This document shows positions 1 through 64,000 of a stretch of 64,000 bases of DNA, one piece after another. Position 1 is the stretch's first letter. Every line of letters begins with the position of its first letter. Source of the stretch: Streptomyces sp. NBC_00237 (GTDB lineage: Bacteria > Actinomycetota > Actinomycetes > Streptomycetales > Streptomycetaceae); NCBI RefSeq assembly GCF_026342435.1, contig NZ_JAPEMT010000002.1:124001-188000 (forward strand), given 5' to 3'. Below the pieces are notes generated by a model. It had not been told where the DNA came from. It was given only the letters and a program-made list of their open reading frames with translations, and ran no database searches. Position numbers and translations under genes: made by a program.

Positions 1-2
1 TG

Positions 3-3000
3 CTCGCCGAGCACGGCGTCCGGCTGGGCCGCTATCCGTCGCGGCTGCGTGAAGTGGTCACGGCGGGCGAGCAGTTGCTGTGCACGGACGCGATCCGGCG
101 GTGGTTCGCCGGTATGCCGGGGGCCCGGTTGTTCAATCATTACGGTCCTTCCGAGACCCATGTGGTGAGTGCGCTGTGCCTGGAGGGCGACCCGGCCGAC
201 TGGCCGCAGCGTCCGGCGATCGGCCGTCCGGTGGCGGGCGCGTGGCTGCGGGTGGTCGACGAGGCGGACGCTCCCGTGCCGCCGGGGATGCCGGGTCGGC
301 TGCTCATCGGCGGGCCGATGGCCGCTCCCTGCTACGCGGGCGACGCCGTCCAGAGCGCCCGCCTGAACGCGGAGCGTTTCGTCGACCTGCCCGGTCTCGG
401 CACCTTCTACCGCAGCGGCGACCTGGCGCACTTCGACCACGAAGGGCTGCTGCACTACCGGGGGCGCGACGACCAGCAGATCAAGCTGAGCGGCCACCGG
501 CTCGAACTGGGCCAGGTGGAGGCGGCGCTCCTGCGTCACCCGGACGTGGTCAACGCGGTCGTCGCGGTGCAGGTCGAACCGGGGTCCCAGCCAGCGGAAG
601 GCACCCGGCTGGTGGCCTGCTTGCAGCTGCGCGATCCTGATTCCCCGCCGGATCAGGCGGAGTTGGCACGGCATTTGGCACCGCTGCTGCCCTCGTACGT
701 ACGGGTGGACCGCTTCCGCGTCCTGGAGCGACTGCCCCTCGCGCCGAGCGGAAAGCTGGACCGCAGGGCGGCGCTCACGGCGCCGGGCGTGGAACTGGGG
801 GTACCGCGGGCCACGGCCTTGGCGGAGGCGGCCCCCAGGGCGGCCGCGCTGTCGGCGCGGGAGGCACGGCTGACGAAACTCTTCGAGGAGGTGCTCGGCC
901 TGTCCCCCGGACCTGACGAACGCTTCTTCGACGCGGGCGCGTCCAGCCTGGGCCTGATGCGGTTCCATCTGCGCTGCACGGCCGAACCGGAGCTGCGCTT
1001 CTCGATCCCGGACCTCTTCGAGCACGTCACCGTACGCCGCCTCGCGGCCCATCTCGACGACCGGGAATCGCCAACGCGCCCGCGTGGAAAGGTTGTTGAG
1101 CAGCGCACAGCGGAGCACGACGAGTCGTCGGACGCGCGTGAACCCATCGCCGTCGTCGGCATGGCCGTACGCGTCCCCGGTGCGGACGATCTCGCCGCGT
1201 TCTGGAAGCTGATACGCACCGGGGGCCGGGGCATGGAGCACTTCGAGGCGCCCGAAGGCGTGGTCGGGGTGCGCAGCCAGATGTCGGAGCTGCTCTCGTT
1301 CGACGCCGAGCACTTCGGCATCAGCCGCCAGGAAGCCCGCCTGATGGACCCTCAGCAGCGGCATCTCCTGATGAGCTGCGTACAAGCGCTCGCGCATGCC
1401 GGAATCGGCGGGTCAGGGGCGGCGGACGCGCGGCGGGCCGGAGAAGGGAGCGGACAGCGGCCCGGGGCCGGGCAGCGGTCCGGCGAGAAGGCCGGGCCTC
1501 GGATCGGGCTCGTCGCGGGCTGCGGCGAGAACACCTACTTCCAGTCCCTGCTGCGCGAGGCGGACCCCGAGCGGCTGCCCGACGGGTTCCAGCTCGCGCT
1601 GCATCACGAGAAGGACTTCCTCACCACCAAGGTGGCCTACCACCTCGACCTCGCGGGTCCTGCGTTCACCGTGCAGGCGGCGTGCGCCAGTTCGCTGGTC
1701 GCCGTCCACGTCGCGGCGGGCCTGCTGCGGCAGGGCGACGCCGACGTGATGCTCGCGGGCGGAGTGCTCGTCGACACGCTGCTGACGGACGGATACGCCT
1801 ACCGCCCGCAGCACATCTTCTCCGCGGACGGCCACTGCCGGGGCTTCAGCGACGACGCGAGCGGCACCGTCGGTGCGAGCGGTGTGGGCGTGGTGGTGCT
1901 CAAGCCGCTGCGCCTGGCGCGCCGCGACGGCGACACCGTGTACGCGGTACTCACCGGCTCGGCACTCAACAACGACGGTGCGGGCAAGCTCAGTTACAGC
2001 GCACCGTCGCTGGCAGGCCAGCGCGACGTGATCCGTGCGGCATTGCGCCGCAGCGGTCGCTCCGGTGCCGATCTGGGGTACGTGGAGGCGCACGGCACCG
2101 GCACTCCGCTGGGGGACCCGGTGGAGGTCGGCGCGCTGCGTCAAGCCTTCGGCGAGGAAGACGCCGCGGCAGCCGGGAACACTTCCCCGGCGTGTGCACC
2201 CGCCTCGGTCGCGCTGGCCTCGGTGAAGAGCCAGATCGGGCATCTGGGCGCGGCGGCCGGAGTGGTCGGCCTGGTCAGGGCCGTCCTGGCGATCCACCAT
2301 GCGGTGATTCCCCCGCAGGTCGACTTCCACCGGCTCAACCCGCAGATCGGGCCCGACGCGGGGCCGTTCTTCATCCCGACCGAGGCGCGGGCCTGGCCCG
2401 TCGACCGGCCGAGGGTGGCCGCGGTGAGCAGCTTCGGCATCGGCGGCACCAATGCGCACGTCGTACTGGAGGCGGGCGACTCGTCGACGGGCGGCCCGGC
2501 CCCGGAGGCCGACACCGCGCGAAGCGTGGACGGCACGAGCGGCACGAGCCGCACGAGCACAGCGGATGCGGCGGGTGCGGCAGTGCCGTGCGTGGTGCTC
2601 TCCAGCAGCAGTGCACAAGCGCTGCGCACCGACGCCGCGCGCATCGCCGCCCACCTGCGTGCACGCCCGGAGACGTACGACAGCGTGGTGCGGCACCTCC
2701 GGGCCGGGCGTCCGGCGCGCCGCCTGCGGGTGGCGGCGGTGTGCGCGGACGCGGCGGAGGCGGCGGTCTGGCTGGACGCGGTCGCCGAAGGGACGGTGCG
2801 GCCCGTCGAGGCGGGCGTACCGGACGTAGCCGACGACGGTCTGTCCGTGGGCGAGCACGCGCCCGGTGATCTGGTCGCGGCCTGGCTGGCGGGCCGGTTC
2901 GTCCGGTGGTCGGAGGCTTCGGAGGCTTCGGAGGCTTCGGCGCAGGCTCCGTGGGACTTCCCGCCGCCCGCCTTCGCCCTCACCACGTACGACGCGTCGG

Positions 3001-5756
3001 AGCTGCGGCGCACCGTGACGACGGGTGACGGCTCGCCGGGGACCGCCGCCGGGGAGTGGCCCGAGCGCGTGGGCGAGGCGGGTTGGCTGCACCAGCCGCA
3101 CTGGGTGCGACGGGGCCGAGCCGGTGGTCCCGGTGAAGTGGGCTCCGCTCAGGGCCTGTTGGTGGTGATGACGGATGAGCCGTTGCCGGAGGCTGCCCTG
3201 CGGCCCTTCCGTGCTGTGTTCGACCGGGTCGTCGGTGTCGTCGCCGCAGAAGGGTTCGCCCGTCTCGGTGAGGACGCGTACGCGGTGGACGCGGCTGACT
3301 GCGACTCCCTGCGGCAGCTTTTCGACGCACTCGTGGCTTCGTCTCCGGTCTCGGCAGTTCCGGGTGCGGGCCCGGTCGTCGACTGGTTGCACGCGCTGCC
3401 GCTCGGGGTCGGAGGGGCGGTCGACGACACCTCGCTCGACCGCGCCCGCCGGGCCTGTCTGGACACCCCGGCCGCCCTGCTGCGCGCTGCGGCCGAACTG
3501 TCGCACCCCGTAACGCTGCGGCCCTGGTGGCTCTCGTACGCGGCGCAGCCCGTCGAAGGACCCGTACGGCGGCCGGAGTTGGGGCTGCTGGCGGGTGCGG
3601 CGGAGGTGGCGGCACAGGAGTGCGCCGTCGACGCACGGTGGCTGGACCTGCCGAGTGATGAACTGGACTGCTGGGCAGCCGCGTTGGCGGGACTGCTCGC
3701 CGAACGCGTGCAGGCGCGGGAGGATTCCGGCACGGAGCGGCGGCTCGCGCTGCGGCAGGGCTACTGGTGGCGTCAGGCCGTGCTGCCGGTGCCCGTTCCG
3801 GAGCCGACCGCACCATCGGTGGCGGCCTTCCAGCCCACAGGGGCGGAGGGTCCCCCGACGTACGTGGTCCTGGGCGGTACCGGCGGGATCGGCAGTGCGC
3901 TGGCCGCCCAGTTGCTCGTGGAGTCCGACGCGTGCCGTCTGGTACTGGTGTCACGCCGGGCCGCTCTCCCCGAGGCGCTCGCGCCGTGGGCGGACCGCGT
4001 CGACCTGGTCGAGGCGGATCTGGGAGTGGCCCGCGTCGAGGACGTACTCGGACTCCTCGAAGGTGTCGCCACGCGGATCGACGGGGTGGTGCACGCGGTG
4101 GGCCTGCCGGGCGGCGGGCTGCTGACGCGGCGGGACAGTGCCGCGATGCGGCCTGCGACGGAGGGCAAACTGCGCGGCGCGCTGCTGGTCGAGCGGCTGA
4201 TCGAACGCCACCGGCCCGCTTTCGCCGTGTACTGCTCGTCGATGTCGGCACTGTTCGGCGGCGTCGGCCAGTTCGACTACGCGGCGGCGAACGGTCTGCT
4301 GGACGGCTTCGCCGGGCACCGGTCGGGAGAGGGCGAGAGCACCCTGCGGATCGCGCTCGGCTGGGACGTCTGGCGCGAGGGCGGCATGGCCGGGCGGGCC
4401 CTGCACGGGGACGCACGCCATCACGCCCATCTCGCGGTCGGCCTGACCGATGCGGAGGGCAGGCTGGTGTTCGCACGGGCGCTGCGACTCCAGTTGCCGC
4501 ACCTGCTGGTGTCGACGACGGACATCGGGCGGGCCGCCGCCTTCTACGCGCCGCCGCAGGACCGGGGCGTACCGAAGGGCGGGAACCCACCGCAGAGTCG
4601 AGCCCTGCCAGAGGGCCAGGACCGGGGACGCGGTGCCGCGCCCGACGACGCACGCGGCACCCTCACCGGCTGGCTCGGTCAGTGGCTGGGGCTCGACGCG
4701 GCGGAACTCGATCCGGAGGTGTCCTTGTACGACTACGGCGCCGACTCCCTCACCATGATCGACCTCATCGCCAAGGTGGAGCAGCACTTCGGCGTCGACC
4801 TGGAACTCTCCCGGCTCAGTCACCGGGTGAGCGTGGAGGAGCTGCTGGGGCACCTGCCCCGGGAGGCCGGGGCCGCGCCGGAGGCAACCGCAGCGGCCAC
4901 CCGGACCACCGAGGTCTCGGCGGAATTCCGTTCCGTGCCCGCCCCCGAAGTGACCCTTGAGGTCTGGCAGGAGGGTACCGGCACCGACCTGGTGTGCCTG
5001 GTGCATCCGGTGGGCGGCGACATCCAGGCGTACCGCGACCTGGTGTCGGCGCTCGACCCGCACCTCACCGTCTGCCTCGTCGCGGACCCCTTCCTGCGCG
5101 GCTCCGCCGAGCACGGGCCCGGCGTCGCGGCCTGGTCCCTCGCGGAGCGTGCGCGCCGGTACCACGCCGCGCTCCAGGAGCGCTTCCCGCACGGCGAGTG
5201 GCGGTGGCAGCTGGCGGGCTGGTCGTTCGGGGCGTGGGTGGCGCACGCCATGGCCGCGGAGGCGGAGGCGGCGGGCCGACCCGCCGAAGGGCTCCACCTG
5301 CTGGACCCGCCGCCGCCGGACGGCGCCGCCCGGTTCCTCACGTACGACGACGACGAGAAGGGCATCGAGGCGGTCTTCGCGTACGAACTCGGCCAGGGCC
5401 GTGCGGAATCGGCGGGCGGGACGGCGTCGCAGAGCCCCCGGGCGCAGGCGTACGCCGCGCGTCTCGCGGTGTGCTGCCGGGCGAACCTGGCGGCGATGGC
5501 GCGGCACGTGCTGCCCCGGCTGGCCGCCACGCCCGCGCATCTCTGGCTGGCGGGCCTGCCGGTTCCCGGGCTGCCGGAGCCGGACTCCGTACACCGTCAA
5601 CTCATCGCGTGGAAAGCCGAGTTGCCGTTCCTCAAGGCCACGGCAACGCTGGACACGACGCACTACGGCATCGTCCGCCCGCCGCACGTACGGCCGGTGG
5701 CCGATGCGGTGAACACGGCGGCGTCCTGGTCCCGTACGGATCGCGGAGACGGGTGA
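3..5756 (+). CDS. Hybrid NRPS-PKS megasynthase, 3' part (A-PCP-KS-KR-ACP-TE), no AT domain
   Basis: The frame is open from base 3, so the gene starts upstream of the window. Counting residues from codon 54-56, the order is: C-terminal half of an adenylation domain (NHYGPSETH near 30, YRSGDLA near 120, PSGKLDRR near 235), a peptidyl carrier domain (DAGASSLGLM near 298), a ketosynthase with Cys 544 in QAACASSL plus EAHGTGTPLGDP and KSQIGHLGA, a long linker, a ketoreductase (GGTGGIGSALA near 1273, then SSMS and YAAAN catalytic motifs), an acyl carrier domain (DYGADSLTM near 1561) and a type I thioesterase (GWSFGAW near 1722). No acyltransferase GHSxG domain lies between KS and KR, so the extender unit must be loaded in trans. 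An activated amino acid is extended once, ketoreduced, then released by the TE. The product is unknown. It terminates at TGA 5754-5756. Confidence 0.93.
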   Translation, partial: LAEHGVRLGRYPSRLREVVTAGEQLLCTDAIRRWFAGMPGARLFNHYGPSETHVVSALCLEGDPADWPQRPAIGRPVAGAWLRVVDEADAPVPPGMPGRLLIGGPMAAPCYAGDAVQSARLNAERFVDLPGLGTFYRSGDLAHFDHEGLLHYRGRDDQQIKLSGHRLELGQVEAALLRHPDVVNAVVAVQVEPGSQPAEGTRLVACLQLRDPDSPPDQAELARHLAPLLPSYVRVDRFRVLERLPLAPSGKLDRRAALTAPGVELGVPRATALAEAAPRAAALSAREARLTKLFEEVLGLSPGPDERFFDAGASSLGLMRFHLRCTAEPELRFSIPDLFEHVTVRRLAAHLDDRESPTRPRGKVVEQRTAEHDESSDAREPIAVVGMAVRVPGADDLAAFWKLIRTGGRGMEHFEAPEGVVGVRSQMSELLSFDAEHFGISRQEARLMDPQQRHLLMSCVQALAHAGIGGSGAADARRAGEGSGQRPGAGQRSGEKAGPRIGLVAGCGENTYFQSLLREADPERLPDGFQLALHHEKDFLTTKVAYHLDLAGPAFTVQAACASSLVAVHVAAGLLRQGDADVMLAGGVLVDTLLTDGYAYRPQHIFSADGHCRGFSDDASGTVGASGVGVVVLKPLRLARRDGDTVYAVLTGSALNNDGAGKLSYSAPSLAGQRDVIRAALRRSGRSGADLGYVEAHGTGTPLGDPVEVGALRQAFGEEDAAAAGNTSPACAPASVALASVKSQIGHLGAAAGVVGLVRAVLAIHHAVIPPQVDFHRLNPQIGPDAGPFFIPTEARAWPVDRPRVAAVSSFGIGGTNAHVVLEAGDSSTGGPAPEADTARSVDGTSGTSRTSTADAAGAAVPCVVLSSSSAQALRTDAARIAAHLRARPETYDSVVRHLRAGRPARRLRVAAVCADAAEAAVWLDAVAEGTVRPVEAGVPDVADDGLSVGEHAPGDLVAAWLAGRFVRWSEASEASEASAQAPWDFPPPAFALTTYDASELRRTVTTGDGSPGTAAGEWPERVGEAGWLHQPHWVRRGRAGGPGEVGSAQGLLVVMTDEPLPEAALRPFRAVFDRVVGVVAAEGFARLGEDAYAVDAADCDSLRQLFDALVASSPVSAVPGAGPVVDWLHALPLGVGGAVDDTSLDRARRACLDTPAALLRAAAELSHPVTLRPWWLSYAAQPVEGPVRRPELGLLAGAAEVAAQECAVDARWLDLPSDELDCWAAALAGLLAERVQAREDSGTERRLALRQGYWWRQAVLPVPVPEPTAPSVAAFQPTGAEGPPTYVVLGGTGGIGSALAAQLLVESDACRLVLVSRRAALPEALAPWADRVDLVEADLGVARVEDVLGLLEGVATRIDGVVHAVGLPGGGLLTRRDSAAMRPATEGKLRGALLVERLIERHRPAFAVYCSSMSALFGGVGQFDYAAANGLLDGFAGHRSGEGESTLRIALGWDVWREGGMAGRALHGDARHHAHLAVGLTDAEGRLVFARALRLQLPHLLVSTTDIGRAAAFYAPPQDRGVPKGGNPPQSRALPEGQDRGRGAAPDDARGTLTGWLGQWLGLDAAELDPEVSLYDYGADSLTMIDLIAKVEQHFGVDLELSRLSHRVSVEELLGHLPREAGAAPEATAAATRTTEVSAEFRSVPAPEVTLEVWQEGTGTDLVCLVHPVGGDIQAYRDLVSALDPHLTVCLVADPFLRGSAEHGPGVAAWSLAERARRYHAALQERFPHGEWRWQLAGWSFGAWVAHAMAAEAEAAGRPAEGLHLLDPPPPDGAARFLTYDDDEKGIEAVFAYELGQGRAESAGGTASQSPRAQAYAARLAVCCRANLAAMARHVLPRLAATPAHLWLAGLPVPGLPEPDSVHRQLIAWKAELPFLKATATLDTTHYGIVRPPHVRPVADAVNTAASWSRTDRGDG

Positions 5757-5826
5757 GGGCAGCGGGGAACCGGCCGGGACGGGGGACGCGCCGCGCACCG
5801 CGCCCGGCCGGGAGGAGCAGGGCGGG

Positions 5827-6088
5827 TCAGGCGCGCGGCCGCTCGAACCGGAGGGCGGGGTCGCCGTCGGGGTGCGGGGGCGCGGTGATCCGGCCGTCGT
5901 GAGTGCGGGTGATCGCGCGGGCGGCTCCGCCCTGCTCCGGCAGGTCGCGGCGAACCTGCCGGAGCAGGGCGGGGCCGCCCGCGACAGGTGCCGGGCCCAG
6001 GTGGGCGGACCGCGCCGTCAGGCCCGGTGAGGCAGAGCCGTTCGTCCAGGGCGCTGCCGGTGCTGATTCGCCGGGCGGCGGCGGTGAC
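5827..6088 (-). pseudogene. Remnant of a two-component sensor histidine kinase
   Basis: Two fragments on the minus strand look like pieces of one histidine kinase. From about 6088 to 6010 the frame reads RRISTGSALDERLCLTGPDG, which resembles the HAMP-to-HisKA linker of actinobacterial kinases. From about 5920 to the stop at 5827 it reads ARAITRTHDGRITAPPHPDG and ends in RFERPRA, which resembles the region after the G2 ATP box. The H box, N box and G boxes between them are missing; that position is occupied by the large hairpin at 5916-5983. No intact start is visible. Family assignment rests on short similarity judged by eye, so it is moderate. The nearest regulator fragment, at 10662-11093, is also decayed. 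Confidence 0.5.
5916..5983. terminator. Near-perfect hairpin, 30-bp arms, 8-nt loop
   Basis: Arms 5916-5945 and 5954-5983 are inverted copies with a single mismatch around the loop cgcggcga. It lies 160 bp past the stop codon of the synthase gene and can work as its terminator. It sits inside the histidine-kinase remnant, exactly where the ATP-binding boxes are missing, so it could instead be the footprint of a rearrangement. There is no U-tract. Confidence 0.6.
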
Positions 6089-6199
6089 CTGGGCGGGACG
6101 GGGATCTGCCCGGCGCTGCGCGCCGCCCGTGTGTCTCCGGCGGAGGCACTCCGTTCGGTCTGAACCCCCGTCGTGGGACCGCCTCGCCCCTGCCTGTGT

Positions 6200-7474
6200 T
6201 CAGGTCAGCAGGAGGCTGAGGCCGCCGATCGTGTAGATGATCATCAGCGTGAGCAGGGGGAGCTGCCCGCTCACGGCGCGGGCGGGCGGGAACAGGCGGA
6301 CGGAGCGGTCGTGTGCCGCGATCACACCGAGGACGTGACCGGTGACGACCGCGATCGCCTGGAGTGCCGCCAGCGCGCCGGGACCCAAGGGAGGCAAGGG
6401 TTCGGGGGCGTTGTCAGTGGCGAGTGCCATGCTTACTGTGCGTGGTCCTTCGGTGACGAGGAGGGAGAAGTAGTGGGCGACGAGATAGCCGAGCGCGATC
6501 GGCACGAGTGAGTGGGCGAAGGCGGTGAGTCGGCCCGGGTGGGGTCCGCTGAGGAGGCGGGTGGCCGCCGCGCACAGGCAGTAGAGGGAGGCGACGAGGG
6601 CGACGGAGCAGAGGAGGCCGAGAGTGGCCGTGGTGGTGCGGCCGAGAGGGGAGGTCTGGATCGCGTTGATCCAGACAGGACTGTCGGAGAAGCCGTCGTA
6701 CGCGGTGGAGCCGAGCAGGACGCAGACGACGGCGACGAGCCCGGGGCGTTCGGGGGTCGCGTCGAGTCCGTGGAAGGGGTTGCGGAACACCAGACGGCCG
6801 TCCGCGCGGCGGCCGAGGGGAGAGAGGCGGGCCAGCAGGGTGGAGTAGACCTCGAAGGGGTCGCCGTCGGCGAACCAGCGTTCGCCGAAGCGGGCGGCGA
6901 GGGCGAGCTGGACGACGGTGTGGACGAGGAGGGCGACAAGGAGGGAGGTGCTGGCCGCCGGGTCCGGGGAGACGAGCTCCAGCCAGGTGAAGGCGAACAG
7001 GGCGACTGCGGCGGGCCATTGGCCGAGTCGGGGCGGCAGCGGGCGGAAGGGGCGGCGGGGACGGGCTCGGGTGAGGAGCCGGAGTGGGTTGAGCAGGCGC
7101 CAGACGGGGCCGAAGAGGAGGGAGGCGGGGATGAGACCGACCCAGAGCAGGACGTAGACGGCTCCGGGGGCGGGGTTGCGGTCGGGGTCGTCGGGGCCCA
7201 GGAGGAGGTACAGGACGACGGCGAGCGTGGCGGCCAGTCCCAGTGCGCGCAGGGTGGCGCGGGTGGCCGGGGCGTCGGCGGCTCGCTGGATCCCGGCGGG
7301 CAGGGCGAGGCCGGAGCGGTCGCCGCGGAAACGGGAGGTGGACCAGAGCAGTCCGAGGGCGAGGAAGGAGACGAAGAGCGCCGCGAAGGCTCCGGCGAAC
7401 GCGTAGAAGGGAGAGATCGGCAGGTCGTGCTGGGAGCCGATGCCGTGGGCCAGGTTCACCGCGCGAGGGGTCAC
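6200..7474 (-). CDS. Polytopic membrane protein of unknown function
   Basis: 424 residues with about ten hydrophobic segments spread from residue 23 to the C-terminus, joined by short Arg/Pro-rich loops. It ends in a hydrophobic helix. The GTG start (7472-7474) overlaps the TGA stop of the upstream lipoprotein gene, so the two are translationally coupled. It is the last gene of a three-gene minus-strand operon with a cupredoxin-like lipoprotein and a membrane-anchored beta-helix protein. I do not recognise a transporter signature. Conserved co-location suggests it forms a membrane partner for the lipoprotein, which is inference. Confidence 0.8.
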   Translation of the reverse strand: MTPRAVNLAHGIGSQHDLPISPFYAFAGAFAALFVSFLALGLLWSTSRFRGDRSGLALPAGIQRAADAPATRATLRALGLAATLAVVLYLLLGPDDPDRNPAPGAVYVLLWVGLIPASLLFGPVWRLLNPLRLLTRARPRRPFRPLPPRLGQWPAAVALFAFTWLELVSPDPAASTSLLVALLVHTVVQLALAARFGERWFADGDPFEVYSTLLARLSPLGRRADGRLVFRNPFHGLDATPERPGLVAVVCVLLGSTAYDGFSDSPVWINAIQTSPLGRTTTATLGLLCSVALVASLYCLCAAATRLLSGPHPGRLTAFAHSLVPIALGYLVAHYFSLLVTEGPRTVSMALATDNAPEPLPPLGPGALAALQAIAVVTGHVLGVIAAHDRSVRLFPPARAVSGQLPLLTLMIIYTIGGLSLLLT

Positions 7475-8406
7475 CGTACGAGGAGTTGGGTCAGGACGAG
7501 ACCGGACTCGTGGGTTTCCACCTCGAAGAGGCCACTGCGGTCGGCGGTCAGGAGCAGGGTGGCCTCCCGGCCTGCGGGCAGGGCGAGTTCCTTGTCGTAG
7601 CCGTGGACGTGGAGGGTGTCGGCCCGGTCGCTGGTGACGCGCAGGGCGACCCGTTCGCCGCGCTTGAGCTCGGTGCGGCCGGGAGCGGGGGTGACCTTTC
7701 CGTCGCGGACGGTGATGGTGACGGTGCGGTCGGCCGCCGGTGCGGTCGGTGCGGGGGCCGGGGCGGAGGGGGCGGGGCTGCCGGGGCCGGTGTGGGTGTG
7801 GCCTCCTGGGGTGGCGATGGCTCCGGTGAGCGGGGTGGTGGCCTCGATCGGTTTGCCCGCGACGGCCCAGGCGGTGTGGTCGTCGGCGTAGAGGCGGACG
7901 GTCAGGGTGCGTGCGCCCTGGGGCACTTGGGCTGCGGGCAGGTGGAACCAGGGGCCGTAGAGGCGGGCGATCTGACGATCGTCGACCTCCAGGTGGGCGT
8001 GGCCCGAGCCGAGGAGGGCGGCGCCGCCGACGCTGTCCGGGGTGAAGCGGAAGTTCCGCACGGTCAGGTGGAGGTTCAAGCCGTCCTCCGCGTCGGGCCG
8101 CAGGGCGAGTTGGACCTGCGGGGCGCCGTCCGACGGGACCTCGCGGAGCCGGTGTCCGGTGCCGTCGTCGCCGGTGAGCAGGGTGCCCACGTCGCCGGAT
8201 GCCTCTTGGTGGGTGGTGCCGGGCTTGTGGTGGGTGGTGGCAGGTTCGCCACAGCCCGTCGCCGCACCGCCGAGGAAGAGCAGCAGGGCGAGCGCGACGA
8301 GGGCACGGCGGGTCCCGGGGCGTGCGGCCGGGCGCGTCCCGATGGCGGTGCGGCGTGGGCCGTGCAGGGGGCTGCGGGGCGTAGTGTCCTCGGGCCGGGG
8401 GGTCAC
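7471..8406 (-). CDS. Lipoprotein with C-terminal cupredoxin-like domain
   Basis: 311 residues. I choose GTG at 8404-8406 because an AGGAGG lies about 6 nt upstream and this avoids overlapping the next gene; an ATG further upstream lacks this. The N-terminus has an Arg-rich segment, a hydrophobic stretch and the lipobox AATGC, so it should be secreted and lipid-anchored. The C-terminal third (from TVTITVRDGK) has the beta-sandwich spacing of cupredoxins, with HVHGYD and VETHES as possible metal-ligand regions; the classic Cys ligand is absent. A Pro/Ala-rich linker separates it from an N-terminal beta-rich domain. Copper binding is plausible but not shown. It overlaps the downstream membrane gene by 4 nt. 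Confidence 0.82.
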   Translation of the reverse strand: MTPRPEDTTPRSPLHGPRRTAIGTRPAARPGTRRALVALALLLFLGGAATGCGEPATTHHKPGTTHQEASGDVGTLLTGDDGTGHRLREVPSDGAPQVQLALRPDAEDGLNLHLTVRNFRFTPDSVGGAALLGSGHAHLEVDDRQIARLYGPWFHLPAAQVPQGARTLTVRLYADDHTAWAVAGKPIEATTPLTGAIATPGGHTHTGPGSPAPSAPAPAPTAPAADRTVTITVRDGKVTPAPGRTELKRGERVALRVTSDRADTLHVHGYDKELALPAGREATLLLTADRSGLFEVETHESGLVLTQLLVR

Positions 8407-8440
8407 AGCGTGCCTCCTGCGGCAGTGGGGGAGGTCCGCA

Positions 8441-10600
8441 TCACGGGGTCGGCTCCTGAGCACTGGGACGGGCGCCGGCGCTGCCAAACGGACCGGACGC
8501 CGCGCCGGGCGCGGACTTCGGTACGGGGGTGCGGTCGTTGTCGTCGGCGGGGGCCTCGGCCGGGGGCCCGGCGGGCCGGGTCGGGGTGCCCGGTCGGGTC
8601 GCCGAGGCGATCACGGCCCACAGGACCCAGATCACCGCGATCAGGGTGCGGATCCAGGCGGGGCTGAGCGGGATCCAGGGCACCATCAGTACCGCCTTGT
8701 CGAAGGCGTCCAGCAGAGTGAGGGCGCCCAGCAGGAGGCTGAGCCGCGCCAGCCAGGGCCGGGTCGGACGCAGCGCCAGGCCCGTCCCCGCCCACCACAG
8801 GCCGAGGCAGAGCAGAGCCGCGGCGGGCACCGGCGTGGCGGCCAGCGGCATGGTCGAACCCGCCACGTCCAGGGCGAGGCCCACGACCCCCAGCAGGGCG
8901 GCCGACGAGCCCAGCCGGGAGGCCCGCAGACGGCGCCACCACAGCACCCCGCCGACCAGCAGCAGGACGGCGGCGACGGCCAGCGCCAGCTGGGTCTCGA
9001 CGCGTTCGATGCCGCGCGCGCCGTACCAGTCGCAGCCCGCAGGCAGTCTGCGCGCCTGCACGCTGTAGTCGGCGCAGATCAGCAGCTGCGCGAGCTTGAC
9101 CGGTTCGCCCACGAGCCGGTCGGAGCCTCCGAAAAGGTCTCCGCGTGCGCCGCCGCACTGGGGCAGGGTGCCGGGGCTGGAGCCGTCCGGGCCGTCCTGC
9201 CAGCAGTTGCCCCGGCCCTGTCCGTCCCAGGAGACGTCCATGCCGTTGGGCCGGGAGGCCCCCTTCCTGTCCTTGCCGAGGATGTTGTTCGCGTAGCGGT
9301 TGTGGTGCGAGGTGTCGGTCTGTTTCGACCATGCCTTCTCGCCCCGGATGAAGGCGGGGACCGCGTTGAGGTAGAAGGCCGCGCGCCGGTGGCCGTACAC
9401 CCAGTTGTTCTCGTACAGGTTCCAGTTGCCGCCCGCGGTGATGATGCCGGTGCCCGGTGGCATGGAGATCTGCGGGCAGACCACGCCCTGTTCGTAGCCG
9501 CGTTGCACGGGGGGCTTGGCGCAGGTGCCGTCGGCGACGAAGGGGTAGTAGTCGGCGTTGTTGTCGTGGATCAGGTTGCGTTCGAACTTGGCGTGGTTCT
9601 GCGGGAGTCCGGGGTGTCCTGGGAAGGCGCTGTCCATGGAGGCGCCGCCCATGTTCTGGTCGAACTCGTTGTCGTGCACCCAGACCGAGTCGCCCGCGGT
9701 GCCCGAGTAGCCGACCATGTTGTGGTGGCTGCGGCAGCCGGTGATCTCGATCGAGTAGCGGGGGACGTCGTAGCCCCGGCCCTCGTTGATGTTGGAGGCG
9801 CTGCCCGGGTAGATGCCGGAGTCGCCGTTGCCGTAGGACTCGCAGTTCTTGTACAGGCCGTGGTCGCTGGCGAAGGTGAGGAATCCGTACTCGTCGTTCC
9901 AGCGGGTCAGTACGTCGTCGATGACGAAGCCGTCGCCCGCGAGGACGTACAGCGAGTTGAAGGTGGTGCGCTGGGCGGTGAAGTTGCGGAAGTAGACGCC
10001 GTCGGACTGGTCGGCGCGGATCCCGTTGAGCTTCTGGTACTTGGCGTCGATGACCACGTCGAGGCGGGAGGCACCGGTGCCCTCGATCTGGAGGTTCTTC
10101 TTGCCGAGGATCGCCACCAGGTTCTGGTTGCGGGGGCATTGGACCTGCTGGGCGTACGACAGGATCTGGTACCCGAGGGAGGAGTCGGGGGCCTTCAGCG
10201 AGGCGCACGCCCCGGCCGGTTTCGGCAGCGAGGGCTCCTCCTCGTACAGGCCGGGCAGGATCGCGATGTTCATGCCGGGCCGTTTCACCGCGTCCACGGC
10301 GGCCTGGAGATGGCGGTAGCCGCTCTTCTCGCAGCGTGCGTACAGAGCGAGGTTGCGCTTCCTCAACTGCTCCGGAAATGCGGCGATTCGGCGCTCGAAG
10401 GCCGCCCGGCCGGTCTTGCAGACGAGGAGATCGGGCTCCCCCGTCCGGTACTCGGGTACGGATCCGGAGCCGTCCGGGAAGGTCACGGGCCGTTCCTCGT
10501 GCGCGCTCGCGGCGGGCGCGGCGAGCACGAGGAGGAGCAGAGCGAGGAGGGCGGCGAGGAGCACCGGCGGCACGGCGGAGAACCTGCGGATCCACGGCAT
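8441..10600 (-). CDS. Secreted, membrane-anchored right-handed beta-helix protein
   Basis: 719 residues from the ATG at 10598-10600, which gives a normal signal peptide (MPWIRRF followed by a long Leu/Ala core and ASAHEE). A GTG 48 nt upstream is possible; neither has a strong ribosome site. Residues about 100-480 contain repeated short strands with Asn/Asp-rich turns typical of parallel beta-helix (NosD/CASH-like, pectate-lyase fold) proteins, for example DGVYFRNFT and GYSGTAGDSVWVHDNEF. The last 180 residues carry four membrane segments and a Pro/Ala-rich cytoplasmic tail. It is the first gene of the operon with the cupredoxin-like lipoprotein. Carbohydrate binding or NosD-like metal handling are both possible; the substrate is unknown. 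Confidence 0.82.
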   Translation of the reverse strand: MPWIRRFSAVPPVLLAALLALLLLVLAAPAASAHEERPVTFPDGSGSVPEYRTGEPDLLVCKTGRAAFERRIAAFPEQLRKRNLALYARCEKSGYRHLQAAVDAVKRPGMNIAILPGLYEEEPSLPKPAGACASLKAPDSSLGYQILSYAQQVQCPRNQNLVAILGKKNLQIEGTGASRLDVVIDAKYQKLNGIRADQSDGVYFRNFTAQRTTFNSLYVLAGDGFVIDDVLTRWNDEYGFLTFASDHGLYKNCESYGNGDSGIYPGSASNINEGRGYDVPRYSIEITGCRSHHNMVGYSGTAGDSVWVHDNEFDQNMGGASMDSAFPGHPGLPQNHAKFERNLIHDNNADYYPFVADGTCAKPPVQRGYEQGVVCPQISMPPGTGIITAGGNWNLYENNWVYGHRRAAFYLNAVPAFIRGEKAWSKQTDTSHHNRYANNILGKDRKGASRPNGMDVSWDGQGRGNCWQDGPDGSSPGTLPQCGGARGDLFGGSDRLVGEPVKLAQLLICADYSVQARRLPAGCDWYGARGIERVETQLALAVAAVLLLVGGVLWWRRLRASRLGSSAALLGVVGLALDVAGSTMPLAATPVPAAALLCLGLWWAGTGLALRPTRPWLARLSLLLGALTLLDAFDKAVLMVPWIPLSPAWIRTLIAVIWVLWAVIASATRPGTPTRPAGPPAEAPADDNDRTPVPKSAPGAASGPFGSAGARPSAQEPTP

Positions 10601-10661
10601 GCGCGTGAGAGTAGAGCAATGTTCATCTTTTTGGATCCCCCCGTGCACGGACGAAAATCGT

Positions 10662-11093
10662 TCAGGCGGGATCTCCCCGGAGATGGGCGAGGACGGCGAG
10701 GACGCGTCGGTTGCCCTCAGCGGGGTCGAGGTCGAGCTTCATGAAGATGTTGCTGGAGTGCTTGACCACGGATGCCTCGGTGACCGTGAGGCGTCGCGCG
10801 ATGGACTGGTTGTTGAATCCCTGGGCCATCAGGCCCAGGACTTCCCGCTCGCGGGGAGTGAGCCTGCGCAGTGGTCTGCTCTCGGTCTGCTGGGCGAGCA
10901 GGACGCGCACCACCTCGGGGTCGATCACCGTCTGGCCCCCCGCCACCCGGTCCAGGGTGTCCAGGAACTCCGAGACCTCGCCGACCCGGTCCTTGAGCAG
11001 GTAGCCGAGCCCCGCCGTTCCCCGGTCGCCGCCGCCGAGCAGGTGGGTGGCGTAGGCGGTGGCCACGTACTGGGAGAGGACGAGGACGGGCAA
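10662..11093 (-). pseudogene. 5'-truncated LuxR/NarL-type response regulator
   Basis: The last 143 codons match a NarL-type regulator: the end of a receiver domain (LPVLVLSQYVATAYATHLL, then GYLLKDRVGEV), a linker (GGQTVIDPEVV) and an intact LuxR helix-turn-helix (LTPREREVLGLMAQG, QSIARRL, NIFMKLDL). The usual first 75 or so residues, including the acidic pocket and the phospho-acceptor Asp, are absent. Upstream of 11093 the frame runs into unrelated DNA next to the divergent deacetylase gene. A short product starting from a GTG just upstream cannot be excluded; it would be an unphosphorylatable DNA-binding protein. No sensor kinase is adjacent. Confidence 0.75.
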
Positions 11094-11265
11094 CGTCGGC
11101 TCCCGGACGCCGCACTCGACGGGGTGACGGGGAGTTGTCCGCGAAGTCCTCCGGAATTGTCCTTGATCGGTAACGGGCGCATCCACCGGGCTCCGTCCCT
11201 CGTCCTGCCAGGTGGTCGCGAAGCGATCGGGGACCGGTGAGGAACTGCGGGAAAGAGGGACCGAC

Positions 11266-12039
11266 ATGGCACGGCACGACAGCGGGCGGGGCTGGTACGG
11301 CAAGGTCGTCGGGGCGGCGCTCGGGGTGGTGGTGCTCGCCGCCGGAGCCTCGGTGTGGACCGCACAGGCGGGAACCGAGAGCGGCTCGCCGTCGAAGCCC
11401 AACGCGGCGGGTTCCGTGGCCGGTTCCGTTGAGCCGGTCGCGGCGACCATCGCGCACGCATCGGACGCCGGGCCGCTCGGCGTCAATCTCACCATCGACG
11501 ACGGGCCCGACCCCGTGTGGACCCCCCGGGTCCTCGACCTGCTGCGGGAGTACGGGGTGAAGGCCACGTTCTGCATGGTGGGGACGCAGGCGCAGGCCCA
11601 CCCGGACCTCGTGAAGAGGGTCGTCGCGGCCGGGCACCGGCTGTGCGACCACTCCGTGTCGCACAACACCGCCATGGACAAGAAGTCCCAGCTCTACCAG
11701 TCGCAGCAGATCCGCGACGCCGAACGCATGATCACCGAAGCGTCCGGGGGCGTACGGCCGATGTACTACCGGGCGCCCGGCGGAGCCTTCACCCCGTACA
11801 GCCGGGGGCTCGCCGCCGGCCTGGGCATGCGTCCGCTGGGGTGGAACGTGGACTCCAAGGACTTCGAGCGGCCGGGTACGGACGCCATCGTCGCGACCGT
11901 CGAACGGGAGCTGCCGAACGGACCGACACTCCTGTTCCACGACGCGGGCGGCGACCGCACCCAGACCGTCGAGGCGCTGCGCCTGCTCCTCCCCCGGCTC
12001 ACGGCGCAGGGTTACTCCTTCGGCTTCCCGGTGCGCTGA
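11266..12039 (+). CDS. Secreted polysaccharide deacetylase (NodB/CE4 family)
   Basis: 257 residues. The ATG at 11266 is preceded by GAGGGA at good spacing. A hydrophobic N-terminal helix (residues 15-30) directs it to or across the membrane. All five CE4 motifs are present: TIDDGPDP (Asp 78 and 79), HSVSH (His 129 and 133 as metal ligands), RAPGGAF, WNVDSKD and LFHDAGG. The family removes N- or O-acetyl groups from chitin, peptidoglycan or xylan using a divalent metal. The substrate cannot be decided here. It diverges from the truncated response-regulator gene. Confidence 0.93.
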   Translation: MARHDSGRGWYGKVVGAALGVVVLAAGASVWTAQAGTESGSPSKPNAAGSVAGSVEPVAATIAHASDAGPLGVNLTIDDGPDPVWTPRVLDLLREYGVKATFCMVGTQAQAHPDLVKRVVAAGHRLCDHSVSHNTAMDKKSQLYQSQQIRDAERMITEASGGVRPMYYRAPGGAFTPYSRGLAAGLGMRPLGWNVDSKDFERPGTDAIVATVERELPNGPTLLFHDAGGDRTQTVEALRLLLPRLTAQGYSFGFPVR

Positions 12040-12085
12040 GGCGAAGGGCCCGCAGGAGTCGGTCGCAGGAGTCGCAGGGCAGGGG

Positions 12086-13228
12086 TCAGCCGTACATCGC
12101 CTGGTCGTAGAGGGCCGCGAGTGCGTCGTCGACGGGGTGGGGTTCGAGGCCGCCCGAGGGGCCGGGGCGCTGCCACCTCTGCAGGTTGAACGCGACGGCC
12201 AGCTGCCGCCCGCCGTCCGCGCGGATCATGGCGAGCGTGCCCGCGCCCCAGACCGTGCCGCCGTGCCCCCAGAAGGTCTCCCGGCCGGGGGCTCGCATCG
12301 GGTACATGCCGAGGCCGTAGTCGATGGGCTTGCCCTCCTGGGAGATGATCCGGACGGTCTGCTGCATCTGTGCCAGGGCGGCCGGGCTGACGATGTCCCC
12401 GGCCATGAGCTGGGCGTAGAACCGGTTGAGGTCGGCGACGGTGGAGATGAGCGAGGCCGAGGGGCCCGCGTAGGACATGTCGAAGACGCTGAAGTCGCGC
12501 GGCGGGTCGATCATGCCGAACCAGGACTCGTAGAGGCGGGAATGGGGGCCGTCGATGTGCGGCCCGGTGGGGAACTCGGTGTGACGGAGTCCGGCGCGCT
12601 CGATCACGTGCTGCGTGATGTGCTGCTCGGCCGGGGTGCCCGTGACGCGTTCGATGAGGGCGGCCATGAGGAGGTAGTTGGTGTTGGAGTAGAGGCCCGG
12701 GGCCGCGCCCGGGGGGCTGAAGGCCGGTGCGGCGACGCCCAGTTCGATGAGTTCGGTGGGGTCGAAGCGGGTGAACCGGTGTTCCTCCAGGCTTTCGGGG
12801 CCGGTGGCTGTGACGACCGGCATGCCCTTGAGCGAGGGGTAGACGTACGGAAGGTACTCGGCGAGGCCGCTGGAGTGGTTGATCAGCATCCGGACCGTGA
12901 TGGTGTCGCCGGGTAAGCCGGGGACCAGGTCCGGGAGGTGGTGGCCGACCGGGGCGTCGAGGTCGATCCTGCCGCTGTCGACCAGTTGCAGCACGGCGGC
13001 GGCGGTGAAGGTCTTGGTGACGCTGCCGATGCGGTGCTTCAGGTCGGCGGTGACGGGGCGGCCGGTGGCGAGGTCGGCGACACCGGCGGCGCCGCGCCAG
13101 GTGTGCTCACCGTCGCGCACCTCGGCGAACAGGCCCGGTACACCGGCGCGGTGGACGTTCTCCAAGGCTGCGTTCAGCGCTGCGGAATTCAGTGGGACGT
13201 GCAAGGGGTGCGTCCTTTCGTCGTTCAC
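12086..13228 (-). CDS. Serine hydrolase, beta-lactamase / D-Ala-D-Ala carboxypeptidase fold
   Basis: 380 residues from GTG 13226-13228, with a GGAG about 9 nt upstream; the longer ATG version adds an unlikely N-terminus. Class C-type active site: SVTK nucleophile motif, YSNTNYL tyrosine motif and WGHGGTVWG. There is no signal peptide, so it is probably cytoplasmic, as in many EstB-like esterases. It is divergent from a TetR-family gene, and the 177-bp gap holds two palindromes, so it is probably the regulated target of that repressor. Confidence 0.9.
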   Translation of the reverse strand: MNDERTHPLHVPLNSAALNAALENVHRAGVPGLFAEVRDGEHTWRGAAGVADLATGRPVTADLKHRIGSVTKTFTAAAVLQLVDSGRIDLDAPVGHHLPDLVPGLPGDTITVRMLINHSSGLAEYLPYVYPSLKGMPVVTATGPESLEEHRFTRFDPTELIELGVAAPAFSPPGAAPGLYSNTNYLLMAALIERVTGTPAEQHITQHVIERAGLRHTEFPTGPHIDGPHSRLYESWFGMIDPPRDFSVFDMSYAGPSASLISTVADLNRFYAQLMAGDIVSPAALAQMQQTVRIISQEGKPIDYGLGMYPMRAPGRETFWGHGGTVWGAGTLAMIRADGGRQLAVAFNLQRWQRPGPSGGLEPHPVDDALAALYDQAMYG

Positions 13229-13330
13229 GCGGTGGGCTCCGTCTCGGAGGCGCCACCCCGGACAGCAGGGCACGACCGGCATGCGGGACCGGCTGTCGCC
13301 GGGCCGTCGGGCAGGCCGTTGTCCTCATTA

Positions 13331-13368
13331 TGCACGCGGTGCGTGCAACGCCAAGTGCATTGGTGTTG
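13331..13368. promoter_or_regulatory. Two adjacent palindromes, likely TetR operators
   Basis: 13331-13347 is a perfect inverted repeat (TGCACGC-GGT-GCGTGCA). 13346-13368 is a second, one-mismatch repeat (CAACGCCAA-GTGCA-TTGGTGTTG). Both lie in the divergent gap just upstream of the TetR start, where an autoregulating repressor would also cover the hydrolase promoter. Confidence 0.55.
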
Positions 13369-13405
13369 GCGTGAGTTAGGGTGATGATCCGGTGAGAGGA
13401 GCGAC

Positions 13406-14092
13406 ATGACGGGCCGCAGGCGCTGGTCGACCGAAGAGATCCTGGACGCGGCGGCGGAGCTGCTGCGCACGAACGACGCGGACTCGTTCAGCGTGCGCAA
13501 GCTGGCCGCGGTGCTCGGGACCGATTCCTCCAGCCTGTACCGGCACTTCCGCAGCAAGACCGAGTTAGTGCGCGCGGTCGCCGACCGGGTGCTGCTCGGC
13601 GTCATGGAGGGCTACCGGCCCGAGGGCGACTGGCAGCAGCGCATCACCGCTCTGGCGCTGCGCGTGCGGGAGGCTTTCGGGGAGCAGCCGCAACTCGCCG
13701 CCGCCTGGGGACGCTACGCGTCGAGCGGCACCGGTTCCCGGATGGTCATGGAGCAACTGCTACAGGCACTGCGGGAGTCGGGACTGCCCGACGAGGAGAT
13801 CCCGGCGCACTACCACCGGATCACGGTGCTCCTCGTCGCGTTGATCGCCTCCGAGGCCGGGGTCAGCACCATCGGCCCGGTGGAGTACGAACAGGGCATG
13901 GAGCTCTTCCGCGTCGCGGTCCTCGGCGCCGACCCCGAACGCTTTCCCGCCGTGGCCCACTTCGCCCGCGACGTCAAACCCCAGGGCGCGGACCGCCGCG
14001 CCGCGTTCGAAGAGATCCTGGCCGCCCAACTCGCACACGTCGAGCGCTCCGCCCGGCCCTGGTCGGCAGGGCCCCAGGACATCCCGTCATAG
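13406..14092 (+). CDS. TetR-family transcriptional repressor
   Basis: 228 residues, ATG preceded by GAGAGGAG. The N-terminal helix-turn-helix is typical (ILDAAAELLR, SVRKLAAVLGTDSSSLYRHF). The remaining 160 residues are the ligand-binding domain and are not diagnostic. It is divergent from the beta-lactamase-fold hydrolase at 12086-13228 and most likely controls it and itself through the palindromes in between. The ligand is unknown. Confidence 0.93.
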   Translation: MTGRRRWSTEEILDAAAELLRTNDADSFSVRKLAAVLGTDSSSLYRHFRSKTELVRAVADRVLLGVMEGYRPEGDWQQRITALALRVREAFGEQPQLAAAWGRYASSGTGSRMVMEQLLQALRESGLPDEEIPAHYHRITVLLVALIASEAGVSTIGPVEYEQGMELFRVAVLGADPERFPAVAHFARDVKPQGADRRAAFEEILAAQLAHVERSARPWSAGPQDIPS

Positions 14093-14107
14093 CGTTCACC
14101 TTCATTC

Positions 14108-14233
14108 CATTGCAATGTAACGCGTGGACGCTATTGCATTAGGCGAGAAGCCGTTGCAACGATATCACCATCCTCACCTGCCCAAAGGGGAATTGGATGC
14201 AACGAATCTGTTGCCTGAATGGTGAAGGCAACG
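14108..14233. promoter_or_regulatory. Cluster of TTGCAA/GCAAC motifs upstream of the DUF4097 gene
   Basis: The 205-bp gap before 14298 is AT-richer than its surroundings. It holds two perfect 10-bp palindromes, CATTGCAATG (14108-14117) and CGTTGCAACG (14152-14161), an ATTGCATT at about 14132, an inverted pair GCAAC...GTTGC (14199-14214) and a further GCAACG near 14228. The repeated core suggests a multi-site operator. CATTGCAATG also occurs upstream of the encapsulin gene (23233-23242). Confidence 0.45.
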
Positions 14234-14297
14234 TAGCGTTCAGGTCGTCGGAAAGAACGAGCCGGACGGGAAACCGGCCAACACGAAGGACGCCGCC

Positions 14298-14969
14298 ATG
14301 CAGCAGTTCGCCACCCCCGCCGCCATCACCGCCCACCTCGACATCCCCGCCGGAGGCATCCGTCTGACCGCCTCCGACCGCACCGACACCACCGTCGAGG
14401 TCCGCCCCGCGAACCCCTCCAAGAGCCGCGACGTCAAGGCCGCCGAGGAGACCACCGTCGACTACGCGGACGGCGTCCTGCGGATCACCGCCCCCACCCC
14501 CAAGAACCAGGTGCTCGGCTCCACCGGCGCCGTCGAGATCACCGTCGAACTCCCCGCCGGTTCGCACGTCGAGGGCAAGACCGCCACCGCCGAGTTCCAC
14601 ACCGTCGGCCGCCTCGGCGAGGTCACCTACGACAGCGCCCACGGCAGCGTGAAGCTCGACGAGACCGCCGGGGCACGGATCGGCCTCCAGGCCGGTGACA
14701 TCCAGGTCGGGCGGCTCGGCGACGCGGCCCGCGTGTCCACCGCCAAGGGCGACATCACGATCACCGAGGCCGTGCGGGGCGAGGTCACCCTGCGCACCGA
14801 GGCCGGGAACATCACCGTCGGCGCCGCCCGAGGCACCTCCGCCACCCTCGACGCCGGAACCACGTACGGCCGCATCGTCAACACCCTCCAGAACGCCGAC
14901 GGCGCCGACGCCGCGCTCACCCTCCACGCCACCACCTCGTACGGCGACATCACCGCCCGCAGCAACTGA
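14298..14969 (+). CDS. DUF4097-type beta-repeat protein
   Basis: 223 residues with no signal peptide or membrane segment. The sequence is a succession of short beta-strands with recurring G-D-I/V-T patterns (KGDITITEAVRGEVTLRTEAGNITVG), typical of DUF4097 adhesin-like beta-solenoid proteins common in Streptomyces. Function is unknown; some relatives sit beside two-component or PadR genes. Its promoter region carries a striking array of TTGCAA-type sites, so expression is probably tightly controlled. The S9 peptidase follows 68 bp downstream on the same strand and may be cotranscribed. Confidence 0.82.
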   Translation: MQQFATPAAITAHLDIPAGGIRLTASDRTDTTVEVRPANPSKSRDVKAAEETTVDYADGVLRITAPTPKNQVLGSTGAVEITVELPAGSHVEGKTATAEFHTVGRLGEVTYDSAHGSVKLDETAGARIGLQAGDIQVGRLGDAARVSTAKGDITITEAVRGEVTLRTEAGNITVGAARGTSATLDAGTTYGRIVNTLQNADGADAALTLHATTSYGDITARSN

Positions 14970-15037
14970 CCCCACCCCAGACACCACTGACACCCCACCA
15001 CCACCCACGACACCCGCGCCGCGGAAGGGCAACGAAC

Positions 15038-17314
15038 ATGAGCACCACCGAGAACTACCAGGCCGCCGAACAGCTTCTGCGCCGCCCCGCCCGTCCCGGC
15101 GAGCTCGTCACCGGAGACAGGGTCAGGCCGCAGTGGACCGACGGAGGGGCCCGGTTCTGGTACGCGGTGAACACGGGCTCCGGCAAGAGATTCGTGCGGG
15201 TCGACCCGGCGGCGGGCACCCGCGAGCCCGCCTTCGACCACGCGCGGCTCGCCGCCGCACTGGCCTCCGCGTCCGGCCAGCAGGCCGACCCCGAAGGACT
15301 GCCGTTCATGGGCATCCAACTGACCGACGACGCCGTCGAGTTCGACGCCTTCGGTGCGTACTGGAGCTGCCGACTGGACAGTTACGTCTGCGAGCCCGCC
15401 GAGTTCACCCCGCCGGGCAACCCCCTCGAAGTACCCTCCCCCGACGGCAAGTTCGCCGTATCGCGGCGCGGGCACGACCTGTGGGCGCGCTCACTGGCCG
15501 ACGGCAGCGACTGGGCCCTGACCACGGACGGCATAGCCCACCACCAGTACGGCACGGGCCCCGAGTCCACGGGCAACTCCACCCTCCTGCGCAAGATCGG
15601 CCTGCCGTACCTGCCTCCCTCGGTGGCCTGGTCGCCCGACTCGACGAAGGTGCTGACGCACCGGACCGACGAGCGCGAGGTCCGCGAGACCCACCTCGTG
15701 GAGGCCGCGCCCGCCGGCGGCGGCGCACCCGTCCTGCACTCCCAGCGGTACGCCCACGCCGGGGACGCGCACATACCGCTGGCCGAACTCGTCGTCCTGG
15801 ACGTCGCGTCGGGCACCGTGGTCCGCGCCCAGGGCGAGCCGCTGCTCATGCCCGCGATGTCCCCGGTCACGGCCCAGTGGGCGTGGTGGGCCGAGGACGG
15901 CTCGGCGGTGTACTTCCTGGCCCGGCCGCGCCACCTGCGGACGCTCTCCCTGCACCGGATGGACCCGGCGACCGGCGAGGTCACCGTGGTGCTCAGCGAG
16001 TCCGGCGAGACCCGGGTGGAGCCCAACCAGTCCTACTACGAGCCGCCGCTCGTACGGGTGTTGGCCGACGAGGTGCTGTGGTACTCGCAGCGCGACGGCT
16101 GGGGCCACCTCTACCGGTACGACCTGCGCACCGGCGCGCTGCTCGGTCAGGTCACCTCGGGCCAGTGGGCGGTGCGGGAGATCCTGCGCGTCGACGAGAC
16201 CTCGCGGACGGTGTACTTCACCGCCGCCGGGCTGGTCGAGGCGGATCCCTACCGTCGTACCGTGTGCCGCGTCTCGCTGGACGGGTCCGGCTTCGCCAAG
16301 GTGACCGACGACGACCAGGACCACGTCGTCACCATGGCCCCGGGCCAGGAGTTCTTCCTCGACTCCGCGTCCACCGTCGACACTCCCCCGGTGTCCCGCG
16401 TCGTCGACGTCACCGGGCGGGTGCTGGTCGAGCTGGAGCGGGCCGACGTCAGCAAGCTCGCCGCGACCGGCTGGACCGCGCCGGAACGGTTCTGCGTGAA
16501 GGCGGCCGACGGGGAGACGGACGTCTACGGGGTGCTGTACCGGCCGCGCGGCTTCGACCCCGCCGCGAGCTACCCGGTGGTGGACAACGTCTACCCCGGC
16601 CCGCAGGTCGCCCGGGTCGCCCCGAGCTTCGACCCCGGCGGCATGGGCATGGACGCCGAACCCCTCGCCGCGCTCGGCTTCGTGGTGGTGGCGCTGGACG
16701 GGCGCGGCACCCCGGGGCGGAGCAAGGCGTTCCACGACGCCTCGTGGGGACACCTGGGCGATGCGGGCGCTCTGGCCGACCACGTCGCGGCGCTGCGGCA
16801 GTTGGCGGCGACCCGGCCGTGGATGGACCTGGACCGGGTGGGTGTGCTCGGCCACTCCGGCGGCGGGTTCGCGGCGGCGCGGGCGCTGCTCGACTTCCCC
16901 GAGACGTACAAGGCGGGCGTCGCCATGTCCGGCTCGCACGAGGCGCGCTGCTTCAACCCGGGCTTCGTCGAGACCTACGACGGCGCGGACGCCCCCGAGG
17001 CGTGGGCCCGTACGTCCAACGTGGAGCGCGCGGACCGGCTGGCCGGGAAACTGCTCCTGATCCACGGCGAGTTGGACGACCAGGTCCACCCGAGCCACAC
17101 GCTGCGGCTCGCCGACCGGCTCGTCGCCGCGAACAAGGACTTCGAGCTGCTCCTCGTGCCGGGCGCCGAACACACGTTCATCGACTGCATCGCCTATGTC
17201 CGTACGCGCTCCTGGGACTTCCTGGTGCGCGAGCTGCTGGGCGCGCAGCCGCCCGCCTACCGCCCCTCCCCCATCGCCATCGGCCCGGAGCTGCTGGCCG
17301 AGATGTTCGCCTGA
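15038..17314 (+). CDS. Prolyl oligopeptidase family serine peptidase (S9B, DPP IV-like)
   Basis: 758 residues; GGAAGG precedes the ATG. Residues about 60-490 form the beta-propeller (VAWSPDSTKVLTHR, YSQRDGWGHLYRYDL). The C-terminal alpha/beta-hydrolase has the complete triad: Ser 607 in GHSGGG, Asp 680 in HGELDD and His 712 in PGAEHTF. The family removes dipeptides or cleaves after proline. There is no signal peptide, so it is probably cytoplasmic. It converges on the dienelactone hydrolase gene, with a strong shared hairpin between them. Confidence 0.93.
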   Translation: MSTTENYQAAEQLLRRPARPGELVTGDRVRPQWTDGGARFWYAVNTGSGKRFVRVDPAAGTREPAFDHARLAAALASASGQQADPEGLPFMGIQLTDDAVEFDAFGAYWSCRLDSYVCEPAEFTPPGNPLEVPSPDGKFAVSRRGHDLWARSLADGSDWALTTDGIAHHQYGTGPESTGNSTLLRKIGLPYLPPSVAWSPDSTKVLTHRTDEREVRETHLVEAAPAGGGAPVLHSQRYAHAGDAHIPLAELVVLDVASGTVVRAQGEPLLMPAMSPVTAQWAWWAEDGSAVYFLARPRHLRTLSLHRMDPATGEVTVVLSESGETRVEPNQSYYEPPLVRVLADEVLWYSQRDGWGHLYRYDLRTGALLGQVTSGQWAVREILRVDETSRTVYFTAAGLVEADPYRRTVCRVSLDGSGFAKVTDDDQDHVVTMAPGQEFFLDSASTVDTPPVSRVVDVTGRVLVELERADVSKLAATGWTAPERFCVKAADGETDVYGVLYRPRGFDPAASYPVVDNVYPGPQVARVAPSFDPGGMGMDAEPLAALGFVVVALDGRGTPGRSKAFHDASWGHLGDAGALADHVAALRQLAATRPWMDLDRVGVLGHSGGGFAAARALLDFPETYKAGVAMSGSHEARCFNPGFVETYDGADAPEAWARTSNVERADRLAGKLLLIHGELDDQVHPSHTLRLADRLVAANKDFELLLVPGAEHTFIDCIAYVRTRSWDFLVRELLGAQPPAYRPSPIAIGPELLAEMFA

Positions 17315-17365
17315 GCACGACGTGCCGCATGACGTGCCCCCTACGGCATGCCACTGAGCCGTACG

Positions 17366-18220
17366 TCATGGCCTGGGGCCCCGCGTTCCTTCCGCGCGGG
17401 GCCCCAGGCGTGCCGCCAGGTACGCGAGGATCTCATCCCTGGCCCGCACGGTGGGGTGGCCCTCCTCGTCGACGAGGTGGGCGGTGACGACGCTGTGGGC
17501 GCAGCCGACGACATCGCGGAAGAAGGGCGGCGGGTCGGTGTTCGCCGCCTCGGCCGGAAGGACACGGCCGTCGAAGGCGTCGCCGAGCAGCTTCCGGTAC
17601 GCCGCGAAGCGCTGGCCGGTGCACCAGGTGTCGTTCTCGAAGCGGTACGCGAGGACCTTGAGCCCGTCCCGTTCGACGCGCTCGGCCACGGCGGCGGCGT
17701 CCTCGTCGCTGAGTTCCAGGGCGCCGGGGTCGTCGAGCGGGAGCGACGGGTGGTTGACGACCGGGGCGACGACGGCGGGTTCGAGCGCCATGGTCAGGGC
17801 GAAGTTGCCGGTGAAGCAGAGGCCGATGGCGCCGACTCCCGGCCCGCCGCACTCGTCGTGCGCGAGGCGGGCGAGGCCGCGCAGCCAGCCGGTGACGGGG
17901 CTCGTGCCGCCCCCGGCGAAGGCGCGGAACTCGGCGCTGACGCAGGCGCGCTTGACCACCGTCTCGCGTGCTTCGGCCAGCGGATGGGCGCCGTCGACGC
18001 CGAAGAGCGAGGGCAGGTACACGGTGAAGCCCGCGTCCCGGATCCAGCGGGCGAAGCGGGCCACGTCGGGGCTGATGCCCGGCATCTCGGGCATCAGGAC
18101 CACGGCCGGTCCGGTCCCGGCGACGTACACGGTCTTGTGGACGTCGTCGATGCCGACGGTGCGCCGGGTGAAGTCGTCCAGGGGGTCGCGCTGTCCGCGT
18201 GTTCCGGGGGTGAGGGTCAT
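17366..18220 (-). CDS. Dienelactone hydrolase family protein
   Basis: 284 residues with the family's cysteine nucleophile elbow GLCFTGN, the Asp in FENDTWC and the His in CAHSV, in the usual order and spacing. The core is flanked by a short N-terminal extension. It is an alpha/beta-hydrolase acting on lactones or esters; the substrate is unknown. It is divergent from the GlxA-type regulator at 18322, a frequent arrangement for a regulator and its target. Its last codons overlap the terminator hairpin at 17371-17409. Confidence 0.88.
   Translation of the reverse strand: MTLTPGTRGQRDPLDDFTRRTVGIDDVHKTVYVAGTGPAVVLMPEMPGISPDVARFARWIRDAGFTVYLPSLFGVDGAHPLAEARETVVKRACVSAEFRAFAGGGTSPVTGWLRGLARLAHDECGGPGVGAIGLCFTGNFALTMALEPAVVAPVVNHPSLPLDDPGALELSDEDAAAVAERVERDGLKVLAYRFENDTWCTGQRFAAYRKLLGDAFDGRVLPAEAANTDPPPFFRDVVGCAHSVVTAHLVDEEGHPTVRARDEILAYLAARLGPRAEGTRGPRP
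17371..17409. terminator. Bidirectional terminator hairpin
   Basis: Perfect 15-bp inverted repeat (17371-17385 with 17395-17409) and a 9-nt loop ttccttccg. It lies between the convergent S9 peptidase and hydrolase genes and inside the last codons of the hydrolase. Confidence 0.75.
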
Positions 18221-18321
18221 GCCGGTGATGATCCGGAGTGGTCCGTGGTCCCGGGAAGCGGCGGTATCGCCAGGTGTCCGGGTAATCTCGCCATCCGTGT
18301 TCCGGCGGCCGGAGGGGATCC

Positions 18322-19314
18322 ATGAGTCCGTTGCGGGTGAGCGTGCTGGCCTATCCGGGCTGTTTCGCCTCGGAGGTGTACGGAGTCCCGGACCTCCTGA
18401 CCATGGCGGCCCACGTCGCCGCCGCGCGGGGGGACGGACGACCTGCCTACGAGGTCACCGTCGTCTCTCCCCGGCGGCGGGTGGCCGCGTCCGGCGGCGC
18501 GGGGCTCGACGTGTCGGCGGTGCGCCCCGCCGACGTCCTGATCGTGCCGGGCTTCGAGCCCCCGCCCGCGCCCGACCTCGCTGCGACGCTCGCGCAGCTG
18601 GGTCCCGAGGTCGCGACGATCCGCGCGCAGGAGGCAGCGGGGACGGCCGTCGTGTCGATCTGCGTGGGCGCGTTCCTGCTCGCCGAGGCCGGGTTGCTCG
18701 ACGGGCGGGGGGCCACCACGTCCTGGCTGTACGCGGACCGGCTCGCCCGCCGGTATCCCGGCGTGCGCCTGTGCCCGGAGAGCCTGGTGGTGACGGACCG
18801 GGGGGTGACGACCACGGCGGGCTTCAGTGCCATGTACGACTTCGCGCTCCAGCTGATCCGCCAGCACCACGGCCCCGGAGTCGCCCGGAGCACCGCGCGC
18901 ATCGCGCTCGTCGACGACGCGCGCTCCACCCAGGCCCCGTACGTCGACTCGGCGCTCCTGCCGACCCCGGGCCGGGAGTTCTCGCTGAGCGTCAAGCGGT
19001 GGCTCGACCAGCATCTCGACGCCCGCTACGATCTGGCCGCCCTCGCCCGGGAGTTCCACGTCAGCACGCGCACCCTGCTGCGGCGCTTCGGTGAGGAGGC
19101 GGGCGAGTCGCCGCTCGCGTACGTGCAGGCGGCCCGGGTGCAGCGGGCCCGGCACCTGCTGGAGACCACCGAACGGACCGTGGCGCGCATCGCCGCCGAG
19201 GTCGGGTACCGCGACCCCGGGACGTTCACCGGCATTTTCGCCCGGCACACGGGCCGTCGGCCCCGGGAGTACCGTGCGATGTTCCAGCGGGGCGGCGCGC
19301 GGAGCACCGGCTGA
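18322..19314 (+). CDS. GlxA-type transcriptional regulator (DJ-1/PfpI plus AraC)
   Basis: 330 residues, GGAGGGG before the ATG. Residues 1-185 are a DJ-1/PfpI domain with the nucleophile-elbow cysteine in SICVGAF. Residues 220-325 are an AraC double helix-turn-helix (LAALAREFHVSTRTLLRRF, RIAAEVGYRDPGTFTGIFARHTG). The combination is the GlxA family of activators. It is divergent from the dienelactone hydrolase, which is its likely target; the ligand is unknown. Confidence 0.93.
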   Translation: MSPLRVSVLAYPGCFASEVYGVPDLLTMAAHVAAARGDGRPAYEVTVVSPRRRVAASGGAGLDVSAVRPADVLIVPGFEPPPAPDLAATLAQLGPEVATIRAQEAAGTAVVSICVGAFLLAEAGLLDGRGATTSWLYADRLARRYPGVRLCPESLVVTDRGVTTTAGFSAMYDFALQLIRQHHGPGVARSTARIALVDDARSTQAPYVDSALLPTPGREFSLSVKRWLDQHLDARYDLAALAREFHVSTRTLLRRFGEEAGESPLAYVQAARVQRARHLLETTERTVARIAAEVGYRDPGTFTGIFARHTGRRPREYRAMFQRGGARSTG

Positions 19315-19330
19315 CCCGCCCGCAGCAGCG

Positions 19331-19363
19331 GGGCCGGAACCGCGCGGCGTGCGGTTCCGGCCC
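19331..19363. terminator. Bidirectional terminator hairpin
   Basis: Perfect 13-bp stem (GGGCCGGAACCGC with its complement) and a 7-nt loop, midway between the convergent GlxA-type regulator and GPP methyltransferase genes. Confidence 0.8.
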
Positions 19364-19379
19364 TCGTGCGCGACCGGGG

Positions 19380-20255
19380 TCAGACCCGGTCGGCGGCGAT
19401 CAGGACGTACTGGAAGGAGCCGTCCTCGTACGCGTTGATGAACGCCTCCTCGATGCCCGTGACCAGGGAGGACGTCGCCCGGAGCTTCCAGTAGGGCAGT
19501 GTCTCGGGCGTGAGGTCGATGACGGCCTGGGGGACGAGACGGTTGTCGGCCATGGCGCGCAGGTACTCGCGGCGGGAGTGGATGTTGCACTCGAAGTGGG
19601 CGTTGATCTGCGAGACCCACTTGGAGGGCTGGCCGTACCGGGGGTTCCAGCAGCCGGTGATGGTGACGTACCGGCCGCCGACCTTGAGGACGCGGGAGTG
19701 CTCGGCGAAGAGGTCGTCCAGGTCGACGTACATGGTGGACTCGTTGTTCCACGAGGCGGCGGCCTGCCCCTTCTCGAAGGGCATGTCGAGCATGTTGCAG
19801 ACGCGGGCGCGGACGTGGTCGTCGATGCCGAGTTCCCGGGCGCGCTGGTTGCCGAACTCGGCCTGCTTGGCGGAGAGGGTGACGCCCTCGACCTTGCAGC
19901 CGAAGCGCTGGTGCGCCATGACGCTCGTGCCGCCCCGGCCGCAGCCCGCGTCCACCAGGGTGTCGCCCTGCCCGATGTCGCCGAGGTGGTCGAGGAGGAG
20001 GACGGACTGGGCGGATTCGAGGCGGTGGAGTTCCGTGACGAGCTTCTTCTCGGCCTCGCTGTCCTCGGGACCGCCGAGGGCGGCGTGGTCGACGTCGCCG
20101 ATGCCGTAGTGGTGGTGGTAGAGCCCGTCGACGTCGCCGAGGCGCAGGTTGACGGGCCTGGCCTCACCGTCCCAGTAGCGGGCGATGTCGCCCTGGTAAG
20201 GGGTGGAGGGGGCGGGCACGAAAGCGGAGGTGGTGCTGGTCACAGATGGTTCCAT
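19380..20255 (-). CDS. Geranyl diphosphate 2-C-methyltransferase
   Basis: 291 residues from the ATG at 20253-20255 (MEPSVTSTT); an in-frame ATG 18 nt upstream is an alternative and neither has a clear ribosome site. It has a SAM-binding motif (VDAGCGRGG) and long stretches familiar from the SCO7701-type GPP methyltransferases (RYWDGEARPVNLRLGDVDGL, HHHYGIGDVDHAALG, NAHFECNIHSRREYLRAM). The enzyme methylates C2 of geranyl diphosphate to 2-methyl-GPP, the substrate of 2-methylisoborneol synthase. It is the third gene of the encapsulin-MIB operon, 83 bp after the synthase, in the order known from S. coelicolor SCO7699-7701. Confidence 0.96.
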   Translation of the reverse strand: MEPSVTSTTSAFVPAPSTPYQGDIARYWDGEARPVNLRLGDVDGLYHHHYGIGDVDHAALGGPEDSEAEKKLVTELHRLESAQSVLLLDHLGDIGQGDTLVDAGCGRGGTSVMAHQRFGCKVEGVTLSAKQAEFGNQRARELGIDDHVRARVCNMLDMPFEKGQAAASWNNESTMYVDLDDLFAEHSRVLKVGGRYVTITGCWNPRYGQPSKWVSQINAHFECNIHSRREYLRAMADNRLVPQAVIDLTPETLPYWKLRATSSLVTGIEEAFINAYEDGSFQYVLIAADRV

Positions 20256-20338
20256 TCTGTTCGTAAACGGCATGACGGCATAACGGCCTGGCGGAAGGAC
20301 GGCGTATCGGAGCGAGAGCGACGGTGCTGCGGCCCGTG

Positions 20339-21655
20339 TCACCAGAAGTCGGGCAGGGTGTAGCGGTAGGTGTTGGTCATGTGCCACCGGTGGTTCCCGT
20401 CGACCCAGGCGGCCACGCCGCGCAGGAAGCGCTGCACGCTCGGCGCGGGGCAGGCGACGGCCAGGGCGGCGGCCTCGGACTCGAAGGTGTGCATGAGGTC
20501 GTTGTGGACCTCGATCGCCTTGAGGTAGGCGTCGCGTTCGGAGAGGTTCTCGCGTGCGGCGAGCACCACGGGCAGGTTCAGGTGCGTGCCCGGGGAGGCG
20601 AGTTCCTTCGTGTACGAGTAGAGGTCGTTGACGATCGTGGTGGCGTTGCCCGCGAGGGCGATGACGCGCTGCATGGCGGGCTGGGCGTGCAGGTCGGCGG
20701 GGAGTTCGTAGCCGCCGACGGTGTCGGTGATGGTGGGGCAGGGGCGGAAGTTGTTGAACTGGCGCATCGCCAGGTACTCCCACACCTCGGGTACGCGGTC
20801 CTCCTGGGCCCACGCCGCTTCGGCGAGGTACCCCAGGTGGAGCCGGGCCATGTCGTGGCGGAGCCGGTCGGCCTGGGAGGGGCTCGCCGCCCCGGCGAAG
20901 TACTCCATCGCGGAGCGGTACGCCCGGCGGGGGGCGTCCGCGTGGAGGGACTGCGCCCACTCGGGTTCGTACTCCTTGGTCGTGTGCAGGGGGTCGAGGG
21001 CGGTGTGCGCGAGGAGGAGCCGTTCGCCGAGGCCCTCGGGCGAGCCGCCGTGGTCCTCGCAGTAGCAGTCGTCGACGGCGTTCTCGGCGACCATCAGGCG
21101 GGTGGCGAGCATCAGGTGGTCGACGGTGGGGGCGTCCGGGTGGCAGCCGACCATGTATCCGGCGACGGAGAAGCCGTCGAACTCGTCCTCCCAGTCGTCG
21201 GGGTAGAGGTCGACCTCCTCCAGTGCCCAGGACTTGATCCGGCGGCTGATCTCCGCCACGCGTACGGGGTCGGGTTCCGGTACGGGGTGGAAGTAGAGAC
21301 CGGGGATCGGGCGGCCCGCAGGCTCAGCAGGGGGCTCTGAGAGCGGTTCCGCAGCGGTTTTCGGCAGCGGTTCCGTGAGTGCGGTCAGGCGCAGGCCCGC
21401 CGTGCCGAGACCGCGCGGGCCACCCAGGAGCCGGGCCAGGTCGGGGGGCGTCTCCGCGACGGGCGGCGCAGGGGCGGCGGCCGGGGGCGCGACCTCTGCG
21501 GACGGTCCCGGCAGGGACGGGACGCGGGGCGGGCCTCCGGTGGCTGCCGCGAGGTCGAAGGCGCGGGCCGACGCTTCGGCGAGGACGTGCGCCCCGAAGC
21601 GTGCGGCGGACTCGGGCAGGGTCGACTGCACGGGGGCCGGATCGGGCGGGGGCAT
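20339..21655 (-). CDS. 2-Methylisoborneol synthase (terpene cyclase, encapsulin cargo)
   Basis: 438 residues; AAGGAG precedes the ATG. Residues from about 118 onward are a class I terpene synthase with the Mg-binding aspartates Asp 195-196 in DDCYCED and the NSE-type motif NDLYSYTKE near 340. The first 115 residues are Pro/Ala-rich and predicted disordered, with short motifs such as DLARLLGGPRGLGTAGLRL. In studied 2-MIB synthases this extension loads the enzyme into a family 2B encapsulin shell, and the gene directly upstream encodes that shell. It cyclises 2-methyl-GPP to 2-methylisoborneol, the earthy odorant. Confidence 0.96.
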   Translation of the reverse strand: MPPPDPAPVQSTLPESAARFGAHVLAEASARAFDLAAATGGPPRVPSLPGPSAEVAPPAAAPAPPVAETPPDLARLLGGPRGLGTAGLRLTALTEPLPKTAAEPLSEPPAEPAGRPIPGLYFHPVPEPDPVRVAEISRRIKSWALEEVDLYPDDWEDEFDGFSVAGYMVGCHPDAPTVDHLMLATRLMVAENAVDDCYCEDHGGSPEGLGERLLLAHTALDPLHTTKEYEPEWAQSLHADAPRRAYRSAMEYFAGAASPSQADRLRHDMARLHLGYLAEAAWAQEDRVPEVWEYLAMRQFNNFRPCPTITDTVGGYELPADLHAQPAMQRVIALAGNATTIVNDLYSYTKELASPGTHLNLPVVLAARENLSERDAYLKAIEVHNDLMHTFESEAAALAVACPAPSVQRFLRGVAAWVDGNHRWHMTNTYRYTLPDFW

Positions 21656-21696
21656 GGGGCTCCTTGGCCGGATGGGCTGGGTGGTCGGGTGGTCCG

Positions 21697-21756
21697 GAAG
21701 CTCGTTCAGGAGCTGGCCCGGGAGCTGGTTCAGGACCTGGTCCGGGAGCTGGTTCA
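21697..21756. repeat. Five 12-bp tandem repeats between encapsulin and MIB synthase genes
   Basis: Five degenerate 12-bp units of the type GGAGCTGGTTCA, with alternate units nearly identical (21721-21732 equals 21745-21756). The last unit overlaps the stop codon of the encapsulin gene and the array runs into the 98-bp leader of the synthase gene. It may form RNA structure that sets the shell-to-cargo ratio, or may be neutral slippage. Confidence 0.8.
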
Positions 21757-23163
21757 GGAGCGCCAGTGCCCGATCTGTACGTTCTCCAGCACGCCGAGCG
21801 CGTCCGGAACCAGGACGGCGGCGGAGTAGTAGGTGGTGACCAGGTAGGAGATCAGGGCCTGTTCGCTGATGCCCATGAAGCGGACGGAGAGACCGGGTTC
21901 GTACTCGTCGGGCAGTCCGGTCTGGTGGAGGCCGATGACGCCCTGGTTGTCCTCACCGGTACGCATGATGAGGATGGAGCTGGTGTTGTCCTCGGTGATG
22001 GGGATCTTGTCGCAGGGCAGGATCGGTACGCCGCGCCAGGCCCGCACCAGCTCTCCGCCGATGTCGACCTGCTCCGGGCAGAGGCCGCGCGCGTTCCACT
22101 CACGGCCGATCGCCGCGATCGTCCGGGGGTGGGCGAGGTAGAACTTGGAGCCCCGGCGGCGGCAGAGGATCTCGTCGAGGTCGTCCGGGGTGGGCGGTCC
22201 GGTGCGGGGCTGGACGCGCTGCTTGAAGTCGGCGTTGTGCAGGAGCCCGAACTCCCGGTTGTTGATGAGCTCGTACTCCTGGCGCTCGCGCAACGCCTCT
22301 ACGGTGAGCCGCAGTTGCTCGGCGGTCTGGTTGAACGGGCCGTTGTAGAGGTCCGCGACGCGGGTGTGGACGCGCAGGATGGTCTGGGCGACGGAGAGTT
22401 CGTATTCGCGGGGCTTCAGTTCGTAGTCGACGAACGCGCCGGGCAGCCCGTGTTCGCCGGTGTGCCCGGCGGACATGGCGATCTCGGCCTCGCCCTTGTG
22501 GTTCTGCCGCTGGCGCGGCAACGACCTGAACTCCTCGATGTGCGCGCGCAGGGCGGGCGCGGTTTCCCGTACGGAGTCGAAGTCGGCGCGGGACAGCGTC
22601 AGCAGGGTGCCCGCCGTGTCGGCGGTGGCGGTGTACCCCCAGTGGGCGTCGGGGTCCAACAGGGACTGGTCGCCGAAGCGTTCGCCGTCGGCGAGTACGG
22701 CCACCGACTGCTCGTCGCCGTACTTGCCGACGGAGGTCTGGCTGACGCGGCCGTGGGCGATCAGGTACAGCCGGTCGGCGGGCGCGCCCCGTTCGACGAG
22801 CGTCTCGCCCGCGCGGAAGTCGCGCTGTTCGCACCGGTCGGCGAGCGCCGTCAGGACGTCGAGGTCGTCGAAGCCGCGCAGCGGGGCGAGTTCACCGAGT
22901 TCGCGGGGGATCACACGGACGTCGGCGCCGTCCTGGACGAAGTCGAGGCGCCCGTCGCCGACGGTGTAGGTGAGGCGGCGGTTCACCCGGTAGGCCCCGC
23001 CCTTGGTCTCCACCCAGGGGAGCATCCGCAGCAGCCAGCGGGAGGTGATCTCCTGCATCTGCGGGGCGGACTTGGTCGTGGAGGCGAGGTTGCGGGCGGC
23101 CGCCGTGCCCAGCGACTGCTGGGGCGATGTCACCTGCGTGCCGGGGCTTGTGTCAACGCTCAT
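21754..23163 (-). CDS. Family 2B encapsulin shell protein with cyclic-nucleotide-binding domain
   Basis: 469 residues from the ATG at 23161-23163, chosen for AAGGAGAG 9 nt upstream; the frame stays open further but without a site. Layout: N-terminal arm (1-95), a cyclic-nucleotide-binding domain (about 97-205, with [20 protein letters not shown] and [12 protein letters not shown]), then the HK97-like core (206-469, ending [10 protein letters not shown]). These proteins were first annotated as CRP-like or EshA-like; they are now known to self-assemble into a virus-like protein shell that packages 2-MIB synthase. The next two genes are the cargo synthase and the GPP methyltransferase. Ligand binding to the CNB domain has not been firmly tied to a function. 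Confidence 0.93.
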
Positions 23164-23518
23164 CGGGTGGGCTCTCCTTGATCGGCGCGGCAATCGGCAT
23201 GTACCCGTTACCGGGGCAAAGCGGAGTAAGTGCATTGCAATGACGGGGAATCCGTCCAGACACCGGGGACAGTAGCCACCGGTTCGGCCCTTCGGCCCGC
23301 AGAATCGGGTGACATTAACTCGATACGATGATCGTGCTCGCGTGAGGTTTGCCCCGCTACCGATGGGATTCAGCCGCGTGCGCGGGCGCGAAGGGGCGCT
23401 CGGCGCGGCCCCCGCACGCCCCGGAGCCTCCGGGCAGGGCAGGAATTGGCCAGGTGCGGGCGCACGGCCCGTGGCGGTTTCCGAACACATCATCTATAGG
23501 GGCCGGAGAGGACCCGGT
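23164..23518. promoter_or_regulatory. Leader/promoter region of the encapsulin-MIB operon
   Basis: 355 bp without a convincing gene. It contains the palindrome CATTGCAATG at 23233-23242, identical to one upstream of the DUF4097 gene, and an AT-richer patch around 23310-23345 that is a candidate promoter. The oxygenase gene on the left of transcription ends at 23519. I see no terminator hairpin of note. Confidence 0.4.
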
Positions 23519-24418
23519 TCAGTCCGCCCAGGCCCGGGTGAGGCAGCGCTGCCGGAGGGGGTCGGGGTGGTCGGTGAAGGCGGTGCGGCCGTGCAGCACG
23601 CTGGTGTTGTCCAGCAGGAGGAGGTCCCCTCGGCGCAGGCTCACGCGCAGCAAGAGGCTCGCGTCGGCGAGCAACGCGTCGAAGGCGTCGAGGGCGCGGG
23701 TCCTGTCCGTGCCGAGGGGGTCGCCCGCCGCCCGGTGGCCGCGTTCGATCTGGTGCCGGTTGTAGTGCACCGTGAGCCGGTCGTCGCACCGGGCGAACAC
23801 GGGGCCGGTTCGCGCGAGTCCGGGTTCGGTGCCGAAGTGGAAGTCCCCGTACAGCAGGGGAAGTTCACCGGGCCGCGTCGCGGCGAGCCGGTCGTGCACC
23901 GTGCTGCCGCTGATCAGGAAGGACTCGCCGCCGGTGGGTGCGGGCCTGACGCACAGCAGGGCGAGCAGGCGGGGCGGCCCCGGCGGTCCGGCGCGGTCGG
24001 TGTGCGGGGCGAGCGCGGGTTCCCGCGGTGCGAGGACCGGTTCCTCGGGGCCGCTGCCCGGCACGTTCGTACGGTCGACGGGCACGGGCGCCCCCGGCGG
24101 GCGGGCCGCGCCGAGCAGGTGGTCCTGGGGGGCCGCGGATTCGTGGGGGCGCGGCGTGCCCGCCAGGGAGACGATCTCCTGGCCCAGTCCGGCGCAGTCC
24201 TGGTCGCTGAGCCCGTCCAGCCGCAGGCCGCGCAGGACGGCCAGTCCGGGGCCTTCCCGCAGGGCGGCGAGCAGACGGGCCGTCAGATCCGGCGGCAGCA
24301 CGGCCTGCCCGGAGGGCCGCATGTCGGGCCGGAAGTACGGTAGTTGGATCAGCCAGTCCTCCTCCCGCAGGGTGGCCGGGTCCCATGCGTACGGTCGTCC
24401 GACGACGGACTCTTCCAT
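23519..24418 (-). CDS. TauD/TfdA-family Fe(II)/2-oxoglutarate oxygenase
   Basis: 299 residues. The iron facial triad is visible: HTD in ALAPHTDRAG (near residue 138) and the distal His in SVLHGRTAF, followed by the 2-oxoglutarate-binding Arg in QRCLTRAW. This matches the TauD/clavaminate-synthase-like branch that hydroxylates free or carrier-bound amino acids and related acids. The substrate is unknown. It is divergent from a PLP-dependent threonine dehydratase-type gene (294-bp gap). The gene points away from the MIB operon promoter and is probably independent of it. Confidence 0.88.
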   Translation of the reverse strand: MEESVVGRPYAWDPATLREEDWLIQLPYFRPDMRPSGQAVLPPDLTARLLAALREGPGLAVLRGLRLDGLSDQDCAGLGQEIVSLAGTPRPHESAAPQDHLLGAARPPGAPVPVDRTNVPGSGPEEPVLAPREPALAPHTDRAGPPGPPRLLALLCVRPAPTGGESFLISGSTVHDRLAATRPGELPLLYGDFHFGTEPGLARTGPVFARCDDRLTVHYNRHQIERGHRAAGDPLGTDRTRALDAFDALLADASLLLRVSLRRGDLLLLDNTSVLHGRTAFTDHPDPLRQRCLTRAWAD

Positions 24419-24530
24419 GAGCGCCCCTGGCCTCGCGCGGTACGGAGCCCCTGTCGGCGCACCCCGAGAACGAGGACATGCATTCCCCGCCCGGCACGGG
24501 TGAAGCGCACGGACGGGGAAGGAGCACGGG

Positions 24531-24571
24531 CTGCGGAGAAGACCCGGGCCACGCCACGGCCTGCGGAGAAG
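24531..24571. repeat. Imperfect 30-bp-period direct repeat
   Basis: CTGCGGAGAAG occurs at 24531 and 24561, each followed by a related CCC..GCCAC stretch. The rest of the 294-bp divergent gap (24419-24712) shows no other clear signal. Confidence 0.5.
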
Positions 24572-24712
24572 GCCCTAGCCACTCGGATGACGTGTTCGTC
24601 GGCGGGCACCTCGCGTCACTCGCGCCCCAGTAATTCGAGTCGGACCGGGGGCGAACCGGGGCAGGATGGGAACAGCACCCCGCCCGGCCCACCCGTTTGC
24701 GTAAGGACACAC

Positions 24713-25675
24713 ATGACACTCCCGGTGACCCTGGACGACATCCGCGACGCCGCCACACGGCTGAAGGGCGTCGTGCACCGCACCCCCGTGCTGCGCTCGC
24801 GCACGCTGGACGAGCGCGTCGGCAGCGAAGTGCACCTGAAGTGCGAGAACTTCCAGCGGATAGGCGCGTTCAAGATCCGAGGCGCGTACAACGCGATCTC
24901 CCGCCTCTCCCCCGGCCAACTCGCCAAGGGCGTCGCCGCCTTCTCCTCCGGCAACCACGCCCAGGCCGTCGCGCTGGCCGCCCGTGAGCTCGGCACGACG
25001 GCGGTGATCCTCATGCCCGAGGACGCCCCCCGTTCCAAGGTGGAGGCGACGCTGGGCTACGGCGCGGAGATCGTCACGTACGACAGGTACGGGGGCGACC
25101 GGATCGAGCTCGCCGGAGCCCTGGCGGCGGAGCGCGGGCTGACGCTCATCCCGCCGTACGACCACCCGGACGTCATCGCGGGGCAGGGCACCGCCGCGCT
25201 GGAGCTGATCGAGGAGAGCGGTGAACTCGGCCTGCTGGTGGCCCCGGTGGGCGGCGGTGGGCTCATCGCCGGGAGCTCCACCGTGGCCAAGGGACTGTAC
25301 GGCGGCACCCGGGTCGTCGGGGTCGAGCCGGAGGCCGGGGACGACACCAAGCAGTCGCTGGAGGCGGGCAGGCGGATCACCGTGCCCGTGCCGCGCACCA
25401 TCGCCGACGGCCAGGCGATCCAGAGTCCCGGCGAGCTGACCTTCGCCGTCAACCAGCGGCTGGTGGACGCGGTGGTGCTGGTGAGCGACGACGAGATCCG
25501 CGACGCGATGCGGTTCGCCTTCGAGCGGCTGAAGATCGTCGTCGAGCCCAGCGGCGCCACCGGGCTCGCCGCGCTGCTGACGGGACGGATCGGTCAACTG
25601 CCGCCCAGGACCGGGGTGATCGTCTCCGGCGGCAACGTCGACGCGGACCGCTTCGCGGAGCTGTGCGCCCCGTGA
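24713..25675 (+). CDS. PLP-dependent threonine/serine dehydratase family (threo-3-hydroxyaspartate ammonia-lyase-like)
   Basis: 320 residues from ATG 24713 (AAGGAC upstream); the longer open frame is not coding. Fold type II PLP enzyme: Lys in IGAFKIRGAYNA, SSGNHAQAVA for cofactor contact, and the phosphate loop GGGGLIAG. The length of 320, without an ACT regulatory domain, fits catabolic threonine dehydratase, serine racemase or threo-3-hydroxyaspartate ammonia-lyase. It converges on the tandem-GNAT gene and is divergent from a 2-oxoglutarate oxygenase, so a hydroxy-amino acid made by that enzyme could be its substrate; this is speculation. Confidence 0.9.
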   Translation: MTLPVTLDDIRDAATRLKGVVHRTPVLRSRTLDERVGSEVHLKCENFQRIGAFKIRGAYNAISRLSPGQLAKGVAAFSSGNHAQAVALAARELGTTAVILMPEDAPRSKVEATLGYGAEIVTYDRYGGDRIELAGALAAERGLTLIPPYDHPDVIAGQGTAALELIEESGELGLLVAPVGGGGLIAGSSTVAKGLYGGTRVVGVEPEAGDDTKQSLEAGRRITVPVPRTIADGQAIQSPGELTFAVNQRLVDAVVLVSDDEIRDAMRFAFERLKIVVEPSGATGLAALLTGRIGQLPPRTGVIVSGGNVDADRFAELCAP

Positions 25676-25719
25676 ACTGAGGTGCCGCCCGCCCCGTGCT
25701 CCTGCCGTGCGTACGGCCG

Positions 25720-26733
25720 TCAGTTCGTGTGCGGTCCGCCCAGGGGGATCGCGTACGTCACGGACTCGCGGTCGGCGACGAAGCCGGTCTGCTCGTAGAA
25801 GCCCAGCGCGCCGCTCGGGTTGGCCGTGTCGACGGTCAGCGAGGCCGTGTCGTAGCCGGACCCGTCGGCCGTGCGCAGCAGGTCCGCGAGGAGTGCGGGC
25901 GCCGCGCCCCGGCCGCGCCAGTCCCTGCGCGTACCGAGGTAGCCGACGTGGCAGTCCCTGCTGCCGGTGGCCGCCGTGTCCGCCTCGTTCTCCTCCGCGA
26001 GGAGGTACGCGACCACCTCGTCGCCCGCCACGAGGAGGCGGGACATCGCGGGCCGGAAAGCGCTCACGCCCGTGACCCAGGTCCGCCAGTCGGCGGCGTC
26101 GAGGCGGGTGAAGTCCCAGTGGTCGCGGAAGGCGTCGTTGTGGGCGAGGCGGGTGGCCTCCTCGTACTGCGAGCCGTACGGGACGAGGCGGGTGCCCTCG
26201 GGGGCGGGGCGGGGCGCGGCGTCCCGCACGCCCTTCAGCGGGTGCTTCATCAGGAACCACCAGCGGACGGGGGTGAAACCGCACTTCTCGGTCAGCCTGC
26301 GCAGCCCCTCGTCCCCGGCCTTGCCGCCGAGCAGCAGTTCGCCCGGCAGGGCGGACAGCTCCGCGTCGGCCGCGTACCGGTCCTTGGCGCGGTCCTGGAG
26401 CCAGGCGACGAGCCGGGTGCCGATGCCGCGCCGCCGCCAGTCGGGGTGCACGGCGGCGTCCCCGCCGAAGCGCGCCCCGTCGACCGCGCCGTGCGGGGTG
26501 TGCAGCACGGCGTACGCGATCATGCGCGGCCCCTCCCACAGGGCGACGCTGTCGCGCTGGAGGTCGAGCTTGGGATCGTCCAGCGATTCGGCGAGTTCGA
26601 CGGCGCCGACGTGGTCACCGGTGCGGTCGGTGCTTTCGACGGCTTGGTGGAGCTCGTGCCAGGCGGGGACCGCGTCCTTGGTCAGGGGGCGGGCGGCCAG
26701 GCCCTCCGTGGCTATGGCGTCCTGTCCCTGCAT
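25720..26733 (-). CDS. Tandem GNAT-family N-acetyltransferase
   Basis: 337 residues from the ATG at 26731-26733, with AAAGGACGG upstream; the upstream extension has no ribosome site. It contains two GNAT domains, each with an acetyl-CoA pyrophosphate loop: HPDWRRRGIGTRL near residue 100 and RRDWRGRGAAPALL near 270. The two-domain layout resembles mycothiol synthase MshD and related double-GNAT proteins, but I cannot assign the substrate. It is divergent from the MFS exporter gene. Confidence 0.88.
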   Translation of the reverse strand: MQGQDAIATEGLAARPLTKDAVPAWHELHQAVESTDRTGDHVGAVELAESLDDPKLDLQRDSVALWEGPRMIAYAVLHTPHGAVDGARFGGDAAVHPDWRRRGIGTRLVAWLQDRAKDRYAADAELSALPGELLLGGKAGDEGLRRLTEKCGFTPVRWWFLMKHPLKGVRDAAPRPAPEGTRLVPYGSQYEEATRLAHNDAFRDHWDFTRLDAADWRTWVTGVSAFRPAMSRLLVAGDEVVAYLLAEENEADTAATGSRDCHVGYLGTRRDWRGRGAAPALLADLLRTADGSGYDTASLTVDTANPSGALGFYEQTGFVADRESVTYAIPLGGPHTN

Positions 26734-27055
26734 GTCTGCCGTCCTTTCGCCGGTGCGGCCCGGCGGGGGGTTCCGCGCCCGGGGCCTCGAACGATCAAAG
26801 CACCATCCTGGCAATGACGGCATTTCGGGCAAGCGCCGGGGGCGGCGGAAGCGGGCCGCGAGCGGGGCCGAGATCGGCCCCCGGCCAGGCTCGCGGTGCG
26901 GCCCGTGGTCCGGCCCGTGGTCCGGCCCGTGGTCAATGAAAGGTCAAGGATCTCTTCGTACGGCGATCATCGGAATAGTCGCCTCGGGAGACAGGTTCGA
27001 GTTACACGTACCCCACCCGCACCCTGCCCGAGACAGCCCCCGGAGGCCCCACCTC
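26734..27055. other. Divergent intergenic region with a 12-bp triplicate repeat
   Basis: 322 bp between the GNAT and MFS genes. It contains three head-to-tail copies of GGCCCGTGGTCC at 26900-26935, then an AT-richer stretch (26935-27005) likely to hold the MFS promoter. No gene is evident. Confidence 0.5.
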
Positions 27056-28834
27056 ATGCCACAGCCGACGACCACCACGCGCCGAACAGGCGGCGTCGTC
27101 CCTGTTCTCGCCTTCTCCGGCATCGTCGTCGCGGTCATGCAGACCCTGCTCGTGCCGGTGATCAAAGACCTGCCCGCACTCCTGAGCACCTCCCCCTCCA
27201 ACGCCACCTGGGTCATGACCGCGACCCTGCTCGCCGGTGCCGTCTCCACTCCGATCATGGGCCGCCTCGGCGACCTCGCGGGCAAGCGCCGGATGCTGAT
27301 CACCAGCCTCGCGATCATGGTGGTGGGGTCGCTGGTCTGCGCCTTCACCGACCAGCTCCTGGTGATGATCGCGGGCCGGGTGCTTCAGGGGTTCGCCATG
27401 GGCGCCATCCCGCTCGGCATCGGCCTGATGCGCGACATGCTGCCGCCCGAGAAGCTCGGCTCGGCCATGGCGCTGATGTCCTCGTCCATAGGCGTGGGCG
27501 GCGGACTCGCCCTGCCGGTCGCCGCCCTCGTCGCCCAGCACGCCGACTGGCACGCGCTGTTCTTCGGTGCGGCCGGACTCGGCGTCGTGGCGATCGCGCT
27601 GACGCTCCTCGTCGTGCCGGAGAGCCCGTTGCGCGCCAAGGGGACCTTCGACGTCGCGGGCGCGATCGGCCTCGCCCTGGGTCTTGTCCTGTTCCTGCTG
27701 CCCCTCACCAAGGGCAGCGACTGGGGCTGGGGCAGCGGCAGCACGCTGGGGCTCTTCGGTGCGGCGGTCGCGGTGCTCCTCGCCTGGGGCGTGATGGAGC
27801 TGCGGCTGAAGGCGCCGCTGGTCGACCTGCGCACCACCGCCCGCCGCGAGGTGCTGCTCACCAACCTCGCCTCGATCATGGTCGGCGTCGCCTTCTACGC
27901 GATCTCGCTGGTCCTGCCGCAGCTCCTCCAGCTGCCGTCCGCCACCGGCTACGGCCTCGGCCAGTCGATGGTCGTCGCGGGGCTGTGCGTGGCACCGCTC
28001 GGCCTGACCATGATGTTCACCGCGCCCCTCTACGCCCGGCTGTCCGCACGGTACGGGCCGAAGGTCACGCTGATCCTCGGCATGCTGACCATCGCGATCG
28101 GTTACGGCGCGGGGCTCGGCCTGATGAGCGCCGCCTGGCAGACCGTCGTCATCTCGGTGGTCATCGGCGCGGGCATCGGCCTCGCCTACTCCTCCCTGCC
28201 CGCGCTCATCATCGGCGCGGTCGACCCGTCCGAGACGGGTGCGGCCAACGGGCTGAACACCCTGATGCGTTCGATCGGCACCTCGGTGTCGTCGGCGGTC
28301 ATCGGCATGGTGCTGGCCAACACGGCGCAGCACGTGGGCGGGGTCGCGATCCCGACGATGCACGGCTTCCGCGTCTCGTTCCTCATCGCCACGGGCGCGG
28401 TCCTGGTCGGCGTCCTGCTCGCCCTGTTCCTGCCGGGCCGCCGCAGGGCCGCCGCGCAGTCCCACGGACAGCAGACCCACGGACAGCAGAGTCACGGACA
28501 GCTGCGTGCCAGCAGCGAGGAGGACGCCCTCCTGGCACGCGCCGAGGAGGCCCTCGCGGCGTTCCGGGGCCGGGTACTGAGCCCGACGGGTACGCCCGTC
28601 GCCGGTGCCAGCGTCACGCTGATCGACCGGCGCGGCCGCCAGGCGGGTGCGGCACTGACCGACACCGAGGGCCGCTACGCGCTCGCGGTGCCGACCGGGG
28701 GCCCGTACGTCCTCGCGGCGAAGGCGTCGGGACACGCCCCGCGCGCGGCGGCGGCCACGCATCACGGGGAGGCCCGCCCGGTCCGCCTGGACCTGGCACT
28801 GGACGCGGTCGCCGAGGGCGCCGTACAGGGGTGA
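27056..28834 (+). CDS. MFS (DHA2-type) exporter with a C-terminal Ig-like carboxypeptidase-regulatory domain
   Basis: 592 residues from ATG 27056, with GGAGG 10 nt upstream. The first 460 residues have about 14 membrane segments and MFS motif A (GRLGDLAGKRRM), like EmrB/QacA drug exporters. After the last helix comes a hydrophilic linker with three SHGQ/THGQ repeats (15-bp DNA repeats), an acidic helix, then residues about 502-590 forming a carboxypeptidase regulatory-like beta-sandwich (FRGRVLSPTGTPVAGASVTLI, TDTEGRYALAVP). That domain is normally extracytoplasmic; with an even number of helices it would be cytoplasmic here. Such tails occur in some actinobacterial MFS proteins, with unknown role. 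The substrate is unknown. Confidence 0.9.
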   Translation: MPQPTTTTRRTGGVVPVLAFSGIVVAVMQTLLVPVIKDLPALLSTSPSNATWVMTATLLAGAVSTPIMGRLGDLAGKRRMLITSLAIMVVGSLVCAFTDQLLVMIAGRVLQGFAMGAIPLGIGLMRDMLPPEKLGSAMALMSSSIGVGGGLALPVAALVAQHADWHALFFGAAGLGVVAIALTLLVVPESPLRAKGTFDVAGAIGLALGLVLFLLPLTKGSDWGWGSGSTLGLFGAAVAVLLAWGVMELRLKAPLVDLRTTARREVLLTNLASIMVGVAFYAISLVLPQLLQLPSATGYGLGQSMVVAGLCVAPLGLTMMFTAPLYARLSARYGPKVTLILGMLTIAIGYGAGLGLMSAAWQTVVISVVIGAGIGLAYSSLPALIIGAVDPSETGAANGLNTLMRSIGTSVSSAVIGMVLANTAQHVGGVAIPTMHGFRVSFLIATGAVLVGVLLALFLPGRRRAAAQSHGQQTHGQQSHGQLRASSEEDALLARAEEALAAFRGRVLSPTGTPVAGASVTLIDRRGRQAGAALTDTEGRYALAVPTGGPYVLAAKASGHAPRAAAATHHGEARPVRLDLALDAVAEGAVQG

Positions 28835-28919
28835 CGGTGCGTGCGCGGGGCCGTACAGGGGTACCGCGTACGGCCCACTCCCCCGCGCCGACGGGCCGTG
28901 CGGTGACTTCACTGGCCGT

Positions 28920-30143
28920 ATGGACACCGCGCACCCCCGCAGGACCGACACCGTCGACAGTGCCGGGGCGGGGCCGCCCGCCGCCGCGTACCGCAATCTG
29001 CTCGTGGCGACGCTCGGGTTCACGCTCACGTTCTGGGCCTGGGACCTGATCGCCCCGCTGGCGGTCGGCTACCAGGACCGGCTCGGCCTCAGCTCCTTCC
29101 AGCAGTCGCTGCTCGTCGCGGTGCCGGTGCTGGTGGGGTCGCTGGGGCGGATTCCGGCGGGTGCGCTCACCGACCGGTACGGCGCGAAGCTGATGTTTCC
29201 GCTGGTCTCGGCGCTGACCATCGTCCCGGTACTGCTGTTGATTCCGGCCAGGGACAGCTATCCGCTGATGCTGCTCGTCGGGTTCCTGCTCGGTCTCGGC
29301 GGCACGACGTTCGCGATCGGCGTCCCGCTGGTCAACTCCTGGTTCCCACCGTCCCGCAGGGGCTTCGCCCTCGGGGTTTTCGGCATGGGCACGGGCGGCG
29401 TCGCCCTGTCCGGGTACTTCACTCCGCGCATCGCCGCGCACGGCGAGAACCTCCCCTTCGTCGTGGTCGCGCTCGCGCTCGCCGTCTTCGCGGTGCTCGC
29501 GGCCGTCCTGATCACCGACCGCCAGGACCGGGCCGTGCCCACGGCCTCGCTCGCGACCCGGCTGGGGCAGGCGGGCCGGCTGCGCGTCACGTGGGAGCTG
29601 TCGGCGCTGTACGCGATCGGGTTCGGCGGCGTCGTCGCGTTCGGCGTGTACCTGCCGACGTACCTGAAGACCTGGTACGAGCTGTCGCCGACCGACGCGG
29701 GCACCAAAGCGGCCGGGTTCGCCCTGGTCACGGTGGTGTTCCGGCCCATCGGCGGGCGGCTGTCGGACCGCTTCCACCCCGCTGTGGTCACGGCCGGGGC
29801 GCTGGCGGTCGTGGCGCTGTTCGCCGTCGTGCAGGCTTTCGACCCGGCACTCGGTCCGGTGGGGACGATCGCGCTGCTGGCGCTGGCTGCCGGGCTCGGG
29901 GCGGCGGGCGGCAGCGTGTTCGCGCTCGTCTCGCAGGCGACGCCGCAGGACCGGGTGGGCAGCGTCACCGGCATCGTCGGGGCGGTGGGCGGACTCGGCG
30001 GCTTCGTACCGCCGTTGCTGATGGGGGCCATCTACAGCGCCAAGGACTCCTACTCGATCGGCTTCATGCTGCTGTCCGACCTGGCGCTGGCCGGGTGCGT
30101 GTACGCGTACGTGCGGATGCGCACCCTACGCACCTCCGCGTAG
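28920..30143 (+). CDS. narK: NarK-type nitrate/nitrite transporter (NNP family, MFS)
   Basis: 407 residues, 12 membrane segments. Features of the NNP branch: FWAWDLIAPL in helix 1, the substrate-face motif GSLGRIPAGALTDRYG, and the Gly-rich signature GFALGVFGMGTGGVAL in helix 5, with a second Gly-rich stretch GIVGAVGGLGGF. It probably exchanges or imports nitrate or nitrite. No nitrate reductase gene is adjacent, but molybdate uptake genes occur at 53.9-57.3 kb. A strong terminator follows at 30170. Confidence 0.85.
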   Translation: MDTAHPRRTDTVDSAGAGPPAAAYRNLLVATLGFTLTFWAWDLIAPLAVGYQDRLGLSSFQQSLLVAVPVLVGSLGRIPAGALTDRYGAKLMFPLVSALTIVPVLLLIPARDSYPLMLLVGFLLGLGGTTFAIGVPLVNSWFPPSRRGFALGVFGMGTGGVALSGYFTPRIAAHGENLPFVVVALALAVFAVLAAVLITDRQDRAVPTASLATRLGQAGRLRVTWELSALYAIGFGGVVAFGVYLPTYLKTWYELSPTDAGTKAAGFALVTVVFRPIGGRLSDRFHPAVVTAGALAVVALFAVVQAFDPALGPVGTIALLALAAGLGAAGGSVFALVSQATPQDRVGSVTGIVGAVGGLGGFVPPLLMGAIYSAKDSYSIGFMLLSDLALAGCVYAYVRMRTLRTSA

Positions 30144-30169
30144 CGGGTCGGATCGCGGAGCCCCGAAAG

Positions 30170-30209
30170 CCGTGGGGCCCGTCCGGACGCATCCGGACGG
30201 GCCCCACGG
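30170..30209. terminator. Strong bidirectional terminator hairpin
   Basis: Perfect 18-bp inverted repeat (30170-30187 with 30192-30209) and a 4-nt loop cgca, between the convergent narK-like gene and the secreted-protein gene. Confidence 0.9.
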
Positions 30210-30226
30210 TGGTACGCACGTCGGTT

Positions 30227-30865
30227 CTAGCCGCCGAGTCCGGGGACCGCCGGAAGCGCCGGGACGGCCGGGACGCCCGGGATCTTCGGGACCTCGGGGG
30301 CACCCGGAACCTTGGGCAGCTTCGGGAGGCCCGGCAGGTTGGGCACCGGCAGGCCACCGGCGAGCGCCACGCTCACCACGACGTTGACGGCGGCCGTGAG
30401 GGTGACCGTGACGGCGGCGGCGACCGCCTTGGGGTCGCCCTTGGCGGACGCCTTCAGGAGGGCGTCGACACTGGCCTGAAGGGTGGCCACGGCCTTGGCC
30501 TGAAGGTCGGCCGCCGGGGCCGGGGCGGCCTTCGGGGCCGTCTTGGGCGCGGCCTTCCCGACCTTCGCGAGCGCCTCCTTGACCGCCTTGGCGTGCTTGG
30601 CCGCGTCGGCGGGGGCGAGCTTGCCCTTCGGTGCCTTGAGTACTGCGTTCACCAGTTCCGTGACGGGCGTGAGGGCGCCACCGAGGTCGCCCAGCGTCTT
30701 CGTCTGCTTGGCGAGGGCGTCGGCCCCCGGGATCGCGGGAACGGGCGCCTCGGAGGTCACGGGCGCGTCGTGGACGGCCGAGAATGCCGGGCCCGCGGTG
30801 CCCAGGGCGAGGGCGCCGCACACTGCGGTCGAGACGAGGAGGCCGGCTTTCCGGGACATGCGCAT
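30227..30865 (-). CDS. Secreted Ala/Lys-rich protein with Pro-Gly repeat tail
   Basis: 212 residues; AAAGGA precedes the first ATG (a second in-frame ATG lies 6 nt later). It has a signal peptide (MRMSRKAGLL, Ala-rich core, PAFSAV). The mature part is Ala/Lys/Pro-rich with no cysteines. The final 35 residues are PGxPxxPxxPG-type repeats (PNLPGLPKLPKVPG), like many Streptomyces cell-surface proteins. No enzymatic motif is visible; a structural or surface role is a guess. Confidence 0.82.
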   Translation of the reverse strand: MRMSRKAGLLVSTAVCGALALGTAGPAFSAVHDAPVTSEAPVPAIPGADALAKQTKTLGDLGGALTPVTELVNAVLKAPKGKLAPADAAKHAKAVKEALAKVGKAAPKTAPKAAPAPAADLQAKAVATLQASVDALLKASAKGDPKAVAAAVTVTLTAAVNVVVSVALAGGLPVPNLPGLPKLPKVPGAPEVPKIPGVPAVPALPAVPGLGG

Positions 30866-31056
30866 GAAGAGGGTCCTTTCGGAAGTGAGTGAGCGAACTG
30901 CTCGTCACCACCGTCCGAAAATTGGTCACTTATCGCAATATCTCCGCACCTCCGAGTGACTTTCCGTGATCGGCTGCATGGCGTGGACATGGCTGTGGCC
31001 TTGGAGTTCCTCGCTTTTCGGGGTGGTGGCGGCCATGCGTCCAATCGGGGAACGGC

Positions 31057-31099
31057 GGGAGGCCCCGTCCGACGCCGTGAGCGTCGGACGGGGCCTCCC
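31057..31099. terminator. Strong terminator downstream of argG
   Basis: Perfect 19-bp stem (31057-31075 with 31081-31099) and a 5-nt loop cgtga, 22 bp beyond the argG stop codon. Confidence 0.9.
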
Positions 31100-31120
31100 G
31101 GGCGGGTGGGACAGCCGGGT

Positions 31121-32626
<1,506 letters not shown>

Positions 32627-32688
32627 TCAGGTGTGACGCAGCCGACTCGCACACAAGTGCGGGCACGGAGGAGGCGGACGTGCAGGTG

Positions 32689-32714
32689 GGGCCCGGGTCG
32701 GACGGCCCGGGCCC
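32689..32714. terminator. Terminator of the peroxiredoxin transcript
   Basis: 9-bp perfect stem GGGCCCGGG/CCCGGGCCC with an 8-nt loop, downstream of the minus-strand peroxiredoxin and small ORF. Confidence 0.65.
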
Positions 32715-32729
32715 TTCGCGTGCGGTCCG

Positions 32730-32825
32730 TCAGTTCGATTGCTTCGTACGGCGCTTCCCGTGGGCGACGGTGACCACCGCGAGCAGCGGACCCCGGAGGA
32801 GGAACGGTGCGCAGCAGAGGGTCAT
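32730..32825 (-). CDS. Possible 31-residue hydrophobic micropeptide
   Basis: The ATG overlaps the TGA of the peroxiredoxin gene (ATGA), giving a 31-codon ORF beginning MTLCCAPFLLRGPLLAVV and ending in a basic tail (HGKRRTKQSN). It has the shape of a single membrane helix with a positive cytoplasmic end. There is no ribosome site of its own, so expression would need coupling. It sits between the peroxiredoxin stop and the terminator at 32689-32714. It could be chance. Confidence 0.3.
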   Translation of the reverse strand: MTLCCAPFLLRGPLLAVVTVAHGKRRTKQSN

Positions 32826-33310
32826 GAGGAAGCCGTGAGGGACCTCAGTTCCCTGGCGAGGACGTCGGTGGTCTGGAAGGTCGCCCCCAGCAGGGAGACG
32901 TGCTTCCAGTGCAGGGTGCCGTCGGGGGCGACGATGAAGACGGCGCGGCGCAGGCCGATGCCGGGGGCGGTGATGCCGAAGGACTTCGCCACGCTCCGGT
33001 CGGTGTCGGCGAGCAGCGGCATCCGCAGGCCGTGCTTGCGGGCGAAGGACTCGTGGCTGTCGAGTCCCTGCGGGCTGATGCCCCACACCTCGGCCCCGCT
33101 GTCGGCGAAGACGTCGAGGCCGCTGGAGTACGAGCAGAGCTGCTTGGTGCAGACGGAGGTGTCGTCGCCGGGGTAGAAGGCGAGCACCAGGGGTCGGCCG
33201 CGCCGGGAGCTCAGCGTGTACGCGCCATGCTCGAAGCCGTCGTCGGTGAGCACTCCGCCGGGGAGCGTGAAGTCGGCAAGAGGGGTGTGCGGGGCGGGGG
33301 TTGCGGGCAC
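32822..33310 (-). CDS. Peroxiredoxin (AhpC/TSA, BCP-like)
   Basis: 162 residues from GTG 33308-33310 (GAGGAC 7 nt upstream); a longer ATG start is less supported. Thioredoxin fold with the peroxidatic cysteine in FYPGDDTSVCTKQLC; a second Cys five residues later fits the atypical 2-Cys BCP arrangement. The conserved Arg (LRRAVFIV) is present. It reduces hydrogen peroxide and organic hydroperoxides. It diverges from the ThDP/alpha-dioxygenase operon, whose chemistry would produce fatty-acid hydroperoxides; a functional link is inference. Confidence 0.92.
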   Translation of the reverse strand: MPATPAPHTPLADFTLPGGVLTDDGFEHGAYTLSSRRGRPLVLAFYPGDDTSVCTKQLCSYSSGLDVFADSGAEVWGISPQGLDSHESFARKHGLRMPLLADTDRSVAKSFGITAPGIGLRRAVFIVAPDGTLHWKHVSLLGATFQTTDVLARELRSLTASS

Positions 33311-33396
33311 GGAAGGGTCCTCACTCGTCGACGGGCGGTCTCTCCGGAGGATAGGCGGCCCCGCAGCGGGGGCTGCCACCGCCCGTCACTCACTTG

Positions 33397-33406
33397 GCGT
33401 ATACGC
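33397..33406. promoter_or_regulatory. Palindrome GCGTATACGC upstream of the alpha-oxidation operon
   Basis: Perfect 10-bp palindrome in the divergent gap between the peroxiredoxin and ThDP-enzyme genes, 76 bp before the ThDP start. It is a candidate operator for a shared regulator; none is encoded next to it. Confidence 0.3.
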
Positions 33407-33481
33407 AGTGTCGCCGCCCACCACGCCGTGTGATGAATGGAGTACCGCCTGCAACCCGCCGCTTTCCACGGAGGCCCCTTC

Positions 33482-35107
33482 ATGCGCACGGTTCGCGAAT
33501 CGGTGCTCGACGTCCTCCGGGCGCGCGGAATGACGACGCTGTTCGGCAACCCGGGGTCCACGGAGCTGCCGATGCTCAAGGAGTTCCCGGAGGACTTCCG
33601 GTACGTGCTCGGGCTCCAGGAGGCGGTGGTGGTCGGCATGGCCGACGGGTTCGCCCTCGCCTCCGGCAGCACCGCACTGGTCAACCTGCACACCGGCCCG
33701 GGCACGGGCAACGCGATGGGCGCGATCCTCAACGCCCGCGCGAACCGCACCCCCATGGTCGTCACGGCCGGCCAGCAGGTGCGCGCCATGCTGACCATGG
33801 AGGCACTGCTCACGAACCCGCAGGCCACGCACCTGCCGCTGCCCGCCGTGAAGTGGGCGTACGAGCCGCCGCGCCCCGTGGACGTCGCTCCCGCGCTGGC
33901 CCGGGGCGTGCAGATCGCGGAAACCCCCGCCCGGGGGCCGGTCTTCCTGTCGCTGCCGATGGACGACTTCGACGCCGAGGTGGACGAGGACACGGACCGG
34001 GCGGCGGCCCGCACCGCCGCCCGCACGGTCGGCCACGCCGCCTCCCCCGGCGAGGAGGCGGTACGGAATCTCGCCGACCGCCTCGCGTCGGCGCGCGGTG
34101 CGGTCCTGGTCGTCGGCAACGACGTGGACGCCTCCGGGGCGTGGGACGACGTCGTCGCCCTGGCGGAGCGCACCGGCCTCCCGGTGTGGTCCGCGCCGAC
34201 CGAGGGCCGGGTGTCGTTCCCGAAGTCGCACCCGCAGTACCGGGGAGTCCTGCCCCCCGGCATCGCCCCGCTGTCGGGGTGTCTGGCGGGCCACGACCTG
34301 GTGTTCGTCATCGGCGCCCCGGTCTTCTGCTACTACCCCTACCTTCCCGGGAGTTACCTGCCGGACGGGGCCGAGCTGGTGCAGCTCACGCGGGACGCCG
34401 ACGAGGCGGCCCGCGCCCCGGTCGGGGACGCGCTGGTCGCGGATCTCTCCCTCACCGTACGGGCGCTGCTCGCGCACCTCCCCGGTCTTGACCCGCGCGG
34501 GGCGGAGCACGCTGAGACGCCGTCCGCCACCACCGGCGCCGCCCCGGTCACGGACACCGACGGGCTGATGTCCCCGCTCACGGCGATGACCGCGATCGCC
34601 AAGGGCGCACCCGAGAACACCCTGTGGGTGAACGAGTCCCCGTCCAACCTGGGCCAGTTCCACGAGGCGACCCGGATCAGCAGGCCCGGCTCCTTCCTGT
34701 TCACGGCGGGCGGCGGTCTCGGCTTCGGTCTCGCCGCCGCGGTGGGGGCCCAGCTCGGCGCTCCCGAGCGGCCCGTGGTGTGTGTGATCGGCGACGGGTC
34801 GACGCACTACGCCGTGCAGGCGCTGTGGACGGCGGCCACGTACAAGGTCCCGGTCACCTTCGTCGTCCTGAGCAATCAGCGGTACGCGATCCTCCAGTGG
34901 TTCGCGCAGCTGGAGCAGGCCCAGGGGGCGCCGGGTCTGGACATTCCGGGCCTGGACATCGTGTCGGTGGCCCTCGGGTACGGGGTGCGCGCGCACCGGA
35001 TGTCGGGCGCGGCCGAACTCACCAAGTTCGTACGGGAGTCGACTCTCCAGCAGGAGGGGCCAGTGCTTCTCGACGTGCCTGTCAGCACGGAACTGCCCTC
35101 TCTCTAG
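33482..35107 (+). CDS. ThDP-dependent 2-oxoacid decarboxylase (benzoylformate decarboxylase-like)
   Basis: 541 residues from ATG 33482 (GGAGG 7 nt upstream). Three-domain ThDP enzyme: N-terminal PYR domain with FGNPGSTELP and the catalytic Glu in LQEAVVVGMADG, the central domain, and the PP domain with the ThDP motif GDGSTHYAVQALW...VLSN near residue 437. It aligns closely with Pseudomonas benzoylformate decarboxylase (NLHTGPGTGNAMG keeps His 70). At the position I align with its His 281 (GAPVFRYHQY) this protein has GAPVFCYYPY, so Tyr replaces His and the pocket differs. It probably decarboxylates a 2-oxoacid to an aldehyde. It is the first gene of a six-gene operon. Confidence 0.92.
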   Translation: MRTVRESVLDVLRARGMTTLFGNPGSTELPMLKEFPEDFRYVLGLQEAVVVGMADGFALASGSTALVNLHTGPGTGNAMGAILNARANRTPMVVTAGQQVRAMLTMEALLTNPQATHLPLPAVKWAYEPPRPVDVAPALARGVQIAETPARGPVFLSLPMDDFDAEVDEDTDRAAARTAARTVGHAASPGEEAVRNLADRLASARGAVLVVGNDVDASGAWDDVVALAERTGLPVWSAPTEGRVSFPKSHPQYRGVLPPGIAPLSGCLAGHDLVFVIGAPVFCYYPYLPGSYLPDGAELVQLTRDADEAARAPVGDALVADLSLTVRALLAHLPGLDPRGAEHAETPSATTGAAPVTDTDGLMSPLTAMTAIAKGAPENTLWVNESPSNLGQFHEATRISRPGSFLFTAGGGLGFGLAAAVGAQLGAPERPVVCVIGDGSTHYAVQALWTAATYKVPVTFVVLSNQRYAILQWFAQLEQAQGAPGLDIPGLDIVSVALGYGVRAHRMSGAAELTKFVRESTLQQEGPVLLDVPVSTELPSL

Positions 35108-35149
35108 GCCCTGTTGCCCCTCCTTGCCGTCCCGTCCCGGAAGGCCGTC

Positions 35150-36559
35150 ATGTCGCTCAGCACCGCATCCGCCACCCTGCTGTCCCGGCTCGCCGCCGTG
35201 CTCCCCGCGCGGGCGTTGCTCACCGACCCCGGCCAACTGGCCGCACACGCAAGAGATTCCGCCCCGTTCTCGGAGTACGGCACCCCTGCCGCCGTGGTCG
35301 TGCCCCGTTCCGTCAAGCAGGTCGAGCAGGTGATGGCGCTCGCGTACGAGGCGGGGGTGCCGGTCGTCCCGCAGGGGGCGCGCACCGGTCTCGCCGGGGC
35401 GGCGAACGCCGTCGACGGTTGCCTCGTGCTGTCGCTGGCGGCGATGGACCGCATCCTGGAGATCGACCCGGCGAACCGTCTCGTACGGTGCGAGCCCGGA
35501 GTCGTCACCAAGCACCTCGCCGAGGCGGTCGCCGAGCACGGGCTGAGCTATCCGCCCGACCCCGCCTCCTGGGAACGCTGCACCGTCGGCGGCAACATAG
35601 CCACCGGCGCGGGCGGCATCTGCTGCGTGAAGTACGGGGTGACCGCGGACTACGTGCTGGGCCTTGACCTCGTCCTGCCGGACGGGCGGCGGATGCGCAC
35701 CGGGCACGACACGGTCAAGGGCGTCGCCGGGTACGACCTCACGCACCTGATCGTGGGTTCCGAGGGGACCCTCGCGGTCGTGGTCGGGGCGACGCTGGCG
35801 CTGCGGCCCGCGAGACCCCCGGCACTGTCGCTCCTCGCCCAGTTCCCCACCCTGACCGCCGCCGGGGACGCCGTCGCGGAGATCACCGCCGCCGGTCACG
35901 CCCCGTCCGCGCTGGAGCTGCTCGACCGGGCGACGTCGGACGCGGTGGTGGCGTACGGGCATCCGCTGCTGAAGGCGGGCAGCGCGGCCACGCTGATCGT
36001 GGAGTGCGACTCCGCCGACCCGGCGGCCGACCTGACGGCGATCGAGGCGCTGTGCCGGGCGGCGGGCGCGGAAAACGTGGAGACGGCGGCGGACGGCGAC
36101 GCGGCCCGGAGCATCATAGAGGCCCGCAGGCTGGTCGGTCCGGCGCTGGCTGCGTACGCCGCGACGAAGGGCGACGCGATGACCTCCTTCATCGAGGACG
36201 TGGCCGTGCCGCGCTCCCAACTGGCCCGGTTCGTCGGCCTGATCGAGGACATCGCCGCCCACCACCGGCTGACGGTCTTCACGCTCGGGCACGCGGGTGA
36301 CGGCAATCTGCACCCGACCGTCGTCTTCGACGAGTCGGACCCGGACGAGTTCCGGCGGGCGCAGACCGCGTACGACGACATCATGGCCGCCGGTCTCGCC
36401 CTCGGCGGCACCAGCACCGGCGAGCACGGCATCGGCACCCTCAAGCGGGACTGGCTGGAGCGTGAACTCGGCCCGGTCTCCCTGGAGTTGCAGCGCGGCC
36501 TCAAACGCCTCTTCGACCCGAAGAACCTGCTCAACCCCGGAAAGGTCGTCACGGCATGA
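35150..36559 (+). CDS. FAD-linked D-2-hydroxyacid dehydrogenase (GlcD / D-lactate dehydrogenase type)
   Basis: 469 residues from ATG 35150 (GGAAGG upstream). FAD-binding type 4 (VAO) fold: PQGARTGLAGAAN for the pyrophosphate, SWERCTVGGNIATGAGG and GSEGTLAVV, then the C-terminal domain with the metal/active-site motif GHAGDGNLHP and STGEHGIGTLK. The family oxidises D-(R)-2-hydroxyacids to 2-oxoacids and passes electrons to a quinone, cytochrome or flavoprotein. It lies between a 2-oxoacid decarboxylase and a P450; its product would feed the decarboxylase. Its TGA overlaps the P450 ATG. Confidence 0.93.
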   Translation: MSLSTASATLLSRLAAVLPARALLTDPGQLAAHARDSAPFSEYGTPAAVVVPRSVKQVEQVMALAYEAGVPVVPQGARTGLAGAANAVDGCLVLSLAAMDRILEIDPANRLVRCEPGVVTKHLAEAVAEHGLSYPPDPASWERCTVGGNIATGAGGICCVKYGVTADYVLGLDLVLPDGRRMRTGHDTVKGVAGYDLTHLIVGSEGTLAVVVGATLALRPARPPALSLLAQFPTLTAAGDAVAEITAAGHAPSALELLDRATSDAVVAYGHPLLKAGSAATLIVECDSADPAADLTAIEALCRAAGAENVETAADGDAARSIIEARRLVGPALAAYAATKGDAMTSFIEDVAVPRSQLARFVGLIEDIAAHHRLTVFTLGHAGDGNLHPTVVFDESDPDEFRRAQTAYDDIMAAGLALGGTSTGEHGIGTLKRDWLERELGPVSLELQRGLKRLFDPKNLLNPGKVVTA

Positions 36560-37917
36560 CGCTGCCCGCCGCCGCCCCGCACACCATCACCGGCCAGGAC
36601 GCCTCCACTCCCCCGCCACCCGTGCGGGCGGGCCGTGCCGAGACGGTGCGGTTCGTCGCCACCCACACGCTGCCCGCGTTCGCCCGGGGTCTGGTCAGCC
36701 TCCGCCATCCGGTGGTGTCGCTGTACGCGAAGGTGCGCCAGCCCGCCTGGTCGAACGCCACGCTGCGGGCCATGAAGCAGCGGCACGGCGGGGCACCCGT
36801 CCTGGTGCGCGGCCTGTCGGGCGACATGCTGGTGCTGTTCGACGCGCAGGACGTCCGGCGGTTCTTCGACGAGCCGGTGATGGCGTTGGCCATGGATCCA
36901 CCGGACAAGTACGACAGCCTCAGCGTGTTCGAGCCGACCGGGGTGATCTGCTCGCGCGGCGCGCGCCGCGAGGAGCGCCGGGACCTCAACGACGAGGTCC
37001 TGGCCTGGCGGGATCCTGTCCACCCGGACTGTGCGGACTACCTCCGGATCGTCGAGGAGGAGTGCCGGGCGCTGACCACGTCCGGCACGCTCGCCTTCCC
37101 CGCCGTACTGAGGGCCGTGAGCCGCGTCTCACGGCGGATCGTGCTGGGCGACCGGGCGGCCGACGACGAGGAACTCGCCCAGTGGCTGGCGATCCTGCGC
37201 GGCCGGGCCAACTGGATGGGCAAGGTCCGGGCCCGCGACAGCAGGGCCCTGTACGAGAAGGCGACGGCGCGCATCGCCCAGTACGCGGCTGACGCGCCCG
37301 CCCACGCCCTGGCGGCCCGCGCGCTGGCCGCCCCCTCCCCCGAGGGCACCGACCCGGTGGGCCAGACCCACCACTGGCTGCTCGCCACCGACGCCTGCAC
37401 GGCGGCCGTCGTGGCGCGCACGCTGCTGCTGCTCGGCGCGCATCCGGCCGAGCAGGAGGCGGCGCACGAGGACGCCCGCACCGGAGGGCCCGGTTTCCCC
37501 CGGCTGCGGGCCTGCGTCCAGGAGTCGATCCGGCTGTTCCCTGTCGTCCCTGACCTGGTGCGGGTGACCAGGGAGGAGACCGAGTGGCGGGGGGTGCGGC
37601 AACCCGCCGGGACGGCGGTGATGGTGCCGATCGGGTTCCATCAGCGGGACCCGGATGCGGTCGCGGGTGCCCATCTCTTCGCCCCTGGCCGGTGGTTGAA
37701 GCCGGATGCGGACCGGGACACCGCGATGGCTCCGTTCAGTCACGGCCAAGGCAGGTGCCCCGGCGACCAGTTGGGGCTGCTGCTGAGCTCCGCGGTCTGC
37801 GCCGAGGTGCTGCGCGACCACCGCATCACCGGGGCGCGTCCCGTCCTGGACACCGCGCGGCCGCTGCCCGGTGTGCTGGGCACGGCCGCCGTCCGGCTGC
37901 GGCTCGCCCCCCGCTGA
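36556..37917 (+). CDS. Cytochrome P450 lacking the I-helix acid/threonine pair
   Basis: 453 residues; the ATG overlaps the previous stop (ATGA). Heme-binding loop FSHGQGRCPG with the thiolate Cys 401, and the K-helix ExxR in QESIRLFP. The I-helix aligns without gaps to the usual AGxET T segment but reads ATDACT (277-282): Ala replaces the acid and Cys the first Thr. Loss of this oxygen-activation pair is typical of peroxygenase or hydroperoxide-metabolising P450s. There is no ferredoxin gene nearby. It is cotranscribed with an alpha-dioxygenase that makes fatty-acid hydroperoxides, so peroxide-shunt chemistry is plausible but inferred. There is no membrane anchor. Confidence 0.9.
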   Translation: MTLPAAAPHTITGQDASTPPPPVRAGRAETVRFVATHTLPAFARGLVSLRHPVVSLYAKVRQPAWSNATLRAMKQRHGGAPVLVRGLSGDMLVLFDAQDVRRFFDEPVMALAMDPPDKYDSLSVFEPTGVICSRGARREERRDLNDEVLAWRDPVHPDCADYLRIVEEECRALTTSGTLAFPAVLRAVSRVSRRIVLGDRAADDEELAQWLAILRGRANWMGKVRARDSRALYEKATARIAQYAADAPAHALAARALAAPSPEGTDPVGQTHHWLLATDACTAAVVARTLLLLGAHPAEQEAAHEDARTGGPGFPRLRACVQESIRLFPVVPDLVRVTREETEWRGVRQPAGTAVMVPIGFHQRDPDAVAGAHLFAPGRWLKPDADRDTAMAPFSHGQGRCPGDQLGLLLSSAVCAEVLRDHRITGARPVLDTARPLPGVLGTAAVRLRLAPR

Positions 37918-37992
37918 CCGGCCCGCCCTCAGCCGCGTACACCCGCCCCCGTCTGCGAGAACGACCCGACCCCACCGGGAAGTGCACACGCC

Positions 37993-39414
37993 ATGTCCGA
38001 CGTGAACTCAGGGCCCCTGCCGGGTCCGTCGTCCGATCCGCCGTACGGCTCCGCGTCCACCGCCGCGCCGGGCCCCGAACCCGACGTCGCATCCCTGCAC
38101 CACGTGTGCCGGGAGCTCGCCGAGGCCGCCGACGCGGTACGGGAGGCGTCCCGTTACGCCTCGCGGGTGGCGCTCGGTACGCGGCTGCCGCTCACCGCCC
38201 TGGGCTCCCGGCGCACTCGCGCCTCCCAACGCGCCCTGATCCGAACGCTGTTGAATCCCCAGGGGCTCGGCTGGGGGCCGCAGGGGCGGACCCCGCTCGC
38301 GGCGGTCGCCTGGCTGGCCGGGGTGCTGACCAGCCGGGAGAACCTGGCGGTGAGCCTCGCCGTCGCCGGGCTCAAGGCCCGCATCCGGGCGGCGGCCGTC
38401 CGCCACCCCGAGCTGCTCGGCCACCCGGCGACGTCGAAGGTCCTCCAGGCCATCCAGGAGGACCGCCAGGTCGAGGCGGTGCGCACGTTCAAGGCACTGC
38501 TGCACGAGGAGGGCGCCGAGTACGCTCTCGCGCTGCTCGCCCCGTCGTTCGCGGACATCATCGCCTGGAACGCGCTGACCGACGAGAACCCCTTCAACGA
38601 CCAGGCGGGCTGGCAGGTCGCCACCGGCAGGGCGCTCACCTCCGACTACCTGATGGGTTTCAGCGGCCGCGTGTGGGACTTCCTGGACCGGGGTCAGGGG
38701 CGGGCCGAGCCGCACACCCCCGACCCGGACCTCCTCGGTGCCCTCGACACGTCGGGCACGCTCGTCGGCTGGATCACCAACATCGGACTGATCGGCACCG
38801 AGGGCCTGCTCCTGGTCCAGCAGGTGATCGGCCCGGACGGGGTGCTGCGGTACGTCGTCCAGTTCGCCGGGATGGCGCGCACGCTGGGCGCGGAGACCCC
38901 GCAGGACCTCCTCGGCGCCATCGACTCGGTGGCGGGTGCGGACACCGCGTACAGCAGGGCGGTCCGCAAGGCGCTGCGGCAGATGATCCCCTCGGGCGCG
39001 GAGGTCGCACTCGTCGGGCACAGCCAGGGCGGGGTCACCGCGATGAACCTGGCGGCACACCGCGACTTCAACGTCCTGTACACGGTCACGCACGTCGTCG
39101 CGATCGGCTCGCCCATCGACCAGAAGCGCCCCGCCGACCCTCGTACCCGGGTGTTCTCGCTGGTCAACGAGCACGACATCGTGCCGAGCCTGGAGGGCAG
39201 ATCGGCGGTGTCGCCGTACCCGCTGGGCCCGGAGTTCACCGAGTACACCTGGACGGACGACACCCACGCCTTCCCGCTGTGCCATGCCGCCGAGCGGTAC
39301 GCGCACAACCTGGCGCACGACGTCCCCGAGGCGAGTGCGCACGTCGACGCGGAGCTCGCCGCGTACCGCGGCCGGGTGACCGGAAACCGCTTCTTCGCCC
39401 TCCACGACCGCTGA
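37993..39414 (+). CDS. Lipase-like alpha/beta-hydrolase
   Basis: 473 residues with no signal peptide. A helical N-terminal half of about 230 residues precedes an alpha/beta-hydrolase domain with nucleophile Ser 344 in VALVGHSQGG, a likely Asp in NEHDIVPSL and a His in DDTHAFPL. This pattern fits lipase class 3-like or triacylglycerol lipase-like proteins. In the operon it could release fatty acids from lipids for the following alpha-dioxygenase, which is inference. A 13-bp segment at its stop codon is duplicated 42 bp downstream. Confidence 0.8.
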   Translation: MSDVNSGPLPGPSSDPPYGSASTAAPGPEPDVASLHHVCRELAEAADAVREASRYASRVALGTRLPLTALGSRRTRASQRALIRTLLNPQGLGWGPQGRTPLAAVAWLAGVLTSRENLAVSLAVAGLKARIRAAAVRHPELLGHPATSKVLQAIQEDRQVEAVRTFKALLHEEGAEYALALLAPSFADIIAWNALTDENPFNDQAGWQVATGRALTSDYLMGFSGRVWDFLDRGQGRAEPHTPDPDLLGALDTSGTLVGWITNIGLIGTEGLLLVQQVIGPDGVLRYVVQFAGMARTLGAETPQDLLGAIDSVAGADTAYSRAVRKALRQMIPSGAEVALVGHSQGGVTAMNLAAHRDFNVLYTVTHVVAIGSPIDQKRPADPRTRVFSLVNEHDIVPSLEGRSAVSPYPLGPEFTEYTWTDDTHAFPLCHAAERYAHNLAHDVPEASAHVDAELAAYRGRVTGNRFFALHDR

Positions 39415-39456
39415 TCGCCACCTGCTTCGCCGCCTGCTTCGTTCCACGACCGCTGA
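39402..39456. repeat. 13-bp direct duplication around the hydrolase stop codon
   Basis: CCACGACCGCTGA occurs at 39402-39414 (including the stop codon) and again at 39444-39456, just before the alpha-dioxygenase start. It suggests a small duplication in the spacer. Confidence 0.7.
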
Positions 39457-39465
39457 GGATTCCCG

Positions 39466-41367
39466 ATGTCCGAGACCGTCCCCCACCCTGACGCCCCGTC
39501 CGCCACTGACGCCCCGCCCACCCGTACGGCCGACGGCGCGCCCGGGCCCGCCCGCACCGAGCCGCCCGAGCCGTTCGGGCCGCCCGGCCTCGTCGAGCGC
39601 GCCGGGTCGGCGCTCTTCGCCCGGCTCAACCGCACGCGCGACTGGTGGGAGCTGCCCACCCCGCTCGGCATCGCCAACCTGATGGCGCTCCGCTACGACC
39701 TGCGCCGCCACAACCTCCACGACACGTACGGGGCGGGCGGCGAGCGCCCCCGGCGGCCCGCCGCCTCGCTCGCCCCGTTCCGCAGTTACGACGGGTCAGG
39801 GTACGACCCGTACGACGAGGACATGGGCCGGGCCGGGACCCGCCTGGACCGCAACTCGCCCCTCGGTCTGGCCTTCCCCGACCCGGACGACGAGCTGATG
39901 CGGCCGAGCCCCCGCGAGGTGAGCCGACAGGTGCTGGCGCGGCGGAGATTCGTCCCGGCGACGTCGCTGAACCTCCTCGCGGCGGCGTGGATCCAGTTCC
40001 AGAACCACGGCTGGGCCAATCACGGCGACAACGACCGGGCCGAGCCGTTCACGGTGCCGCTGGCCGCCGACGACGACTGGGCGCAGTGCCCGATGCGGGT
40101 GAGCCGGACCCGTCCGGACCCGGTCGCGCACACGTCGCCGGACGCCCCGCCGACGTACGAGAACACGGTGTCGCACTGGTGGGACGGCTCGCAGATCTAC
40201 GGTTCGAGCGAGGAGCGGTGCCGGTCGCTGCGGACCGGGGAGCGCGGCAGGCTGATCGTCGAGGACGGGCGGCTGCCCGCCGACTCCCGCCCCGGTCTCG
40301 ACTGCCTGGACGCGACCGGTTTCAACAACGACTACTGGACCGGGCTTTCGCTGCTCCACACGCTCTTCGCGAAGGAGCACAACTCCATCTGCGACGCGAT
40401 CGCCGCCCAGCACCCCACCTGGGACGACGAGCGGCTCTTCCACACCGCGCGGCTGGTGAACACCGCTCTGATGGCGAAGATCCACACGGTGGAGTGGACG
40501 CCCGGCATCCTGGACCAACCCGTGGTGCGCAGGGCGATGAACGCCAACTGGTACGGCCTGCTGCCGCGTTGGGCGAAGCGGCGCTTCGGTTCCTTCGGCG
40601 GGGAAGCCCTGAGCGGCGTCCTCGGTTCGAGTACGGCGCACCACGCCGCGCCGTACTCGATGACGGAGGAGTTCGTCTCCGCGTACCGGCTGCATCCGCT
40701 GATCCCCGACGAGCTGACGATCCGCGACCACCGGCGGGGCACGACGCGGGAGTCGATCGGCTTCGACGACATGCAGGGCGCGACGACGCGGCTGGCGGTC
40801 GACGTGTACGGGGCGACGGACCTGCTGTACTCCTTCGGCACCGCCCACCCGGGCGCGCTCGTCCTGCACAACCACCCCGACGCGCTGCGCGACCTCAGCC
40901 GCCTCTCCGGCGAGCACATCGATCTCGGCACGGTCGACATCCTGCGCGACCGCGAGCGCGGCATCCCGCGCTACAACGCGTACCGGCAGATGCTGCGGAA
41001 GCGCCCGGTCACGTCGTTCGAGGAGCTGACCGGCGGGCACGCGGACGACACCGCGCTGCTGCGGGAGTTGTACGAGGACCGGCTCGACCGGGTCGACACT
41101 CTGGTGGGGAATCTGGCGGAGCCGCGCCCGGAGGGGTTCGGCTTCAGCGACACCCTCTTCCGGATCTTCATCCTGATGGCGAGCAGGCGGCTGAAGAGCG
41201 ACCGCTTCTTCACCACCGACTACCGTCCGGAGGTCTACACGGCGGAGGGCCTGGAGTGGGTCGACCGCAACTCGATGGTCACCGTACTGCTGCGCCATCA
41301 CCCGGAGTTGGGCCCGGCGCTCGCCGGAACGACGAACGCGTTCGCCCCGTGGGAGGGACGTTCATGA
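39466..41367 (+). CDS. Heme-dependent fatty-acid alpha-dioxygenase-like protein
   Basis: 633 residues of the animal-type heme peroxidase superfamily. It carries the alpha-dioxygenase-specific features: distal His 181 in AAAWIQFQNHGWANH, and the radical tyrosine and proximal heme ligand as Y407-R-L-H410 (SAYRLHPLIPD), with the same three-residue spacing as plant alpha-DOX. Other family blocks are WWDGSQIYG and LFAKEHNSICD. Plant alpha-DOX adds O2 to C2 of fatty acids to give 2(R)-hydroperoxides, which decay to the shortened aldehyde or reduce to 2-hydroxyacids. A Pro-rich N-terminal tail of about 45 residues precedes the domain. It overlaps the next ORF by 4 nt. Confidence 0.88.
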   Translation: MSETVPHPDAPSATDAPPTRTADGAPGPARTEPPEPFGPPGLVERAGSALFARLNRTRDWWELPTPLGIANLMALRYDLRRHNLHDTYGAGGERPRRPAASLAPFRSYDGSGYDPYDEDMGRAGTRLDRNSPLGLAFPDPDDELMRPSPREVSRQVLARRRFVPATSLNLLAAAWIQFQNHGWANHGDNDRAEPFTVPLAADDDWAQCPMRVSRTRPDPVAHTSPDAPPTYENTVSHWWDGSQIYGSSEERCRSLRTGERGRLIVEDGRLPADSRPGLDCLDATGFNNDYWTGLSLLHTLFAKEHNSICDAIAAQHPTWDDERLFHTARLVNTALMAKIHTVEWTPGILDQPVVRRAMNANWYGLLPRWAKRRFGSFGGEALSGVLGSSTAHHAAPYSMTEEFVSAYRLHPLIPDELTIRDHRRGTTRESIGFDDMQGATTRLAVDVYGATDLLYSFGTAHPGALVLHNHPDALRDLSRLSGEHIDLGTVDILRDRERGIPRYNAYRQMLRKRPVTSFEELTGGHADDTALLRELYEDRLDRVDTLVGNLAEPRPEGFGFSDTLFRIFILMASRRLKSDRFFTTDYRPEVYTAEGLEWVDRNSMVTVLLRHHPELGPALAGTTNAFAPWEGRS

Positions 41368-41615
41368 GCACCCGTACGAGCCACTACCCGACCGCGTCGC
41401 CCGACCGCCCCGGCCCGACCCAGGGCCTGCGCGTGCACGCGAGCAGTCTGCGGGAGCACGCGGACCGGCTGCGGGCGGCAGCGCGGGAACTGGACTGGGA
41501 CGGACCGCAGGCAGACGCCTTCCGGGCACGGCTGAACCTGCTCGCGGGGCGGTGCTCGACGGCGGCGGACGGGCTGGCACGGTCGGCGGCGGGGTTCGAC
41601 GACGGTGGGCGCTGA
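41364..41615 (+). CDS. WXG100-like small protein
   Basis: 83 residues; the ATG overlaps the stop of the dioxygenase gene, with GGGAGG just upstream. The C-terminal two-thirds form a helical hairpin around a W-D-G turn (ARELDWDGPQADAFRARL), with flanking helices LREHADRLRAA and AGRCSTAADGLARSA, as in WXG100/ESAT-6-like proteins. No ESX secretion gene is nearby. It may act as a partner or chaperone for the dioxygenase or another operon protein. Its short length and single copy keep confidence moderate. Confidence 0.7.
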   Translation: MSTRTSHYPTASPDRPGPTQGLRVHASSLREHADRLRAAARELDWDGPQADAFRARLNLLAGRCSTAADGLARSAAGFDDGGR

Positions 41616-41628
41616 GGGGCGGGGCACT

Positions 41629-41669
41629 GACGCGGGCCGGCCGGGGTCGCCCCTGCCGGGGCCCGCGTC
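41629..41669. terminator. Terminator of the alpha-oxidation operon
   Basis: 10-bp stem (GACGCGGGCC with GGCCCGCGTC) enclosing further GC pairing, 13 bp after the last gene of the operon. Confidence 0.6.
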
Positions 41670-41759
41670 CCGGTCAGAGCGTCGTCGGCCGGACTTCCCG
41701 TGGCTGGTACTCACCCCTCCCGGCCGTCCTCCCGCAGGGGCCGTGCCTACGGTGCGGGC

Positions 41760-42542
41760 ATGACACGTTTTGGTGGATACGGCGTACTCGTCACCGGCGC
41801 GGGCCAGGGCATCGGGGCGGCGACCGCCCGGCGGTTCGCGGTGGAGGGGGCGGGGGTGCTCGTCACCGACCGGGACCCGTTGCGCGCCGAAGAGGTGGCC
41901 GAGGGGATACGCGAGGCGGGCGGGACCGCACTGGCGCAGGTCTGCGACGTCGTCGACCGGGGCGCGGTGGAGACGGCGGTGGACCGGGCCTTCGCCGCCT
42001 TCGGCCGACTCGACGTGCTGGTCAACAACGCGTACGCCTGTCATGCCGAGCCCCCGCTCTTCGAGGACACGCCCGACGAGCCCTGGTACGAGGACTTCGA
42101 GGTGAGCCTGCACGGCGCGTTCCGCTGCACCCGCGCCGCCCTGCCGCACCTGGCGGCGGCCGACGGGCGCGGGGCGGTCGTCAACATCGGCTCGGTCAAC
42201 GCGGAGCAGCACTTCGGCAACCACGCCTACAGCGCCGCGAAGGCGGGCCTGGCCTCCCTCACCCGCACGCTGGCCGTGCAGTGCGCGCCGCGCGGAGTGC
42301 GCGTCAACGTCGTCGAGCCCGGAACCGTACGCACCGGCGCCTGGGACGGCCGACAGACCCGCCTCGACGACCTCCCGCCGCACTATCCGCTGGGACGGCT
42401 CGGAGAGCCCGAGGACATCGCTGCGGCCGTCACGTTCCTGGCGTCGGCGGACGCCACCTGGATCACGGGGGTGACGCTGCCGGTGGACGGCGGCCTGCTG
42501 GTCAGCAACATGGCGATGCGGCGCACGCTGGACGGAAATTGA
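41760..42542 (+). CDS. Short-chain dehydrogenase/reductase
   Basis: 260 residues from ATG 41760. Classical SDR: cofactor motif TGAGQGIG, NNA in VLVNNAYA, catalytic Ser in NIGSVNAEQ, YxxxK in YSAAK, and the C-terminal PVDGGLL. An Asp after strand beta-2 (VTDRDP) favours NAD. It follows the alpha-oxidation operon on the same strand, but a hairpin and 144 bp separate them. An aldehyde or hydroxyacid substrate from that pathway is possible but unproven. Confidence 0.9.
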   Translation: MTRFGGYGVLVTGAGQGIGAATARRFAVEGAGVLVTDRDPLRAEEVAEGIREAGGTALAQVCDVVDRGAVETAVDRAFAAFGRLDVLVNNAYACHAEPPLFEDTPDEPWYEDFEVSLHGAFRCTRAALPHLAAADGRGAVVNIGSVNAEQHFGNHAYSAAKAGLASLTRTLAVQCAPRGVRVNVVEPGTVRTGAWDGRQTRLDDLPPHYPLGRLGEPEDIAAAVTFLASADATWITGVTLPVDGGLLVSNMAMRRTLDGN

Positions 42543-42643
42543 CGCAGTGTGGTCGGATCGTCGCACAGCGGGGTCGTCATGCTGGATGATGATGCGCAGT
42601 GTTCCGGGTCTCCGGTCAAGCAGTGAGCAGGGAGGGGCAGTTC

Positions 42644-44230
42644 GTGACGCAGGCCCAGGTGGAGAGCGAGCGGGTGGCCGGGCGGTTGTGGACCGTACGT
42701 CTGGATGCGGTGGGACGGGACGTCGCGGCGGTGAAGGTGGATTGCAGTCGGCCCGCGTGTGCGCCGCGCCAGTTGCCTTCGGCCGCTGAGGGGCGGTCGT
42801 TCGCGGCGGCGCATCTGATGGCGCATCTACGGGCGACGGGCGGGCCTCGGCGAGAGGCGACGTGCGCCTGTCGTGCCGAGGGGTGCCGGGCGCACACCGA
42901 CGAGAGTGGCAGAGGGGGTGTGGAGCGGCAGTGCGGAGGGACGACGGTGCTGGCGGTGGCCATCGATCCGATGCGGCGCTGGTGGCGGGCGTGGGAATGC
43001 TGTGCCCGCTGCGCGGCCGCGCACCCCGGTACCCGGGTGGTGGCGTCGGCCGACGCCGCGTCGCCGCCGCCCGCCGGTGGAGCGGGACAGGCTCGGGAAG
43101 TGGTGGGTGGGGTGGGGGCTCCGCACTTCTCCGCCGCGTCGCCGTCCGCGCCGGGGATGGACCCGGCGGAGAGGGACGCGGCGGGCGGTGGGCGCGTGCC
43201 CGCGCCGCGGGCGCCCGCACCCCGCGCGCGTCGGCCCAGGCGGCAGGGGCGGATCGCGCAGCGGGTGGTGCCGCACGATCTGCGGCCCGTGGGGCTTCGC
43301 GACGAACTCATCGAGCTGGGCGATGCGTTCCGCAGGTACCAGAGGGCCGGTGAGCCCGACTTGGCGGCGCTCGCCGATCTCCATGAGCGGAAGGCGCGCG
43401 CCTTCGTCACCTGGGCGGACCTGACGGGGGACGCGAGCCTGCGTGACGAGGCCCAGCGGGCCGAGCAGTCCGCGGCCACCGTCCGCTTCCAGCATGCGAA
43501 CCGGACCGGCGAGAACACCGCGGGGGGTGTCGAGCGGGTGCTGACCGGGGCCAACCAGTGGCAGCACGCGCGGGGCGTGCTCGCCCACGTACGGGACCAC
43601 GCACCGGTTCCGGGGCCGGAGGCACGGCTGCTGGTGCTGCTGTTGACCTTGCGTTGTGCGCGTACCGGCAGCGGCAACGTCACCGGTCAGGATGTGAACG
43701 GCTGGCCGGTGGGGGACGCCGAGGAGGCGCTCCAGGAGCTCGTCGACGCGGGGTGGTTGCGGTTGCCGGGGACGGCCGCCGAGGTGATGGGTTCCGCGCC
43801 CGAGAATCCCACGCAGATCGTCGTGCCTTCTCTCGTTCCCGAGGAGGGCATGGTCGGACCGTTCGGCTTCGGGAAGCTGGTGCGGACCAAGTTGTCCGGG
43901 TGGGCGCAGAAGGGTGTGGGGGACCGCAAACTGCGCAAGAAGAAGATGCCTGCGGCCGTACGGCTGCTCGCTCTGGCCTGCGCCGCGCACAGCAGCGCCG
44001 ACGGACGCCTGGGGGCCTCCGGCCGGGGCCTTGAGGTGGAGGCGCTGGCCGCGTTGTGCGCCGTGGACGGCGATCAAATCGGTTCGCTGGTGGAGCAGTT
44101 GGAGGCTGTGGAGTGGCTCGCGGAGGTGTCGGTGGAGGGTGGAATCGTCACCGGGACCCTGTGCGAGCGCGTGCTCGCCTTCGGCTGCCCCCTGCCGGAG
44201 AGCGAGGACGGCGGTATGGCTGACGACTGA
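42644..44230 (+). CDS. Conserved-looking Cys-rich protein, function unknown
   Basis: 528 residues from GTG 42644, chosen because GGAGGGG lies 6 nt upstream. The first 130 residues hold Cys/His clusters that resemble small zinc ribbons (CSRPAC, CACRAEGCRAH, WECCARC). A low-complexity Pro/Arg linker follows (about 150-205). The C-terminal 320 residues are helical with two segments that look like winged-helix repeats (DAEEALQELVDAGWLRLP, DQIGSLVEQLEAVEWLAEV). No family is recognised. A nucleic-acid-binding regulator is the most natural reading, with low certainty. A 17-bp tandem repeat lies just behind the stop codon. Confidence 0.75.
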   Translation: MTQAQVESERVAGRLWTVRLDAVGRDVAAVKVDCSRPACAPRQLPSAAEGRSFAAAHLMAHLRATGGPRREATCACRAEGCRAHTDESGRGGVERQCGGTTVLAVAIDPMRRWWRAWECCARCAAAHPGTRVVASADAASPPPAGGAGQAREVVGGVGAPHFSAASPSAPGMDPAERDAAGGGRVPAPRAPAPRARRPRRQGRIAQRVVPHDLRPVGLRDELIELGDAFRRYQRAGEPDLAALADLHERKARAFVTWADLTGDASLRDEAQRAEQSAATVRFQHANRTGENTAGGVERVLTGANQWQHARGVLAHVRDHAPVPGPEARLLVLLLTLRCARTGSGNVTGQDVNGWPVGDAEEALQELVDAGWLRLPGTAAEVMGSAPENPTQIVVPSLVPEEGMVGPFGFGKLVRTKLSGWAQKGVGDRKLRKKKMPAAVRLLALACAAHSSADGRLGASGRGLEVEALAALCAVDGDQIGSLVEQLEAVEWLAEVSVEGGIVTGTLCERVLAFGCPLPESEDGGMADD

Positions 44231-44287
44231 CGTTCCGCACCGCCGTGGTCACCCGGATCACCGTGGTCACCCGGAATGGGAGCGGGC

Positions 44288-44836
44288 TCACCCGACCGGT
44301 GCGGCGGAGCGAGCCGCGGGCACGCGGCGGCGGTAGTAGGCGAAGGTGACGGCCAGGAGCAAGGGGGCCCAGGCCAGGAGCGGGAGGTAGCAGACGAGGA
44401 GGATGGCCTCCTGGAGTGGCGTGCCCGTGATGCCGGGGGCCAGGTCGGTGAAGATGTTGGCGTAGACGTACCACCCGTAGATGCCGAACAGGCCCGTGGC
44501 GCCGAGCACGGCGGGGACGACCGCACCCATGGGGCGTATCGCACGGCCGCCGATGAGGGGGACCCAGTGCGGTACGACCTCGCCCCAGGCGCTGATCAGG
44601 CCGAGCGTGAGGAGGGCGAGGAGTTCGGAGACCACGCTCAGGGAGATGACATACAGGGGCTCCCAGTCGCTGCGGAAGCCTTCGGATTCGGCGTTGCCGA
44701 GCACCGGCAGTCCCGCGACCAGGGCCAGGCGCCACAGCCCTGAGGGCAGGGTGACGAGAGGGACGGCGTAGGCGGCGCGGACGGCCCAGCGGGGGACGTC
44801 GGGGAGGGGCTTCGTCTTCAGCGGCATGGGATTCAT
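44288..44836 (-). CDS. Four-helix membrane protein
   Basis: 182 residues with four hydrophobic segments (about 20-45, 62-82, 98-122, 140-165) and a basic C-terminus (YYRRRVPAA). MPLKTK at 44827 is an alternative start. No family motif is recognised. It is followed on the same strand by genes for other small proteins, but spacing does not require an operon. Confidence 0.75.
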   Translation of the reverse strand: MNPMPLKTKPLPDVPRWAVRAAYAVPLVTLPSGLWRLALVAGLPVLGNAESEGFRSDWEPLYVISLSVVSELLALLTLGLISAWGEVVPHWVPLIGGRAIRPMGAVVPAVLGATGLFGIYGWYVYANIFTDLAPGITGTPLQEAILLVCYLPLLAWAPLLLAVTFAYYRRRVPAARSAAPVG

Positions 44837-44923
44837 GGTGGTGGCGGAGGGATTGGTGGTGCGTCGGCCGGGAGTACGGTGCGTCTCCGCCGCACGGGGG
44901 AGGCGGGCCTCCGCCCCCGTGCG

Positions 44924-45484
44924 TCAGGGGCGGCGGTGGAGGCGGGCCGCGAGGTGGTGCTGGAGGGGGTGGCCGACGGCGGCGAGGTCGTGGGTGAAGG
45001 TCAGGGTCGCCGCGTCGGTGCGGGTGTAGAGGCGGCGGGTGGCCTTGACGTCCTTCGCCGTGGGAGTGACGGCGACTTCCCCGGTGGTGAGTTCGACGGT
45101 GCTGGCCGTCGCCACGCCGACGGAGATCTCGGCGATGCCGGTGGGCTGGGTGATGAGGGCTTCCACGCGGCCCTCGGGCTGGAGCCGCCACCAGCCGCTC
45201 TCGCGGGCGGACGGGCGCAGGGGCGTGCCGTCGGCGTCGATCAGCCAGGCGCGGGCCTCGTAGTGGAGGAACGGGCGGCCGTCGTGGGTGAAGGTGACCT
45301 CCTGGGCGTAGCTGAAGTCGCTTTCGAGGGTGGGGTACGTGCCGGTGCCGTGCCCCTGCCAGGTGCCGAGGAGGTCCAGGACGGGGGCGAGGAGGGGGTG
45401 CGGGGCGGGGCCTCGGTCGGGGTGGCTCGCGTCGGGGAAGGGGAAAGCGGCCGCGAAGGCGGGCGGGGTGGTGGAGTCGGGCAT
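44924..45484 (-). CDS. Nitrobindin-like heme-binding beta-barrel protein
   Basis: 186 residues. It has the nitrobindin/FABP-like signature [13 protein letters not shown] at the first strand, repeated antiparallel strands, and the C-terminal [14 protein letters not shown], where the heme-ligand His of the family lies. Nitrobindins bind ferric heme and react with NO and peroxynitrite. It lies upstream of the four-helix membrane protein on the same strand. Assignment rests on these two end motifs and the length. Confidence 0.85.
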
Positions 45485-45550
45485 GGGTGGGGCTCCGGGG
45501 GTGGGTGCGGTGACGGGCGTACGGGCGGGTGTGCACGTGCGGGGAGAAGC

Positions 45551-45961
45551 CTAGGGGCTGGGGCGGGAGGCGTCGGGGGCGGCGTCGCCGGAGCGGAGGC
45601 GGCGGTTGCGTTGGCGGAGCAGCAGGTAGAGGGGCAGGCCCACCGAGGCTCCGAGGAGGGAGCCGAGGACGGTGAGGACGCGCTGGCGCGCGGTGAGGCT
45701 CGTGTCGGCCACGGTCACGGTGAACAGCAGGGCCAGGACGGCGACGATGACGTCCCAGCCGAAGAAGCTGCTGATGCGGTTCGCGAAGAGGTCGTCGAGG
45801 AATCGGGGTGCGTCCGGGCCGTGTGCGACGAACCAGGGGACGGCCTGGGCGAAGGGCAGGGCGACGCCTGCCGCCAGGAGTGCCGCGTAGGCCAGCTCCG
45901 GAAGTCTGCCGGTGCGTGAACGGGCTTTCGCCCGGGGCCGGTTGTTCTGGTGCGGCTGCAT
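45551..45961 (-). CDS. DUF2834-like small membrane protein
   Basis: 136 residues with three membrane helices. The segment FLDDLFANRISSFFGWDVIVAVLAL matches the DUF2834 pattern (short loop with Asn-Arg-x-Ser then Phe-Phe-x-x-Asp). The C-terminus is basic and cytoplasmic. Function is unknown. Confidence 0.75.
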   Translation of the reverse strand: MQPHQNNRPRAKARSRTGRLPELAYAALLAAGVALPFAQAVPWFVAHGPDAPRFLDDLFANRISSFFGWDVIVAVLALLFTVTVADTSLTARQRVLTVLGSLLGASVGLPLYLLLRQRNRRLRSGDAAPDASRPSP

Positions 45962-46055
45962 GACGGGACCCCTCCCTCGGTTCGCCGGAAGTACGGCGAA
46001 TACAGAGGGAGGGTACGGGGACGGGGGCCGACGGGGCGACAGGTGCCGGGCTCGG

Positions 46056-48305
46056 TCAGTCGATCCGGGCGAGCCCCCGGGCGTCCCTGCGGGCCAGGCC
46101 GCGGGAGATGCGCAGCGGGTCGAAGTCCGGCGTCCGGGGCGGGAGTTGGCCGGGGTCGGCGAGGGTCGTACCGGCGCAGACCTCGGAGAGCAGGGGGCGG
46201 TTCAGGATGCGCCCCGCGGCGGAGATGCCGCTGAGGGCGGTACCGAGGATTCCGGCGCCGAAGCTGGAGTTCGCGCCGACCGCGTACAGGCCGCCCACTC
46301 CGGTGCGGATGCTGGGGCGTCGACCGTGCCCGCCCCAGTCGTCGAAGCCGTACGGAGTGCCCGAACCGCCCTGGATGTAGCGGTGGTTGGTGTGGGCGGT
46401 GGCGGTTTCGAGGTGGGTGAGGTGGGGGCGGACCGGGCCGAGGACGGATTCCGCGATGTCGACGAGGTTGTCGCGCAGACGGCTCTTGACGGCCTCGTAG
46501 GCGGGGTCTCGGCGGTAGCGCCCCGGCGGGCCTTCGAGGGGCGGCATCAGCGTCATGATCTGGAAGTTGCTGTGGCCCGGCGGGCAGACGGTGCGGCTGT
46601 CGGGGTCCTTGAGGGAGCCGAAGGAGAGGAACGCGAAGGTCGGGTCGGAGCCGTCGCCGGTGAGGGCGCGGGCGTAGGCGGCCTCGATGTCGGTGCCGCC
46701 CCACCACCAGATGTTGGTGTTGGGCAGGTCGAGGGGGCGGTCGAGGGCGATGTACGCGGTGGCGACGGCGGCCCGCATGGTGGCGCGGCGGGTGCGGTCG
46801 AGGACGGCGGTGGAGAAGCCTCGGCCTCCGCAGAGGTCGAGGACGGTGCGCCGGTAGTCCACGTTGGACACGACGAGGGGGGCGTGAACGGTCTCGCCGT
46901 CGGCCAGGAGCACGCCTTCGACGCGGCGGTCGTCGGTGACGAGGATGCGTTCCACGGGGCAGCGGGTGCGGACCTGGCCGCCGTGCGCCTCGATGACCTC
47001 GACGAGCGTGGCGATCATGGTCTGGCCGGAGCCGACCGGGGCGTACGCGCCGCGCAGGTAGTGGTCGAGCATGGTGGCGTGCGTGGAGGTGAGGGTGGTG
47101 GAGGGCGGAGTTCCGTAGTTGCCGGACTGGGCGGCGATCAGGGTGCGGGCGGTGGGGCTGAGCCCGCAGACGTCGTACAGCTCGCCGAGCGTACGGCCGC
47201 CCCAGCTGATCAGGGACCGGGTCATGGGAGCGCGGGCGGCGCCCGGCCGGGTCGTCATGCCCGCGCGGAGGTCGGCGGCGACGTCGCGGAGGGTGTGGAC
47301 GCAGCGGGCGAGGCTGCGGCGTTCGGCGGGGAGGGCGGCGCTGAGCCTCTTGAGGTACTTGTTCCAGCCGACCCCCACGTCGACGGTGGTGCCCGGGAGC
47401 ACGATGCGGTCGAAGCCGTCCGGGTCGAGGGGACGGAAGGCGACCCGGTCGGGGCCGACGCCGAGTCCGGAGAGGATCGCGGGGAGGAGGCCGCCGGGGC
47501 CGCAGTCGCCGACGTAGTGCATGCCGACGTCGAACTCGTAGGCGCGGCGGCGCCGGAAGACCTGGGCGTTGCCGCCGGTGACGTCGTGCTGTTCGGCGAG
47601 CAGGACGCGCAGGCCGGACACGGCGAGGTAGGCGGCGCAGACGAGCCCGCCGACGCCGCCGCCGACGATGACGGCGTCGTAGGGGCGGGAGCCCCGGGAG
47701 CCGTGGCCGAGCGGGCGGTCGGTGCCGCCGTGGGTCGGGCCGGGGGTGCGGTCCGGGCGTACGGCGCGCCGGGGGGCGGCCGGGGGCTCGGCGCACGGGG
47801 CGACGGCCGGGGGCTCGGTGCGGAAGGCGGCCGGGACGCCGGGGGACGGGGTGCGTGACCCCGCCGGGGGCGAGAGGGGTGTGCCGTGCGGGGCGCCCGG
47901 GGCGTCCGGACGCCGGGCCCGCGCGGCGTCCTCGGCGTCGGGGCGCGAGCGTCGCGCGAGGCCACGGGACTTGCGGCGTGCGCCGCGCGGGCCGACGGGG
48001 GCGTCCGGACGCGGACCTCGGCCGGAAGCGGGCGGGGCATCCGGTGCGTCGGGGTCCGGTGCGTCCCCGTTCGGTGTGTCGGCGTTCGGCGTGGTGGGGC
48101 GGAGGGCGCGCAGCGCGGCGGTGGCCAGGGCGGACGGCCGGAGCTCTCGGGGGAGCACGGTGCGCGGATCGTACGAACGCAGGCTGCGCAGCGCGGCCGC
48201 GACCGGGGCGTACGCGCGCAGCCCGCGCGGAGCCGCGCTGACCGGGTCGTACGGGAGCGGGCCGCGCGGGGCGTCCGGCCTGCGCTTGTCAGAGTGCGGT
48301 GCCAC
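46056..48305 (-). CDS. Retinol-saturase/phytoene-desaturase-like FAD oxidoreductase with long N-terminal extension
   Basis: 749 residues from GTG 48303-48305, which has GGAGGT 6 nt upstream. The catalytic part starts near residue 215 with the dinucleotide fold YDAVIVGGGVGGLVCAAYL, then EQHDVTGGNAQVF, and ends with the FAD-binding GLYAVGANSSFGAGILGTALSG. It resembles carotenoid desaturases, isomerases and retinol saturases. The first 215 residues are Pro/Ala/Arg-rich, without hydrophobic helices, and contain loose repeats (ALRSLRSYDP, ALRALRPTTP). It is the last gene of the type II PKS-like cluster and could modify an unsaturated acyl chain. The extension may be untranslated if a later start is used. 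Confidence 0.82.
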   Translation of the reverse strand: MAPHSDKRRPDAPRGPLPYDPVSAAPRGLRAYAPVAAALRSLRSYDPRTVLPRELRPSALATAALRALRPTTPNADTPNGDAPDPDAPDAPPASGRGPRPDAPVGPRGARRKSRGLARRSRPDAEDAARARRPDAPGAPHGTPLSPPAGSRTPSPGVPAAFRTEPPAVAPCAEPPAAPRRAVRPDRTPGPTHGGTDRPLGHGSRGSRPYDAVIVGGGVGGLVCAAYLAVSGLRVLLAEQHDVTGGNAQVFRRRRAYEFDVGMHYVGDCGPGGLLPAILSGLGVGPDRVAFRPLDPDGFDRIVLPGTTVDVGVGWNKYLKRLSAALPAERRSLARCVHTLRDVAADLRAGMTTRPGAARAPMTRSLISWGGRTLGELYDVCGLSPTARTLIAAQSGNYGTPPSTTLTSTHATMLDHYLRGAYAPVGSGQTMIATLVEVIEAHGGQVRTRCPVERILVTDDRRVEGVLLADGETVHAPLVVSNVDYRRTVLDLCGGRGFSTAVLDRTRRATMRAAVATAYIALDRPLDLPNTNIWWWGGTDIEAAYARALTGDGSDPTFAFLSFGSLKDPDSRTVCPPGHSNFQIMTLMPPLEGPPGRYRRDPAYEAVKSRLRDNLVDIAESVLGPVRPHLTHLETATAHTNHRYIQGGSGTPYGFDDWGGHGRRPSIRTGVGGLYAVGANSSFGAGILGTALSGISAAGRILNRPLLSEVCAGTTLADPGQLPPRTPDFDPLRISRGLARRDARGLARID

Positions 48306-48715
48306 TGTGGACCTCCGAAGGTGCGGATGGAGTCGGGAGTTGGGGAATCCGGCCGGGCGGTGCCGTCGCGGGGCTCGGCCGGGGCGGGCGGCGGCTGCAC
48401 GGCTCGTGCACGAGGGACGCGTCGGGTGTCGGCCGGTGCGGATCGCGCGGCCCGGGCGGGAAGTGGTAGTCCCGTACGGGGGCGAGTGGTCCCGTACGGG
48501 GGCGGATGGCCCGGTACGGGAAGGAGTGGGGCGCGCGGGACCACGGAGGTCCGCGGAGGACCACGGAAGGGCGGCGGCCCGCCGGGTTGGCGCGGGTCCG
48601 TGCGAGGGAAGGGTGGCCCTGCGGAAGGGAGGGGGTGGCCCTGGGGAGGGGTGCGGTCGTACGCGGCGGTGCGGGTGAGCCGTGGCGCGTTCCGGGACGG
48701 CGGGAGCGCCCGAGG
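48306..48715. repeat. Intergenic region with 20-bp-period CCCGTACGGG repeats
   Basis: 410 bp between the FAD enzyme and the ketoreductase. Two identical 16-bp copies (48469-48484 and 48489-48504) and a degenerate third (to 48520) recur every 20 bp, each centred on the perfect palindrome CCCGTACGGG. A regulator binding two helical turns apart would fit this spacing. No gene is visible. It separates the last gene from the rest of the cluster and may hold its own promoter. Confidence 0.6.
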
Positions 48716-49471
48716 TCAGAGGGCGATTCCGCCGTGGACTTCCAGGACGCTGCCGGTGAGGTAGCCGGCCTGGTCGGAGACCAGGAACGCCGTCAGGTCG
48801 GCCACTTCGGCGGTGGTGCCGAAGCGGCGGAGCGCGATGGAGGACAGGAGGCGTTCCCGGTCGCGGGAGGGCAGGGCGTCGGTCATGTCCGTGTCGATGA
48901 GGCCGGGGGCGACCACGTTGGCGCGGATGCCGTGCGGGCCCACTTCCTTGGCGAGGGATTTGGTGAAGCCGATGATTCCGGCCTTGGCGGCGCTGTAGTT
49001 GGTCTGGCCGGGGTTGCCGTGGACTCCCGCGACGGAGGAGAGGGTGACCACGCAGCCGGTGCGGCGCTTGAGCATCGGGAAGACGGCCGCGCGGCAGGTG
49101 TGGAACACGCCGTCGAGGTTGGTGTCCATGACCTGGTGCCAGTCGTCGTCCGACATCAGGACGAGGGGCCGGTCGCGGATGACGCCCGCGTTCGCGACGA
49201 CCGCGGCGACGGGGCCGAGTTCGTCTTCGGTCCGGGTCACCCAGGACTTGGCCTGGACGGGGTCGGAGACGTCTGCCTGGAGCGCCAGGCACCGGACGCC
49301 GAGTTCCGTGGCCTCCTTCTCCACGAGCCGGGCGGACTCCTCGTCGGAGCGGTAGCAGAAGCCGACGTCCCAGCCGTCCCGTGCCAGGCGGCGGACGATC
49401 GCGGCCCCGATTCCTCGGGAACCGCCGCTGACCAGGGCGATCTTGGGGGCAGGGGTGGAGGGGGTGTGCAT
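48716..49471 (-). CDS. 3-Oxoacyl-ACP reductase (FabG-like ketoreductase)
   Basis: 251 residues. Classical SDR with SGGSRGIG, NAG in VVANAGV, catalytic Ser in LSSVAG, YSAAK, and the FabG-typical GLIDTDM. It starts 1 nt after the chain-length factor stop codon, with AAAGG inside that gene, so it is coupled. In this cluster it should reduce the beta-keto group made by the KS/CLF pair. Confidence 0.93.
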   Translation of the reverse strand: MHTPSTPAPKIALVSGGSRGIGAAIVRRLARDGWDVGFCYRSDEESARLVEKEATELGVRCLALQADVSDPVQAKSWVTRTEDELGPVAAVVANAGVIRDRPLVLMSDDDWHQVMDTNLDGVFHTCRAAVFPMLKRRTGCVVTLSSVAGVHGNPGQTNYSAAKAGIIGFTKSLAKEVGPHGIRANVVAPGLIDTDMTDALPSRDRERLLSSIALRRFGTTAEVADLTAFLVSDQAGYLTGSVLEVHGGIAL

Positions 49472-49472
49472 G

Positions 49473-50564
49473 TCAGTGGGCCTTTCCCAGGCGCAGGACG
49501 GCGGCGGCGACCAGCCCCTGGCCGTCGACGGAGGTGATGACCGCGGGTCCGCCGGGCGCCTGTCCGGCGGCGGCGAGGACCGTGGCGATCTGGAGTGCGG
49601 ATGCGGCGGCTCCGGTGTCGCCGATGAGGGGGCCGAGGGCGGGCAGCCGGTCGCGGGCCTGGCGGGGGAAGAGGGCGTCGAGGGCGTCGTCCTCCGTGGC
49701 TTCCAGGCCCGAGGAGGTCGCCGACCAGACGTCGGCGGCGGCGACGCGGGCGCGGCTCAGGGTCTCAATGAGGGTGGTGTGGAGGGCTTCGGTGGGGTCG
49801 CAGCCGGGTGGGGCGTGGCGGGTGTGCACGGCGAGGACCGTGGCCAACGACGGTGTGGAGGTGGGGAGTTCGGCGGGTACGAGGCGGAGTACGGCCGCGC
49901 CCTCACCGAGGAGGACGGGGGCGCTGCCGCCCCGGCTGCGGGCTTCCAGCCAGGTGCGGGCGTGCGAGTACTCCTCGGCCGCCCCGCACAGGACCGTACG
50001 GGCGCGATGGGCGCGCAGCAGGCGGCGGGCGTAGAGGAGGCCGAGGAGGGCGGCGGCACGGCCGCCCGCGAGGGTGGTGTTGGGGCCCTGGATGCGGTGG
50101 CGGATGGCGCACTGGGCGGCGGCGCAGTTCATGACGCTGTTGGGGATGACGCCGGGTTCCACGTCGTAGGGGCGTTCGCCGGTGAGGGAGGAGCGGGTGA
50201 AGTCGGTCATGGACTGGACGCTGCCCGTGGTGGTGCCGAGGACGAGGGCCGTGTCGAGTCCGGTGTCCGTGCCCCGGTCGTCCGTACCCCAGCCGTCCGT
50301 GCTCCCGCCGCCCGCACCACCGTCCGCGCTCCCGTCGAGGACGGCGCCGACCGAGGTCACGGCGAGGGCGGTGACCCGGTTCATGTCGCGGGTGCCCTTC
50401 TTGCCCAGTACGGTACGGGGCTCGAAGCCCGGTACGAGGCAGCCCTGTTGGCCGTCCTCGCCGAGGACGGGTGCGGCGGTGGGGCGGCGGTCGCGTACCC
50501 CTGCCGCGAAGTCGGCCGAGGTGTGGCCGAAGGGGGAGAGTGCCGACCAGGCGGTGATGTTCAC
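49473..50564 (-). CDS. Ketosynthase-like chain length factor (KS-beta)
   Basis: 363 residues from GTG 50562-50564 (AAGGAGAGG upstream), overlapping the stop of the KS gene by 3 nt. It has a thiolase-like fold, but the KS active-site Cys segment is replaced: where a KS has ACAAG this has LAGGRAA. This is the hallmark of chain-length factors in type II PKS. A Gly/Asp/Thr-rich insert follows VLDGSADGG. It should form a heterodimer with the upstream KS and set chain length. Confidence 0.88.
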   Translation of the reverse strand: MNITAWSALSPFGHTSADFAAGVRDRRPTAAPVLGEDGQQGCLVPGFEPRTVLGKKGTRDMNRVTALAVTSVGAVLDGSADGGAGGGSTDGWGTDDRGTDTGLDTALVLGTTTGSVQSMTDFTRSSLTGERPYDVEPGVIPNSVMNCAAAQCAIRHRIQGPNTTLAGGRAAALLGLLYARRLLRAHRARTVLCGAAEEYSHARTWLEARSRGGSAPVLLGEGAAVLRLVPAELPTSTPSLATVLAVHTRHAPPGCDPTEALHTTLIETLSRARVAAADVWSATSSGLEATEDDALDALFPRQARDRLPALGPLIGDTGAAASALQIATVLAAAGQAPGGPAVITSVDGQGLVAAAVLRLGKAH

Positions 50565-51985
50565 GGTGCCTCTCCTTCGTGTGCGTAGCGCCCTTCGTGT
50601 GCGTAGCGCCCTTCGTGTGCGTAGCGTCCGAGGACCACGGCCGCGTTGTTCCCGCCGAAGGCGAGGCCGTTGTTCTGGACGATGCGCAGGTCGGCGGCGA
50701 CGGCGTGGTTGGGGACGCAGTCGACGGCGCATTCGGGGTCGGTGGTGCGGTGGTTGATGGTCGGCGGGATGAAGCCGTGGGTGATCGCCAGGGAGCAGGC
50801 GATCGCGCCGAGCGCGCTGGCGGCGCCCATGGTGTGGCCGAGCATGGACTTGAGGGAGATCGTGCGGGGCGTGGCGTCCCCGTAGACCTGGCGGATGGCG
50901 CGGCTCTCGGTGACGTCGTTGGCCTTGGTGCCGGTGCCGTGGGCGGAGATCAGGTCGACCTCGGCGGGTTTCACCCCGGCGTCTTCCAGGGCGAGTTGGA
51001 GGCAGCGGGCCACGCTGTCCTCCTGGGGGGCGACCGGGTGGTACGCGTCGCAGTTGAGCCCGTAGCCGAGGATTTCGGCGTAGATGCGGGCCCCTCGGGC
51101 GAGTGCCGAGTCGAGGCTTTCGAGGAGGAGCATTCCCGCACCCTCGCCGGTGAGGATGCCCTGCCGGTCGGTGTCGAAGGGGCGGCAGCAGTCGGGGGCG
51201 ATGGTGCCGAGCCGGTAGAACGCGGCGAACGTCTTGCGGCAGAAGGCGTCCGCTCCCCCGCACAGGGCGAACTCGGCGTCGCCGTGGCGGATGGCGTCGA
51301 GCCCGTTGCCCAGCGAGTAGTTGCCCGCGGAGCAGGCGGTGCCGATGGTGAGGATCTCGGCGTCGGCGAGGCCCAGTTCACGGGCGACGGCGATACCCAG
51401 GAGCGGGGCGGGGATGCGGCGGGCGGCTTGCGGGGCGACGGCCGGAAGGCCGCCGTGCAGGTGCGCCTCGGTGATGAGGTCCAGGTCGTAGGACTCGCCG
51501 TCGGTGGTGCCGACGGAGATCTGGCAGCGTACGGAGGCCAGCTCGGCGTCGGTGAGGCCCGCGTCCTCGACGGCCATCCGGGCCGCTGCCGCGGCGAACT
51601 GGGCGGCGCGGCCGTGGGCGGCGGCGTCGAGGCGGTGCAGCATGCGGGCGGGGTCGAAGTCCTGGACCTGGCAGGCGTTGGCGTGGGCGAAGCCGGTGGT
51701 GTCGAAGGCGGTGATGGGGGTGACGCCGGAGCGGCCTCGGCGGAGGCCGTCGGTGAACTGTTCGGTGCCGGTGCCGATGCTGGAGAGGGGGCCGAGGCCG
51801 GTGATGACGACGCGCCGGGGCCCTGGCGCCGGGCCGTCGAGGGGCCGGGCCTGGGGTGCGGGGAACGGGGGGCAGGCGGGGGCGGGGCCCGCAGCGCGGC
51901 GGCGGAGCCGCAGGTGGAGTTCGAGGGGGGTCGGAATGCGGGGGTGGGGCCCCTTCGGCGGGGCCCCTTCCGGGTTGGGGGGCAT
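50561..51985 (-). CDS. Beta-ketoacyl-ACP synthase (KS-alpha)
   Basis: 474 residues. Complete Cys-His-His triad: IGTACSAGNYSLG, SAHGTGTKANDVTE and KSMLGHTMGAASALG. The first 55 residues are a basic, Pro-rich extension not usual in the family. The C-terminus carries three tandem RYAHEG units, encoded by 18-bp DNA repeats, just before the stop. It is coupled to the CLF gene (GTGA overlap) and follows the ACP by 7 nt. It probably makes a polyketide or fatty chain on the neighbouring ACP. Confidence 0.93.
   Translation of the reverse strand: MPPNPEGAPPKGPHPRIPTPLELHLRLRRRAAGPAPACPPFPAPQARPLDGPAPGPRRVVITGLGPLSSIGTGTEQFTDGLRRGRSGVTPITAFDTTGFAHANACQVQDFDPARMLHRLDAAAHGRAAQFAAAAARMAVEDAGLTDAELASVRCQISVGTTDGESYDLDLITEAHLHGGLPAVAPQAARRIPAPLLGIAVARELGLADAEILTIGTACSAGNYSLGNGLDAIRHGDAEFALCGGADAFCRKTFAAFYRLGTIAPDCCRPFDTDRQGILTGEGAGMLLLESLDSALARGARIYAEILGYGLNCDAYHPVAPQEDSVARCLQLALEDAGVKPAEVDLISAHGTGTKANDVTESRAIRQVYGDATPRTISLKSMLGHTMGAASALGAIACSLAITHGFIPPTINHRTTDPECAVDCVPNHAVAADLRIVQNNGLAFGGNNAAVVLGRYAHEGRYAHEGRYAHEGEAP
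50574..50627. repeat. Three 18-bp tandem repeats at the 3' end of the KS gene
   Basis: Units 50574-50591, 50592-50609 and 50610-50627 differ by one base and encode RYAHEG three times. The copy number is likely to vary by slippage without breaking the frame. Confidence 0.9.
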
Positions 51986-51992
51986 GAGCTGC

Positions 51993-52241
51993 CTACCAGC
52001 CCTTCGTCTCGGCGAGAACCTCGCGGACGCCCGCCAGATGGGCCATGCGCGGCATTTCGCTCTGGTCGATGGTGACCTTGAACTCCTTCTCCAGGGCGGC
52101 CAGTACGCCGATCAGCGCGAGGGAGTCCGCGCCGTGCTCCTCGACGAAGCGGTCGGTCTCGGCGAGCTCCCCGGGCTCCAGCTCCAGGCGGTCGCAGACG
52201 ATCTCGGTGATGCGGGTCTGGCGGGCGTCGGTGGTCAGCAT
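51993..52241 (-). CDS. Acyl carrier protein
   Basis: 82 residues from ATG 52239-52241 (GGAGAG upstream); earlier in-frame ATGs lack sites. It has the phosphopantetheine attachment Ser in HGADSLALIG and acidic helices. It sits between the oxoamine synthase and KS genes and should carry the growing chain. Confidence 0.92.
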   Translation of the reverse strand: MLTTDARQTRITEIVCDRLELEPGELAETDRFVEEHGADSLALIGVLAALEKEFKVTIDQSEMPRMAHLAGVREVLAETKGW

Positions 52242-52309
52242 GATGGCTCTCCGTAGGGGATGCGGGGTTCGGGTGACAGGGGTGAACATGTGGGTCGCAG
52301 AGGTGACCA

Positions 52310-52361
52310 TTCGGATGGCAGATGCGGATGGCAGATTCGGATGGCAGATTCGGATGACAGA
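52310..52361. repeat. Four 13-bp tandem repeats between oxoamine synthase and ACP genes
   Basis: Four head-to-tail copies of a TTCGGATGGCAGA unit with one or two changes each, in a 155-bp spacer. They fall in the ACP leader and might form or bind a regulatory element. Confidence 0.85.
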
Positions 52362-52396
52362 GGTGATCAGGGGCGGTCAGGGACAGTCAGGGGTGA

Positions 52397-53584
52397 TCAG
52401 CGAAGGGCGAGGCGGCGGGTGGACTTCCAGGTGGACAGTCCGACGTCGTCGCGTACGGCCGCGCAGCCTTCCAGGACCCGGTCCAGGTCGGCGGCGGTCA
52501 ACTCGGAGTGCACGGAGAGCCGTTGGACGCACCGCCGGTTAGGCACGGACGGCGGCACGAAGGCCGCGCCGAACACTCCCCTGGCGTCCAGGGCCTGCTG
52601 GAGGACGCGTACGCCGTGTTCGGTGCCGGGCTGGAGCGGGATGATCTGGCTCTCGCTGGGGGAGACGTTGTAGCCGAGGGCGGTGAGGCCGTCGCGCAGG
52701 ACGCGGGCGTTGTGCTCCAGCCGCTTGCGGCGGTCGTCGGCGGTGGACATGACGCGCAGCGCGGCGGCGAGACCGGCGACGTCGTGCGGGAGGAGCGTGG
52801 AGGAGAACACCGCGCCGAGGGAGTGGTACGGGAGGTAGCCCGCGACCTCCCGCGAGCAGGCGATCAGCCCGGCCCGGCCCGCGAACGCCTTGGCCAGGCT
52901 CGCCGTACGGTAGGAAATCCTGTCCGTGAGGCCGAGCGAGGGGACGAGGCCCGCGCCCCGGTGGCCGAGGACGCCCAGGGTGTGGGATTCGTCGGCGATG
53001 AGTTCGCAGCCGGTACGGGCGGCGAGGGCGGTCAGGTCCAGCAGGGGGCAGAGGTCGCCGGTGACGCTGTAGAGGGCGTCGAAGGCGATCAGTCCCGGCC
53101 CGTACTGGCGGATCAGCCGTTCGAGGTTCTCGGTGTCGTTGTGGAGGAAGGGGCGGGCGACGGCCTTGGCGGCGGCGATGCCCTCCCAGAGGGAGGCGTG
53201 GGCGAGTTCGTCGACGTAGACGGGGTGGCCGGGTGGGCAAACGGCTTGGATCAGGCCGACGTTGGCGGCCCAGCCGGACTGGCAGAGCATGACGGCGGGG
53301 GCGTCGAGCCAGTCCGCGAGGTCCGCTTCGAGGTGGCGCAGCGGGTCGGTGTCGCCGGTGAACGCGCCGGACATCAGGGCCCCGTTCCCGTGCGCGCGGA
53401 GGCTGGCGGTCTGGGCCTCGACCACGGCGGGGTGGCCGCCGAGTGCGAGGTAGTCGTTGGACATCAGGGCGAGGTCGGCGGGTCCGGGGGTCGCGCGCCC
53501 CCGGTAGAGGGGACCGCCCCAGCTCGCCTGGCGGACTCCCCACGCCTTCAACCGGTCCTGGAGATAGGACAGTTCGCCGGACAT
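52397..53584 (-). CDS. Alpha-oxoamine synthase (KAPA synthase / ALA synthase / CqsA-like)
   Basis: 395 residues from ATG 53582-53584 (GAGGTG upstream). Fold type I PLP enzyme: SNDYLALGGHP, the ring-stacking region QSGWAANVG, Asp-Glu-Ser-His (IADESHTLGVLG) and the Schiff-base Lys in TASLAKAFAG. The family condenses an acyl thioester with an amino acid and releases CO2 to give an alpha-aminoketone. It heads a cluster with its own ACP, KS, CLF and ketoreductase and is not beside biotin genes, so the acyl donor is probably the polyketide on that ACP. The amino acid partner is unknown. Confidence 0.92.
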   Translation of the reverse strand: MSGELSYLQDRLKAWGVRQASWGGPLYRGRATPGPADLALMSNDYLALGGHPAVVEAQTASLRAHGNGALMSGAFTGDTDPLRHLEADLADWLDAPAVMLCQSGWAANVGLIQAVCPPGHPVYVDELAHASLWEGIAAAKAVARPFLHNDTENLERLIRQYGPGLIAFDALYSVTGDLCPLLDLTALAARTGCELIADESHTLGVLGHRGAGLVPSLGLTDRISYRTASLAKAFAGRAGLIACSREVAGYLPYHSLGAVFSSTLLPHDVAGLAAALRVMSTADDRRKRLEHNARVLRDGLTALGYNVSPSESQIIPLQPGTEHGVRVLQQALDARGVFGAAFVPPSVPNRRCVQRLSVHSELTAADLDRVLEGCAAVRDDVGLSTWKSTRRLALR

Positions 53585-53918
53585 GACACCTCGCTCGGGT
53601 CGACAGAGGTTCTGAACTGAGAAGTTCCGAACTGACAAGACCGGCAAGACTTTAGGTGCGAATCGGGCGCCCCCCGCACCACGAAATCCGTCGGACATGT
53701 GTCCACTTCGGCGGGGAGTTGAGGGTTTGCGCAGCTCAGGAGCTTTCCCGATGATCCGGCGCACACCGGCGGGCGCTCTTGCACTTCACTCCCCTGGATG
53801 CGCCCGCGCGCCCCTTTGGGCGCCCCTTCGGTCATTCGTCCAAGCAGGCTGGCACCTGCTATGTGGCTTCCACTCAAAACCTTGCAGCTGCGCAATAAAG
53901 TCGTTTATCTTGCCGCAC
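53585..53918. promoter_or_regulatory. Divergent promoter region of the oxoamine-synthase cluster and Mop gene
   Basis: 334 bp. Near the minus-strand start two copies of GTTCnGAACTGA lie 15 bp apart (53609-53620 and 53624-53635), each containing the palindrome GTTCnGAAC. On the right side a plus-strand promoter can be drawn: -35 TTGCAG (53882-53887), 18-bp spacer, -10 TATCTT (53906-53911). It would start transcription at about the A of the Mop ATG (53919). Confidence 0.5.
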
Positions 53919-54314
53919 ATGCAGTCCTACACAATCGGACAAGCGGCTCGCCTGCTCGGCGTCAGCCCCGACACCGCCCGCCGCTGGGCCGACGCGGGCC
54001 GGGTCGAGACCCACCGCGACGAGAGCGGCCGACGCGTCATCGACGGCCGCGCGCTGGCGGCCTTCTCCGTCGAGGTGGGCCAGAGCGCCCCCGGCGAGGA
54101 CGAGGCTTCCTACACCTCCGCCCGCAACGCGTTCCCCGGCATCGTCACCGCGGTCAAGCTCGGCGACGTGGCGGCGCAGGTGGAGATCCAGGCCGGGCCG
54201 CACCGACTCGTCTCGCTCCTGACCCGGGAAGCCGTCGAGGAACTGGGGCTGGAGGTCGGCATGCAGGCCACCGCCCGCGTGAAGTCCACCAGCGTGCACA
54301 TCGACCGCACCTGA
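53919..54314 (+). CDS. Helix-turn-helix plus Mop/TOBE molybdate-binding protein
   Basis: 131 residues from ATG 53919. Residues 1-45 are a MerR/excisionase-type helix-turn-helix (TIGQAARLLGVSPDTARRW, GRRVIDGRALAAF). Residues 62-131 are a TOBE/Mop domain (ARNAFPGIVTAVKLGDVAAQVEI, ARVKSTSVHI) that binds molybdate oxyanion. There is no ribosome site and the predicted transcript starts at the ATG, so it may be leaderless. It precedes modA by 60 bp and probably senses molybdate to regulate the operon, like a minimal ModE. Confidence 0.88.
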   Translation: MQSYTIGQAARLLGVSPDTARRWADAGRVETHRDESGRRVIDGRALAAFSVEVGQSAPGEDEASYTSARNAFPGIVTAVKLGDVAAQVEIQAGPHRLVSLLTREAVEELGLEVGMQATARVKSTSVHIDRT

Positions 54315-54374
54315 CCCGACCCGCCCTTCCCCCGCTTCCCTTCTCCCTGCTCGTACGCAGCCCAGGAGCACCGC

Positions 54375-55187
54375 ATGAAGACCTCAGCAGTCGGCCGCCG
54401 CACCGCGGCGGCCCTGTGCACCGCAGCCCTGCTCGTCCCGCTCAGCGCCTGCGGAGGCGGCGACGACAAGCCGGACACCGGGAAGAAGCAGAGTGGGGCG
54501 GCCGGTGAGTCCGCGGCCTCCGGGGGGAAGCTGACCGTCCTCGCCGCCGCCTCGCTCACCGACGTCTTCAGGACGGCGGGCGCCGCGTACGAGAAGACGC
54601 ACCCGGGGACGAAGGTCACCTTCTCCTTCGCCGGTTCGCAGGCGCTGGCCGCGCAGGTCAAGCAGGGGGCGCCCGCCGACGCGCTGGTGACCGCCGACAC
54701 CAGGACGATGGACGGGCTGGTCCCGGACACCGGCCAGCCGTCCGTCATCGCCAGGAACCGCCTGGTCATCGCCACCGGCAAGGGCAACCCGAAGAAGGTC
54801 GGCGGCCTGAAGGACCTCGCGGACAGCAAGCTCAAGGTGGTGCTCGCGGCCCCCGCCGTGCCGGTCGGGCGGTACAGCCAGAAGGTCCTCGACGCCCAGA
54901 GGATCACGGTGCAGCCGGTCTCCCAGGAACCCGACGTGCGCTCGGTCCTGAGCAAGGTCGCGCTGGGCGAGGCCGATGCGGGCATCGTCTACCGGACGGA
55001 CGCCTCCGGTGCGACGGACAAGGTCGACGCGGTCGACATCCCGGACGCGCAGAACGCGGTCGCCGCGTACCCGGCCGCCACACTGAAGACCTCGAAGAAC
55101 GCGGCTGGCGCGGTCGAGTTCGTGACGTGGCTGTCCTCGCCGGAGGCGCAGATGATCCTTCAGGACGCGGGCTTCCAGAAGCCGTAG
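54375..55187 (+). CDS. modA: Molybdate-binding lipoprotein of the ABC transporter
   Basis: 270 residues. Signal peptide with lipobox LSAC, then a Gly/Asp/Lys-rich linker. The ModA core is clear: [42 protein letters not shown] and the C-terminal [15 protein letters not shown]. It captures molybdate or tungstate outside the membrane for the ModB-ModC fusion encoded 115 bp downstream. Confidence 0.95.
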
Positions 55188-55302
55188 CCGCAGGTCGGTC
55201 ACGCACCGCGGACGCATCCCGCACCGCAGGTGGATCACGTACAACAGGACGTCCACGCCCCACTCCCCCACCACGGGCGACCGCCGAGCTCAGGAACCGC
55301 CG

Positions 55303-57303
55303 ATGAAACGCCTCCGCCCCCGCACCCGCACGGCGGGTTCCCGCGCTCCCCTGGCGCTGGCCCTGCCCGCGGTGCTGGCCGTCGCGTTCCTGCTGATGCC
55401 GCTGGTCGGCATCCTCACCCGTACGTCCTGGGGCGCAGTCGGCACGCACCTGACCAGCCCCGACGTCGTCGAGGCGCTCCAGCTGTCGCTGTACGTCTCC
55501 TTCTGGTCGCTTGCTCTGTCGCTGCTGCTGGGGGTGCCGCTGGCCTGGCTGCTGGCGCGGGTGGAGTTCCCGGGGAAGGCGCTCGTACGGTCGCTGGTAC
55601 TGCTGCCGATGGTGCTGCCGCCGACGGTGGGCGGGGTGGCGCTGCTGCTGGCGTTCGGGCGGCGGGGGGTGCTCGGGCCGTGGCTGGAGGAGACCTTCGG
55701 GATCACGCTGCCGTTCGAGACGGCGGGGGCGATCGTGGCGGCGACGTTCGTCGCGATGCCGTTCCTGGTGATCAGCCTGGAGGGGGCGCTGGGGGGCCTG
55801 CGTCCTCGCTACGAGGAGACGGCGGCGTCGCTGGGCGCTTCGCCGGTACGGGTCTTCCTCACGGTCACGCTGCCGATGGTGGCCCCCGGGCTGGTCGCGG
55901 GGGCGGCGCTGACCTGGGCCCGCGCGCTGGGCGAGTTCGGGGCGACGATCACCTTCGCGGGGAATCTGCCAGGGACGACCCAGACGCTGCCGCTCCAGGT
56001 GTATCTGCTGCTCCAGGAGGATCCGGAGGCGGCGACGTCGGTGTCCCTGCTGCTGCTCGTGATCGCGATGGCGGTACTGGTGGGCCTGCGGGGACGGTGG
56101 ACGGGAACGCCGCGTCCGGCCGCCCGGCGTCGCACCGCGACTCCCGACCCTGATCCTGCGCCCGGCCCCGACCCCGGCCCTTCGCCCAGCCCCGCCCCCG
56201 GCCCTGCCCCCGACCCGTCGGCCGGAAACGCATCGGCCGCCGTACCCACTCCCCCGCAGCCCACCGCCACGTGGCCCCTGCACGCCGAGGTCACCGGCTT
56301 CAACGAGCTGAGCCTCGACGCCTCCCCCGGCACCACGCTCGCCGTCGTGGGCCCGAACGGGGCGGGCAAGACGACGCTGCTGCGTGCGCTGCTGGGGCTC
56401 ACTCCGCGGGCCCACGCCCGGCTGCGGCTCGGCGACGACGACGTCACCGGGCTGCCGCCGCACAGGCGCGGCGTGGCCTGGGTTCCGCAGGACGGGGCGC
56501 TCTTCCCCCACTTGAGCGCGCTCGGGAACACGGCCTACGGCCTCCGGGCGCGCGGGGTGCCGCGTGCGGAGGCACGCCGGAGCGCACAGGAGTGGCTGGA
56601 CCGGCTCGGGGTCGGTGCGCTGGCGCACCGCAAGCCCGCCGAGGTGTCGGGCGGCCAGGCCCAGCGCATCGCACTGGCCCGGGCCCTGGCCTCACGCCCC
56701 CGACTGCTGCTGCTCGACGAGCCGCTGTCCGCGCTGGACCAGACGACCCGGGCCCGGGTACGGCACGTGCTGCGCGTGCACCTGGCCGGGTTCGGCGGGG
56801 TCTGCCTGATCGTCACCCACGACCCGGTCGAGGCGGTGTCGCTGGCCGACCGGGTGCTGGTGCTCGACGGGGGGCGCGTACTCCAGGACGCACCCCCCTC
56901 CGACGTCACCCGCCATCCGCGTTCGCCGTGGGTGGCGCGGATGCTGGGGCGCAACGCGTGGCCGGGCACCGCGGCCGAGGGCGGGGTACGACTGCCGGGG
57001 GGCGGGACGCTGGTTGTGGCGGATCCGTTGCCGGTGGGCGCCCGGACGCTCGCGATCATCGCGCCGGAGGCCGTGGCCGTGCACCGGGAGCGGCCGGGCG
57101 GCAGCCCTCGTAACGTCTGGCCGGGAACGGTCCGCGAAGTCACCTCCAGCGGCAGTCGGCTGCGCCTGCTGATCACGTCGCCGGAAGCCCCCGACCTGGT
57201 CGCGGAGGTCACGCCGCAGGCGGTGGCGGAGCTGGGGCTGGCGGACGGGGTGCCGGTGTGGACGAGCGTGAAGGCGACGGAGGTGACGGTGGTGGAGCTG
57301 TGA
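55303..57303 (+). CDS. ModB-ModC fusion: molybdate ABC permease plus ATPase
   Basis: 666 residues in one frame. Residues 1-270 are the permease with about five helices and the EAA loop (EETAASLGASPVRVFLTVTLP). A Pro/Asp/Gly linker (about 275-315) leads to the ATPase: Walker A GPNGAGKTT, Q-loop VPQDGALFPHL, signature VSGGQAQRIALARAL, Walker B LLLLDEP and the H-loop His in THDP. A TOBE domain closes the protein. The permease and ATPase are usually separate; fusion fixes their stoichiometry in the transporter. It is the third gene of the Mop-modA operon. Confidence 0.94.
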   Translation: MKRLRPRTRTAGSRAPLALALPAVLAVAFLLMPLVGILTRTSWGAVGTHLTSPDVVEALQLSLYVSFWSLALSLLLGVPLAWLLARVEFPGKALVRSLVLLPMVLPPTVGGVALLLAFGRRGVLGPWLEETFGITLPFETAGAIVAATFVAMPFLVISLEGALGGLRPRYEETAASLGASPVRVFLTVTLPMVAPGLVAGAALTWARALGEFGATITFAGNLPGTTQTLPLQVYLLLQEDPEAATSVSLLLLVIAMAVLVGLRGRWTGTPRPAARRRTATPDPDPAPGPDPGPSPSPAPGPAPDPSAGNASAAVPTPPQPTATWPLHAEVTGFNELSLDASPGTTLAVVGPNGAGKTTLLRALLGLTPRAHARLRLGDDDVTGLPPHRRGVAWVPQDGALFPHLSALGNTAYGLRARGVPRAEARRSAQEWLDRLGVGALAHRKPAEVSGGQAQRIALARALASRPRLLLLDEPLSALDQTTRARVRHVLRVHLAGFGGVCLIVTHDPVEAVSLADRVLVLDGGRVLQDAPPSDVTRHPRSPWVARMLGRNAWPGTAAEGGVRLPGGGTLVVADPLPVGARTLAIIAPEAVAVHRERPGGSPRNVWPGTVREVTSSGSRLRLLITSPEAPDLVAEVTPQAVAELGLADGVPVWTSVKATEVTVVEL

Positions 57304-57474
57304 CGAGCACGAGACGGACCGTCCAACGCTGACGCCCCGGAACCCGAACTTCACGGTATAAACACACAAAATCACCCATCGTGCGCAATTAGTGACTCTG
57401 TGGTCAAATTCGGTCATCGGTGACTCCGTCGAGCCAGTTCGAGTGGGGCGCCGCACGACCCGAAGGAAGTCCCC
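57304..57474 (+). promoter_or_regulatory. AT-rich promoter region of the DUF4360 gene
   Basis: 171 bp, clearly AT-richer than its surroundings around 57350-57420. GTGACTC occurs near 57393 and again near 57419. This marks a dedicated promoter after the mod operon, which has no obvious terminator hairpin. Confidence 0.4.
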
Positions 57475-58137
57475 ATGCTCAGAACGGTGTTCATCGGCGC
57501 GGCCACCGCCCTCGCCACGGCCGCACTCGTCCCCGCCGCCGGACCGGCGAGCGCGTCGTCCCCCGGCGCAGCCGCACCCGCGGACCAGGTCACCGTCAAC
57601 CTCGTCCAGGTCAACGGCTCCGGGTGCCGACCGGGCACCGCGTCGGTGGCTGTCTCGCCCGACAACACCGCCTTCACCGTGACGTACAGCGAGTACCTGG
57701 CCCAGGTCGGCACCGGTGCCAAAGCCGTCGACTTCCGCAAGAACTGCCAGCTCGGGCTGCGGGTGAACGTCCCGCAGGGCTACACCTACGCCGTCGCCAC
57801 GGCGGACTACCGGGGCTTCGCGGACCTGAAGTCCGGCGCGTACGCGACGCAGAACTCCAGCTACTACTTCCAGGGAATGTCGGGTACGGACCGCCGCACT
57901 CACAGACTCCAGGGCCCTTACACGGGCAACTGGCAGGCCACCGACAAGACGGGCATCGAGGCACTTGTCTTCGCCCCCTGCGGCGCCACCCGGAACTTCA
58001 ACATCAACACCGAGCTCCTGGTGAACGGCGGCAGCTCCGACACCGCCCGGACCAACAGCTTCATCGCGATGGACTCCACGGACGGCAGCTTCAGCACGAA
58101 GTACCACTTCCAGTGGAAGAAGTGCCCGGTCCGCTAG
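57475..58137 (+). CDS. Secreted DUF4360-family protein
   Basis: 220 residues; AAGGAAG precedes the ATG. A signal peptide ends near PASASS. The mature protein matches the DUF4360 pattern: VNGSGCRPGTASV, AFTVTYSEYLAQVG, RKNCQLGLRVNVPQG, YRGFADLKSGA and the C-terminal YHFQWKKC. Four cysteines are positioned for two disulfides. It is a common secreted beta-sandwich protein of filamentous actinobacteria and fungi; its role is unknown. Confidence 0.9.
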   Translation: MLRTVFIGAATALATAALVPAAGPASASSPGAAAPADQVTVNLVQVNGSGCRPGTASVAVSPDNTAFTVTYSEYLAQVGTGAKAVDFRKNCQLGLRVNVPQGYTYAVATADYRGFADLKSGAYATQNSSYYFQGMSGTDRRTHRLQGPYTGNWQATDKTGIEALVFAPCGATRNFNINTELLVNGGSSDTARTNSFIAMDSTDGSFSTKYHFQWKKCPVR

Positions 58138-58162
58138 TCCCCCGACGGGTCACACCACGCCC

Positions 58163-58220
58163 CGCCCGCCCCACCAGGACCGTGACGCGTTCCGGCCGGA
58201 ACCGAACGGTGGGGCGCGGC
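58163..58220. terminator. Probable terminator after the DUF4360 gene
   Basis: 9-bp outer arms (CGCCCCACC with GGTGGGGCG) enclosing the 12-bp palindrome TTCCGGCCGGAA, starting about 26 bp after the stop codon. Confidence 0.5.
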
Positions 58221-58285
58221 GGGGTCACACGCCACCCACCGGCAGGCGGCCTCCCCGTGTGCTCACCGAGAGGTTCTCAAGTCGC

Positions 58286-58316
58286 TTGACCTGGAGCGTG
58301 GTTGAGGTTCTACCGT
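58286..58316 (+). promoter_or_regulatory. MerR-type promoter with 19-bp spacer upstream of the NmrA-like gene
   Basis: TTGACC (58286-58291) and TACCGT (58311-58316) are separated by 19 bp. The spacer and flanks form an imperfect dyad (ACCT...AGGT). The overlong spacer is the hallmark of promoters that MerR activators untwist. Confidence 0.55.
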
Positions 58317-58353
58317 GTCGTCTACTTGATCACCTGACGACGGGAAACCCACC

Positions 58354-59187
58354 ATGATCCTCGTGACCGGAGCCACGGGAAACATAGGCCCTGCCCTGCT
58401 GAGGGAGCTGCACGCGGCCGGTGTCGGGCCGTTGAGAGCGCTCACCCGCGATGCCGCGCGGGCCGTCCTTCCCGACGGGGTCGAGGCGGTGGAGGGCGAC
58501 TTCGCGGACCCGACGTCGTTGAAGCCCGCGCTGGAGGGGGTGCGCTCGCTGTTCCTCCTGTCGCGTCTGGGATCGGACGCCGAGATCCTCGAAACCGCCC
58601 GCCAGGCGGGCGTGGAACACATCGTGCTGGTGTCGTCCATCACCGTCCAGACCCACCCGCACCTCGGCCCCGCCGCCGAGAACCTGGAGGTCGAGCGGTT
58701 GCTCAAGGCGAGCGGCATGGCCTGGACGATCCTGCGGCCGACGCAGTTCGCCTCGAACTCCGTGATGTGGGCCGATGCCATCCGGGGCCACGAGACCGTC
58801 CGCGCGCCGTACGCCGAGACCGCGCTGCCCACCCTTCACCCAGGGGACATCGCAGCGGTGGCGCGCGTGGCGCTGACCGAGCCCGGCCACCACGGCCGTA
58901 CCTACGCCCTGACCGGGCCGGAACCGGTGACCGCCCGTCAGCAGGTCGAGGCCATCGCAACGGCACTGGGCCGGGAGGTTCCCTTCGCCGAGATCAGCCG
59001 CGAACAGGCCCACGCACAGATGGCCGCGGTCTTCGGCCCCGAGGCCGCCGACGCGGTGCTCGACGTCACCGGCGGAGACGTGAACCCCGAGCTGCTGATG
59101 GTGCGCGACACGGTCGCGCAGGTCACCGGAGCGCCTGCCCGCCCGTTCCACCAGTGGGCTTCGGAGAACGTCGACGCCTTCCGCTGA
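58354..59187 (+). CDS. NmrA-like NAD(P)H-binding oxidoreductase
   Basis: 277 residues. Atypical SDR with the N-terminal motif VTGATGNIG, no catalytic YxxxK, and the family blocks LVSSITVQ and WTILRPTQFASN. It resembles NmrA/QOR2-like quinone reductases that reduce small carbonyls or quinones. The promoter upstream looks MerR-controlled, so it is probably induced by a small electrophile. Confidence 0.9.
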   Translation: MILVTGATGNIGPALLRELHAAGVGPLRALTRDAARAVLPDGVEAVEGDFADPTSLKPALEGVRSLFLLSRLGSDAEILETARQAGVEHIVLVSSITVQTHPHLGPAAENLEVERLLKASGMAWTILRPTQFASNSVMWADAIRGHETVRAPYAETALPTLHPGDIAAVARVALTEPGHHGRTYALTGPEPVTARQQVEAIATALGREVPFAEISREQAHAQMAAVFGPEAADAVLDVTGGDVNPELLMVRDTVAQVTGAPARPFHQWASENVDAFR

Positions 59188-59232
59188 ATCCCCCGGGGGT
59201 TCCCCGCCCGGCAGGGCGGCACGTCCCCGCAC

Positions 59233-60081
59233 TCACGCGGGGCGGGCGGATTCCAGGAAGCCGTGAAGCGAGTACTTCAGGGCGGTGACGAAGGCGTCGC
59301 GGGTGGGGGCGTCGACGCGGTCGAGGGAGAGGTAGGGGTTGAGGTCCTCCAGTTCGACCAGGAGGAGGTCGCCGTCCCGCGTGCGGCAGGCGTCGACGCG
59401 CTGGATGCCGTGGGAGAGCGTGTTCCAGGCGATGAAGCGGTGGGCGAAGGCGAGGTCGGCCTCGGTGGGTTCGTACGGGACGAGTTCCCAGCGGCGTTCC
59501 GGGTCCGGGGCGTACAGCGCGTACTGGAAGGCGTCGTCGACGTAGGTGAACGACACCTCGTACCGGAAGTCGATGCGGGGCTGGATGAGCAGGGCCCCGG
59601 TGGTGAAGGCGGGCAGGTCTTCGCGGCGTACGAATTCCAGTCCTATGGAGTCCGCTCCCGCCTTCGGCTTCACCGCGTAGAGGTCGGTGGCGGGGAGCGC
59701 GGGGAGGTCTTCGAGGCGGTCGACGGTGGGGATGACGGGAAGGCCCTCGGCGGTGAGGTCCAGGAGGTACTGCTTGCCCGCCATGTCGGCGCGGCCGGTG
59801 AGCGGGTTGTAGACGCGGACGCCGTCGGCCAGGGCGCGGGTGCGGAAGGCGTCGTAGCCCTGCTGGTAGTGCAGGACGGGGCCGCTGTTGCGGACGAGGA
59901 GGGCGTCGAAGCCGTCCATGAGCGCGGCGGCGTCCAGTGGGTGGCAGAGGGCGACGTCGAAGTCCTCGCGGAGGGCGGCCGAGAGCTGGATGTCCTCGTC
60001 GCAGTAGCGCCGTCCGCGTGCCGGGTAGGCGAGGTCGGTCACGTACAGGAGACGGGAGGCGGGGGCGGGGCTGGCGGGCAC
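59233..60081 (-). CDS. ATP-grasp domain protein
   Basis: 282 residues from GTG 60079-60081 (AGGA about 7 nt upstream); an ATG at 60139-60141 lacks a site. An N-terminal Rossmann-like domain (LLYVTDLAYP, FDALLVRNSG) is followed by the ATP-grasp: MAGKQYLLDL, the Lys in YAVKPKAGADS, the Glu/Arg region QPRIDFRYEVSF and the metal-binding ELEDLNPYLS. It resembles glutathione-synthetase-like ligases that join a carboxylate to an amine. Substrates are unknown. It is divergent from the MerR-PP2C gene and could share its control. Confidence 0.85.
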   Translation of the reverse strand: MPASPAPASRLLYVTDLAYPARGRRYCDEDIQLSAALREDFDVALCHPLDAAALMDGFDALLVRNSGPVLHYQQGYDAFRTRALADGVRVYNPLTGRADMAGKQYLLDLTAEGLPVIPTVDRLEDLPALPATDLYAVKPKAGADSIGLEFVRREDLPAFTTGALLIQPRIDFRYEVSFTYVDDAFQYALYAPDPERRWELVPYEPTEADLAFAHRFIAWNTLSHGIQRVDACRTRDGDLLLVELEDLNPYLSLDRVDAPTRDAFVTALKYSLHGFLESARPA

Positions 60082-60182
60082 GGCAGGTTCCTGGAGTGTT
60101 CGCGGGGCGTGGGCGTTCAGCCTATCGGCGGGTGCGAACATGCTGGTCAGGGGGTGGGGAGCCGCCTTCTTGAAGCAGTTGG

Positions 60183-60213
60183 TTGACCTTGTCCCTGGGG
60201 CAAGGCCCAGCAT
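60183..60213 (+). promoter_or_regulatory. MerR operator/promoter with 19-bp spacer for the MerR-PP2C gene
   Basis: TTGACC (60183-60188), 19-bp spacer, CAGCAT (60208-60213). A 19-bp near-perfect palindrome at 60187-60205 (CCTTGTCCC-T-GGGGCAAGG, one mismatched pair) sits in the spacer, the classical place for a MerR dimer. Confidence 0.7.
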
Positions 60214-60261
60214 CGGCGGTGCCGGGCCGGACGGGTCCGGCGCGGGGAGGGAAGAGAGCTC

Positions 60262-61398
60262 GTGGGAACGGCGGATGCGGGGTTGTTGACGATCGGGGCG
60301 TTCGCGAGGGCGTCCCGGCTGTCGCCGAAGGCACTTCGGCTGTACGACGAGTTGGGGCTGCTGCCTCCGGTGCGGGTCGATCCGCTGACCGGGTACCGCT
60401 TCTACGCGGCCGGGCAGTTGGAGCGGGCGCGTCTGGTGGCGTGGCTGCGAAGGCTCGGGATGCCGTTGGCGCGTATCCGCGAGGTCTGTGCGCGGGACGC
60501 GGCGGGGGCCGCCGAAGAGGTGCGGGCGTACTGGGCCGATGTCGAGGCCGACACCGCGCACCGCCGGGACCTGGCCTCTTTCCTCGTCGGTCACCTGTCG
60601 CGGAAGGAAACGATCATGAGTAGCACGGCAGCACCGCTGGAGATGCGCTACGCCGCCCTGTCGGACGTGGGGCGGGTGCGGGAGAGCAACCAGGACACCG
60701 CGTACGCGGGGGCGCGGCTGCTCGCCGTCGCCGACGGATTCGGGGAGGCGGGCACGGCTGCCGGGGCCGCCGCCGTGGACGTACTGCGGCGGCTGGAGTC
60801 GGATGCCTCCACCGTCACGGCGGGTGGCGTACTGAACGCGCTGGAGGACGCCGTGGAGGAGGCGCGGCGTGCGGTGCGCGGGGCGGCGGCCGGGGACCTG
60901 CGGGAGGGGCAGGCCGGGACGACGTTGACCGCGATGGTGTGGACAGGGTCGCAGCTGGCGCTCGTGCACATCGGGGATTCGCGGGCCTATCTGCTGCGGG
61001 ACGGCGGACTGTTCCAGATCACGACGGATCACACGATGGTGCGGTCCCTGGTGGAGGAGGGGCGGCTGACGGAGGCGGAGGCCGCCTCGCACCCTCAACG
61101 GGCTTTGCTGGCAAGGGCTCTGACCACGGAGGCCGACGCTCCCGATGCGGTGGCCGACGTACGGGTGCAGGACGCGCTGCCCGGCGACCGGTACCTGCTC
61201 TGCTCGGACGGGCTGTCGGCCGTGGTGCCCACGGGTGAGATCCGGGAGGTGCTGACGGGCGTCGAGGACCCCGACGCGGCGGTACGGGAGCTGGTGGGCC
61301 GGGCGAACGCGCTCGGCGGCCCGGACAACGTCAGCTGCGTGATCGCCGACGTACGCCGTTCGGGCGGCGACTCCACCCCTGAGGGCGAAGGGGCGTGA
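60262..61398 (+). CDS. MerR regulator fused to a PP2C-type protein phosphatase
   Basis: 378 residues from GTG 60262. Residues 8-115 are a MerR helix-turn-helix and dimer helix (TIGAFARASRLSPKALRLYDE, PLTGYRFYAAGQLERA). Residues about 128-370 are a PP2C/PPM phosphatase with metal-binding motifs VRESNQD, VADGFGE, GTTLTAMVW, HIGDSRAYLL and SDGLSAVV. An internal ATG at 60616 (residue 119), with GGAAGGA 8 nt upstream, begins exactly at the domain boundary, so a free phosphatase may also be made. A MerR dimer carrying phosphatases could couple dephosphorylation to transcription. A MerR-type operator lies in its own promoter. Confidence 0.9.
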   Translation: MGTADAGLLTIGAFARASRLSPKALRLYDELGLLPPVRVDPLTGYRFYAAGQLERARLVAWLRRLGMPLARIREVCARDAAGAAEEVRAYWADVEADTAHRRDLASFLVGHLSRKETIMSSTAAPLEMRYAALSDVGRVRESNQDTAYAGARLLAVADGFGEAGTAAGAAAVDVLRRLESDASTVTAGGVLNALEDAVEEARRAVRGAAAGDLREGQAGTTLTAMVWTGSQLALVHIGDSRAYLLRDGGLFQITTDHTMVRSLVEEGRLTEAEAASHPQRALLARALTTEADAPDAVADVRVQDALPGDRYLLCSDGLSAVVPTGEIREVLTGVEDPDAAVRELVGRANALGGPDNVSCVIADVRRSGGDSTPEGEGA

Positions 61399-61427
61399 CT
61401 GCGCGGGGCTGAGGGCGCGAGGGTCGG

Positions 61428-61472
61428 CGGGTGCGCGGTCGGGTCGCCTCCGGGTGCCCGACCGCGCACCCG
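61428..61472. terminator. Terminator after the MerR-PP2C gene
   Basis: Perfect 16-bp stem (61428-61443 with 61457-61472) and a 13-nt loop, 30 bp past the stop codon. Confidence 0.85.
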
Positions 61473-61536
61473 TGGCCGCCGGGTGTGCGGCCTGCCTGCC
61501 TTTCGTGCCTTCTTGCCCTGGACCAGGAGATTCCCC

Positions 61537-61857
61537 ATGCGTGTTCACCGTTCCCTGCTGACCGCCTTCGGCGCCGTCGCTCTCGCGCTCGCCCCGATCG
61601 GCGCGGCGCACGCCGCCACGGCCACGACCAGTTCCGTCCCGGGGGCTGCTGTCGGGGCCGTCAAAAATCCGTGCGGGTTCTACAAGACGGGCAGCGACGC
61701 CTTCTACCACCACTGCACGAACGACGGCTCGCACGTCATCATCAAGGTGGACGCGAACTGGGCCCCGGACTACGAGCGTTGCGTGTACCCGGGTGAGACG
61801 TGGCTGGGAGCAGCGAACAAGATCAACGGTGCGTGGTACACGGGACGCACCTGCTGA
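61537..61857 (+). CDS. Small secreted DUF6355-like protein
   Basis: 106 residues from ATG 61537 (AGGAGA upstream). A signal peptide ends near GAAHAA. The mature part of about 75 residues has four cysteines and the pattern NPCGFYKTG, AFYHHCTNDG, HVIIKVD, YERCVYPGE, matching the DUF6355 family sometimes found beside natural-product genes. Function is unknown; a small disulfide-rich secreted protein. Confidence 0.8.
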   Translation: MRVHRSLLTAFGAVALALAPIGAAHAATATTSSVPGAAVGAVKNPCGFYKTGSDAFYHHCTNDGSHVIIKVDANWAPDYERCVYPGETWLGAANKINGAWYTGRTC

Positions 61858-61981
61858 ACACCGGCTGCCCCTCGTGCTCGGGCCGACCGCGCGTCCTCGC
61901 GGATCGGTCCGGGCACGACCCCGGATACGATCTTCCTGCAACTCCGGGGTGGCCGAACCTCATCGCAGGGAGCACACGTAG

Positions 61982-63046
61982 ATGACGAAGACGGACAGCG
62001 GTGTCCCGTGGGCGGCCGACCGGGAGTCCGGTGACTTCGAACTGGCCCTGAAGGTCCGGCGCGCCCTGGGCGCGCCGGGGAACTTCCACACCGTGTCGGT
62101 GGCCCTCCTCGCATCCGGGGAGACCCGTTTCGCCTCGCTCGGCACGGGGCGCACGGACGCCGGGGGGCCCGCGACGCCGGACACCTCCTTCGAGACCGGT
62201 TCGGTGGCGAAGGTCTTCACCGGCATGCTGCTGGCCGCGCTCGACGGGGCGGGCACCGTTTCGGCGGACCAGTCGGTGGCCTCGGCGCTGCCGGACGCGC
62301 GGTTCGCGCACGCCGGGGCCGCGTCGGCGACGCTGGCCGAACTCGCCTCGCACCGCTCGGGGTTGCCGAGGCTGCACCATCGGGCGGGCCTGCTCACCAA
62401 CCTGCGGCTGGCGCTCGCCGTCGCGCGCGGCCGTGATCCGTACCGGGCCATGGGCGTCGCGGAATTCCTCAGGCACGCCGTCGCGGTGGCACCGACGCAG
62501 GCGCGCGGCACCTTCGCGTACTCGAACCTGGGGATGTCCCTGCTCGGCCACACTCTCGGCGCGCACGTCGAGGGCGGCTATCCGGCTTTGCTGGAGCGGG
62601 AGTTGCTCGCCCCGCTCGGGATGAGCGCCACCGAGGTGCGGACGACGTACGAGCCCGTCAAGCCCATTGCCTCCTTCGCGGGACCGCACGCTCACACCGG
62701 CAAGGCCCTCACCCCGTGGATCTCCGCGGGGTACGCGCCCGCCGGTGTCGGCATGCGGTCGACGGCGCGGGATCTGTCACTGCTGATCCGGGCGATGCTG
62801 GAGGGGAACGCGCCCGGCGCGGACGCCGCCCGTCCCCGCTACGCCGCGGACGGCGACCGGGTCGGGTTCGGCTGGATCACATCGGCGCGTGACGGGCGCG
62901 CGTTCACCTGGCACAACGGGGCGACGGACGGCTCGCGTTCCTTCGTCGGCTTCGACCGGGAGCGCGGACGGGGGGTCGTGCTGCTCAGCAATACGGACCA
63001 GGACGTCGACGCGGTCGGCGCGCGGCTGGTGCTGGACGACGACTGA
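61982..63046 (+). CDS. Serine hydrolase, beta-lactamase fold
   Basis: 354 residues; AGGGAG precedes the ATG. Active-site motifs: GSVAKVF (SxxK), YSNLGM (YxN) and WHNGATDG (KTG-like triad). It has no signal peptide. It resembles class C beta-lactamase-related esterases, as does the protein at 12086-13228, but the two differ widely and are not a recent duplication. The substrate is unknown. Confidence 0.9.
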   Translation: MTKTDSGVPWAADRESGDFELALKVRRALGAPGNFHTVSVALLASGETRFASLGTGRTDAGGPATPDTSFETGSVAKVFTGMLLAALDGAGTVSADQSVASALPDARFAHAGAASATLAELASHRSGLPRLHHRAGLLTNLRLALAVARGRDPYRAMGVAEFLRHAVAVAPTQARGTFAYSNLGMSLLGHTLGAHVEGGYPALLERELLAPLGMSATEVRTTYEPVKPIASFAGPHAHTGKALTPWISAGYAPAGVGMRSTARDLSLLIRAMLEGNAPGADAARPRYAADGDRVGFGWITSARDGRAFTWHNGATDGSRSFVGFDRERGRGVVLLSNTDQDVDAVGARLVLDDD

Positions 63047-63074
63047 GGCCCCGCCAGGGTCGATTGACAGTGTG

Positions 63075-63731
63075 TCAGGTCGTGCGACCGCCCAGGACCA
63101 CGCCCCGGCCCGCGTAGAAGCGGTGCAGTTCGGACCACGGGATGCGGGCGAACTCCTGGGAGCGGCCGTGGAATCCGGACGGGTTGTGGACGAGGAGCGC
63201 CTCGGCGTCGTAGCCGACGGCGAGGACCAGGTGGCCGCCCCTGCGGGGCGGATCGGTCGGCGGCAGTTCCCGTACGGAAGGGTGGACGGAAAGCATCAAC
63301 AGCCGCCCCTGAGCGAGGAGTTGGCGGATCTCTTCGACGGGGAGACCGGGCCGCGACTCTGCGGTGAGCGGCCAGCTCGCCTCGGCGTGTCGGGCGAACG
63401 GGGCGTAGATCAGCCCGTCGAGGCCGCCGTCCGCACGTCGTACGTACGCGCCCGCCTCGACGCAGGCGGCGGCCAGTTCCATAGCCGTGGGGACGGGCAG
63501 GTTCCAGTGGGCGAGGGTCATGCGCAGACAGGCCATGCCGCACAGCCGCCAGGACCACCAGTCGTACTCCTGGGGCGACCGCGCCCCGTAGGCGCGCCAC
63601 AACGGGTCCTCGGTGGCCGGGAGCCGGCGGGTGACGATCGCCTCGGCCAGTTCGGGCGAGGCCCACTGGGAGAAGTACGGGACCGGGTGGACGACGGTGC
63701 CCGGGAGAGCCGTGGTGCTGGAGGTGCGCAT
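63075..63731 (-). CDS. Peptidase C39-like papain-fold protein
   Basis: 218 residues from the ATG at 63729-63731; a GTG at 63779 would add 16 residues, and neither has a strong site. It has the C39-like catalytic pattern: Cys in WRLCGMACLRM, His in RGGHLVLAVGYD and the following VHNPSG for the Asn/Asp. There is no signal peptide and no attached ABC transporter, so it is probably a stand-alone cysteine peptidase or transglutaminase-like enzyme. Confidence 0.82.
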   Translation of the reverse strand: MRTSSTTALPGTVVHPVPYFSQWASPELAEAIVTRRLPATEDPLWRAYGARSPQEYDWWSWRLCGMACLRMTLAHWNLPVPTAMELAAACVEAGAYVRRADGGLDGLIYAPFARHAEASWPLTAESRPGLPVEEIRQLLAQGRLLMLSVHPSVRELPPTDPPRRGGHLVLAVGYDAEALLVHNPSGFHGRSQEFARIPWSELHRFYAGRGVVLGGRTT

Positions 63732-63826
63732 GGTCGCCCATTGTGCCGCGCGGGTACGGCCCCGGGGCGGGCGGGTCACGCCCCGGGGACCGGCCGCCGG
63801 CCGGGTACCGGCCGGTCGGGTGCCGA

Positions 63827-64000
63827 TCAGCCGCGCGCCGCTCCGGCGGGCTCCGCCTCCCTGGCGTGTACGGGCGTGGTGGTACGGGTGGTGTGGGCGA
63901 GGCGGGCAGTACGGGTGGGGACGTCGACCGTGTAGGCGTCCACGGTCATCGCCCGGTCGGAGACCTTGAGCACCATGAAGCCGTGGTCGGAGAAGTTCTG
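63827..64000 (-). CDS. C-terminal end of an unidentified protein (partial)
   Basis: An open frame of 57 codons enters from the right edge and stops at 63827. It reads NFSDHGFMVLKVSDRAMTV and continues with DAYTVDVPTRTARL before a disordered Thr/Ala/Glu-rich tail. The ending resembles the last beta-strands of secreted metallophosphoesterase or alkaline-phosphatase-type proteins, but the fragment is too short to be sure. The gap to the C39-like gene contains overlapping GC-rich inverted repeats (about 63788-63818). Confidence 0.6.
   Translation of the reverse strand, partial: QNFSDHGFMVLKVSDRAMTVDAYTVDVPTRTARLAHTTRTTTPVHAREAEPAGAARG

Follow-up and report, generated by a model that had tools for sequence, protein, structure and literature searches.

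What becomes of the product of a bacterial alpha-dioxygenase (alpha-DOX) is the question raised by a gene cluster of Streptomyces sp. NBC_00237 at positions 33482-41615 of the window, the 64,000-nucleotide stretch of DNA analyzed here. Alpha-oxidation by alpha-DOX has so far been studied mainly in plants. The plant and cyanobacterial enzymes are described as forming (R)-2-hydroperoxides, 2-hydroxy acids and aldehydes shortened by one carbon (Cn-1 aldehydes), and Actinobacteria are listed among the phyla with alpha-DOX (excerpts of PMC8720084 and PMC9305512). Three cyanobacterial alpha-DOX, of interest for flavour aldehydes, are presented as the first prokaryotic ones identified (excerpt of PMC9305512). 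A reading of the Streptomyces sequence alone had proposed that the cluster is a complete fatty-acid alpha-oxidation operon.

The gene cluster

ORF coordinates, overlaps and Pfam domains confirmed the six genes claimed by the sequence-only reading, all on the plus strand; that reading had counted the P450 gene without giving it a role, and the start of the last gene was refined to 41364. The cluster begins with a ThDP-dependent 2-oxoacid decarboxylase of the benzoylformate decarboxylase (BFD) type (33482-35107, 541 residues), followed after 42 bp by an FAD-linked D-2-hydroxyacid dehydrogenase of the GlcD/LDHD type (35150-36559, 469 residues; PF01565 and PF02913). The latter gene overlaps by 4 bp (ATGA, 36556-36559) with that of a cytochrome P450 without a close named family (36556-37917, 453 residues; PF00067). 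Gaps of 75 bp and 51 bp flank the gene of a lipase-like alpha/beta hydrolase (37993-39414, 473 residues), after which the alpha-DOX gene (39466-41367, 633 residues; PF03098, 352 bits) ends in a second 4-bp overlap (ATGA, 41364-41367) with the gene of a small protein (41364-41615, 83 residues) that contains a WxG-like WDG motif. Pfam supports all five large genes, the hydrolase barely, with a Lipase_3 score exactly at the cut-off (22 bits, cut-off 22, E 1.6e-4), and the ThDP enzyme alone among the operon proteins exceeds an NCBIfam cut-off. Together with the PDB matches described below, these results support the enzyme families (alpha-DOX, FAD dehydrogenase, ThDP enzyme) previously named. A Pfam search of the operon proteins revealed no reductase or ferredoxin domain.

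The encoded enzymes

Among PDB sequences, the best match of alpha-DOX is a fatty acid alpha-oxidase, 4kvj (390.8 bits, E 1e-115), which we take to be the rice enzyme. The second, 4hhr, is labeled alpha-dioxygenase (361 bits), and all listed matches other than these two and 4kvl scored below 90 bits. The distal His181, the catalytic Tyr407 and the proximal His410 were found at the positions claimed for them, and His340, Thr345 and Arg575 are the counterparts of the carboxylate-binding residues of rice alpha-DOX, presumably numbered His311, Thr316 and Arg559. Five active-site positions are kept in 104 to 106 of 106 aligned sequences; at the carboxylate-binding positions, His occurs in all 106, Thr in 104 and Arg in 105. 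These residues fit the proposed chemistry, in which C2 oxygenation of fatty acids is the predicted activity of the enzyme.

The FAD enzyme is matched in the PDB by 9qgz (E 7e-97), which carries the name glycolate oxidase, and by 8jdc (E 1e-74). As a GlcD equivalog it was rejected (TIGR00387, 399.5 bits, below the cut-off of 567.9). Its Arg326, His381, His388, Glu425 and His426 correspond to Arg347, His398, His405, Glu442 and His443 of mouse LDHD, the substrate and metal residues of that enzyme (PMC10589216), and all five are kept in 20 of 20 aligned sequences (18 distinct). The stereochemical argument that the dehydrogenase suits the D-(R) product was supported, in that alpha-DOX is described as yielding the (R)-2-hydroperoxide (excerpt of PMC9305512) and mouse LDHD takes hydrophobic D-2-hydroxyacids and refuses the L-isomers (PMC10589216). 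The efficiency of LDHD, however, drops already at C8 (PMC10589216), which counts against the proposed pathway.

The ThDP enzyme exceeds the cut-off of the benzoylformate decarboxylase model PRK07092 (649.3 bits, cut-off 493) and matches BFD 6qsi in the PDB (E 2e-157). S26, E47, H70 and F464 are kept in 20 of 20 aligned sequences (18 distinct). The canonical BFD residues His281, Thr377 and Ala460 are replaced by Tyr285, Pro387 and Ile470 in the window enzyme, and the same 20 sequences contain Tyr in 20, Pro in 20, and Ile in 19 with Val in one. The His/Thr/Ala pocket is kept in two BFD relatives on contigs separate from alpha-DOX. At E 1e-120, an ortholog with 63-100% identity was found in six of 55 genomes of the genus, always inside this operon beside alpha-DOX, and in none of the 20 genomes without alpha-DOX.

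The haem ligand of the P450 is Cys401 in the loop FSHGQGRCPG, and its AF2 model (pLDDT 90.7) is matched best in Foldseek by CYP184A1 with oleic acid, at 24% identity. An acid-Thr pair in helix I is a motif of P450 monooxygenases. It is missing from the window P450, where helix I reads ATDACT, and from 16 of 22 aligned P450s; the six that keep it include the close ortholog L059, and a larger alignment revealed it also in L036 and L053. CYP74 P450s act on lipid hydroperoxides without O2 or a redox partner (PMC10813956) and are marked by nine extra residues inserted into the haem-binding domain and by a conserved Asn in the helix-I groove (PMC8124189). Assignment to CYP74 was rejected, as the haem-binding loop lacks the insertion and ATDACT contains no Asn, and so was assignment to the CYP152 fatty-acid peroxygenases (NF053744, 16.8 bits versus a cut-off of 600). 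The P450 family is present in 43 of 394 genomes of the class, 13 of which contain any alpha-DOX, located near the P450 in nine. The spread of the family thus exceeds that of alpha-DOX, which weighs against the proposed pathway.

In the alignment the hydrolase displays a GHSQGG nucleophile motif, and its N-terminal part is helical. The pLDDT of its model is only 76 and the Foldseek matches to esterases and lipases are weak (best E 0.011), as is its assignment as lipase-like.

Conserved linkage

For comparison, 102 alpha-DOX loci remained once three duplicate contigs had been removed, and in 60 of these each flank extends for 7 kb or more. The 80 named loci form a biased sample, being the closest to the query among at least 575. 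All five large genes are present in the order and strand of the window in 14 of the 102 loci, including other Streptomyces and a 39-kb plasmid annotated with mdlC, an FAD oxidase, a P450, an alpha/beta hydrolase, a peroxidase and a hypothetical protein. One further locus lacks the hydrolase alone and two more are rearranged (L070, L079); rearranged sets occur in Nonomuraea and Rhizohabitans. Wherever a BFD-type ThDP gene was found, the FAD and P450 genes were also present (17 of 17 loci). By contrast, not one of the operon families scored above 25 bits in 20 control regions, which were drawn from 19 genomes within the genus; 16 of these genomes had also supplied an alpha-DOX region. Since the gene set recurs elsewhere and is absent from the control regions, the linkage goes beyond chance. 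Conserved synteny of the alpha-DOX, FAD and ThDP genes had been set beforehand as a test of the proposal, which it passed in Streptomyces, on the plasmid, and in Nonomuraea and Rhizohabitans; the outcome named as refuting the proposal, a lack of such linkage across strains, did not arise.

The P450 is the most frequent partner of alpha-DOX, lying within 7 kb in 30 of the 102 loci. A catalase-like haem protein is found in 17, some of which (L045 with no Pfam match, L134 and L137 below the cut-off) were classified solely by our own custom profile. No locus contains both (hypergeometric probability of zero overlap 0.0014; if the catalase-like genes are limited to the 12 closest, 0.011; values not corrected for relatedness). 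In a quick tree the P450-linked alpha-DOX lie in one starred clade of 33 sequences, 29 with a P450, and at least five changes are required for the catalase label. The P450 label also takes at least five, a point against the proposed pathway. According to the title of one paper, a Thr-His pair is reportedly the hallmark of fatty-acid-hydroperoxide reactivity. In the nine readable catalase-like sequences (L050, L051, L052, L055, L056, L085, L134, L136, L137), F, I, L or A replaces the Thr before the distal His, and L104, L108, L118 and L129 have no His at the distal position. Lacking the hallmark, the catalase-like partners were rejected as catalase-related allene oxide synthases, which counts against a hydroperoxide role for them. 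Recurring neighbors of other alpha-DOX are patatins, GMC oxidoreductases and a second ThDP family resembling acetolactate synthase; in the genome of the window, an alpha-DOX paralog is grouped with two desaturases of fatty acids and a hydrolase of the operon's family.

Proposed pathway and alternatives

On balance, we lean towards a dedicated fatty-acid alpha-oxidation operon in which both branches converge on the Cn-1 aldehyde. The hydrolase would release fatty acids, which alpha-DOX would convert with O2 at C2 to the (R)-2-hydroperoxide. The P450 may then cleave or isomerise the hydroperoxide or take it as an oxygen donor, which would yield the Cn-1 aldehyde, the (R)-2-hydroxy acid or both; in other lineages the catalase-like haem protein would stand in for the P450. 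The FAD enzyme would oxidize the D-2-hydroxy acid to the 2-oxo acid, from which the ThDP enzyme would form, by decarboxylation, the same Cn-1 aldehyde as the other branch. Gene content, active-site residues, conserved linkage and the absence of loci with both haem partners are read directly from the sequences; the P450 reaction, the decarboxylation, the chain length and the physiological purpose are inferred. To call the operon complete was too strong, as the route then claimed had no enzyme for the hydroperoxide and omitted the P450, the more frequent partner. We read alpha-DOX and a hydroperoxide-handling haem enzyme as the core of the pathway and the FAD and ThDP enzymes as an add-on; the latter two are both absent from 13 of the 30 P450-linked loci. 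Of these 13, three (L080, L081, L131) come from contigs no longer than about 7 kb, and L074 has only 4 kb upstream. Because the 2-hydroperoxide is described as losing CO2 spontaneously (excerpt of PMC9305512), the add-on may merely serve salvage. More tentatively, we envisage a two-haem cascade in which the 2-hydroperoxide passes to a dedicated P450 that needs no redox partner or, by convergence, to a catalase-like protein that is in some cases fused to alpha-DOX, and the FAD and ThDP enzymes steer the flow to the Cn-1 aldehyde or an acyloin. If true, this would be a prokaryotic counterpart, at C2, of the COX-P450, DOX-CYP and LOX-AOS cascades.

It is unlikely that the operon serves the biosynthesis of a lipid natural product, in which the P450 would act as a conventional monooxygenase and a signal, a volatile or a lipid tail would be made by way of the aldehyde or 2-oxo acid, instead of fatty acids being shortened. 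Such a monooxygenase role is possible, since six of the 22 family members keep the acid-Thr pair; moreover, 30 of the 43 genomes with the P450 family have no alpha-DOX match, and the patchy occurrence of alpha-DOX (35 of 150 genomes of the genus) and the plasmid copy fit secondary metabolism. Arguing against it are the lack of a redox partner in the operon and the flanks: of 15 flank proteins checked in 28 loci, the recurring ones are mostly confined to five (L034, L035, L053, L059, L062). The mutual avoidance of P450 and catalase-like protein in the 102 loci fits a shared hydroperoxide role better.

The ThDP enzyme might instead act as a carboligase that joins the 2-oxo acid, as acyl anion, to the Cn-1 aldehyde from spontaneous decay of the hydroperoxide, such that long-chain acyloins, alpha-hydroxyketones, would be the operon product. 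The operon would supply both substrates, Pseudomonas putida BFD is described as making chiral 2-hydroxy ketones (excerpt of PMC2976732), and the second ThDP family linked to other alpha-DOX is of the acetolactate synthase type; however, the PRK07092 equivalog model defaults to decarboxylation, and we regard this scheme as improbable. More doubtful still is an aromatic or short-chain role, with the FAD and ThDP enzymes acting on arylglycolate or small hydroxy acids as mere neighbors of alpha-DOX. It would agree with the name benzoylformate decarboxylase given by NCBIfam and the plasmid annotation, with the glycolate oxidase label on the FAD enzyme's top PDB hit, and with the pyruvate activity that BFD is described as acquiring through A460I (excerpt of PMC9063327). 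Yet an aromatic role is disfavored because the three pocket residues are replaced by Tyr, Pro and Ile (or Val) in 18 of 18 distinct alpha-DOX-linked ThDP enzymes, and the two BFD relatives away from alpha-DOX contigs retain His/Thr/Ala. That the BFD-type ThDP gene comes only with the FAD and P450 genes in the 102 loci (17 of 17) also speaks against mere neighborhood, and the pocket and the fatty-acid genes beside other alpha-DOX make a mandelate-type role less likely.

Relation to known systems

Plant and cyanobacterial alpha-DOX (CalDOX, LepDOX, CsDOX) share the family and catalytic residues of the window enzyme, which differs in that hydrolase, P450, FAD and ThDP genes accompany its gene in a conserved operon. 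Literature searches yielded no printed description of such an operon, and the excerpts of PMC8720084 and PMC9305512 mention no comparable one. The pairing of an oxygenase with a P450 resembles fungal DOX-CYP fusions, COX with prostacyclin or thromboxane synthase, and LOX with CYP74, in which the oxygenase is a lipoxygenase or belongs to the peroxidase/cyclooxygenase superfamily (PMC13049297, PMC10813956). Unlike these couples, the window has separate genes and a P450 that lacks the CYP74 marks, and the hydroperoxide is predicted to form at C2. The Pseudomonas mandelate pathway, with mandelate dehydrogenase and benzoylformate decarboxylase, likewise leads from a 2-hydroxy acid through a 2-oxo acid to an aldehyde by a BFD-family enzyme, whereas the window has the substituted ThDP pocket, an LDHD-like FAD family and alpha-DOX in the operon. 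Another ThDP enzyme is 2-hydroxyacyl-CoA lyase. It is described as releasing the shortened aldehyde in mammalian peroxisomal alpha-oxidation (excerpt of PMC8781152), in contrast to which the proposed route would proceed without CoA esters, the BFD-type decarboxylase acting on the free 2-oxo acid. Through the conserved operon, alpha-DOX of bacteria can be placed in the context of a pathway. The operon also points to candidate enzymes that may act on the 2-hydroperoxide, and the question can be tested directly in non-pathogenic Streptomyces. The P450 family and the BFD variant with its natural Tyr/Pro/Ile pocket are candidates for making fatty aldehydes or hydroxyketones.

At E 0.01, neither Pfam nor NCBIfam matched residues 2-83 of the small protein. 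ORFs of 74-112 residues with a central W-x-G lie 3' of alpha-DOX in 10 of the 28 loci examined.

Gene content of the operon

Six genes on the + strand at 33482-41615 of the window, in a genome of 9.2 Mb, are arranged in the order ThDP enzyme, FAD protein, cytochrome P450, hydrolase, alpha-dioxygenase (alpha-DOX) and small WxG ORF. ORFs, domain searches and junctions confirm the six same-strand genes noted in the sequence-only reading. The ThDP enzyme scores 649 bits with the benzoylformate decarboxylase (BFD) model PRK07092 (cut-off 493), the second gene encodes a FAD_binding_4/FAD-oxidase_C protein and the fourth an alpha/beta hydrolase carrying the motif GHSQGG. The fifth product, an An_peroxidase-domain protein, is an alpha-dioxygenase by its PDB matches and residues, and the WxG protein has 83 aa. 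The genes overlap by ATGA at two junctions and are separated by 42, 75 and 51 bp at the other three. A scan of the operon for promoters and terminators found none and is uninformative at this GC; the predicted structure of the hydrolase was of too poor quality to be informative.

In comparisons with the PDB, the window alpha-DOX matched 4kvj, which we take to be rice alpha-DOX, with 391 bits and the alpha-dioxygenase 4hhr with 361 bits; all other PDB sequences listed, except 4kvl, a variant of 4kvj, remained below 90 bits. A residue alignment bears out the catalytic Tyr407, the proximal His410 and the distal His181 that had been read from the sequence. The three residues with which rice alpha-DOX binds the carboxylate, at the positions we assume for them, are all present as well. 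The residue of 4kvl aligned to Tyr407 is Phe, presumably as expected of a catalytic-Tyr mutant.

Two flanking genes were considered and rejected. The downstream SDR gene (41760-42542) has no homologue at the equivalent place in the 28 loci compared, which speaks against its membership in the operon, and the divergent AhpC/TSA peroxiredoxin gene (32822-33379, - strand), a candidate hydroperoxide reductase, has no homologue in 28 other loci. Five of these 28 loci (L034, L035, L053, L059, L062) do, however, have Ohr and MarR genes 0.7-3.3 kb upstream of their ThDP gene. At the left edge of the window a large ORF (54-5756, + strand) contains a candidate nonribosomal peptide synthetase adenylation region.

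Conservation of the gene order

Alpha-DOX was found at E 1e-30 in 35 of 150 genomes of the window's genus, and seven genomes, the window's own included, possess one at least 68% identical to that of the window. In the 20-kb regions around these genes, the order ThDP-FAD-P450-hydrolase-DOX is kept in four of the six other genomes; of the remaining two, locus L035 has no hydrolase match and locus L038 neither ThDP nor FAD. All six operon genes also occur in order on a plasmid of Streptomyces sp. NBC_00069.

Linkage was determined with profiles against six-frame translations in 102 alpha-DOX loci, 60 of which extend at least 7 kb on both sides; L061, L067 and L069, on contigs of L035, L037 and L038, were left out as duplicates. 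The scan of named genomes comprised 80 alpha-DOX loci, the closest 80 of at least 575. Conserved synteny, which the sequence-only reading had proposed to look for, was found: the five large genes occur in the window's order in 14 of the 102 loci, and none of the operon families occurs in 20 control regions, which were drawn from 19 genomes belonging to the window's genus. The set is rearranged as DOX-ThDP-FAD-P450-hydrolase in Nonomuraea soli (L079), and in Rhizohabitans arisaemae (L070) with ThDP and FAD on the opposite strand. Three more full operons (L192, L193, L194) were found around P450 matches; L191, whose contig equals that of L065 in length, was not counted as a separate locus, and the contig of L179 (genome G504) stops within the hydrolase gene.

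The P450 family lies within 7 kb of alpha-DOX at 30 of the 102 loci, a number that includes a cyanobacterial P450 of 176 bits (L092), and the hydrolase is found at 21. A BFD-type ThDP gene is present at 17 loci, all 17 of which also possess the FAD gene and the P450; the ThDP gene of L050 (164 bits, opposite strand, other ThDP type) was left out of this count. Judged by gene content, the core of the operon appears to be alpha-DOX with a haem partner and usually the hydrolase. FAD and ThDP form an optional module whose two members always occur together. The original interpretation, a complete fatty-acid alpha-oxidation operon, is partly supported. A literature search on alpha-DOX in bacteria, its fusions to catalase, gene clusters of Streptomyces and alpha-oxidation by bacteria, with subscription papers mostly outside its scope, found nothing on this operon, on bacterial alpha-DOX/P450 or alpha-DOX/catalase pairs, or on catalase-alpha-DOX fusions.

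The ThDP protein was searched in 55 genomes, 35 with and 20 without alpha-DOX. Matches at E 1e-120 were obtained in eight, six of them at 63-100% identity and all within this operon, the other two at 45-47% identity on contigs other than that of alpha-DOX. The P450 family occurs at E 1e-40 in 43 of 394 genomes of the class, 13 of which have any alpha-DOX (E 1e-60) and nine of which have both genes together. The P450 is less exclusive to the operon than the ThDP protein. At L178 (contig C6 of genome G526, in which alpha-DOX has no match) the P450 adjoins a BFD-type ThDP gene whose product keeps the canonical His281 motif. Since the P450 occurs in genomes without alpha-DOX, L178 included, its family must have other uses too.

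The FAD and ThDP enzymes

Mouse LDHD, a D-2-hydroxyacid dehydrogenase, is described as binding metal and substrate through Arg347, His398, His405, Glu442 and His443 and as using hydrophobic D-2-hydroxyacids, not the L-isomers, with an efficiency already reduced at C8 (PMC10589216). All 20 rows of the FAD protein, 18 of them distinct, keep the five residues; the counterpart of Arg347, conserved in all FAD rows, is Arg326 of the window protein in the alignment.

BFD residues Ser26, Glu47, His70 and Phe464 are likewise kept in all 20 rows (18 distinct) of the ThDP protein. At BFD positions 281, 377 and 460 the ThDP protein has Tyr (20/20), Pro (20/20) and Ile (19) or Val (1), and BFD 6qsi and two same-genus BFD relatives located away from alpha-DOX have His, Thr and Ala. 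Tyr, Pro and Ile also occupy these positions in PDB chain 4mpp, which we take to be an engineered BFD variant. Because Tyr/Pro/Ile(Val) replace His/Thr/Ala, the predicted pocket argues against benzoylformate as the natural substrate, and long-chain activity is not implied by the pocket alone. The BFD variant A460I is described as acquiring pyruvate activity (PMC9063327).

The haem partners of alpha-DOX

The P450 matched no named subfamily; its best NCBIfam score, 63 bits, lay below the cut-off, which is 525. The top Foldseek match of its AlphaFold model (pLDDT 90.7) was CYP184A1 of Streptomyces in complex with oleic acid (24% identity), and VIA-align revealed a general P450 fold to which many families are equally close (Z ~30-33). 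In P450 monooxygenases an acid-Thr pair of helix I serves O2 activation. This pair is absent in 16 of 22 rows of the P450 family, including that of the window (ATDACT). The other six rows retain it; they include L059, a close ortholog, and Nocardioides/Solirubrobacterales-type pairs. A domain search found no reductase or ferredoxin domain in the operon. CYP74 P450s are described as acting on hydroperoxides with no O2 or redox partner and as differing in the helix-I region (PMC10813956); their signatures are a haem-domain insertion and an Asn (PMC8124189), both absent from the operon's P450, which argues against its membership in CYP74. Membership in CYP152 was likewise rejected.

A catalase-like protein lies within 7 kb of alpha-DOX at 17 of the 102 loci, in 12 of them either fused to it or encoded on its strand at a distance of no more than 1.5 kb, and it is never found together with the P450 (0/102). 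The domain is fused N-terminally to alpha-DOX at L050-L052 (window's genus), in Rhizobium (L055), Phyllobacterium (L056) and Calothrix (L136), as recognized by Pfam except at L050, for which our own profile was used. Overlapping matches and open frames of more than 1000 aa point to fusions at L201 (window's genus) and L207 (another genome of the class). In Mycolicibacterium (L134) and Nocardia (L137), both with Pfam scores below cut-off, a catalase-like gene directly adjoins alpha-DOX. The closest solved structure is 3e4w (E 8e-14), presumably a mycobacterial catalase-related protein.

In a quick tree of 103 alpha-DOX with SH-aLRT as the only support, the P450-linked alpha-DOX, apart from L131, fall into a single starred clade, in which 29 of 33 rows have the P450; the P450 label did not extend to L092. 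The catalase label, comprising the 12 close cases, requires at least five changes, and the P450 label also at least five, some owing to incomplete contigs. Because one haem enzyme replaces the other beside the same oxygenase, a common job is suggested, and we infer that their shared substrate would be the 2-hydroperoxide. What counts against a shared hydroperoxide role is that no Thr precedes the distal His in the catalase-like proteins and that four of them have no His at this place, a reading that excludes rows L041, L045 and L046. Without the Thr-His hallmark, the catalase-like partner is not a proven allene-oxide-synthase type.

Lipid-related neighbours of other alpha-DOX genes

The window's genome encodes a second alpha-DOX, 55% identical to the first, on contig C4 (L039:7663-13102, - strand). 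It shares one run of genes with two fatty-acid desaturases and an alpha/beta hydrolase that belongs to the family of the operon's hydrolase (50% identical). Patatin-like phospholipases adjoin alpha-DOX in the window's genus (L043, L045, L046, L201), in Phyllobacterium (L056) and in cyanobacteria (L054, L113, L114). GMC oxidoreductases adjoin alpha-DOX both in the window's genus (L047, L049) and in cyanobacteria (L054, L113, L114), with ~49% identity between the two groups. Acetolactate-synthase-like ThDP genes beside the catalase-DOX fusions L056 (5151-6859) and L201 (11541-13220) are 61% identical; that of Phyllobacterium is annotated as two ORFs. Lipases, flavin oxidases and more than one ThDP family therefore adjoin alpha-DOX across lineages. 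Their recurrence supports a scheme in which a hydrolase or lipase would release lipid, alpha-DOX would oxygenate it at the alpha position, a flavin enzyme would oxidize the 2-hydroxy acid and a ThDP enzyme would carry out the subsequent step. It also speaks against chance linkage, with 20 controls as the only background for these extra families.

The distal haem His is replaced by Arg (13) or Lys (1) in 14 of 106 alpha-DOX rows, of which 103 are distinct. PMC8720084 (section 13) describes it as only partly conserved among alpha-DOX. The group comprises L040-L049 of the window's genus, L119, L121, L123 and L126, and several of its members adjoin patatin-like or GMC genes.
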